Part shown: one piece after another, positions 1 to 64,000 of the stretch
How positions within the stretch are numbered: position 1 is the stretch's first letter
How the letters are laid out: the number at the start of each line of letters is the position of its first letter
DNA from: Haliclystus octoradiatus
Lineage: Eukaryota; Cnidaria; Staurozoa; Stauromedusae; Haliclystidae
Assembly (NCBI GenBank): GCA_916610825.1
Contig: OU744446.1
Span: 987,501 to 1,051,500, forward strand
Length of the DNA: 64,000 nt
Direction of reading: 5' to 3'
Translations under genes and position numbers: made by a program
Notes under the pieces: model-generated
Seen by the model: only the letters and a program-made list of their open reading frames with translations
The model's database searches: none
What the model was told of the DNA's origin: nothing

Positions 1-401
1 CATTTAAAAAAATAATGATGTAGAAATTTCTTTCAGTACTTTGGTCAGCTTGGAAATATAAATTTCTCTAACATTAATTATTCCCAAATTGCCGTACCTG
101 GAGCCTAAAATTTACAATTTAAGTCACTTTTGGAATAATTATAATCTACAACAAATATTTGTATGAAGTTTATCATCATTATTGAGCTTTTCAATTTAAA
201 TTACCTGGTTATTTAATTAAAATGGGCGTGTCTGCATATCACAGCTAGAGTCACACCTACCCGAATGTGACGACCACCTGTCAACAACGACCATTCAATA
301 ATTTTGAACAAAACTCTAGATGAATATCACCTGCCCAATGGGGTCAACATCTTAGTGGCTGTTATATGCAGGTTTTATATTTATTTCTATTTTCATTTCA
401 G
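1..401. other. Upstream part of the ALDH1A-like gene, no exon assigned
   Basis: The first recognisable ALDH exon begins at 402 in phase 2, so at least one coding exon with the start codon must lie upstream. I searched these 401 bases for an ATG exon ending in one base before a GT donor and found none convincing. The sequence is AT-rich and reads as intron. Confidence 0.5.
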
Positions 402-3400
402 ATAACTCTAACCCTGAAGTGAAATACACTCAAGTAAAAGTCAACATATATTCAATTAAGTGTTTTTTCTCTTTGGATTGACACATAACTGTAGTGTGTT
501 ATTCATTTCTGTTGTCAGGTTTTCATCAATAATGAATTTCGTGATTCTGTGAGCGGAAAGAAGTTTCCGGTTCTCAATCCTTGCACAGGAAAGAAGACTT
601 GTGATGTTGCAGAGGGAGACAAGGTACTCCTTATTACTTACAAATTTATAAACAAGTTTATTTCTTATAAAACAAACTACACATGTCAGATTCCATTTGT
701 TCAAAACTATTTGAATCAATTTCTTTCATTTAAAATCGTCAATAACAATATTTTGGCTCTATACCTTTTATGTATTAGGCAATAAAGAAAGTGCATCTCT
801 TTGAGAAATGATCTCTGAACTTCACAAGCGCCTACGGGAGAGTTCCTGAACAGTTCACAGATATTGAAATTATCCTTAAAACTTCATGAAAATTTCACGA
901 ACCTTCCATTAACAATTGGGCATTTCACTTCCAGGAACCGATTCATGAACTGTTCAGGAACAATTGTTCATAAACTCTCCAGTAAATGTTCATGAACGCA
1001 TGGACTGTTTTTTCACAGGTTATAACGGTTGCTTTTTATTTGAATAGGCTGATGTTGATCTTGCTGTTGCGGCTGCAAAAGAGGCTTTCAAATTAGGTAG
1101 TCCATGGAGAACGATGGATGCATCAAAACGAGGCTATCTGATGAATAAATTAGCTGATCTCATTGAGAGAGATATTGATTACCTGGCAGTAAGTACAATT
1201 TTACATTCAAATGATATGATTGGCTGCTTAAGACAGGTTGGTCACTGTGACAGGTTTAATTGAACACACTCCTGAGAGAGATGTGCCATTTTAATATCTT
1301 AAAGAATAAAATTCTACACAGTGTTGAGGACATTTAACAAATATTGGGGGAGCTGTCGGATCCTTGTACTGGACGATAGGGGATAGATGGGGTGTTAGGA
1401 CATGCCCTCATATACTGCTTAAAAGATATAACCTAGAAAGCGCTCTAATAACACTTGCAATTTTCAAATTCCAAAAATTGGATGCTTTGTCATTATTCTA
1501 GCATGCTGAAGATCAGAATCAAGATTAGATCTGTCATTGAAATGTAACTTGATAATTTGATCCACTAAAGTCATAAAACATCCTTTTTTATTTGCCTGGT
1601 ATTTGAATGATATTATATTTTATTTCTTTTGCAGAGACTTGAAACACTTGACAATGGGAAGCCATTAAGTGACAGCAGGAATGTTGATTTACCTCTTGTC
1701 ATCAATTGTTATCGCTATTACGCTGGATGGTCTGATAAAATTCAAGGGAAGACAATCCCAACGGGTAACGAATCAATTGATTAATTAAGTTCAACAATGT
1801 TAACTCAAACAGAAAGCAACTTCATTGTAATTTTCTTCTGGTTCAATTAGATGGCAGCTATTTCGCATATACACGTCATGAACCTGTAGGAGTTGTTGGT
1901 CAGATCATTCCATGGAACTTTCCGGCATTGATGCAGGCATGGAAGCTTGGACCTGCTTTAGCGTGTGGTAATGTTGTTATTATGAAGCCAGCAGAACAAA
2001 CGCCATTGACAGCACTGTACATTGCTTCACTCATCAAAGAGGTACACATATAGATATTCCATTGGGTCACACAGATGGTGTAATATGCATGCTAGTCACT
2101 GGAACCACTGCAAATCAAGTTCATAAAGATGCCATGAACAGCTTATGAACATATACTGGAGCCTTTTATCAATATCTATGAACGCAAAGTGTGTGTGTGT
2201 GTGTGTGTGATGACGGTGAGGTCCATCTTTCACTGTATTCTCAGTTGATTTTTAAGTGCGATATTTGAGCTATATATCATTAGAATTATTGTTTTCCAGT
2301 TGTGCTTTTAATTACAATCAAATGTGATAGTTCAAGAACAGTGTGCCATTTCAACACGTTCATGAACTCCTTGAAATCCAGCTGTTGTCTTTTTACAAGG
2401 GAAGGTAATGTAAGGTAGTGATGAAGAGTTTTAATGGAAGTACATACATCTCTTTTTGGTTTCAGGCTGGCTTCCCCCCTGGTGTTGTCAACGTAGTACC
2501 AGGATATGGCCCAACAGCAGGAGCAGCTATCTCTGAACACATGGATATTGACAAAGTAGCATTTACAGGATCGACAGAGGTTAGTATTTAGCGATACCAA
2601 ATAACATATAACCAAAACAATCAGCTTGGTACAACACGGAGAGAGAAATTCAAATGAAAAGTAGCCCCTCCCCCACCAGCAGGCTATTTGTAAATTGATT
2701 GATGCAAAGTCCCAGGTGAGGATCGTAGTAACTAATGGTAGATTGTGAGCCACGTTGTATCCATGCTTTAGATTGGTCATCTTATTCAACAAGCAGCCGG
2801 CAAGACAAATCTGAAACGTGTCAGTCTTGAACTTGGTGGCAAGAGTCCTTTGATTGTGTTTGCTGATGCTGATCTTGACTTTGCAGTAGAAACAAGCCAT
2901 TTTGCGTTGTTCTTCAACCAAGGACAATGTTGCTGTGCAGGAAGTAGGACATTTGTTGAAGATTCGATATATGATGAATTTGTAAAGAAAAGTGTGGAAA
3001 GAGCAAAACGTCGCACTGTTGGTAATCCTTTTGATGCCAAAACAGAACAAGGACCACAGGTAAAAACAGATTAGACATCCTTACGTCTGCGCTTAGAAAT
3101 TTGCAAGATGCAGTATTATATATGGTGGGTGTTCTTCTCTTCAGGTTGACCAAGATCAATTTGATAAAATCCTAAATTTGATTGAAAGTGGTAAAAGTGA
3201 GGGCGCCAAACTTCAATGCGGTGGTAAACGTCATGGCAACGAGGGTTACTTTGTTGAACCAACTATCTTTTCTGATGTTAAAGACCACATGAAAATTGCC
3301 AAAGAAGAGGTAAAGCCTGTCAATAATAGCCACTGTCTTACAGGATCCAGTCAGATAAATTGACAGAAATCACTTTTATGCAAATCTAGTTGAGATGATA

Positions 3401-4719
3401 ACTTTTTTATAAAAGCAAATAATTATTAATGGTCATGTTTGTTTTAGATATTTGGACCTGTTCAGCAAATTATGAGATTCAAAGACATCAATGAATTAAT
3501 TGAACGATCTAACGAAACAACATATGGGTTAGCAGCTGGAATTGTCACAACAAGTTTGGATAAAGCAATGCAGGTGTCCCACGCCCTCAGGGTAGGAACA
3601 GTCTGGTAAGAAACAGGAGTACTAACTCACTTTGATAGAGTCATTCATTTCATCGCTGAGCGCTAACATTATGTTTTGTGTAGGGTCAACTGTTTTGATG
3701 TTCTGAATGCCCACTGTCCGTTCGGGGGATACAAAATGTCTGGTTGCGGAAGAGAGCTGTAAGTAGCTTATATGTTAGTGAACCTAGCAGTTTATTTCAG
3801 AGTTAGAGATTGCCTGGTATCACTTCGGCTGCTGCTGATTGCTCAACATTGTTGAAACAGAGATTCACGTTTTACAGTTGTGATAACTCTCAAAGTCTAT
3901 CTTTGGTTTAACCACATCATACTGACAATCATCTTTGTGTGTGAAACTACTTGAAGTAGAAACATTTCTTATCTTAAACTCTCAAGATAAATGATGCAGT
4001 AAAAATAACTTATGATTTCTTTACTTTTTTCTCTTTCAGTGGTGAATATGCGTTAGAGCAGTACACAGAAATTAAAACGGTAAACACACAATTCATTATA
4101 AAATTGTCTGTAATAGTTCAATTATGCCAACGGTAGGAATCACTTCTACTGACTTTTCAAAGAAACCAATCTTAACATTTTGAATAAAGTAACGCTTTTG
4201 TGCCCAACTTGAAAATAACCACTGTACAATGAAACATGTGTTTATCTACTAATCAGACATGAAAGTACAAATGTTGAAAATAGACTAAACTGAAACATCA
4301 ACAAAAGAATTAACAATTTCATGTCTGAATAATTTATAATCTCTCAACTATCACCAACCGAGATGCAGTGGCTATGGTGGTGGTTATACAAATGGAATGT
4401 TGTAGTTCGATTCCTCTTCAAAGAATTATTTATTTTATTTTCATTTCAATCTCGACATCTTCGAATTTAATCAACAAAAGCCACATCACATGCGTCCGGT
4501 AAGAGCGATGTGATCGATGGAACACTAGAACAGACCCTGATGGATGGTATTAAAGTTGACTGTGAACTAAAAAGGCTTTATGAAGAGAATAGTTCTATGT
4601 CAGTGAACACACAATAAACAGGTTCTCTTACCAGAAGAGCGTTGATTGGTTATCTTGCTTTGAAATTATTAATATTTTTATTATAGGTTTACGTCAAAGT
4701 TCCTCAAAAGAACTCTTGA
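402..4719 (+). CDS. ALDH1A-like: ALDH1A-like retinaldehyde dehydrogenase, 5' end missing
   Basis: NAD-dependent aldehyde dehydrogenase of the ALDH1A (retinal dehydrogenase) type, which oxidises retinaldehyde to retinoic acid in the cytosol. Exons, all with AG/GT borders and compatible phases: 402-433, 519-623, 1048-1188, 1635-1764, 1851-2041, 2466-2579, 2772-3059, 3145-3309, 3448-3605, 3684-3758, 4040-4079, 4687-4719. Visible signatures: [16 protein letters not shown] and [20 protein letters not shown] (cofactor fold), FTGSTE, the glutamate motif LELGGKSP, the catalytic cysteine segment [22 protein letters not shown], and the terminal VKVPQKNS, which is nearly the ALDH1A C-terminus. The start exon is not identified. 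Against ALDH1A only a few dozen N-terminal residues are lacking. Family assignment is firm; the ALDH1A rather than ALDH2 placing rests on SGKKFPV, the WRTMDAS run and the C-terminus. Confidence 0.93.
783..1018. repeat. GTTCATGAAC-family copy in an ALDH1A-like intron
   Basis: Repeated TGAACAGTTC, TTCATGAACTGTTC and CATGAACGCATGGACTGTTTTT, ending near a TTTTTTCACAGG that resembles the family end. Degenerate. Confidence 0.5.
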
Positions 4720-5490
4720 ATAGCAAAGGAAAAAAAGATGAGGAACTTACTGTTTGAAATAAATGCCAGATTCTATTCATTAAAAATTCCATGTGAAACA
4801 TAACCAACGTAACCATTGTACTTGGATGTAAATTATATTTTCTGTAAACAGCTAAAACGATGTTTCCATTTGATAACAAAACAAAAGAAGTGTCTTCAGT
4901 GTGTAATATTTTTGAAATTGATTTAATAAAACTATACATTTTAATTTTAAAATTACCTTTCAATGAATAAAAGGGTTTCTTCTTACATATGTATAGGGTC
5001 CTAACATTTGAGATAAATTTACATTAATGCTTAAAGAGATTAATATACATATAATAATGATACTAGCGGAATTTAAGATTGTACCGATATGTACAGCTGT
5101 ATAATTATTCACATTAATAAATTATCACAAATAAAAATGGATATTTACCATTTTTAACATCTTGAACTGTGATCCTAAAACAGTTGTGTTTGCCTGCACA
5201 ATGAAATTGTAATTTTTGAGGTTTAATTTGATCTTCAAATGGAAAAGATTGGGCTTTTGAGCGGCATAATTAACCCAAGCTTGACCAGCCAAATGTCAAA
5301 TCAAACGCCAATAATGAAACATTGAAGACTTAGAAAAAAATATCATGATAATTATTGACGTTCAATGTTTCAACATATCGAGCAGCGTGTTGTGAAGTAA
5401 TCTAAAGAAGATTACATGATCTAATATGATTGGGGGTACAGTCTTGAATATTAATTTAGATGGAAAATATTTAATTTATTTAAAGTGCTA
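4720..5490. other. Convergent spacer between ALDH1A-like and CEP120 3' ends
   Basis: About 770 bases between the stop codons of two genes that point at each other. It should hold both 3' UTRs. On the minus strand an AATAAA lies at 5475-5480, only about ten bases past the CEP120 stop. I see no further gene. Confidence 0.5.
4924..4970 (+). promoter_or_regulatory. Candidate polyadenylation signals of the ALDH1A-like gene
   Basis: Two AATAAA hexamers, at about 4924-4929 and 4965-4970, lie 205-250 bases after the ALDH stop codon and are the first such signals downstream on this strand. Inference from motif and position only. Confidence 0.4.
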
Positions 5491-20891
<15,401 letters not shown>

Positions 20892-22074
20892 ATCAAGTTA
20901 TTTAACATAAATACGATATAATTTGGAAGATGCGGATAGCCAAGCAAGACCAGGAATCAGGTTAAGACTGATATCAACGGAGCGCGTTCAGTCAGTTACC
21001 TAGCTATCAAAACGGGTTAATATTGACTGTAAACAACATAATTATATCTTCTTTTCGATGAATGACATTTACACAGCCACAACGAATTAATTTGAAAGGA
21101 TATAACTATGAAAAGAGCATTCAATAACATGAAATGCGACGAAAACCCGCCAGTAGGATTCTTCTCGTTACTTTGAATTTGAAAACATAAAGACCTCCAA
21201 TGCCTCGTAATGGTTTACCGCGAAAGAAGGCACAATCTAAATCCTCTTATCTCGGTCTGAATCGGGATTTTCTATTAAGATTGAATCTGAATCGGGATTA
21301 ATCAGATAGATCGACCAATTCGTACTTCTACAGTTATAAAAGTTGCTAATGTTTCTAATGTTAATGCATAAGAAGCAGGGGAGGGCAGCGAATAAATCTT
21401 TTGAGCATTATATTTCTATGCAAAGAATGTCCAGTGCTGTCCAGTGAGCATAAGCATTCCATTAATATTAATATCCCATCCCACAAATTCAGAAAAGGTT
21501 TTGCAACTTGCTTTCATTTATAGAAACGAGGGATTCGATTTACTATGAATTATATGGTCGTTTTGGTTACGCTGCATTTGCTATGACAACATTACTTCAG
21601 ACATGACGCCATCCTCTCCAAGAACTGAGAACTGTGACAGACATTGCGTCATATCAATTACATAATTTTGTGTCATGTTTACTACATCCGGATGTGCTGC
21701 AATTGCCCCCATAAAAAGAGGGAATTAATGCTCTCCTTCTTTGACATGATTTCTAGAGCTTTGATCGATTTTTCACCATTGTGAAATACAATTTCAAGAA
21801 GATATCGTACCTAACAGTATCTAACAGCACATTCCATAAATTAAAAATCAATATTCAAGGGGTTTGTCTCTTAATGATCCAGTTTTCCAAATTTGCCCCA
21901 GGGCATAACCCCAGCCACGTGACTCAATCCCAGGCCGTGGCCGTATGTGCACTTTGATCAGTGATTTTCGCTTTCAGCTTTTATCGCAATTTTTGGTGCG
22001 TGAGTTCCCAAATCAAATTCATTTCAACTCTTGCTTGGTGAAATCGCCATCGACTTCTCAACACACAATTCATC
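20892..22074. promoter_or_regulatory. Divergent spacer between CEP120 and REEP starts
   Basis: The CEP120 and REEP-like start codons face away from each other, 1183 bases apart, so this interval should hold both 5' UTRs and promoters. I see no TATA box I would defend and no coding exon. Around 21895-21950 there is a short GC-richer patch. Confidence 0.5.
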
Positions 22075-25262
<3,188 letters not shown>

Positions 25263-25919
25263 AAGAAATGAACACATTAAATAAACACTGACTAATAATT
25301 CTAACGCTATCGTTAGACTCATACATCATGGCTGTTCATTTTGTTTAAATGTCATTTCACCTTCAAACTATTTATATGGCAAAAGAAACTATAGCTGTTT
25401 ATTGTATCATATTTGTTGACGCTGTTTGTTTATAAAACAATTTACATGATTTTTTATTGTTATCATGTTTATTTGTTATAGAAGGAATAAAAAAGATGAA
25501 TAGGATATGTGCAATAAATGAAGAGAATAAATCAGACCGGTTTGTGTATTAATATGTGTTGTATTGATTGAATATCGGTTAAAAGTGTCTCTTTCCATTA
25601 CAATATTATTATTCAGATCATGTGCTTAGTTTAGTTATGAATGATGCTAGAGAACTCTGTATAGAAGTAGACTTGGATAATCATTAATATTCCTTGGTTA
25701 GAAAGTTAACAGTTCATCAGATTTTCAGAATGAAAATAATCATCTATTAATTGTGAGAACTGAAGTCATCAAGGTGGGAAAGGTTCCAGTCTATGTCCGA
25801 GGTCGGCAGTGCTATAGCTAAAATCTGTTCTGGGTTTACTAATCAAATTAAAACCAGATGATTTCAAATGATGCCACCATGTATGTCTTGTAAGTTTCAA
25901 CAGTCTGTGTTCATCATAT
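25263..25919. other. Convergent spacer between REEP and CaMK4-like 3' ends
   Basis: Holds the REEP 3' UTR with its AATAAA cluster and, on the other strand, the CaMK4-like 3' UTR. No other gene seen. Confidence 0.5.
25486..25531 (+). promoter_or_regulatory. Cluster of polyadenylation signals after the REEP gene
   Basis: AATAAA hexamers at 25486-25491, 25513-25518 and 25526-25531 lie 220-270 bases past the REEP stop. Confidence 0.5.
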
Positions 25920-30293
<4,374 letters not shown>

Positions 30294-30622
30294 TGTAATG
30301 CGACTAAATCGTTATCGAGTGCACTGATGAATGGATTCAGGTGTCGCAGTGGTACTAATATATTATGTCTGCTTCAAAGTCTTCTATTTTGGTCAACGTT
30401 TTTGAAGTTTACAAATATGATCAGCAAATAAAGGCATTCCACAGAAAATATGGATTCTTTTTACTTAAATTCAAAAGAGATGTCACACATTCATATAACG
30501 TGTTTTCGTTTACAAAACAAAAACTCGTAGCTTCGCAATCGCAGAGTCCAATTTCGATTTTCATTACTAAACCTGTTCACTGAAAGGTTTCTCAAGTTGC
30601 TTAGCAACCGCTAGCATACATA
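30294..30622. promoter_or_regulatory. Divergent spacer upstream of CaMK4-like and the X-box candidate
   Basis: 329 bases between the CaMK4-like start codon (minus) and an ATG at 30623 (plus). It contains the X-box at 30596-30608. An ATG-led open frame at 30365-30583 on the plus strand has no recognisable content. Confidence 0.4.
30596..30608. promoter_or_regulatory. X-box (RFX transcription-factor site)
   Basis: GTTGCTTAGCAAC is a near-perfect palindrome that fits the X-box form GTNRCY-N(0-3)-RGYAAC, the site through which RFX factors switch on ciliary genes. It lies 15 bases before the ATG at 30623 and about 300 bases upstream of the CaMK4-like start. Motif seen directly; function inferred. 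Confidence 0.5.
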
Positions 30623-31195
30623 ATGGCGTCAACAAACTTATTTGCAAAAAGGTAATCAGAATTCACATTTCAATCAGCTTCAGAATGGATAAATGTTATT
30701 GGCTTATCGGGTAGATATTATCGTATCAGTGTATTCTTTACAAAGCATGATGTGAAAGACCTTGAAGACACCTGCTAAATCAGATCTTAAGTTGACAGTA
30801 CGAATAGAAAAAGCGTGAAATTTTGAAATGGAATTGATATCATTATCACCGACAGTGGTGAAATCTTCAGTGGTTGACTAGCAACAACAAACAGCATAGC
30901 AAACAAAACAAAAGTGAAATATAACAATCTATGTTATAAAATAATCCAATCATGTTCCCTTGCTCGTACGAGTTTGATTCGCTCTAAAAATAATTAGTCA
31001 TGCTAATTTTGATAACTAATTCACAAAACAATTTTGAAATTACATAGATGCATTGTTACTTAATTTCTTAGATGCATCCTACAGATAGAAGACGCCAACA
31101 TTAAATGTTACAGTATTATGATAAGATTAAACTTTGATAGATCAGAGTCCGAGTCCAATACGTCCGATAGAGCTTTGATAGAGATTAAAAGATAG
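30623..31195 (+). CDS. Candidate small two-exon gene, unrecognised
   Basis: An ATG at 30623 opens MASTNLFAKR and runs into a GT donor after 30651. An in-phase continuation follows a good acceptor at 31071: exon 31072-31195, ending with TAG, giving 50 aa in all with a charged second half (RSESESNTSDR). An AATAAA lies about 105 bases later (31300-31305). I recognise no family. The first exon is supported mainly by its promoter-like position directly behind an X-box; the second exon is an open stretch of 41 codons that could occur by chance. The true continuation may be elsewhere. Confidence 0.25.
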
Positions 31196-32176
31196 AATAG
31201 GCTAACAGTCATAAAAATCACAAGAAGGATCAGCAGATGTTTTTATGTTGTTCTGCAAAACGCAATGTATAGAATCATGTAAACAAGTTAATGCCTTTAA
31301 ATAAAACATGGCGTAACTGAAACAATTCGATTTTCGTCTGCTCATAGTTTCAAATGATTTTTTTCGTTCTATCTAATTAATAATACCATAATGTTAGCTC
31401 CAAAGTCTATATCAACATTTTGTAGCATGTAACAAGTTGAATAATTTTTTTAGAGAAAGCAAGGATAATGAAATTTAATGGCATAGTGGAAATTCTATAT
31501 TGTATCACAAACACAAGTGTGTGAATAAATGTCATCTGTAATTTAATAGCATCACACATGTAGTACAGAAGACCATGTCAAACACCACAATAAATTCTAG
31601 GGGTGTAACACACCCCCAATACAAATTTTTGACTCATATTTCAGACAATTTTGAGACGAAAAATTGCAAAATCATGCAATTTTGAAGGAATTACTAAAGC
31701 TCCCAAATATGCCAATTCCACACCCTTTTTGGGCAAAATGGACAAATAAACCGACCGGAAGCATGTAACTACGTCCGTGCCTGTCGGCAAGTATATGTAG
31801 CTGTGCTAGATAGTTTGACTAAAACTAACTCAAGCATTGTTTGAGAAAACACATAATATCGCATACGTCTTATCAGAATAGTTACGATTTGTCAACAATT
31901 TGTGATTGGTTAATAAAGTGATACGTAGCCTACCAATGGACTTGTTGTCACCATTACAAGACCTCCGATAGATTATTAAGGAATTTAAACTAATAATTAG
32001 TTTATACTTAATCAACGTTATAACTGTATGTATATATTTATATATTTTGTGCATCTCATAGCTTGAAATTTTCCAGCAGTCCAATGAAAAAAATGCCTAT
32101 AATGATGATGATATTGTCAATATATTTTATTAACTATTTACAAAAGCCAAACAAATTTGGAAAGAAAAATTCTATG
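31196..32176. other. Spacer without recognised gene
   Basis: AT-rich sequence between the small candidate gene and the 3' end of the C3orf38 homologue. A minus-strand open frame at 31830-32084 has low-complexity composition and no family resemblance. It probably contains the 3' UTR of the C3orf38 homologue. Confidence 0.4.
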
Positions 32177-35100
32177 TTACGTTAACTGGATTGATCTATA
32201 ATCAGATAAACAATTATCATTATTTGAAATTTTAATATATAATTTACTTGATTTTATTTTCCAGTTATTTTGTAGTGTTGGATCACGTATCAAATAAAAT
32301 ACTTGTTTGAAAATACCAATCGGTTGATTTTGACCTTTGTGCACCGTTCCAGATGCCTCGATCATGGCTAAACCAAACTCATCAATTTTACCCTGCACAG
32401 AATCAGAAGGGTTTAGTATCATTTGATGTTTTCTACCAAGATTTAAAATAAAGTTATTAACAGCATTTGAGTTGTTTAGTTCTTCGGAGTATTGCTGTGT
32501 CTGTGATTCATACAGAAATGTAAACTGACAATCACCCCAAAAGTGATCCGTATTCCATTGTGAATTACGTTCTTGATTAGTTAGCTCTTTCTGTGTGGAA
32601 CAGATTGCATTAAACAAAGTGAAATACCATGGTATAAAACTTTCTGCTAATTGTTGACCAATCGGTTGTTTCATGTGTCTTTCGTGGGTGTGATGAGCAG
32701 GATTAATCAATTCCACCTGAGTTATATTTGGAATGCTCTGGAACTGGAATATAACAAATGAAAATAAAATAAAAATAAGTAGCAACAGAATACAAGCATT
32801 GCATAAATTGTTAAAAACATATTGACATACACTTTGCGGGAACTTACAATGAAATCAAACCAGTCCTGGTCCTGCGCGATTGTGATAATGGGATTGAATG
32901 ACAAATTTCGAACACATCCCCTGTGAAAATAGTCCATGAACGTTAAATGGTCCAATTTCATGAACTATTCATGAACTGAGCGTGTTCATAAACAGGCCAT
33001 TTAATAATGTTCATGAACTGCTTTCGGGTGTTCATTGGCAGTTTCTGAATGACTGTAAAGTTCTTGAACAGTTCAGGGAAATGTGTAAAGTTCATAGAGA
33101 TTTGTGAAGTTGTTGAAAAGTTTATGAATATTTGTAAAGTTCTTGAACTGTTAATGAACCCTCCAGATTTACAGGGGCTGTAGCTTCAAAAAGAAATTGT
33201 TTGTGAGTCTGAAATACTGTGAAATGAAACAAAGAATGACCAGAATCTGAGTTTGGACTTGCGAGATTGCATCACAATTTATTACGCCTTTTTAAATGGC
33301 TTGCATACTACAGTTAAAATCTCAATGCATCACCTTGCAATTAATAAAAAACGTTTAATAAAAAAAATGATTCAATAAATTTACAAAATAATTGGCAAAA
33401 AATTTCTAAATAAGTCATTGCTCTGAGGACCACTCGAGACACTAAAGGAGAAAAATCAAAAGTGAAATTCATTTGCCCTCCTGTGATTCATATGAAACTG
33501 TGCACCAATGGATAATTGTGAAAACATTATTTGGTTCCGACAAGCATGTAATGCAGACAGTCAATTCTTCCAAGTGTGATGAATACAAAATCTGTCTGCG
33601 TCACAACTCACAGGATAGATTTTCTCCCCCTTACCGTTGATATATTTCTTTGCTGTTGAACTGTTTTGATCCTGCTCACTGCCTCCTGATCGTCTCGGTT
33701 CCAAAAAGAGAGAACCATATCAACAAGAGCAGATTTCTCAGAATTTATCTCAGGTACAATTTTATTTTCAACTAAATAGCTAAACAGCATATTTCGTTTC
33801 ATTTTCTTTCTATGCAGTAACTGTTTTGCGCTTGGGCAGTATGACAGGATAGCTCTAATTGCCTCTAAAAGAACAATAAAATAGAATTAATTTAAAGTTT
33901 GAAAATTAGGACTCTAGAATCAATTAGTAGATCATTATATATTATTGACATTGAGTTTCAACTTTAGTTGAAATACATTATTTTTAACAGAAGCTTCTGT
34001 GATAAACATTTGACAGAAAAAACAATTGGCAACAACATATTTAATATTTTATTTTCCACGACGTTTCAACCACGACTTGTGATCATTTCAAGTGAACAAA
34101 AACAATTTATGAAAACCTAAACTTACTATACCTATTTTGAAATTTAATTACTTTTTACTCAACTCGATTAAAGACTCGATAAAATCAATAGTCTTTTAGT
34201 AATGTATTAAATTTTTGTACAATTTTATTGTTCTACATTCATTGTTTTTACATTTTAAATTTCAAAATAGGTATAGTAAGTTTAGGTTTTCATAAATATT
34301 TTTAATTCACTTCAAAATGATCACAAGTTGTGATTGAAACGTTGTGGAAAATAAAATATTAAATATGTTGTTACTAGCCTAATGGTTTTTTCTGTCAAAT
34401 ACATTAATTTTGGCACTTCAAAACTTATATTTTTATTACCATAAATATATTATCTTTATCAAAATATGCATTATTTCGCCATCAAAATTTACAGTTGACC
34501 ATATCATATTGAGTTACATCGTTCAATTCATACAAAGATTATCGTCATACCGAAGATTAACGCCTTAACGGTAACATAGTCGTAGTTCAGGAAACAAGAA
34601 AAAGCGATGTGAAATATATTCCATTATTTGATTGCGTATAATAATATATTACTGAGAAATGCAAGCAAGTAGAAGAATTTTGCACAGTAAATGTATTGAA
34701 TTTTTAAATAAACTATAAAAGGAACAATCTGATTGTTTTATAAATTCAAGCTTATTTTCAATACATTAATAAAAATATCAACATAGAAATGATAAAATTG
34801 TATGGATAATTAGTTTTAATTATAATACTTTAAGCTTCACGTGGTTTCTTTCTTGCCTTCTTAGCTGCAAAGTCATGAATGATGTAGTGCGTTGCATACA
34901 TGTAGCCTCGAATCAGTGTAAATAAATAGACATCTAACCTATTGTATTTAGAGTAGTGTTGTAGAGGTCAGTGATTGGAAAAGATCAATTATATTATACT
35001 GTGTGGTGATTGTTGTTAGTTACTTAAGTACATGTCTTTAGATTATTGTTTGAGCTGCGGGACTCAACAGAATGACATCTTGAAAATCAATTGAACGCAA

Positions 35101-37231
35101 TTCAAGTCGATGTAGGATATCAATTTTCCTTGAGAAAGTGTCGATCTGTTGTAATTTTCAATTAATTTAAGTTTCGAAAATGACCTTTCTCCTGAGCAAT
35201 TTGTAACCATCATCGATAAATATACTCTAAGTACTGTTTCCACACCAGGAAAAACATTTACCAAGTCGTGGCTGTGGATTAGGTTAAACACATAACACTC
35301 CTCACTTATAGTTTTACTACTAAATTTGTTTAACAATGGCTCGGCATATCCTGTAAATATTGCCATTTCATTGCATAATGAAGAATCTAGATCATAATCG
35401 TATCGTGAAATAAGTTTTAGACAATTTGCTTCAATATCGGCACTAGATAATATGTTCAACTTACCAACGAAAGAGAAATATTTACTGATATCATTATACT
35501 CTACTTGCCGATAAATGAGTGCCTCCGTAATACTGTCCGTAAGTTTTTAAATGATTTGACAATAAAACCTTCTCTAGGAGTATTTAAAATTGTTCCGTCT
35601 TCATTTCTTTTTCTTGCCTGTCGTTGATACACAGTCGAGTACTCCCTTTCTCCGCACATTTCAATGGCTTTTATTTTCATAATTATCAAATTTACTTTTC
35701 ATAGTATTAAGAAAGAGATTTAACGAGTTTAATAGTCTAACCGCAGTATTCAGGTCTATTGTAACACTCTGAAGCTTACTACTACATTTATTAACTTCTT
35801 GCAAATTTCATTACATATGGTGGACATGAGTGCGGTCTCTATAAATTTAGCATCCGCTCTTGGAGCCCACATGCTTCTACTCTAATATTAGGTATTTCTT
35901 GCTCGTTAAGTGCAATCTCACCAAGAAGCCAAGAAGCTGAAGTATTGTACTATAGCCTACGTGAACGGCCTTTTGTAGCATCGACATAGGCTGACCAACA
36001 AGTGTCACACAGTCTTTTCACAACAAATACTTTATTACCACTTCTACTAGAGGCAGTCAATGCAGTCTTGAGCAAGTCCCATTTATCCGTCAAATTCGAA
36101 TGGAAAACATATAGGCGTTGTACGAAGTTGAAAAATTTAACAGCTTCTGGACAGGACTCCACAGCGCATTGTCCCACTAAATTCAAAGAGTGCCCACAGC
36201 ATGGGACTTTCTTCGTTGATTTTAGCATGTACACCATTGTACTTCCCGCGAGTTAGGCCCTGTTTACAAGGAGGGCGAGTTACCCGGGTAGGCGAGTTAC
36301 TCGCCTTACCGAGTTAAAATGTGTTGTGTGTTTACAAGGGTCACCTGAGTAACCCGCCTACCCGAGTTAAATAATTTGAAGCCAATCTAAGCATGCGCGC
36401 TGAAATGGAACGATTAGAGAACAAAAGATGTCTACAGCGGAAACGTTCGAAACAATACAAAATTAAAGCTACCATTTTTAATTTTAACCCGCCTACCCGA
36501 GTTACTCGCCTATTTCCGTTTACAAGTCAAAAAGTGACAGAAAGTTGTCTCGGGTAGGCGAGTTACTCGGGTGGGCGAGACAACTTTCTCACTTTGCTTG
36601 TAAACAGAACGCTCATAAACAATAGACCCGGGTAACTCGCCAACCCGAGTAACTCGCCTACCCGAGTAACTCGCCCTCCTTGTAAACAGGGCCTTAATGT
36701 TTGCCGTATTGTCATACGTTTGCAAATTTTATATTAACACCTTTACATTTAAGATAAGTGAGCAGAATTTTTCATAACTCCTCAGTCATTTCCAAATATG
36801 TTATAAAACGTTCCACTTCTACTGACCAGTCCTTCAGGTAAGATACTATATACTAATTAGGTGTAGGCCTAGGCCTACCTCAAATAAGAACAAGTTGGTC
36901 AATATGAGTAACATCTGGCGTAGAATCGATTGATATAGAAAAATACTTTGCTCTTTTGACTTCATGTATTATAGTATCCATCAAGCGAATACCCATGCAT
37001 TCTATTAGTTCATTTTTCCGAGAAAATACACGACCTTGGCCGAGCACAATGCATTCTTTCCAATCTGGCAGATGTATAATATATACGCTCGTCTCAAATG
37101 CTGAGAGACTTACCTTGTTTATCAGAGACATTCACTAGCCTTGTCGTTATAGTATCTGCCAATGAAATCAAGTCTTTTTCCTCAATTCTTTCAAGGATTT
37201 CAGTACATTTAATTTTCGTGTTGTCGTCCAT
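32177..37231 (-). CDS. C3orf38-like: C3orf38 homologue (DUF4518 family), complete
   Basis: Protein of the DUF4518/C3orf38 family, function poorly known; the C-terminal part has an NTF2-like feel. Exons: 37231-37114 (MDDNTKIKCTEILERIEEKD, then LISLADTITTRLVNVSDKQ), 33864-33635 (AIRAILSYCPSAKQLLHRKK, then SYLVENKIVPEI and LVDMVLSFWN), a 24-base microexon 32871-32848 (DQDWFDFI), and 32743-32177, which carries the family core: ESFIPWYFTLFNAI, TDHFWGDCQFTFLYE, FGLAMIEASGTVHKG, PIGIFKQVFYLIRDP, NNWKIKSSKLYIK. Phases agree (1, 0, 0). Total 312 aa; the human protein is about 329 aa. Intron 1 is 3.2 kb and holds a broken hAT transposase on the same strand, with a MITE inside it. Intron 2 holds a GTTCATGAAC-type MITE whose end abuts the microexon region. 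The microexon is the least certain part. Confidence 0.85.
32918..33177. mobile_element. GTTCATGAAC-family MITE
   Basis: Ends form an inverted pair, CCCCTGTGAAA at the left and TTTACAGGGG at the right. The inside is packed with variants of the palindrome GTTCATGAAC and with TGAACTGTT. It lies in the C3orf38-homologue intron. No coding content. A DR5 AGTTCA pair is at 32961-32977. Confidence 0.65.
32961..32977 (-). promoter_or_regulatory. DR5 AGTTCA pair, minus strand
   Basis: Minus-strand AGTTCA-TGAAT-AGTTCA within the MITE at 32918-33177. Confidence 0.3.
33981..34396. mobile_element. Foldback retro-insertion with AAATACATTA target duplication
   Basis: Two arms of about 140 bases are inverted copies (ATTTGACAG at 34008 against CTGTCAAAT at 34392; ACTATACCTATTTTGAAATTT against AAATTTCAAAATAGGTATAGT in the middle). 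Each arm carries a GAAACGTYGTGGAAAATAAA string. AAATACATTA is repeated on both sides (33971-33980 and 34397-34406). The shape fits two inverted, truncated copies of one retroelement inserted together, as Penelope-like elements often do. Confidence 0.6.
35064..37090 (-). pseudogene. Broken hAT-superfamily transposase (ZMYM1-like, DUF4371)
   Basis: Frames on the minus strand match hAT transposases with a DUF4371 core, but no frame is continuous. In order along the minus strand: AKYFSISIDSTPDVTHIDQL near 36930 (first catalytic Asp region), TYDNTANI near 36710, GKYNGVHAKI near 36210, then after a frameshift CCGHSLNLVGQ and FVVKRLCDTCWSAY near 36000, and the C-terminal dimerisation region VTNCSGERSFSKLKLIEN near 35190. 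Stops and frame changes separate these blocks, and a MITE interrupts the middle one. It lies wholly inside intron 1 of the C3orf38 homologue, on the same strand. It is an old, dead insertion. The 35501-35689 frame looks like part of the same remnant. Confidence 0.8.
36256..36693. mobile_element. PIF/Harbinger-type MITE nested in the hAT remnant
   Basis: Inverted ends GGCCCTGTTTACAAGGAGGG and its complement, flanked by TTA on both sides (36253-36255, 36694-36696), the 3-base duplication typical of PIF/Harbinger. Inside are many copies of GGCGAGTTACTCG and CCCGGGTA in both orientations, giving GC content far above the surroundings. No coding content. Confidence 0.8.
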
Positions 37232-37644
37232 TTTGTTATATCCTAACTAAAAACAGAGGCTGGGATTTCACAGAAAAATTGCCAAGGGGAAAAGGACCCC
37301 TCTAATTTATTTCACATGAAAATGAAGACCTAATCAACAAAATTTATAATTTTACTGCAATCTGTATTCAATCCTTGAGACAGACAGACAGACAGCAATG
37401 GAGACAGAGAAACCGTGTGCGTAGATATAGTACAATAGCTATAATGATTGAAATTCGACAATGGCAACATTTTCACAATTATGGTGAGACGCAGCCCCCT
37501 AAATGTGAGCAGCATTCCTGTCGTTCACAAACTACAAGCGCAAATGATCTTAAACCCAAAGTTATCTTTTTATTACATAATCAAACTTTACAAAAATAGC
37601 TATAAACATTTTAATAACATATTTGATTCAATAACTAAATATTT
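37232..37644. other. Spacer between C3orf38 homologue start and transposase-derived ORF stop
   Basis: Both flanking genes are on the minus strand, so this 413-base stretch must hold the upstream gene's 3' end and the C3orf38 homologue's promoter. A (CAGA) run occurs near 37380-37395. I looked here for a terminal repeat matching the far side of the transposase-derived ORF and found none. Confidence 0.5.
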
Positions 37645-40600
37645 CTATTCTTCAACTTCAATTTGAACAACATCAACTTCAATTCCAGTGTTCATACCAA
37701 TAACTAATTCATTTCCAGCTACAGTTTCATCGTTAAAATTAATATCGATTTGTTTTTGATACATGCGCAGGTAGTGATCAACTGCCTTCTCTCGTTCACA
37801 CAGTTTTGCTTGTATACTGGCAATTGTTTTTTGTTTCAATTTCAAACGCAAAGAAGGTATCTGTTTTGCAGCTTGGACAGTGGTGTTGAAACTGATATGT
37901 ACTGTATCAGCCGTAATGGTCTCTTCGCCGGATGTCATTTCTCCAATGATTGCCTCAAATACAAAATGTTCAAAAGCACCCCAATCAGAAACATTTTCTT
38001 CACTACCAGCATGAGGTATAAACATTTCAGGATCAGAACCTTCTTTGCAACTGTAATATTTATTGTGGAGATGTCTTCTACGTTTGACATTGGGTTGATC
38101 TAGATCTTTCTCTGGACGCGTCCCATGTGGGTTACAACAAGGATTGCAATCACAATGAGGGGTGCAACCTTCCTCGTTGCGATAACAAGGGCAGCGACAA
38201 ATGTAGTTTCCAATAGTTGTGCACCTTTGTTTATCTCTAGTTTTACCTCCACGTCCACAACGACATCTTATGATAAATTTTGGTGTTTCGTCTTCTTTAT
38301 CGTGGTCAAATGGTTTACCATTGTATGCCAAAGCATGGAAGGAGCGATCGATAAACAAGAGAAAAACATTTGGAAGAAAAGAAGATGGAGTACGAGGAAA
38401 CACAGGAGCAATAGGGAATACTTCCATGCTTGTGAATATAGTGATCACACTACAGAGACATGACGCTAGTTCTTTTACCATCGATTCTGCCTCTGTTTCT
38501 TGAACATTTGAAACATCATCTGGCCTACGTTCTAATCTCAATGCCACCTGTTCTTTCATATTCCTTGTAACAGCTGTTTGAAGCAAAAGAGCCATTTCAG
38601 TGCAAGACATTGTCTCAGTAATTCCAAATGGTAATAGATGCTCTTTTAGATTCTTGATTAGGTCCTTGTCGTCTGATTCTAGAAGATGAATCAAGTATAC
38701 GGCAGCGCTGTTAAATAAATTACCAAATCCAATTGAATCTTGTTGAGTGGTATCCAAGACAACAAAGTCTTTATGATCAGAAAGCACATCTTCAATTGTT
38801 CGTTTTGTAATCACAGCATCGCCACGATCAGCTAACATTGGGTGATACAGCAAAGAAAGAGCACATGTCAAAAATGGTACAAGTCGATAGTTAATATTAA
38901 TGTGTTGAGCAAATTTCTGTAAATCATGATGATACTTGTAAAACATGTGTGCACGACATATTATAGTCTCATAAAGCTGATGCTTTGATGATAGACTATT
39001 AGGATCTGGGTCTTTGGCAGAAGACGCTTTGAAATGTTTTCTGACAATCTCCAAAAGTTTATCAGACATTTCAGAGAATTTCAAGTCAGATGTAGATTGA
39101 GATGAATTAGAGTTCTGTGCTGTAGTAGGCCTAGCTGCTGAGATGACAGCTGTTGATGAAATCAATGTTTGATCAATAATAATACTATTTAAGTTTTCAT
39201 GAGAAGTGATAATATTAGTAACAGGATTAATTTGGCCTTTAGCGGAATTTTGTTCATGGAAGAATAACGTGAATAACGCAGCAGCTAATGGAACGCCTAA
39301 GCGGCAGTTTGTAAGACGATTACGCATCAAATGATGCAGCTCTTGTGAATGTAGATTACATACTTTGATTGGAATATCACTCAAACAACCAGCAGGGAAA
39401 TGCTGCTGGATTTCTTTAAGTAGCTTCACAACACTTCCAGGAAGAACTGGTGTCCCATTGGTATCTTTAACAGATTTCCATTTATTAATAAATATATCAA
39501 GATTGATAAGAAGAATGTTTGAATTAGCAGTTGACCCTGGTAATGCCAAGGACACATCACTACTTGAAGTGTCACAAAACACTAACATAAAATCTTTCCA
39601 GCAATCAGCAAAACAAGAATGTTCTACAGGCATCTTTTTCTCAATTAATTCCAAAGTAACAGAAACGTTATGCTTTACATGAAAATCCTCACCAAAAACT
39701 TCTTTTATTTGAGAACTCCATCCGCAACAATTATTAAGACAACAACCTTTCAGTTGGATACCCGCCTTTTCATGTCTTTGTCGTAACGACAAAAATAAAT
39801 CCTTTGTTTCATCAAATGAATCAGATTTTGTTAACTGCCATGCAATAACTTGTCCGTGCTCATTTACAACATAGAGTAGACCTTTAAACTGCGTAACCCA
39901 AACACCATTAGGCTTTGAGAACCCAATATTTGATGCAATCTTAAACGTTGTATCAACAATAAACCATTCTGAGGCTGCTAGTTGTGACATGCATTTTTTA
40001 TAATATGGTTCTTTCGTTTGGAAACCACTGATAAAGCATTGACCAAGGAGGGTGTTACTTGGAGATGAAACTTTTAACTTGGGAAATGGTTTAGCAGAAC
40101 TACCTGGCATTCCATTATGTTTTAATGATTCAAAATAAGCGTCTTCTCTCATTGCATAAGATTTTGTATATGCGTTTTTCATTAATTCTTGGATCTGATT
40201 AAACTTGAAACCTTCAATAACTAACGATGTTATCTTATCATATAATTTCCGTGTTAAACCTGCCTTGTGGAACAGTATGAAAGGCACATTTTCTTGATTT
40301 GAAACAAATTTAAGTATGCGAGGATCATATCCTAAAAAGCTATGCTGTTTATTATCACAGCGCAGGACAGATGTAATCAACGTCACAATCCCATCAACGC
40401 CATAAAGTTTTCGCGTGTAACGTCTTGTTAACAAACTGATAAACTTCAAATGACAACCACATTCTGGGCATCCCGTATTCTCAATTACTTCAGGACAAGA
40501 ATATTGTACATCCCAAATAATTACATCTGGTTTTAAAAAATCTTTCAAGGAATGAGCTTGTGTTGGCGACATAGATCGTACAGCGGAGTGAAAGCCATTG

Positions 40601-40824
40601 ACTCCATTTGAAATGAGATCCGTGATATATCTCTTGACATCTTTATCAGTGAAAGAGTCTTCGTTTGAACTTCCAGTTTCTTCATCTTGTGAGGGAGGAG
40701 GTATTTCATGATGAATTACATTAGAAATTGCCTCACATTGCTCTGAATTACTTGCATTATCAGATAATATAGTTACAGTAACAGTTGCCTCCTTGTCTTC
40801 TGCTAGAATCGCAGGGATTGACAT
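37645..40824 (-). CDS. Intronless transposase-derived protein with CXC cysteine cluster, probably catalytically dead
   Basis: Open frame 37645-40926 (1093 codons). I take the ATG at 40824 (MSIPAILAEDKE) as start, giving 1059 aa; the 34 codons before it look like leader sequence. Residues below count from the open-frame start. 133-250: DUF6729-like zinc segment (CPECGCHLKF, LRCDNKQHSFLGYDPRI). 320-560: RNase-H-like transposase core, starting FIVDTTFKIASNIGF (Asp325). Where I recall the family having Asp-Asp-Cys-Cys, this protein has LNNCCGW (398-401); where a Lys-Leu-Asp segment is usual it has VKHNV; before the His-His pair near 531 it has SQEL rather than Asn-Glu. 888-933: cysteine cluster CRCGRGG...CRCPCYRNEEGCTPHCDCNPC, as in KDZ-type elements. 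The C-terminus is helical and charged. No frameshift or stop. Family name uncertain (KDZ-like); transposase origin likely. Confidence 0.8.
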   Translation of the reverse strand: MSIPAILAEDKEATVTVTILSDNASNSEQCEAISNVIHHEIPPPSQDEETGSSNEDSFTDKDVKRYITDLISNGVNGFHSAVRSMSPTQAHSLKDFLKPDVIIWDVQYSCPEVIENTGCPECGCHLKFISLLTRRYTRKLYGVDGIVTLITSVLRCDNKQHSFLGYDPRILKFVSNQENVPFILFHKAGLTRKLYDKITSLVIEGFKFNQIQELMKNAYTKSYAMREDAYFESLKHNGMPGSSAKPFPKLKVSSPSNTLLGQCFISGFQTKEPYYKKCMSQLAASEWFIVDTTFKIASNIGFSKPNGVWVTQFKGLLYVVNEHGQVIAWQLTKSDSFDETKDLFLSLRQRHEKAGIQLKGCCLNNCCGWSSQIKEVFGEDFHVKHNVSVTLELIEKKMPVEHSCFADCWKDFMLVFCDTSSSDVSLALPGSTANSNILLINLDIFINKWKSVKDTNGTPVLPGSVVKLLKEIQQHFPAGCLSDIPIKVCNLHSQELHHLMRNRLTNCRLGVPLAAALFTLFFHEQNSAKGQINPVTNIITSHENLNSIIIDQTLISSTAVISAARPTTAQNSNSSQSTSDLKFSEMSDKLLEIVRKHFKASSAKDPDPNSLSSKHQLYETIICRAHMFYKYHHDLQKFAQHININYRLVPFLTCALSLLYHPMLADRGDAVITKRTIEDVLSDHKDFVVLDTTQQDSIGFGNLFNSAAVYLIHLLESDDKDLIKNLKEHLLPFGITETMSCTEMALLLQTAVTRNMKEQVALRLERRPDDVSNVQETEAESMVKELASCLCSVITIFTSMEVFPIAPVFPRTPSSFLPNVFLLFIDRSFHALAYNGKPFDHDKEDETPKFIIRCRCGRGGKTRDKQRCTTIGNYICRCPCYRNEEGCTPHCDCNPCCNPHGTRPEKDLDQPNVKRRRHLHNKYYSCKEGSDPEMFIPHAGSEENVSDWGAFEHFVFEAIIGEMTSGEETITADTVHISFNTTVQAAKQIPSLRLKLKQKTIASIQAKLCEREKAVDHYLRMYQKQIDINFNDETVAGNELVIGMNTGIEVDVVQIEVEE

Positions 40825-41402
40825 CACATAAATGGTAGTTTCAACGTGTAGGATACATGAACCGACGCCATCAAACAGACACCCACAGAAAACACAAACA
40901 CGCGCTCTTGAATGAAAAACAATCAAAATATATCACCTGTTATAATGTGAAACGACACAAATGTTTTCAAAGGCAGATTCAAATCAGTGTAAATGTGATT
41001 ATCGTAATTATCGTAATTAGCAAGTTTTACCTGCTATTTTTTCATTTCTATGCTTTCAATGTGAATAAAATGAGATTTTAATTCAGTTTTTGCTTTATTT
41101 GCTCAATTTAAAATTTTAAATAAGTCAAATATTTGAAAGCTTCATCCTTCACCCTTCATTAGGGACTTGGCAGGTGGGGAAAAGTACTCATTACGAGGCA
41201 AAATCAAGTTTCCAGCTATAATTCCCAAAATCTGAATTAGCAGTCAGTCAGAGTCAGACTAGTCCATCACTAAAAGATGGAATTAAAATTCATATTCTAT
41301 GTCTTTGCAAATGAATCACAATTTTCTATAATATACTACTAGCTTTTATTGAATATAACTGTTCTTAGTAGTTCGCATACAATTTCCAATCGATGTGTAA
41401 CG
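40825..41402. promoter_or_regulatory. Divergent spacer between transposase-derived gene and CatSper-subunit gene
   Basis: About 580 bases between start codons pointing away from each other. It should hold both 5' UTRs. No terminal inverted repeat matching the other side of the transposase-derived ORF was found. TAAT/ATTATCGTAATT repeats at 41000-41020. Confidence 0.4.
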
Positions 41403-44400
41403 ATGTCGATGTGGATATATTTGATTGTTCTATTGTTGTTTATCCAACTGCAATTCAAAGGTACTCAATTTTCATTGCTGCTTCATCACAGATTAATTCA
41501 CCTTACTAAAGATATCACGTATGAAGGCATCAATGACTCGCATATAGCTTCTTGCCTTTGGGAAGATTCTTCAGTAGGAGAGACTGCCATGTTTTACCTT
41601 GAAACTCATGTCATCAAAAATTCAAATCAAAGTGTAAGTTGATTTAATAGGATTTGAAATTGTGACTTCTCCAGAGAATACGGTATAGTTTCAGATCAAA
41701 GATTATCTTGTGAATAATTTCACTAAAGACTAACCCTTTACCAGCAGACATAAAAAATATTCCTTCCAGCTGCAAGGTTAAGGTTACCAGATTGAAAATA
41801 TTGCAATTTGCGCGCCTGAGATTTAATCAAGTTTAATTGAAATCCTACGTAGGAAAGTCTGCTGCGCGCCTGAGATCTCAGGCGCGCACAACAAACTTTT
41901 CAGTCTGGCAAGGTTATTTCAAAAAATATTCAATTATTATTATTGTTAATTATTGTTAATCAGCTCCGGACCAGTCTGTAGAGTATGGCAGAGCGCTACC
42001 CCGAGATGATATTTCAAGCATCTCAAGCACAAGCAATGGGCACCCATGGCACCATCCGGCCATGAAAACAAAATGCCAACAAAACTTACAAGAATATAAA
42101 TTACAAATTGATGCTACCCCTTCTCACAAGAGTTGCTACTCATTATTTCATTTTTGTTGTTCTTGATGATACTTTTGATGATACTCTCTGAAGTATGATG
42201 ACATGTTGAAAACCGCACATCGTGAAAACGGTAAATTTTGAGTTCAAAAAAATAGATGATTGACCCTGATGCAATCTGCGATCCCACTTTTGTGAAAATT
42301 TCATGAGTTCATGAATAATTCATGAACTTAAGAATGTCGCTTCCAGGTCAACTTTGGAATGATATGTGTTTCACCTAAATTTTTGTAGCGAACACAAATA
42401 GCAATCTTTAGCACGCTATTCATTATTTTTTATGAAATTACTTCATACATCGCCAAGTTGATATCCATTTCATTAATTTAATTTAAAAAGTTTTATTAAA
42501 TTCTGAGACGGTGAGTATTTTTTCGTTGCGAGGTGACCTTGAATGACCCAAGAACAGTTCATGAAAAGTTTACAGACATTTCCTTATAGGCGCATGAAAG
42601 GTTGATGAACGTGTGGGTAATTTCACATTCATGAGCTTGTGGACTGCCTTTGCAGGGGCAGCAGCCTCCATTTTACTTAATTTTGCCCTGATAAACTCTG
42701 GTATCTAATTTCAGATTCTATTTTTCTCTGCAGGTTGTTTCTGCTTGGAATGAAGAAGATTATTACCGAGCTATAGATACAATGGTTTTAAAAGTTCCGA
42801 TTAATATAGCTCAAGATCACAATCAAATGTTTTCCACAGTGTATCAGTATGCTCAGGGGTCTTCATTAGGCTGGCTCACGCAGTTACCAAGCGTGGATGT
42901 TACTAGTAAATTGTTTATTGAAATGAGACCCCATTATACAGAATTCAGAGCTGAAGGGTATGTCAGATAATACTTATAAGGACTGTTGTATAGATTAATA
43001 AGATCAGGTTGCTAAATCTCTTCATGCAATGTTTCGTTCCCTGTTTCGAAATTTTGTATTTTTTTGTCAGTATATGTTGTGTAACGCATAGATGATATTC
43101 TCATACTTAGTAAGTCACATGCTATCTTACATTCGTTATTACAAACATCACAGTGTACCACATGCACAATTGTACACTTCTTCCAAGGACAAGAAATATG
43201 CAATGCAATTTGAGTAGATGCAAACAATCTACATTCTATAGCAACCACCTCTATATAGAGACCACCTGTCTATAGTGGTCACTTTAGTAATATTAAAAAG
43301 CATTATTCTATTAAATCAAGCCTGGGTACCACTTGTCGATGGCAGTCAATTTATCTACATATATATAGGTGGGTGTTATATTTAGTTTTCATTGTATACT
43401 GTCCCCAATCAATTGAAGTAAAAAGGGTCAATCAAATCAAACTACACCAAGGACTGAATGTTTCAATGAAGTTTCGAGCAATTTTAAAAACCCAAAACAT
43501 GATTATTGTATTCTGCCTAAAGCATTTTTGATAAAAACCATTATGGTATTTTTTTCCCCGTAGCTTTGTGATCAACACCTGCAACAATGAGTTATCCTAT
43601 CCATATGTTAGTGAAAAGTTCAATCCAATCATTTTTCCAGAGATGGTAGATAGTTACGAGAGTCCTGTTGACGTTGTAAAACTACCAAATGAGATATGGT
43701 CCATCCTAGGGAGAAATCAAATTCTACCGGTGGTGTCTTATGATGAGTTTTACAGCTTACTATGCGTACAAGTATGTTGTGAATGAATTTTTTTTTTTAC
43801 GAGTAGGCTGTTTATACTGTTATATATATTATGTTAATCATTGACTAACATGTAAACAGGCCTACCAAAATGGAGCAATTGGATTGGTCGAACAGCAGTC
43901 AATTCTAAAGCTGCATTGACTGTTCCATGTTTTCTTACCGTTATGGCGTAAAGACACAACAGATATTTGTGTCTTCGATGCATTCAAATACGTTAAAACT
44001 CATGTTATAATTATATATCACAAAATTGACTCGTTCGTCATTGACTGAAACAGTTATTGATCTCAATGAATTTAACTGTTTATTATTTAATTTCTAACAC
44101 GTACGAGTGATGCATTTGATTTATGCAATAAATTTGCTACGTACAAATGGTTTGACAAGTTTATAAATTTCTTTGTTGGCTTTGACGTCTGACAACAAGA
44201 TCCCACCCAAGTCCCCCAATCTTTGATTCCAGAAGGGTAGAGCAATTCAGGAGATTGATATTTCTATGATTCATAGGCAGGGATGTTAAAGTTACTTTTG
44301 AAAAGTAGTTAGCTACAGTTACCGTTACTTGGACGAGAAAGGAACTAGTTACTTTCAGACGCTACTTTTCAGAAAAAGTAACGGTTACTAGTTACAAGTT

Positions 44401-47400
44401 ACTTTCAATTCGAAAGTAACTAGTTACAGTTACTTTTTCCGTTACTTTTTCTAAATAAATCTAAAAATATCCAACAGAAGCAATGAGATATATATGAAAT
44501 ATTGAAATAATATTTATGTATTTTAATTTGTTAATTTATCAAATCAAATGCTCTTTTAGAAAATAATAAATACCAAAACAAACACCCGACTAATAATTCA
44601 CAGCGATTCCTTTAGCGTGTTTGAATGAGCGGTCTAGTTATTCGATCCCCCTAATTATCATAACAAAGAAATCTCTAGCCTGCTCGCAGACTCACTGTCA
44701 AAATGTAATCTTGGTAAACAGTACTGTTTACCAAATTTACATTTTGACAGTGAGTCTGCGAGCAGGCTAAGAAATCTCAAGTTACGCGCCATTAGTTCTA
44801 TTTCAGGCTTGGTTGCTATGACAATTAATTGATCGAACAGACAAGTCAGACATAAAACGCTCGTTGAATCACTTGAATATTATAAACTCCGAAAAACAGA
44901 ATGTTTACATCCCCGAATGTAATTTTTTTGACATCCAAATTAATATATATTAATAATTATATATAATTAATTAATATAATGACAAGACTTCCTGCAGTTG
45001 CAGAAAACATTTGTTTGTGTTTTATTGTTCTTGGATGGTAACAATAGGAACAAAAGATTTTGCGATTGCGATCGAGAAGCTGCTAACTTTCAGCACTCTA
45101 TTGTGAAAAAAGTAACGTAAGAAAAGCGAAAATGTAGTGAAAAAGTAACGAGTAATCGTTACTTTATTTTTAATCCTAAATGTAACTAGTTACAAGTAGA
45201 AGTTACTTTTACAGAAAAGTAACTAGTTACAAGTAGCCTAGAAGTTACTAAAAAGTAACGATTACAAGTAACGTCGTTACTTTTGTAATCGTTACTAACA
45301 TCCCTGTTCATAGGTCAAACTTCAATGAAAATGTTCAGAAGAAAAGTTACAATTTATAGGAATTTTATCTGGCCCTGTCTGACAGTTATTACAACTCAAT
45401 GCCATGAATAGGCAATGAAAGCAAAGTGTTCTGAAAACATCAAATATTTTGATCGATGAAAAGTTTGAAAACTATGAAAACATTCATATTCACAATATTA
45501 AAATATGAAAACGCTTTGAAATTGCCATAAAACCTCCATGAAATTTCACACATTTTATAGTTTTTGTGCCAGCAGTGTTAGGTAACTGCAGCTCCTATAT
45601 TATTCTACATTACAATTACGGCTCCTCAAATTCTTATAATTTTATGCCTCTGAGAGGTTTTAAATCATGAAAAATATTTATGTAATTTCAAAGCTATCGT
45701 TTCTGATTGCAAACATACCCATATTTACTGTGTATTTTTAAACTGTACCAATGTAGGCTAAGATCATTTCCTATGTTAAAGTAATGATTTAATCAACTGT
45801 CATTTGTAATCATATCAAACTATATTTCTGATCACCTTCTTTTTAATTATTTTTAATAGTTACCAGATATTGATATGACACAACCTTCATCTGAATCTTG
45901 CCTTGATTATCATCACATCCAATTCAATTTATCATTGGTTCTGTTTGATAAAACTGTTATCATCACACAGGTAGAAAGATTTTGTTTATCACAAGGGTAG
46001 ATGACATAATATGCCAAGGAGATGAACTGCTTCCCGCCCACGGATGCTAATCATGACAAGACTTGCCTTTTTGCTATTGTTTATTACCGCATAAAAAATT
46101 AAGACAAGGAAGAAATGTCACACCTCACAACTAAGATTTACTTCAAACAAATCATCTAAGACAGTTTAACCTTGTTCATATCATTGTCCTTGTGCGTGCA
46201 GCCAAAAAATCTGGATAATAAACGGGTTGTGGTAGTAACCAGAATGAAATATTAAGGAATTAAATGGGTTGTGATATTAACGGGATTACACTGACATAAG
46301 GCTTATTTATACTACCAATAATGAATTAATTGGCGATTAATTACACATATCATCTGCTTACAAGTTTGATAATCTGATGATTTCCACTTTCATCATCAGC
46401 ATCATCGTCATCATCATTTATTAAGAAACTTTCAAGCCATTTGGCTTTTTTTCAAAGGGCTCCTACAGAATAAAATTAAAATAGTCACAAACTTTATGAA
46501 CCGTTCATGGACATTATTGAATAGCAGGTGTGAGCAACAGATAGACCTACTGAAAATGATTAAAAAGGCAAAAAAGAATAAAAACTTTAGAGTTGAAAGA
46601 TTATAGCCTTCACAAGTTCACAGCCGTATATCCTGGGAGGAAGGGGGGTTGCGACACCTCTTTGATTAGTTGCTCGCTCATTAACAACTTTGCAATATCT
46701 CAATTTTCAATGTTCTCTTTTTATTCAGAATGGAATATCAGAGTTTTATCATCCTAACCTTGAATTTGGTATGAATGTTTGTTTACTTTATCATAGATCC
46801 TAGTTTTTTAATCATTGTGAATCTCATTATTAATATCATACCGGTACTTGGCATGCAATTCATATTTAAAATAGCAGAGAGCCACAAATTGAGGATCCGT
46901 TCTTCATGCTTTTTTATATTTAGCTAGGTAATACACTAGATTTCAATCACATTCCAAACGGTAAACTGATCTAAATTGAGGACAGTTGACTTGTATCATT
47001 TCGCAACATGTCGTAGATTAATCAATTCATCTACTCTCCCCAGTTGTCATTACAGTAGTCAGACTGTCGCAAGGTGAAGGATCATGGGAACCTAATTTCT
47101 CAGAAAACTCACACAAAAAGGTTCCAATTATTAAGATAATTTAACATTTTTTGATTTTATACTTTTCCTGTTTTCAAATCTATGTTATCATGCTTCAAAG
47201 TAATTGAAACCTCAGAAATGTTGATTTCTTCGGAATTATGAAGCATTTTCTATTCAATTTTAAGCTGACAGTGTGGTCTTCAGGAGGCTGAAACCTTTGC
47301 GACGCCCTATTTGTAGTGTTGAAAACAGGATCTACCTTTAGAAATTTAATTCAATTTGGTATGCTGCTAAGCACTATATTAAAGGGAGAATACTGACCGG

Positions 47401-50400
47401 CGAACATTGCGCGCTCAACCAACTCATACGTCATCAATTTAAACAAAGCTTTGAGAAAAGCTGCCGTGCGTGTGAGTGAGCTTCGTTTTATTATTCTGGC
47501 CGTATGTTGATTTTATGGAAAGTACTTCAAATGAACAAATTAAAATCACAATTTGGGAGCTATACTACGTACTTATTTTAGCACGTTCTGGACTTTAATG
47601 TATTGTTTACTATGTGATCAACAGTATAAAAAGTATGATGAGCAGGAGCGTTTTTAGTCGATCAGTTCGATTGATATATTGAACGAAAGTAACACTAAAC
47701 AAGAACCTTGTTTAACATTTTGATTTTCGTTATAAAGCCAAATCCTTGTGTTTCTTGACATCTTAGGTCATCTTGCGTATCATAAAAGTTTGCCAACTAA
47801 TAACAAGGCAACTTCAGTAAATATAACCAAGGATAAATATACCAAAAGCAAACTAATGTGATAATTCAATAAAACTATGCGAATCTGAGTTAAATGCATG
47901 AAATAAATCGTTGTTTAAAAACATTGATTTGTTGATGATTGTCACAAGTTCACGGCTTCGGCATTTGTTCCTGTCTCGTGTTTTTGATTATTTCGTTCAA
48001 AACAATAGAATTAAGGCGAGGCCAACTCTGTTTCAAAACGAGTACTTGAATTTGGTATGAAGAATTCAAGTTCCGCGCGCAACGTTCCCCGGTCAGTATT
48101 CTCCCTTTAAAGACAGATGTAAACTAGTTCATGATGTAAAAAGTTCATGAGTTCATGAACGTGAAATTGCCCAAAAGTTCATAAACAGTTCATAAAAGTT
48201 CATGAACTGTTCATGAACTCATGGATTTTTTTCGCAGGGGATACAATGACTTTAACATATACCACTTTTTCAGCAATCACTGAACTTTTTTATTCTAGAA
48301 TCTTCTAATGTGTGTAATACTCATTGCATAACATCTGTTCTGTTATACCACTCAACTGGAGATTGTCTTTTGATATTTGTTGGAGTCAATAATTCCTTTG
48401 ATATAAAAGCTGTGTATATCTGTAATGGTAGGCATGATACTCAATTTATCATAAATTATACATCCTACAGTTTGTGCAACACATTAATCAATTGTATTTG
48501 CTAAATGATATACTGATATAAATATATAACTATAAGTTACCTTAAAGATTTGCTCAAACATACATCCCTGAATTCTCAATGTAAATATTTGTTTTCAACT
48601 TGCATCATTCAGTTTGCTATTATATCATAACAGAGTTTGTGTGGAATTTACCCCCAGATCTCCCCTGTGCTAACTTTATATGATTGAAATACTGTTTTGG
48701 ACGGCCTTAAGCAAGATATGTCGAGGGTATCACTAATAGTTTCATTCTGCGTGCAGATATTATTTCTAGTATGTGAATACTGGAATCAATTACTCAAATG
48801 CAATGTTTCGCGACCCAAGTTAACCTGGTAACGCTGGAAACTAATTGCAAATTTACTTATGATACAATCAATTTTGTTTTCTTTAGATGAGCCTTGTCGT
48901 TTTGTTGATGTTCATGATTCAAATGGCATGTCTTTTTCACTCTGGTTGTCAGCACAAAGTCATGTTATTGGTGAGCTATTTGACATGTCCGACTCCTTAG
49001 TGTAATGCAAAGGACACACATCAAATGATCCCATTTATATAATCCATGACCAAGGAGGTTCATGAAAGCTTAGTGAAAAGTGGAAAATGGATAATTTATC
49101 CATTTTAGAATTGTTATGAACTGTTTGTGGGCAGTCAATGTTCTATTAATAAACTGTTCATTAAGAATTGACATTTCATTTATAAACAGCCAGCATGAAT
49201 CATGAACTGTTTCACCTACTCCGATTATTTTTGTCAATATTATTTTTCTGCTGACGATTTCTAAACTACTTTGCTACAAGTTCTGGTTTCTCATATCCAA
49301 TAATTTTTTTTTCAGATTGGCATATTGTAGATTTGAAGGTTTTAGACGATATAGCTACCAGTGTTGGGCCTTCAAACTATATTTGTCTTGTGTCCAGTGA
49401 TAGTGAGAAGATGTATTCACTTATAAAGTTTAGCAACGAAAGTAAGAATGGTACAGCACATGTAGAATTGAATATCTATGATAACGAATGATGAATGTCT
49501 AGAGGAATGAGAAATGCAATTGAGTCAAAGAATACACGAATGCCGCAATGCTACTCTGTTAGCTACTCTGAGAAGTGATGCTCTTATGATTAGAAATATT
49601 CAATACTGATTCAAGTTGCATATTAATTTCAGCAGATTGCATGAATAATGGGATGTGATATTGTGATGGTTGTCGAGGCAGGACAACCCAGATCACATGT
49701 CCTTCCCCTCTGTTCAAAATTCATTGAGTTCATGGACTATTCATAAGCGTTAATAACCTTTACCATAAAGAGTTCATGTAAATTGGGTTAATTTTCTCAA
49801 GGGTTTAGCTGCAATTCCCTCTGGACCATTTCATCCGTGGCCATTAGATGGGTGCGTTGTCATTCAGGAGTTTTGAATCATGGCTCATCATATCATATCA
49901 AACAGTGAAACATTTATTTAACAGCCTGACACGAGAGGTAGATATATTGACCACTATATACAGGTGGCCTTATATACAGGGCTGATTCAATAGTAGGCCT
50001 ATACCAATATTAATCACTTTCTGCGCAATATGATTGTATCAACAGCGTTTCAATATTAGGGTTTTACCAAAAGTTTCACTCTTTCTATTTTATAAAAAAA
50101 TGCTATTTTATACATATCAAGAGTGACGAATATAGACAGGTGGCCAGGGTCTGAGAATCCATTTTCCCTTCCGGAAACCTGGATTTATATTCAAAAATCT
50201 TTGAAAAATTGTTTACGGAAATACTGAAAACCCATTAAAAATATCGCGCTGCAGGTGACCATTGTAACAGGTTAAACTGTAGTGCCAAACATTTGTATGT
50301 ATTGATTGAGAAAGCAGTTGTATTTATCATTTAGGTAGTACGTGGTCAACTGCAGTTAATATAAACAATGAAACAGGTGAATAATTGCACATTGAATATA

Positions 50401-53400
50401 TCAATCAATTTTATGATCATTCTGGATTATTCCGTAATATTAAAATTACATATGGTAGGTTTTCCAAACACCATTAATTGACTGACGATATATTCAAATA
50501 AAGACGTTGCCTCTTATTTTAACTTTTGTGTTGTTCCTAGTTCATGCACATTCTGACTATTGTCATGGTAACAATGGCTGTGCAATAATATCTTTAACTG
50601 GGATACATGTTTTATGGCAAACTGGTGATGTTGTTGTTTTTGGCAATGAGCTGTTGTTGTGGTGAGTTATTTTCAATGGTTTTAACATGAGTCTAACTAT
50701 CTTCATTACACTTATCCAAATTTGTATTTATCAGAAAGTATTCAAATATATATTGGATGGGATATTGCAAGCTATGCTTGAGCTATCTAAATGCACGACC
50801 AATCCGGGAACAGCTGTTAGAATGCCAAATTGCCAGCTCTCTCATAGCTTGAAGTCAGCAGAGTTGTGTGATGAGGCTAGAATGGATGTGCATGCGTTTC
50901 CATCTTGCTTTAATTAGTCCAGCTTGCAGTCATTCAGGTGCACACACACAATTCAGTTTACTCAAACACAATTCATTGAGTATCATCATGCACCTTAAGG
51001 AACATTATGACTCATTCTTATTCTCCTTGCGAAAATTGAAATAAATTTCTTTATACTGTAATCAATTTGTGTGTATACCTGGTATCAGGTATTTCTTAAT
51101 AAATGATGATGATAATTATCACCCTCTACCGTTGTTAGCCAATTATAGCAACACTTCGATGTACTTTTTTTAGTAATTTCAATTAAGTTAAATAGGGAAT
51201 AGGGTTTACACTGTTTATCAATGCGTGCGAAGGTGCTTGGTTTGGCGCAAGGACGGGCAAAGGTTTCCTTCTAGCAATTCAATCTAAGCTAATCAATTTG
51301 AGCCAAAACATACCAACCAAGCCAACAAAGCACCACCCTGGAATACTATTTCTAAAATATAACGTCGTAATCAACCTTAATCCTGCAATTTGATTGATTG
51401 GACCATGTGATTGGAAATTCAAGTGTAAACATTTTTTCAAAAATTCCCGTCGAAATGTGTCAATAAAATGTTGTCAGGTGCTCAAAGCTGAAGAAGAATA
51501 GGAAACAGCAATGTATTACTGTACTGAAGAAATAATATCAACAAAGCTATCTCTGTTTAAGAAATACCAACATTTTGAAGTTTTAATTTGATCCAAGGAA
51601 GTTTTAGTAAGTAAAAACATTGGATTCAAATTGAATTTTAAATCATTAATTCAAAATTCGAACGACCTTCTGAAATATAAACAAACTTGATTCTGATAAT
51701 TGTTTTATAGTAGTTTGGCTCCTTGTCTTGCTTTCAACATGTCACTTGTGTATTCCGCCATTTCGCGTGTAATAAATATGAATACAAACGCGACAAAGTG
51801 TGTTGTAACCCTTTACTCACAATGCAGTCAGAGATTTGACCTTAATAGGCCTACCGGTGTGCGGATTTCATTTTATTGAAGTGCACTATAGCTAGGTACA
51901 CTGTTTATAATTTCTAACAAGATGTTTTCTATATTTTCATACAATTCATTTATCAGTTTTATGTGTATTGTTGTGTACTGTAGTTACCTTCACGTTCCAT
52001 TCTGCTCCGTTGTGTCATCACATGTTGACGACCCTATTGTCCTGTTTGTGGCATCACCTGCTGGATATATTGCATTTGTAACACTATCAAACAAGGTATT
52101 TCCTATGATTCTTTTTTAAGTGCTTATTATCTTCTTTCACCACACAAACTGGTTTTGCGTCATGCAATTCTCACTAGGGCAATGATCACATGCTGCCGCT
52201 GCCGCGTGTATCTCCCCCTTCCTTATGCCATTTTATTGCATGGCAAAATATTGAAACTTCTAGATTTATTTCATTTTACATGTGTATATTATGTACAGGC
52301 AGACATTCTACCACCGCCACCTCTTTATCAGCAACCACCTGCCCAAGGTGACCACTTTAGTAATGTACAAAGTAATTGTTATTTCTCAACCACCCTGTGT
52401 GTAATGACCGCCTGTCTATAGAGGTCAATTTACGTTGATCTTTTAGATTACTGTTATGTACAGGTTTCACTGTATATGATACTAACAAATGCATTCATTG
52501 CCAACTGTGTTGCATCCGTGTGTCATGCCATGCCTTCCTTCTAGGTGTGGTTTGGTACAAACATCTTTCATTCTGCTGTCACACCCGTTGTTACACTGGA
52601 TTCAATTTCAACGTTATTCTTTGATTCGTTTAATGACCTTTATTACGTAAGTTAACCTTAGATAATTTCACCACAATGATAATTACAACCTTAAATTCTA
52701 TCACACATTTCACTTTTGGGATTATATTGATATGTATACAATGTTTAAGGTGTGAGAGAATTCCTCCTATCAGCTGGCAGTTCAATCAGTTCTAAGGAAA
52801 TTAACTTGGAACATTGGTTTGGTATCAGGGTTGTTTTCACAGTTTTCACAGACACGGGAACTTTGCTTTCTTTTGATTAAAACTGACTCTTATCTATAAA
52901 TATGATGATTACATATTTCTGAGCTTTCTATTTTGATTTATTCATTTTCAGATAAACAAATTCAGCAGTAGAAGAGAATTGATAAATGTAGCAGAGATGA
53001 TTGCCCAACAAGGTCTTGTCATTAATGAAATGTACATGGTTGATCAATCAGATGCTGATCAATTACCACTTAGTTACAATGAACGCATCAGCACTCAATG
53101 TATCTACTCTGAAGTCGAACTTATAATTGATGATGTGCAATCGATGTCGAGAGTTAGGACAATTCGCAGATGCCAATCAACTGCAACTAACGCTGGAGGT
53201 ATTCCTTTTGCCACAAACGATTGTGATCGTGAGGGTGATAATCGTCTGTGTTGTCTTGCCGCACCTCAACAAAGATATTATGTACATCTACCAGAAAATA
53301 TTTACCTTCAGAATGAACAATGTTTTAATTTCAGTGCAATCGTACATCTTAGAGACCAATATGGTGAGTGGATAATTTAGTTTCAATGTCTAGGTAGCTT

Positions 53401-56400
53401 AATATAAATATAATAATAATAATAATGGGATTGTTCCGCACCTTGATACAATGCTCAATGAAAACAGTCAAAGCGTTTATAGAATGAAAGTCAAAAATGA
53501 AGCAGTCTAGACACGAACAAGCAAATTGTGTGAGGATCACCTTGGAATGGCGTCAGGGTCCGACAAAAGGTTCAGCCTTCTGAAATCCTAGGGACATTTC
53601 AATTTTTTCTTCTGAATTTTGTCTAGCCTTCCAGTATCTAGGATCCCAGGATCCCTACTTTTGTCGGACTCTGAATGGCATGAAACCTGAAGTAGCATAA
53701 TTCTAATATATGTTGATTATCATCCTAATATCTAGTTGAACCTTTTATTCATAATCAAAACTGCAATGATTCACAGCACTTTGATTGGTCGACGGAGCAT
53801 GCAAGAAATTGAGGAAGCCTGCGAAACCTTGAAAATCAAAACATTGAAAACAACTTTCTTATTAATAATGTCAGGGAAACTAAATCTCAATTTCAACACT
53901 CGAGAAGCTAGAAAAAACTTTCCTGTGGCCTGTTTATTTATTACGCTTCCCTCGTGTCTCCAAACATAACTTGTGCAGTAATTTTGCAATGAAGCATGGC
54001 AACCCGTTCATGAACCCTTTAGTCCAATGATCTATTAACAAAAAATAATCTATTTAACGTTCATGAACTTTTGATGAACTGTTTTGATAAACCTCATAAA
54101 CTCATCAAAAATTTTCACAAGAGCCAGCTTTAGTCCAATGTTCAAAAATTCAATGTCTAGACCCAAAAAACTATATGCTCATTGGATGCAGATAATCTGT
54201 CGATTGAAATGTTTGATTGAAAAATTGTTTACATATTTAAGGTTTCTATGGACTGTCCAAGAAGATGGAGGTAAATGCAATTATGAACAAAGGGCTCTGC
54301 ACATATTCTCACAGATTCGTGTTCATTGCCTGGCTCTAAACATTACACTAATTATTCTTTGTTGAAAGTAATTAATTTCTGGAGTTGCTATGTTTTTTAA
54401 ATTATGTGTCATCATGTGTAATCATGATTGGTTTGTTCTTGATGAGGTAACTTATCCATTCTGTATCAATTTATTTCCTTGCTTAGATTGGCAAATTGTC
54501 TCTAGACCTTTACTTTCTTCATCATCTGTCCCTGGGGTTATAACTATCTGGCAGGCTGTCAAATTAGAGGATGAATTTGCAAATTCTGTTAAGCATGATG
54601 TAAGTAGACTCATCTCTTGTCTTGTCTCTCATCATCAGGCAATTATAGTTTAACAGTTTTCTCTTTTCGCAGCCTCTGTTTATTTGATTTATAAAATAGC
54701 AATGTTATTATATATTTTTTGATAATATTTTCCGTGATTTGTTTCAATGTTCGAAACTCTCTTTTGTTTATCAGTTTAATAATATATAATATATATAGTT
54801 TGAAAAGTAATTTGTACAGTATTTACCTTCACCTTCACTTTTCAAAATATACTGTTGCATATCTACACTGTTAGAAAGATGATACTTCAGAATGAAACAT
54901 TTGTAAATGGATATCTTTAACCGTTATTTTTCTATCAATTATATTTATGTACAATTCTTTTGTGACATCTTTTCCCTCAAATTGACTTTCAGGTTAGCAT
55001 TTGTGCGGCTGTAGCTGAAACATACCAGTTGCGTTCTGGTCAGACAACCGACTCAACCAATGTTGATATCAAGGTTAGTAAGGCAAGTTTATAAACACAG
55101 ATCCAAAGATGTTCATTTGCAATAAAGAAGTTCACAAAATCCTTAGAGCTCAGTGTTCCCATAATATTTACTTCTTAATTAAGAAGGCTAGATTTATACC
55201 AAATTACTTCTGACAGGGCAATACGTGTGTTGCTGACAAAATTCTGTGTTACGTGCGTATTTGGGAGCTTTGGTACAGTGATAACTTCAAAATACACAAT
55301 TTTTACAATTTTTCGTCTCAAAAATGCCCAAAATGTTTCTCAAAAGTTCTTGCAAATAGAACAGTTTCACATTTGAAGCATTTATGAAATTTTTATTATC
55401 ATTCTTTCTTTGAATTGTTTGAAAATCTTTGAAATCTTTTTTTTGCGAATAAACTTTTGTTTATATTGACGATATTGATCTTATCAAATGATCTTATTTT
55501 GTTTATGTTAAAAAGGTTTCAGGATCGAATGTTGGTTGTATTACGAGAAATCAAGAAAATAACAAAATGGTATTCCAGGTTAGTGTTCAACACAGAATTG
55601 TCTAAAAGCAATAATCACTAGGGACAGCCTCTCTCGGAGTAACTCATAAAACATTGTTTGACGCTAGACCACAGCGGATCTTTATGTTTATTCCTTACTA
55701 ACACGATGATTATGTCGTTAAGTCATGGTAAGGTCGTCCAATAATATTAATATTATCAATAAATCACCCAGGTCACCCTTAGCACTATGACAAATAGATT
55801 CTTTCGTTCAATAGGCTACAATGTTTGGGGTCTTCGGAACCTGACTTCCGGGACAGAACAAATTCAGCAGGCTTTCGGCTTTCATACTTCCTGTGTTTTG
55901 AAATTCATGTCAGCATCCTTCAAAATAAATCAAATTTCAGGAATTTTGGTAACATTTGTCAGAACTGTAAAGAAACATTTTAAATTCAATGACAGAAGGT
56001 ACCAATCTGACAGCATAGCTCCAGGAAGACTAGAATCTGTGTGACACCATGCCGTTCACCATAGAAATAGTGGGGCATTAAAATTGGGGCATTGGTTTGG
56101 GCATTCAACCTGCAGGGTCCAGGACAGGTTCAACTGTTTTTACATTCTCATCTTTAACATACTTTTTAGGATCATTTTACAACTTTTGTTCGTGTTGGTT
56201 GTCCACCTGGCCTCAGTGTCATGTTTGATGGTTACCAATCAAAAGTTAACATGGACGTTGAACATTATTGTTCAGACGGAGATTCATCTATCCCATGTTT
56301 TTTATTCGATAGAGGTAATGTATCTACTTTTAAATTTACGCTATTTCCATTTGTATGTCCGTATGTAAGGCGGGGATTCACAATGCCATTTTTGATGCAA

Positions 56401-59400
56401 TTGACTTGAAACACATATCAATAGGTTCGTTATTAACCAGAGGCGTACATGGCCGGCTTCATTTCTTAAATAAATACATCGAAGTTGATAAAAACCAATG
56501 AAAACTGTTTCCCTTTTCAACAACAATGCTTTCTCAGACTGAAGCGCTAACTAGCAGTTTCGCACTTGAATGAATTTCTATTGTCTCGCAAATACAAAAC
56601 AGCGCAATCCTTTGTTGCGACGTGACAGATAATTTGTGTATTTTCAACGTAGTAATTTTCAGAATGAAATTCAAACGTAAACAAACAAAACAACACGTAT
56701 ATTTATATGAAAATGAAACAAATAAGATGTGTCATCATCTTATCTTCAGTTGGAAATTATTTAATGATTGATCATAAATTATTATTTGAAAATGACTTGA
56801 ATATAAGGTTATGAAATTTGTAAACAAACCCGCGTTATGGAAATTAAATTACGAAGATAAAAATAAAAATATTTCCTGATTATTACAGCCAGTGTTAAAT
56901 TGTACAGTACTGCAATGAAATTTAATCAAAATATAGAAGCAATTGCAATACCAACTTCCACTTCATCAGTGACAACAAATAAATTAAAATATAATAAAAG
57001 AATGTGCATTGACAGTAATTAATGAAATAAGATGTAAAGATGATAAATAGTTTCTCATTCTATACTTTTTCAGAAGTCACTTGAGTCAAATGTTGAATAA
57101 CCACGTTATGGATAAAAAATAATCAATCAAATTTTTTCGGGATGTGACAGTGTTGTTAGGTGGAACATAATAAAATTTAGACAAACCCCAAAAAATTGTT
57201 ACCTTGCAGCTTTATGACACTCGGGTTAGAAATGTTTCTTTGATTTTTTTTTTTTGGGGGGGGGTGTATGGCTATTTAACTTCCACTTTCACTTCTCAGC
57301 TTTTTGCTTCTTTGAACAGCAAAAAATAAAATAGAATAATTTCTGAATTAAATTTCGGCTTCAATCATCTTTTTTACATAGATTTCTTCATGCATCTATT
57401 TGAACCAGTTAAGTCAGATGATTCACAACTCAATATAAGCATGCATTTGCATGCAACTCGAAATCTAGTTGTTATTAAAAAGATCATCAGTTTCGTTGAA
57501 AAGGCAAACCACATCTGAGTATCCTCTACTTGTTTAAAACTGATTTCTGATACATTTAAACTTAGCTAACAAACTCCCCATACAAACTCTCATTTTCCTA
57601 CCCCTCTTAATATCTCTTCTTACTGAATGTCCCACTTTTCATCCACACCAGGTGTATAATAATAATATAATAATTTACATTTCCAGTTACCTACTTAATG
57701 ATAAGTGCCTGTTTATTGAGGACATAATCACATTACATACCGTATTATTTAACGAACGAAATACTTAAAAGTTTCTACTATGATTACACAAACATTATTG
57801 TAAACAAACAAAATAAAATCGATTCATAACATTTTGGGAAATTGTAGTTTAAACTCGGTTTATACAGCGAATATACATTGAAACCTACACAATTGAGCCT
57901 AAAAATGTCTGAGGTGTCGACTTATACACTGGAAATAAGTTATACAAACACCATGTGTGCATCGACCATGCCATTTAACGTTTAACATCCATGAACTGTT
58001 TTGACAGAGATAACTATGCATGTCTGTGCCGTTAACCCTTTAATTTAATATAATATTCTTTAAGACATCTAGCTCAATTCCTCAACTTGATTCAATTCAA
58101 GAGAGAATGTTAAAACAAAAGTAACAATTGTAAAATGGCAATAATGCACAATGAGTTACACTGTTGGCCATCCAACTGTTCAGTACCAAATGATATCATT
58201 AACTACTTTAAATATCTCCCGTTTCTACTGATGTGAAGGTGCATCTATATACTTAATATACAGTTTGTGAACGTTAAATGGTGGGTTTGTCCTGAACTAT
58301 TTATGAACAAACGATAAAAAGCCCGTGAACATATAGTAAACAGTTCATGAACGTAAACTGGTCTGTCTTTCATGAACTATTGTAAAACTCGAGTGATTTT
58401 TGAATGCTGTTCTAGCAATTTGATTGGCTAACTCCCGTGTTTGGATCACGCAAGCCAAAACAACTTTGACATCATGATAGATAAAAACAAAACACCCAAA
58501 ATTTCATAATTATTGTAAATTAAAATTTGAATAACGTTAGCATTGTCAATGATAAATATTTCAGAATATTATAATTAAAAGTATTCTTCCTTTCGCGTCA
58601 TTTTGTTTGGTCATATGGCTATTCGGAGACAAAAACCAGCAAAAGTTTGCAAAACAAGACAGATCAAAATCATGGCGTTTGAAAGAATCGAAAGTGGTTC
58701 GAAAGTGCAATTCCGGATCTGTGATTCGAAGAAAGGCAAAATATGACGAAGACGTGAAGATTTATTGGAGAAAATTGATCTAATCAGTCAACTATTTTAT
58801 GTTAAATTCGTTTAAAAATAGTAAAATAGGTTTTGTTTCACAAAAGGGTTAGTGCACGGCTGCCGTGCAGTAGCCCTTTATTGATAAACTGTTGATGAAA
58901 ACGTCATAGAAGTGTTGTTCATGAACTGTGTTCACCAGGAGATTGTTTCATATTTTGTTGTAGTTGAGTATATGCTGATGAAAATGACATATTTTTTAGA
59001 ATTCAAACCACATTTCTGGCTCGTAGATCAGGCCATTGAAACCCAAGTGAGATACCCTGGCAACTTCACATTGAGTATTGTTGGAGGTGGTACAGAGATA
59101 TCAAGTATTGAAGATTATAGCATGGCAGAACAGATTAAATTCAATGTCGAGGCAGGGTTGGTAGTTAGTGAAACAGTTTATGGATTTATCTAGTTAGATG
59201 GACGTAACAATAACATAACTAATTGTATCACATACTATCATATTCGAGGCTTTGAAGGCTAACTTCAAAGTATAGTGTAGTAGCCTTGAAATCGATTTGC
59301 TGATTTTAGATTGAGATATGTATTCTTAAGTGATCTTTCATGCGATCACTATAATGCAATTTTGTATTTGGATCTAATTTGTAAGATAGCTGCAGTAGCA

Positions 59401-61478
59401 TTACTGAAGCAGTATTTAATTAAAATTAGGCAATGAACTTGTATATAGCCGGCAGCTATGAGAGGTAGATACATTGATCACTATAGACAGGTGATCGCTG
59501 TGTAGAGGTAACTGTTGGAACAGATTTGACGGTCGTACAAATGTAAAATAGTATACATTTGTTTGAATTATCTACCCTCGAAGTGCATCATAGGATGCCT
59601 CTCTCTGTTAGTCAGTGATAGATAGATATGCCAGAATTGCATGTAGTTATCAAGTAAATGTTGTACGTCATGTTATAGTTTCTGCCTAGTATTTGCTGTC
59701 CAACTTAGATACAAAATGGAGTCCTTCCAATAGATTTAGAGTTTGCATTCAAAATATATTTCAACTGGTGTAAGAAAAGTTTAAGTCTTCTGTGAACCTA
59801 TCTGTTAGAAATCATCAAAATGAATAATTTATATGTAATAGAAATCATGTTACTATTGTACTGTCTCTCTAGATCGTCATTGATTTGGGTCCCACTGATT
59901 GCGCAATCGTCTGATGTGTTTGTATTCACTGCTGACACTGTTGCTATGAGGTAACTATGCGTTAACATTATTTCTTTTATCTACGATTAACCAATTAACC
60001 AATATTGATGTATTTTATTTCTGTTTTCAGATGGTTGTGTCGTAGCCAATCACCTTGTTCTGGTGTAGCGCCATCTTTTCCAGACACTCCAAAATTCTAT
60101 TTCGTCTTACAATTTTCAAACAGGTATAAATAGATACATATATCTTTGTAGCACAATACCTAACAGGCAAATGAAACAAAGGAGGATATTATGGCCTAAA
60201 CAATTCTAAAAATGAAATATTAGTTATCATTTAAGGTACAGAGAAATATCAATAAATGGTGTATGTAAGAGGTAAAACATTAGAAAATATTTAAGCGAGC
60301 AACTGGTTTAACTAGAGTAACTTCAATATTTAGATAAATTAACTTTGTTGAGTTTTGTTCGAAATATTTTCAAAGGATTGGAGGAAATCACATTGGAAAG
60401 GCTGTTCCATGGACTGATGACTATGTTGGCGAAGGCATATTCGCAACAATCATATTTGAAGTTCATTTTTTTCATCCAGTCTTGACTTTATCTACAAATG
60501 AGTATCGTCTTCTGATGGCAGTTAGAATGGAACAGAATATCATGTCATAATGTTCTTAAATCCCCAAATTTAATTTAATTTAATTCTAGAAATGTTGATG
60601 ATGGCTCCTGTGATTTCACTTTCCGCTTTACAATTCTTGTTCATGGTCTAACGCCTGGTTCGATAAACCCTTCACTCATCATTGTTCTGGTAAGTTTTAT
60701 CTCCAATAAGCAGTTCATGAACTATATAGACTAACTCACAGGTGAATTATCATGCTTATCTCTCGCAGCATATACTGTATAGTCATTGTGCTCGCAGTGA
60801 CATATCGAGTATATTGAGGGAGGGACCAAGGACCTTTATACCAACATGTTGTTGTATAGCATTTTCATGGTCATGTGTATTGTAAAAATGTTTTACAACC
60901 TTGCCAAATTATTAATTTAATGAAATTCTCACAAAGTCACAAAGAAATGCAGAGGAAGGGCTTCATTTGCAGAAAATGTCGACACATGTTGGAATGTTTA
61001 CCTTTTTGTCGTGTTTTAATGTCAAGTATGATGAAGTCATAGAGTGATTTGTTACACTCAATTTTCAATTATTCAATCCATTATCGGTTAGTACGTTGTG
61101 CGTTTTCATCAATGAATGCTACACATGTGACTGCATATAGGCTCAACATCGATGTATCACTGACCATTTAGATAGCACCATGACTCTCCTTGTCCGTGAT
61201 CAATCCATCCCACCCGCTCTCGTGTGACTGATTGGATATTTCTACTGTTTTAGGTGTGTATTGCGTTGCTTATTGCTATCATCCTATTTTGCTTTAAATT
61301 CCGTTCCAATCTACAACGCATCATTGACGCCTGCACCAATTTGATGCGCCACTGGAATCAGTTAATGCATCGCCGTATATCTCCTCTCTTCACAACAACA
61401 ACAACAAATGACGAATCAAACACGGAAGAATTGTCTATGGGTGCTATGGCAACAGAACCATCCATCGATGCTTGGTAA
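41403..61478 (+). CDS. CatSper auxiliary-subunit ectodomain protein (gamma/epsilon/delta type), complete
   Basis: Single-pass protein of the CatSper auxiliary family, which forms the extracellular canopy of the sperm calcium channel. Exons: 41403-41633, 42734-42957, 43564-43771, 45860-45970, 46729-46768, 48299-48427, 48887-48970, 49316-49441, 50335-50376, 50541-50661, 51984-52095, 52545-52646, 52952-53363, 54487-54599, 54993-55073, 55516-55578, 56170-56314, 59000-59156, 59873-59950, 60031-60123, 60590-60689, 61254-61478; 998 aa, phases consistent. N-terminal signal peptide (MSMWIYLIVLLLFIQLQFKG); many Cys and N-glycosylation sites. Family-type C-terminal ectodomain: VRVGCPPGLSVMFD, FKPHFWLVDQ, FTLSIVGGGTEISSIEDYS, SSLIWVPLI, WLCRSQSPC, FYFVLQFSNR, then CDFTFRFTILVHGL. 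One membrane helix CIALLIAIILFCFKF and a short cytoplasmic tail. The last codon TGG-TAA could instead be a GT donor. Length fits gamma or epsilon; subunit identity is not settled. Confidence 0.78.
41787..41908. mobile_element. Small hAT-like MITE
   Basis: CCAGATTGAAAA at the left and TTTTCAGTCTGG at the right are inverted; flanks TAAGGTTA and CAAGGTTA agree at 7 of 8 bases. The inside has a perfect 26-base palindrome centred on TGAGATCTCA (41863-41888). Confidence 0.65.
42295..42660. repeat. GTTCATGAAC-family copy, split
   Basis: TTCATGAGTTCATGAATAATTCATGAAC near 42300 and GAACAGTTCATGAAAAG with a TTTGCAGGGG end near 42655; the middle part may be unrelated sequence or a degenerate interior. 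Confidence 0.4.
43225..43370. repeat. Copy of the CAGTGAAACCTGT / TAGTGGTCAC family
   Basis: AGCAACCACCTCTATATAGA followed by ACCACCTGTCTATAGTGGTC in a CatSper-subunit intron. Confidence 0.55.
44278..45306. mobile_element. hAT-type element with perfect 8-base duplication
   Basis: Ends CAGGGATGTTA and TAACATCCCTG, with subterminal AAGTAACTAGTTAC repeats in both orientations; flanked exactly by TTCATAGG (44270-44277 and 45307-45314). No transposase reading frame. Interrupted by another element at 44676-44769. Lies in a CatSper-subunit intron. Confidence 0.88.
44676..44769. mobile_element. Palindromic Mutator-like MITE nested in the hAT element
   Basis: 94 bases that fold almost completely on themselves: TAGCCTGCTCGCAGACTCAC at the left and its complement at the right. 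The exact 9-base duplication AGAAATCTC (44667-44675 and 44770-44778) suits Mutator-like transposition. Confidence 0.85.
47383..48106. mobile_element. TTAA-flanked MITE (piggyBac- or Kolobok-type)
   Basis: Ends AGGGAGAATACTGACCGG and CCGGTCAGTATTCTCCCT, flanked by TTAA on both sides (47379-47382 and 48107-48110). Just inside are GCGCGC and TTGAATT blocks. No transposase coding. Lies in a CatSper-subunit intron. Confidence 0.82.
48118..48240. repeat. GTTCATGAAC-family copy
   Basis: Dense TTCATGAAC units ending TTTTTTTCGCAGGGG, the same right end as at 5920-6062. Confidence 0.6.
48203..48219 (-). promoter_or_regulatory. DR5 AGTTCA pair, minus strand
   Basis: Minus-strand AGTTCA-TGAAC-AGTTCA inside the GTTCATGAAC-family copy at 48118-48240. 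Confidence 0.3.
49060..49210. repeat. GTTCATGAAC-family fragment
   Basis: GGTTCATGAAAG, GAACTGTTTGTGGGC and ATCATGAACTG; strongly degenerate. Another fragment lies at 49710-49805. Confidence 0.4.
49930..50285. repeat. Copy of the CAGTGAAACCTGT / TAGTGGTCAC family, inverted and decayed
   Basis: GACCACTATATACAGGTGGCC, then a further ACAGGTGGCCAGGG near 50140 and ACAGGTTAAACTGTA near 50267. Confidence 0.45.
52297..52472. repeat. Copy of the CAGTGAAACCTGT / TAGTGGTCAC family
   Basis: Ends ACAGGTTTCACTG, the exact complement of the start of the copy at 28744, followed by TA. Inside: GCAACCACCTGCCC and CCGCCTGTCTATAGAGGTCA. Confidence 0.6.
53554..53673. mobile_element. hAT MITE, short copy of the CAGRGTCCGACA family
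   Basis: Ends CAGGGTCCGACAAAAG and CTTTTGTCGGACTCTG; flanks AATGGCGT and AATGGCAT agree at 7 of 8 bases. Inner block TCTTCTGAATTTTG matches the copy at 26351-26554. Lies in a CatSper-subunit intron. Confidence 0.8.
54000..54125. repeat. GTTCATGAAC-family copy
   Basis: CCCGTTCATGAACCC, ACGTTCATGAAC and TTTTGATGAACTG in a CatSper-subunit intron. Confidence 0.5.
56315..58999. other. Long CatSper-subunit intron without recognised exon
   Basis: The flanking exons join in phase 1 and give the expected FDR-EFKPHF, so no coding exon is needed here. A TTTTTTTTTTGGGGGGGGG run lies near 57245, and a GTTCATGAAC-family copy near 58262. Confidence 0.6.
58262..58385. repeat. GTTCATGAAC-family copy
   Basis: TGAACGTTAAATGG (also seen at 32938), CAGTTCATGAACG and TTCATGAAC units within the long intron before the exon at 59000. 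Confidence 0.5.
59450..59525. repeat. Copy of the CAGTGAAACCTGT / TAGTGGTCAC family, fragment
   Basis: GATCACTATAGACAGGTGATC in the intron before the exon at 59873. Confidence 0.45.
60376..60550 (+). other. Possible alternative exon of the CatSper-subunit gene
   Basis: Between exons 60031-60123 and 60590-60689 lies an open stretch behind an AG at 60375, in phase with the upstream exon: IGGNHIGKAVPWTDDYVGEG, then FATIIFEVHFFHP. It is GC-richer than the intron. It can end either at a phase-compatible donor after 60501 (a 126-base cassette exon keeping the frame) or at the TAA at 60548-60550 (a truncated secreted form). Direct splicing over it gives the expected family join SNR-NVDDGSCDF, so I leave it out of the main model. 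Confidence 0.4.
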
Positions 61479-62253
61479 GTGAAACTTTGTTACATGAATG
61501 GAAACTGAACATACCTATCTACATTGCTGTCTACTAATACTCACTGATGATAGCGTGAACCATTTCTTTTGAGTGGGACGCCTGTCCCTTACGTTTTTGC
61601 CCACTAACCGTTGTATGTAAACAGCGAAAACTTTTTTATAACAGTCACATACAAGATCTAGATAACAACCGCTGTAGACAACCGCTGTAGATAACCCAGA
61701 GCCATCTATTTACAACTCTTGTAAATAGATGGCTCTGAGATAACCGCTGTAGACAACAGAATAATATTTTTGTATATTACTAAAATGGCCACTAGAGACA
61801 GGTGACCGCTAGAGACAGGTGGCCGATATAGAAGATTCGACTTGAGTAAATATTTCATAGCAAGCGTAGAACCTGCGTAGAACCCGCATAGAACGTAATC
61901 GTCAGAGAGTCTGAGATGCGATAGTTATGTAACATTTTCTGGACGATCCCGCTGTTGCTTTGGTTGATTTTGATTGACATTGATTGACACTTGTCATTTC
62001 GGTGACATTCGCATGAAATGACAGTGAATGATTTTGTAAGTAGTTTTGTTATATAATCATAGTTGTGTTATAACAAACGCCCTTGGAGTATCTCTCATCC
62101 TCGCATTGTTTTTGTCCCATTCAGATTATTCATCAGCCATCATTTTGCTGAGCGAAGACCAGAAATTATTTTCGTATTGTTAAAAAAACGATTTCTTTGT
62201 ATAAACTATTATTAATTTGTTCCATTTAATTAAATCTGAGATGTTGTTACATT
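61479..62253. other. Convergent spacer between CatSper-subunit and HCN 3' ends
   Basis: Holds both 3' UTRs. Around 61680-61830 are pieces of the GACAGGTGGCC/TAGTGGTCAC repeat family and a short hairpin (AGAGCCATCTATTTACAA and its complement, 61695-61737). No gene seen. Confidence 0.5.
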
Positions 62254-63935
62254 TCATTGTTTATAAATCATTGTTGAAGATAGCGTTGTGTGATTTGATT
62301 GGCTGCTACCTTCTTTACAAAATTTACAAGTTGACGAGGCTACCCTATGCGAAGCTACTATGCCTTCCATTCTGGCTACACTGCCGTTCGCTTGCAATCC
62401 TTCTTCCGTTGCTAATTCATCAATGTTAGTGAGGGCTAAATGACTTCCTGCTTGGTTCATTACATCATGAACAGTAGGATTGACGGTGATCTTTGGTGAG
62501 CCTGGTTGACTGTCGTCTAGGGTTGGAACCTAAAATAATGGGAATGAAAACATCATCTATCCACACGTATCCATATAGTTTATCCTTTCTGCTAGCGGAC
62601 AACCTGTAAATAGTGGTCACTAAGAAATTTTTGAGCAAATTCTTCATTTGCCTTCCCACCCTGATTGAGCCAAGCGACCTAAAAACTTCAGTTGAGAAGA
62701 ATTTTGATTCCTCGCTTCTCCTAGGCGAATGAATGCGCTCTTTTTCTATTTGTCAAAATACTAAAGCTCAAATGCAATGACTATGGAGACACTGTTTACT
62801 GATAAAGTTCAATTAACTCACCGATTTTCCAATTTTTTGTAGCCTTTCTACAGCTACGTGTTCAATTAAAACCTTCATCTCTGGGAATTCCTCGAGAACT
62901 GCATTGAAACAGTCGGCCGATAAAACAAATAAATCGCACACTGTTTCTGCCCTCACGCTTGCAACTCGACGGGCGTTGGTCAATAAACATATCTCTATAA
63001 ATAAATAAATAATTCAAAATATTAAATCACGAAATCCATATGATGTAGTACTGACTGATAGTAAGAATTACCTCCAAAGTAAGCGCCTTCACTAAGAGTA
63101 GTAATACATTCATCATTCACGATAATATCTACTAGACCCTGGCGGATAAAGAACATCTCCGTTCCAAACGATCCTTCAGTGATGATGTAATCCCCAGGTA
63201 GATACACTTCGAATTTTAATTTTGTTAAAATGGTAGCAACAAATTGTGGGCTGCCGTTTCGAAAGAAGGGAACTGAATCAATAAGGTCGCGACAATTATG
63301 GCTGACGATTAACTGAAATTGAAAAAAATCAAAATTAATCAGTTTCTTCCTCTCCGTATGTATTTATGTATACGTTTCTCAGGAAGACAATTCTTACTTC
63401 TCGAAGTGGCTTTGATATTTCATCTAAAATATCCTCTTCATCAAATAGTTTTCCTTGGTAACGATGTTCGTAATATTCGGATAATTTCTCTCTTATTTCC
63501 CCTGGTAGCTTACGGTAGGACATATACTCTTCGATTTGTTTGAACTGAAAGATGAAATAATAGATAATAGTCACATATTATTATTTAATATCTGTAACTT
63601 ACTTCTCTTAATTTTTCGGATATGACTTGAAACCAATCGGAGTGTGGAGATGAAGCCTTAACGCTCCTAAATTGCGGCATCAATATTCGATATAACCAAA
63701 CGGTATCCGTTCATACCTTTTCCATGTACATTCTCCTGGCACTATCCAACTGCTGCATAAATGACATTGAATGAGCGATGAAAAGTGCGTAAAATGTTGC
63801 TCCAGTTATCATGCTAAAAATAGTGACGTAAGCTTCGGATAGATTCGCAGGCGGAAACCTTCCATAGCCAATACAAAGCATATGTGATAAAGTTTTGAAG
63901 AGAGCCCACGAATATTGAATGGTCCAATCAGCAGA
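62254..63935 (-). CDS. HCN-like: HCN channel, C-terminal half (5' part beyond the window)
   Basis: Hyperpolarisation-activated, cyclic-nucleotide-gated cation channel. Visible exons: 63935-63717, 63544-63398, 63312-63072, 62994-62822, 62529-62254. Order of features: pore helix [19 protein letters not shown] with the HCN filter CIGYG, S6 ([20 protein letters not shown]), C-linker ([32 protein letters not shown]), cyclic-nucleotide-binding fold ([39 protein letters not shown] with the phosphate-binding Glu and Arg), C-helix ([16 protein letters not shown]), and a tail of about 90 residues ending MIYKQ. The voltage sensor and N-terminus lie beyond 64000. The tail is much shorter than in vertebrate HCN1-4. 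Family assignment is firm; orthology (for example to the sea-urchin sperm channel SpIH) is not tested. Confidence 0.93.
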
Positions 63936-64000
63936 CTAATGGATGGAAAGAAGACGTTGATATTTTAAATATATAATGTCATATTTGATATTTGCTACTA

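Follow-up and report, generated by a model that had tools for sequence, protein, structure and literature searches.

An intact transposase-like gene found in one copy in Haliclystus octoradiatus, probably a domesticated transposase that has lost DNA cleavage

The window analysed here is the whole 64,000-nucleotide stretch of contig OU744446.1 from Haliclystus octoradiatus (positions 987,501 to 1,051,500), and all coordinates below are positions within it. Its minus strand carries a frame that is open from 40932 to a stop at 37645-37647, giving 1095 codons stop to stop. Stops make up 6.5% of the triplets in the window; if triplets are taken as independent, the chance of 1095 open codons is log10 P = -32.9, or about 1e-33. 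The first-pass annotation had described an intact long ORF at 37645-40926, and this is borne out, on the minus strand. The 1093-codon count for that interval takes a TTG as its first codon. No ATG occurs until codon 35 of that count, at 40824, and from there 1059 codons run with zero internal stops. The first 34 codons, which lie upstream of any ATG, may be untranslated. Coding seems to be confined to a single exon, and a 5′ exon is possible because an acceptor-like AG, read by eye from the sequence, lies just upstream of the frame. GC content at codon positions 1, 2 and 3 is 0.47, 0.37 and 0.27, values that also occur among five host-exon stretches nearby. At the third position it varies little, between 0.24 and 0.31 in ten blocks covering codons 1-1000. 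The gene and its features, with the basis for each in brackets, are:

37569..37574, minus strand: AATAAA, polyadenylation-like signal, 71 nt past the stop (sequence)
37645..40824, minus strand: coding sequence, first ATG to stop, 1059 codons (frame and codon count)
38074..38085, minus strand: KRRR, possible nuclear localisation signal, residues 948-951 (sequence)
38131..38265, minus strand: CXC zinc-cluster domain, residues 888-932 (published consensus; MSL2-CXC match below cut-off)
39238..39954, minus strand: RNase-H-like-looking block, residues 325-563 (motif order and spacing)
39340..39345, minus strand: Q528-E529 in SQELHH; Q528 is the presumed third acid position, with E529 adjoining (presumed column)
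39667..39669, minus strand: N420 in VKHNV, at a position presumed to hold a conserved acid, which need not be catalytic (presumed column)
39730..39735, minus strand: N398-N399 in LNNCC; N398 is the presumed second acid position (presumed column)
39952..39954, minus strand: D325 in FIVDTTFK, retained; presumed to be the first catalytic acid (presumed column)
40102..40473, minus strand: DUF6729-like region, residues 152-275 (Pfam, below cut-off)
40825..40932, minus strand: ATG-less open 5′ extension, possible 5′ UTR (frame and sequence reading)

Downstream of the gene lies a broken hAT element, also on the minus strand. Its segment at 35064-35546 matches Dimer_Tnp_hAT (E=9.5e-5), a second hAT segment at 35953-36252 has no Pfam match, and a MITE-like repeat sits inside the element. 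Because this hAT and MITE-like debris is directly downstream of the gene, the locus is one that accepts insertions. By our own reading of the sequence, further hAT fragments extend up to about 37.1 kb. Beyond the hAT element is a two-exon DUF4518 homologue on the minus strand (E=9.8e-37 and 4.8e-18), a C3orf38-like gene. On the other side, we place the probable start of a plus-strand gene near 41.4 kb, at an exon that resembles a signal peptide; the two genes would then be head to head. Six plus-strand segments would be exons of this one gene, whose extent is our own reading. The segment at 58888-59190 matches CATSPERG_C with 23.9 bits (E=4.4e-5), below the cut-off of 27.6, and the other five presumed exons (42695-42967, 43535-43783, 52937-53380, 60338-60547 and 61254-61475) gave no Pfam matches or matches at chance level. 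The frame had been described as sitting between two divergent host genes; the plus-strand gene is probably divergent, but the DUF4518 homologue lies on the same minus strand, behind the hAT element, so the description fits one side at most.

Comparison of the whole protein with Pfam gave a match of DUF6729 (PF20499) to residues 152-275 at 18.7 bits (E=0.0014), spanning profile positions 73-198 of 229; the segment alone scored 20.0 bits (E=5.8e-4), and both scores are below the cut-off of 27. MSL2-CXC (PF16682) matched the whole protein at 16.4 bits (E=0.01) and the segment alone at 23.7 bits (E=5.5e-5), both below the cut-off of 26.7. A pullulanase match (best E=0.0092, below cut-off) was treated as chance. 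The consensus of the CXC superfamily given in the available part of the report on the MSL2 CXC structure, CX[C/H]X2-13CX4-7CXCX5-60CX2-4CX1-2CX2-15CXN (PMC3447885), has one match in the protein, at residues 888-932, and 0 of 20,000 shuffles of the protein match it. When compared with the PDB, this segment matched MSL2 at E=0.2 with the common pattern RCPCY...C...C.C..C.NPH, and the best match of the whole protein was at E=0.87. The CXC cysteine domain claimed in the first-pass annotation is thus upheld by the published consensus but scores under the Pfam cut-off, and the profile search suggested there for a DUF6729/CXC protein gave weak matches to both families, each under its curated cut-off. 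Among the Pfam-A matches listed to E=10 for the whole protein and four segments, a list from which HMMER filters remove most matches above about 0.1, there was no transposase model, including the KDZ transposase domain (PF18758; PMC9297572, available part). NCBIfam gave zero matches up to E=1, and no RING domain was among the Pfam matches of the whole protein.

The strings FIVDTTFKIASNIGF, KGCCLNNCCGWSSQIKEVFG, VKHNV and SQELHH, on which an RNase-H-like core with acid-to-amide changes had been proposed, are all present in the protein. We aligned the protein to a hand-written consensus of the active animal family, which was drawn up with the target already read and is not independent of it; identity was 33% over 242 columns and D325 was kept. 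In this consensus N398 and N420 each face a D, and Q528 faces an E, in agreement with the earlier acid-to-amide reading. Residues 492-563 align to it gap-free, with the LH anchor setting the E over Q528. The codons are CTT AAT AAT TGT TGC for LNNCC, AAC for N420, and CAA GAG for the QE of SQELHH. By the usual layout of the RNase-H fold, the triad would consist of D325 and positions 398 and 528, with 420 a conserved acid outside it, and the catalytic acids replaced by amides would be two, not three. The columns being presumed, we treat the acid-to-amide replacement as a lead; E529, beside Q528, could be the real third acid if the alignment slips. An AlphaFold2 model built from the single sequence without relatives had a mean pLDDT of 33.7, with no residue at or above 50, and was too poor to use.

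We searched the assembly of H. octoradiatus (261.9 Mb in 33 contigs), in which copy counts are lower bounds. A 742-residue query at E<=0.001 found its own locus alone (9 of 9 candidates scored), and a search with the full-length protein at E<=10 gave its own locus plus a 96-residue match (E=0.4) that contains a stop (8 of 8 candidates scored). The first-pass annotation had held that a host gene would be refuted by numerous near-identical copies with terminal repeats; such copies were looked for and not found, and a single copy, as a lower bound, was found in 262 Mb. Ungapped inverted matches between the 944 nt downstream (36701-37644) and the 2000 nt upstream (40933-42932) were not above chance, the best score being 10 as against best scores of 9-14 in 30 first-order Markov shuffles. 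The earlier statement that no terminal repeats are visible accordingly holds for these near flanks, which show no excess over shuffles. The wider span 34500-43500 contains 71 inverted pairs, and among the 25 listed, four (I7, I11, I16 and I24) flank the gene. These are 22-28 nt long, 73-87% complementary and 6.2-7.5 kb apart; they look like what AT-rich DNA yields but may include terminal repeats.

Relatives were also sought in two contig collections. The whole protein had no relative in viral_contigs. Hand-written degenerate patterns of the presumed motifs found 1 and 2 loci in viral_contigs and 43 in genome_contigs, 46 in total; the single locus of the first viral_contigs pattern looked phage-like by its frames. 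With tblastn at E<=1 against 47 loci, these 46 and its own, the protein matched its own locus alone. The hand-written consensus, used against the same 47 loci, gave next-best matches at E=0.26, 0.77 and 0.97, which were short and lay at the pattern itself. Because the motifs in the patterns were presumed, this failure to find relatives is weak evidence.

We next asked of the frame how many changes it could have absorbed and remained open. Stop-making changes make up 3.6-4.7% of point changes in the frame (transitions weighted 3 to 1; point changes, indels left out). The frame stays open with P of 6e-5 to 6e-4 after 200 random changes and with P of 4e-9 to 4e-7 after 400. By our estimate, several hundred random changes would be required for 5% odds of hitting three of the four named acids. 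From codon tables, if two D and one E receive one random replacement each, all three become amides with P = 0.002-0.006; counting just the two positions presumed to be catalytic, P is about 0.02. All of this depends on the presumed columns. Should they hold, random decay would poorly explain the pattern of residues, and we would reject a dying transposon because the frame is without stops.

Together these data lead us to prefer, at a probability of about 0.58, a model where the gene is a single-copy host gene that came from the transposase of a DNA transposon and is now domesticated and catalytically dead. The frame is intact, a single copy was found, the near flanks have no excess of inverted repeats and the cysteines follow the CXC consensus. 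We infer a transposase origin, catalytic columns at the positions given above, a loss of cleavage and a host function, along the following lines. The transposase of a DNA transposon would have become a single-copy host gene, whose CXC zinc cluster, perhaps with the DUF6729-like region, would bind DNA or chromatin. The acids of the RNase-H-like active site would have changed to amides, and we propose that DNA cutting was lost because of this change. The resulting protein may then read DNA sequence or work as a chromatin factor. More tentatively, and with clearly less confidence, we suggest that all three presumed acids were converted to their isosteric amides by single first-base substitutions under selection. 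The enzyme would then be locked onto DNA without cutting it. Its role would be either that of a DNA-binding factor guided by the CXC domain or that of a repressor of a related element since lost.

The gene could instead have arrived recently, as a lone insertion of an element that is low-copy or horizontally transferred, has not yet decayed, has terminal repeats too short or too distant to be seen, and has no host function. We regard this as unlikely. Such an insertion would explain an intact frame without known orthologues in a place adjoined by hAT and MITE-like debris, its ends might lie among the four inverted pairs that flank the gene 6.2-7.5 kb apart, and copy counts that are lower bounds leave room for further copies. 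It fits less well with the one copy found and with near-flank inverted matches that are not above shuffles; several active-site changes without a stop also misfit neutral decay, if the presumed columns are right.

A still-active nuclease, which we consider less likely again, would mean that the columns were misassigned, with E529 as the third acid and the second elsewhere; the gene would then belong to an active element or encode a domesticated enzyme that still cuts. THAP9 offers a precedent for the latter, being a domesticated transposase in which cutting is retained (PMC8230255, available part). E529 does adjoin Q528, and the columns are presumed, but the gap-free alignment of residues 492-563 puts the E over Q528 by its LH anchor, in a consensus that was itself hand-written after the target was read. 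The least probable of the readings, in our view, is an old host family that was never a transposase and whose likeness to DDE enzymes is superficial. The sub-threshold scores of both DUF6729 and MSL2-CXC would suit such a family, as would the lack of a Pfam transposase model among matches listed to E=10, where HMMER filters drop most above about 0.1. Set against this are the motif order D / xNCC / VKxN / QELHH and, weakly since it was hand-written, the animal-transposase consensus that aligns at 33% over 242 columns.

A domesticated, non-cutting transposase, as we favour here, would by analogy be a known kind of event, with Imagin and ALP1 as examples. ALP1 is derived from PIF/Harbinger. In land plants it is a domesticated transposase with a chromatin role and DGA in place of DDE (PMC4671723, available part), and it resembles our candidate as a transposase-derived host protein whose triad acids are replaced, which for the candidate is presumed. 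Its replacements are non-conservative, whereas those of the candidate are presumed amides; no CXC domain is mentioned in the available part of that paper, whereas the candidate has one; and ALP1 is backed by genetics and proteomics. Imagin, from malacostracan crustaceans, is a single-copy domesticated Ginger1 transposase that has lost the DDE acids (PMC12863088, available part). Like the candidate, of which one copy was found, it is single copy. That part of the source reports no inverted repeats for it, and the near flanks of the candidate have none above chance. It has also kept a zinc domain and the core while losing the DDE acids, a loss that is presumed in the candidate. It differs in being derived from Ginger1 and having an H2C2 zinc finger, where the candidate has a CXC zinc domain and its superfamily is not established. 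Imagin also has orthologues, with dN/dS of 0.05-0.13 in decapods (PMC12863088, available part).

The candidate's cysteine spacing fits the superfamily consensus that covers MSL2 and tesmin-TSO1 CXC domains (PMC3447885, available part). Unlike MSL2, it has no RING among its Pfam matches, and its MSL2-CXC match reaches 23.7 bits against a cut-off of 26.7. KDZ transposases are associated with cysteine-rich domains. These Kyakuja-Dileera-Zisupton proteins are large transposases of animals and fungi (PMC9297572, PMC12730594), of up to 1400 residues (PMC9297572), as described in the available parts of these papers; the candidate is likewise large but has no KDZ model among the Pfam matches listed to E=10. 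In the available text of a study on transposon-derived transcription factors across animals (PMC10027918), KDZ, Zisupton and CXC are absent. No paper was found on DUF6729 / PF20499 in a search with subscription papers mostly outside its scope. Among the papers listed, judged by titles and the starts of abstracts, none described a domesticated member of a DUF6729/CXC transposase family, which does not show that such a member is unpublished.

Amide mutants of transposase acids have been made in the laboratory, and if each lost acid became its amide, this gene would encode a natural version of them. A frozen, non-cutting transposase would, if true, be a natural counterpart of laboratory ‘dead’ recombinases. 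Domesticated transposases are a recurring source of new DNA-binding proteins. According to one recent paper, few have been described from non-model animals, crustaceans among them (PMC12863088, available part). If our reading is true, the case would allow us to ask what purpose keeps a non-cutting transposase.

Transposon debris lies downstream of the transposase-like gene, an intact minus-strand frame with a CXC zinc domain, and there is a neighbouring gene on the minus strand and probably another on the plus strand, as follows.

32177-33886, minus strand: DUF4518 homologue in two exons, from Pfam matches
35064-37131, minus strand: broken hAT element, with a dimerisation-region match to PF05699
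36255-36694: MITE-like element with terminal inverted repeats
58888-59190, plus strand: CATSPERG-like segment (PF22846, E=4.4e-5, below the cut-off)

The PF05699 match, to the hAT C-terminal dimerisation region, covers 35064-35546 on the minus strand (E=9.5e-5). The segment 35953-36252 had no match among Pfam profiles, and our reading of the sequence suggests that the remaining fragments belong to the same broken element. Inserted within it is the MITE-like element, which has terminal inverted repeats of 62 nt each (92% complementary), contains units of the ACCCGAGTAACTCGCCA type and appears to lie between two TAA triplets. Elsewhere in the window, a TAT array occupies 12598-12859 (87 copies, 97% match).

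The DUF4518 homologue is C3orf38-like. Other exons encode an aldehyde dehydrogenase (2772-3071, plus; PF00171, E=7.6e-34), a protein kinase (27225-27506, minus; PF00069, E=3.4e-10) and a cyclic-nucleotide-binding domain (63022-63363, minus; PF00027, E=7.6e-7), the last probably part of an ion channel.

The plus-strand segment resembles CATSPERG, an auxiliary subunit of the sperm calcium channel. The gene containing it perhaps spans about 41.4-61.5 kb and, as we read the sequence, would be arranged head-to-head with the transposase-like gene.

Follow-up and report, generated by a model that had tools for sequence, protein, structure and literature searches.

An intact single-copy gene derived from a transposase, with both catalytic sites altered: a probable domesticated host protein

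Introduction

Is a transposase frame with most of its nuclease acids replaced the trace of a dying transposon, a divergent transposon that still moves, or a gene in the service of its host? The question is raised by an open reading frame (ORF) on the minus strand of the 64,000-nucleotide stretch analysed here (the window), whose host is likely an animal. The answer argued for below is that this intact, single-copy gene of 1059 codons very probably encodes a domesticated host protein, predicted not to cut DNA and likely bound to it through a CXC domain.

Coding status of the ORF

On the minus strand the frame stays open between 40932 and 37645, and the 1059 codons counted from its first ATG are free of stops and frameshifts. 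It had been described as an intact ORF of 1093 codons; it is indeed open and real, but that count begins at a TTG. The first ATG lies at 40824 (context GTGATG) and the stop is a TAG ending at 37645, giving a single-exon, transposase-derived protein of 1059 aa (37645..40824, minus), identified by its open frame and a family profile match. An AATAAA polyadenylation-like signal is found 71 nt past the stop (37574-37569, minus). GC content at codon positions 1, 2 and 3 is 0.466, 0.367 and 0.269, which is a coding signature, and together this periodicity and the profile match rule out a chance open frame. The third-position GC of 0.27 falls inside the range of ten exon-like host pieces (0.24-0.36) and under that of three cousin transposases (0.33-0.39). 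Overall codon usage does not discriminate between the two, since the correlation is 0.82 with the host pieces, 0.78 with the cousins, and 0.83 between host and cousins. Rfam and tRNA scans gave no matches.

Family membership

A hidden Markov model (HMM) was built from 54 relatives, leaving out the window, P0005, P0007 and relatives shorter than 800 aa. It aligns ORF residues 59-1028 in one continuous match of 549 bits. Judged by sequence, the ORF is a descendant of an OTU/CXC transposase family (P0001-P0124) and is predicted not to be a working transposase. The ORF and the family have their domains in one order, with a zinc module followed by an RNase-H core, an OTU and a CXC domain. A family search listed the best 120 of 151 matches, and the members named come from Desmophyllum, Exaiptasia, Clytia and Dysidea. 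Column counts refer to 123 relatives, as the very distant P0007 was omitted from counts and trees. Nearly all relatives keep the nuclease signature D-D-DxxH-E, whereas the ORF keeps only its first Asp and also lacks the OTU nucleophile.

Among the matches listed, the closest relative is about 31-35% identical, and the protein searches returned no orthologue among them. In a tree of 99 rows (ORF included; rows filled over 80%), the ORF has the longest terminal branch, with 1.69 changes per column; in a second tree, built from the ORF and 53 selected relatives, the P0108 branch is longer (2.2 vs 1.76). The lineage thus looks isolated, and its position in the tree is unsure. A constraint making the relatives with an OTU Ser its nearest kin was rejected (AU p 0.015), in a quick tree with a clade chosen after the first tree and with the ORF as a long branch. 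Scans with the family alignment confirmed 0/16 pattern matches in viral contigs and 0/110 in genome contigs. A literature search found no description or name for the OTU/CXC transposase family, and no paper with the term DUF6729.

Zinc module and nuclease core

Residues 118-241 (40102..40473, minus) form a DUF6729-like zinc module in which C119, C122, C156 and H161 are kept according to the column table. The earlier DUF6729/CXC assignment stands as to the type of family, by homology, but the DUF6729 match itself is sub-threshold: the ORF scores 18.8 bits in Pfam against a gathering score of 27, which the relatives P0092 and P0098 pass.

The RNase-H-like core follows at residues 283-537 (39214..39978, minus), with a modelled fold (AlphaFold) and an altered active site. 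The first catalytic Asp, D291 (39952..39954, minus), is kept, and is D in 120 of the 122 relatives with a letter there; the neighbouring residue 292 is T in the ORF and H in 121/122 relatives. The second catalytic Asp is replaced by N364 (D364N; 39733..39735, minus; D in 121/123 relatives). In the D-x-x-H motif, both the Asp, now N386 (D386N; 39667..39669, minus; D in 122/122), and the His (H389V; H in 121/122) are lost. The catalytic Glu is replaced by Q494 (E494Q; 39343..39345, minus; E in 118/119), a pairing also made by the HMM alignment. The changes D386N, H389V, N493S and E494Q are all at columns at least 99% fixed.

The motifs LNNCC, VKHNV and SQELHH, on which the preliminary description had rested its claim that catalytic acids became amides, read as quoted, and each lies on a near-invariant acid column (D364N, D386N and E494Q, respectively). 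The family motifs against which that description had set them are also correct. The window-free HMM puts all three motifs on the same acids, which are absent at the aligned columns. The claim therefore applies to three of the four conserved acids, but not to the first Asp, D291. Of the four acid columns, two are off consensus in the relative P0005 and one in each of P0018, P0036 and P0122; six more relatives have a gap at one.

E495 adjoins Q494 and could be paired with the catalytic Glu if the alignment were given two indels that compensate each other.

The ORF has also lost the conserved core arginines R393, R419 and R428, which had not been noted before; with these gone, it is questionable whether its RNase-H part can still bind the ends of a transposon. 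Overall, it is changed at 19/53 columns that are at least 95% fixed (median row: 2%). These changes are modestly clustered near the acids (10/18 columns vs 9/35 elsewhere, p 0.04).

OTU domain

An OTU-like domain, absent from the preliminary description, was found at residues 661-836 (38317..38844, minus), its fold again modelled by AlphaFold. The fold model is confident in places (block pLDDT 90-94 over residues 701-750 and 92-93 over 781-810), and the motif loop is poorly modelled (pLDDT 63 over 691-700). The family profile matches the deubiquitinase OTUD3 with an E-value of 4.9e-8. The nucleophile Cys is missing: residues 655-740 contain no Cys, and the nucleophile column is a gap in all four MAFFT alignments and N702 in the HMM alignment. 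The catalytic His column is less stable: in the four MAFFT alignments it holds A831, H830, S828 or A833, and in the HMM alignment it is a gap. A replaced OTU His and a Phe in place of the OTU Asp had been proposed, but both depend on the alignment, and the proposals were withdrawn. The nucleophile is also lost in relatives that retain the nuclease acids, so its loss alone is no proof of domestication. A search of a viral structure library gave one match at E <0.001, which led nowhere.

CXC domain and kept cysteines

At about residues 853-903 (38116..38268, minus) lies an MSL2-type CXC domain. It scores 16.5 bits with Pfam PF16682, under the cut-off of 26.7, and in the column table all nine Cys are kept, plus R855, R877, Y881 and N898, so the earlier statement that the CXC cysteine domain was retained holds. 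Against the MSL2 structure 2lua the family profile gives E 1.9e-4, and the CXC stretch of the ORF alone a non-significant 0.28. The structural model is weak here (block pLDDT 59-80). A genome search with PF16682 found no match in the own genome and none in 14 control genomes either, and is for that reason uninformative.

In the account given in PMC3447885, the MSL2 CXC domain has two exposed arginines, Arg526 and Arg543, thought to be used on DNA. Its nine Cys, Arg526, Arg543, Tyr547 and Asn563 are matched in the ORF by nine Cys, R855, R877, Y881 and N898. Arg is the commonest residue at the R855 and R877 columns but is not fixed there (31/65 and 31/54 of the family). The ORF product likely binds DNA through this domain, judging by homology.

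Retention of cysteines extends over the whole protein. There are 16 columns that have at least 35 letters and show Cys in 70% or more of them; the ORF retains Cys at 15, among them all nine of the CXC domain, and lacks it only at the OTU nucleophile. Cys and Trp, a class picked after the alignment was seen, are retained at 12/12 of the columns fixed to 90% or more, and other residues at 34/57 (Fisher p 0.006).

Copy number and neighbouring locus

In the 262-Mb genome, the ORF protein has a single match, as does the ORF DNA with its flanks. The same search finds 68 matches for an adjacent hAT piece and, for a foldback repeat, at least 176 matched pieces (40 of 505 candidates scored). Within about 2 kb of the ORF, no terminal inverted repeats rise above shuffled controls, the best ungapped flanking pair scoring 12 and those of eight shuffles 11-13. 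The absence of visible terminal repeats reported before is borne out, and of the contrary outcome it had named, many near-identical copies with such repeats, nothing was found. A recently inserted mobile copy is ruled out by the single match, the absence of inverted repeats and the lack of a near relative.

A divergent transposase that still moves, with a rearranged active site using D291, E495 or other acids, is exceedingly unlikely. It would account for the retained D291 and the Glu next to the lost one, and its relatives are a large family. However, it is at odds with the one match in 262 Mb and the missing inverted repeats, and with the alteration of the second Asp, the D-x-x-H motif and the Glu together with R393, R419 and R428, whereas the multi-copy cousins in the genome keep these motifs (three frames read).

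Those cousins bring up another explanation, that the ORF encodes a domesticated repressor, an inactive transposase that occupies the ends of its mobile cousins or poisons their multimers. The genome does contain DUF6729-class relatives with intact frames and near-identical copies. However, L014, one of these cousins, shares only 21% identity with the ORF across 277 residues, the part of its frame read by eye showed neither a CXC-type nor an OTU-type stretch, and the ORF lacks the conserved core arginines. Joint assembly or shared ends look unlikely, and the repressor reading is highly improbable.

The ORF lies between two divergent host genes, as first described: a C3orf38-like gene (DUF4518) on the minus strand on one side and a CATSPERG-like gene on the plus strand on the other. 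Between the ORF and the former is a hAT transposon relict, whose pieces flank a foldback repeat (35064..37131, minus). It was recognised by a PF05699 match of 22.6 bits on piece 35067-35546; two other pieces, with no informative Pfam match, were assigned by position and reading. The CATSPERG-like gene (41403..59190, plus) is given from its presumed first ATG to its last recognised piece, 58888-59190, which matches Pfam CATSPERG_C at 23.9 bits (under the cut-off of 27.6) and the CATSPERG chains of CatSper structures at E 0.013. Its first exon and inner pieces were assigned by position only: the presumed first exon (ATG 41403), head to head with the ORF at 579 bp, has no Pfam match, and piece 42695-42967 gave 0 matches in a PDB search.

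Probable selection on the frame

A drifting transposon without its ends, whose frame is open by luck or recent insertion, could explain the lost arginines and glycines, which resemble broad relaxation. Yet there is no stop or frameshift despite the many changed near-fixed columns, and fifteen conserved Cys are kept; by contrast, 19 of the 68 genome matches to the 160-aa hAT piece carry stops. A neutral estimate is also strongly opposed. At p 0.05, an unselected frame could stay free of stops to a divergence of 2.3%, or 0.8% once an indel rate is assumed, and the probability that 8 of 9 active-site codons, at columns likewise picked with the alignment in view, change within 2.3% divergence is about 3e-10. 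An unselected frame of this length should not outlast the divergence that changed so many active-site residues, which points to selection and makes a dying transposon very unlikely. The acids absent at the aligned columns and the single copy support the preliminary reading, a host protein with cleavage lost. We infer selection for an open frame, no catalytic activity in either domain, and a use of the protein by the host.

Predicted function

In a domesticated host protein of this kind, attachment to DNA or chromatin would come from the Zn3Cys9 CXC domain, in which both exposed MSL2 arginines have a counterpart. The folds of the RNase-H and OTU domains would act as binding surfaces without catalysis, used in oligomerisation and possibly for ubiquitin or partner binding, and the product would be a regulator of transcription or chromatin, not a recombinase. 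More specifically, and tentatively, the DDE nuclease and the OTU deubiquitinase may both be off while folds and CXC domain are kept, yielding a chromatin-bound pseudo-nuclease/pseudo-deubiquitinase scaffold, possibly co-regulated with CATSPERG from a shared promoter region.

Comparison with known systems

Domesticated transposases have mostly been described with the cutting site kept or one catalytic centre lost. In the ORF two unrelated catalytic centres are changed with 15/16 conserved Cys intact. If the domesticated reading is true, this would be a clean case in which to ask what use a host has for a transposon protein that no longer cuts, and the OTU and CXC modules would be the useful remainder of the transposase.

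The ISCth4 transposase, solved in transposition complexes (structures 6xgx, 6xg8 and 6xgw), is 12% identical to the ORF. The deubiquitinases OTUD3, OTUD5 and Otu2 have the OTU fold in common with it, but the ORF has no Cys at the place of the nucleophile. MSL2, described as a ubiquitin ligase of dosage compensation, shares the CXC domain only. A closer parallel is Imagin, a Ginger1-derived gene of malacostracan crustaceans in which a DNA transposon integrase was domesticated (PMC12863088). As presented there, Imagin resembles the ORF in having lost the DDE triad, kept the fold and having no inverted repeats. It differs in belonging to another superfamily, gypsy-integrase-like, with an H2C2 zinc finger and several exons, and the main text of PMC12863088 does not mention OTU. 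Purifying selection on Imagin was shown on orthologues, whereas for the ORF selection is presumed from its open frame. The kind of event is known from Imagin with its Ginger1 origin, but this family and the loss at two sites appear to be new.

The open reading frame and its surroundings

The minus-strand frame is open from 40932 to 37645; the 1093 codons of the preliminary description become 1059 aa when counted from the first ATG (40824). An AATAAA motif lies 71 nt past the stop, and GC by codon position is 0.466/0.367/0.269. To the left lie a C3orf38-like gene (DUF4518) and a hAT relict (35064-37131) split by a foldback repeat (36255-36694; 440 bp, inverted ends of 62 nt, 92% complementary). 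To the right, on the plus strand, is a CATSPERG-like gene with a putative start at 41403, assigned by reading without a database match. The window also contains CEP120, a protein kinase, a cyclic-nucleotide-binding piece and an aldehyde dehydrogenase, genes that point to an animal source. A long TTA/ATA-type triplet run occupies 12583-12946 (poly-Leu, -Tyr, -Ile, -Asn frames).

Further copies were sought throughout the assembly that contains the window (262 Mb, 33 contigs). Consistent with the host protein envisaged earlier, the window protein gave one match, and so did a 4.3-kb DNA query that included the flanks on either side; each matched its own locus. The relative P0001 as query also matched the ORF locus only. 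As controls, the adjoining hAT piece gave 68 matches by the same search (19 with stops) and the foldback repeat gave 176 matched pieces (40 of 505 candidates scored). Among those 40 scored, other foldback copies are up to 98% identical, which likely reflects recent activity.

Family and residue conservation

Pfam detected only DUF6729 and MSL2-CXC in the window protein, each under the cut-off. Three protein searches collected at least 124 relatives, a few of which carry organism names (Desmophyllum, Exaiptasia, Clytia, Dysidea). Their Pfam matches are OTU (PF02338), MSL2-CXC and, in P0090, P0092, P0096 and P0098, DUF6729; a 3'-5' exonuclease domain (PF01612) is listed within the DUF6729-type transposase of the very distant P0007. 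A 54-relative profile aligned window protein residues 59-1028 with 549 bits, and against PDB the family profile hit OTUD3 (E 4.9e-8) and MSL2 (E 1.9e-4).

The window protein keeps 15 of 16 conserved Cys columns, the exception being the OTU nucleophile, and in the same alignment 5 of 8 conserved His columns. Two His departures fall in the nuclease site (T292, V389); the third, the OTU His, is uncertain and the case for its loss was weakened on recheck of the alignment, while the absence of the nucleophile stands. Because the nucleophile is still missing, this leaves the odds of domestication unchanged. Elsewhere in the family the nucleophile Cys is replaced by Ser in twelve relatives (P0003, P0005, P0008, P0009, P0012, P0015, P0019, P0022, P0024, P0030, P0075, P0121), all of which retain the nuclease acids where read except P0005, with P0121 gapped at one. 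Several of these stop near a common GYFxxK motif, as would be expected if an exon border lay there.

The proposed retention of the CXC domain was borne out: all nine Cys are present and match those of MSL2. Arg526, Arg543, Tyr547 and Asn563 of MSL2, as described in PMC3447885, correspond to R855, R877, Y881 and N898. Arg is the commonest residue at the R855 and R877 columns, though unfixed in the family (31/65 and 31/54). The core arginines R393, R419 and R428, conserved in relatives, are gone, which makes the ancestral grip on transposon ends doubtful. DNA binding, which the preliminary description took to be retained, would by homology fall to the CXC domain.

Divergence and selection

In a 99-row tree no terminal branch is longer than that of the window protein (1.69 changes per column); in another tree, built on fewer rows, the relative P0108 exceeds it (2.2 vs 1.76). 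It changed 19 of 53 near-fixed columns, against 9 of 48 in the next row and a median of 2%. These changes concentrate only modestly around the acids (10/18 vs 9/35 columns, p 0.04). Cys and Trp columns, a class picked post hoc, were spared (12/12 kept vs 34/57 for other residues, p 0.006).

Could the frame simply have drifted without selection? As 4.0% of random substitutions in the ORF create stops, an unselected frame of such length tolerates 2.3% divergence at p 0.05, or 0.8% once an assumed indel rate is included. The probability of 8 of 9 active-site codons changing within 2.3% divergence is ~3e-10, for columns likewise picked after the alignment was inspected. ORF GC3 (0.27) falls inside the range spanned by ten exon-like pieces of the host, part of them identified solely from their position, and under that of three cousin transposases; overall codon usage does not discriminate between host pieces and cousins.

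Cousin transposases in the same genome

The relative P0092 as query found the ORF locus and eight distant matches missed with the window protein. At four of these eight, at separate genomic places (L014, L015, L017, L018), the frames are mutually 99.9-100% identical across the 960 codons fetched. The three cousin frames read (L014, as far as the fetched stretch extends, L019 and L020) retain DHQ, VD(C/T), LDxxH and VEAVH, so multi-copy cousins in the same genome keep the nuclease acids. The BLAST alignment of the window protein to L014 (21% identity, 277 residues) stops before the last two motifs, and cousin motifs were therefore paired by motif. The four near-identical loci belong to a distant, probably active DUF6729-class transposase family, with catalytic motifs read intact in L014.

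Interpretation and comparison with known systems

The window protein is very probably a domesticated, catalytically dead transposase. If so, it may act as a scaffold that its CXC domain anchors to DNA or chromatin, a tentative suggestion put at somewhat less than an even chance. No description of its transposase family was found in the literature searched; the family itself appears new, as does the disappearance of two active sites from a single protein. The kind has a known precedent in Imagin, the Ginger1-derived integrase of malacostracan crustaceans: according to PMC12863088, it is a domesticated transposase that lost its DDE triad and whose orthologues are still under purifying selection.
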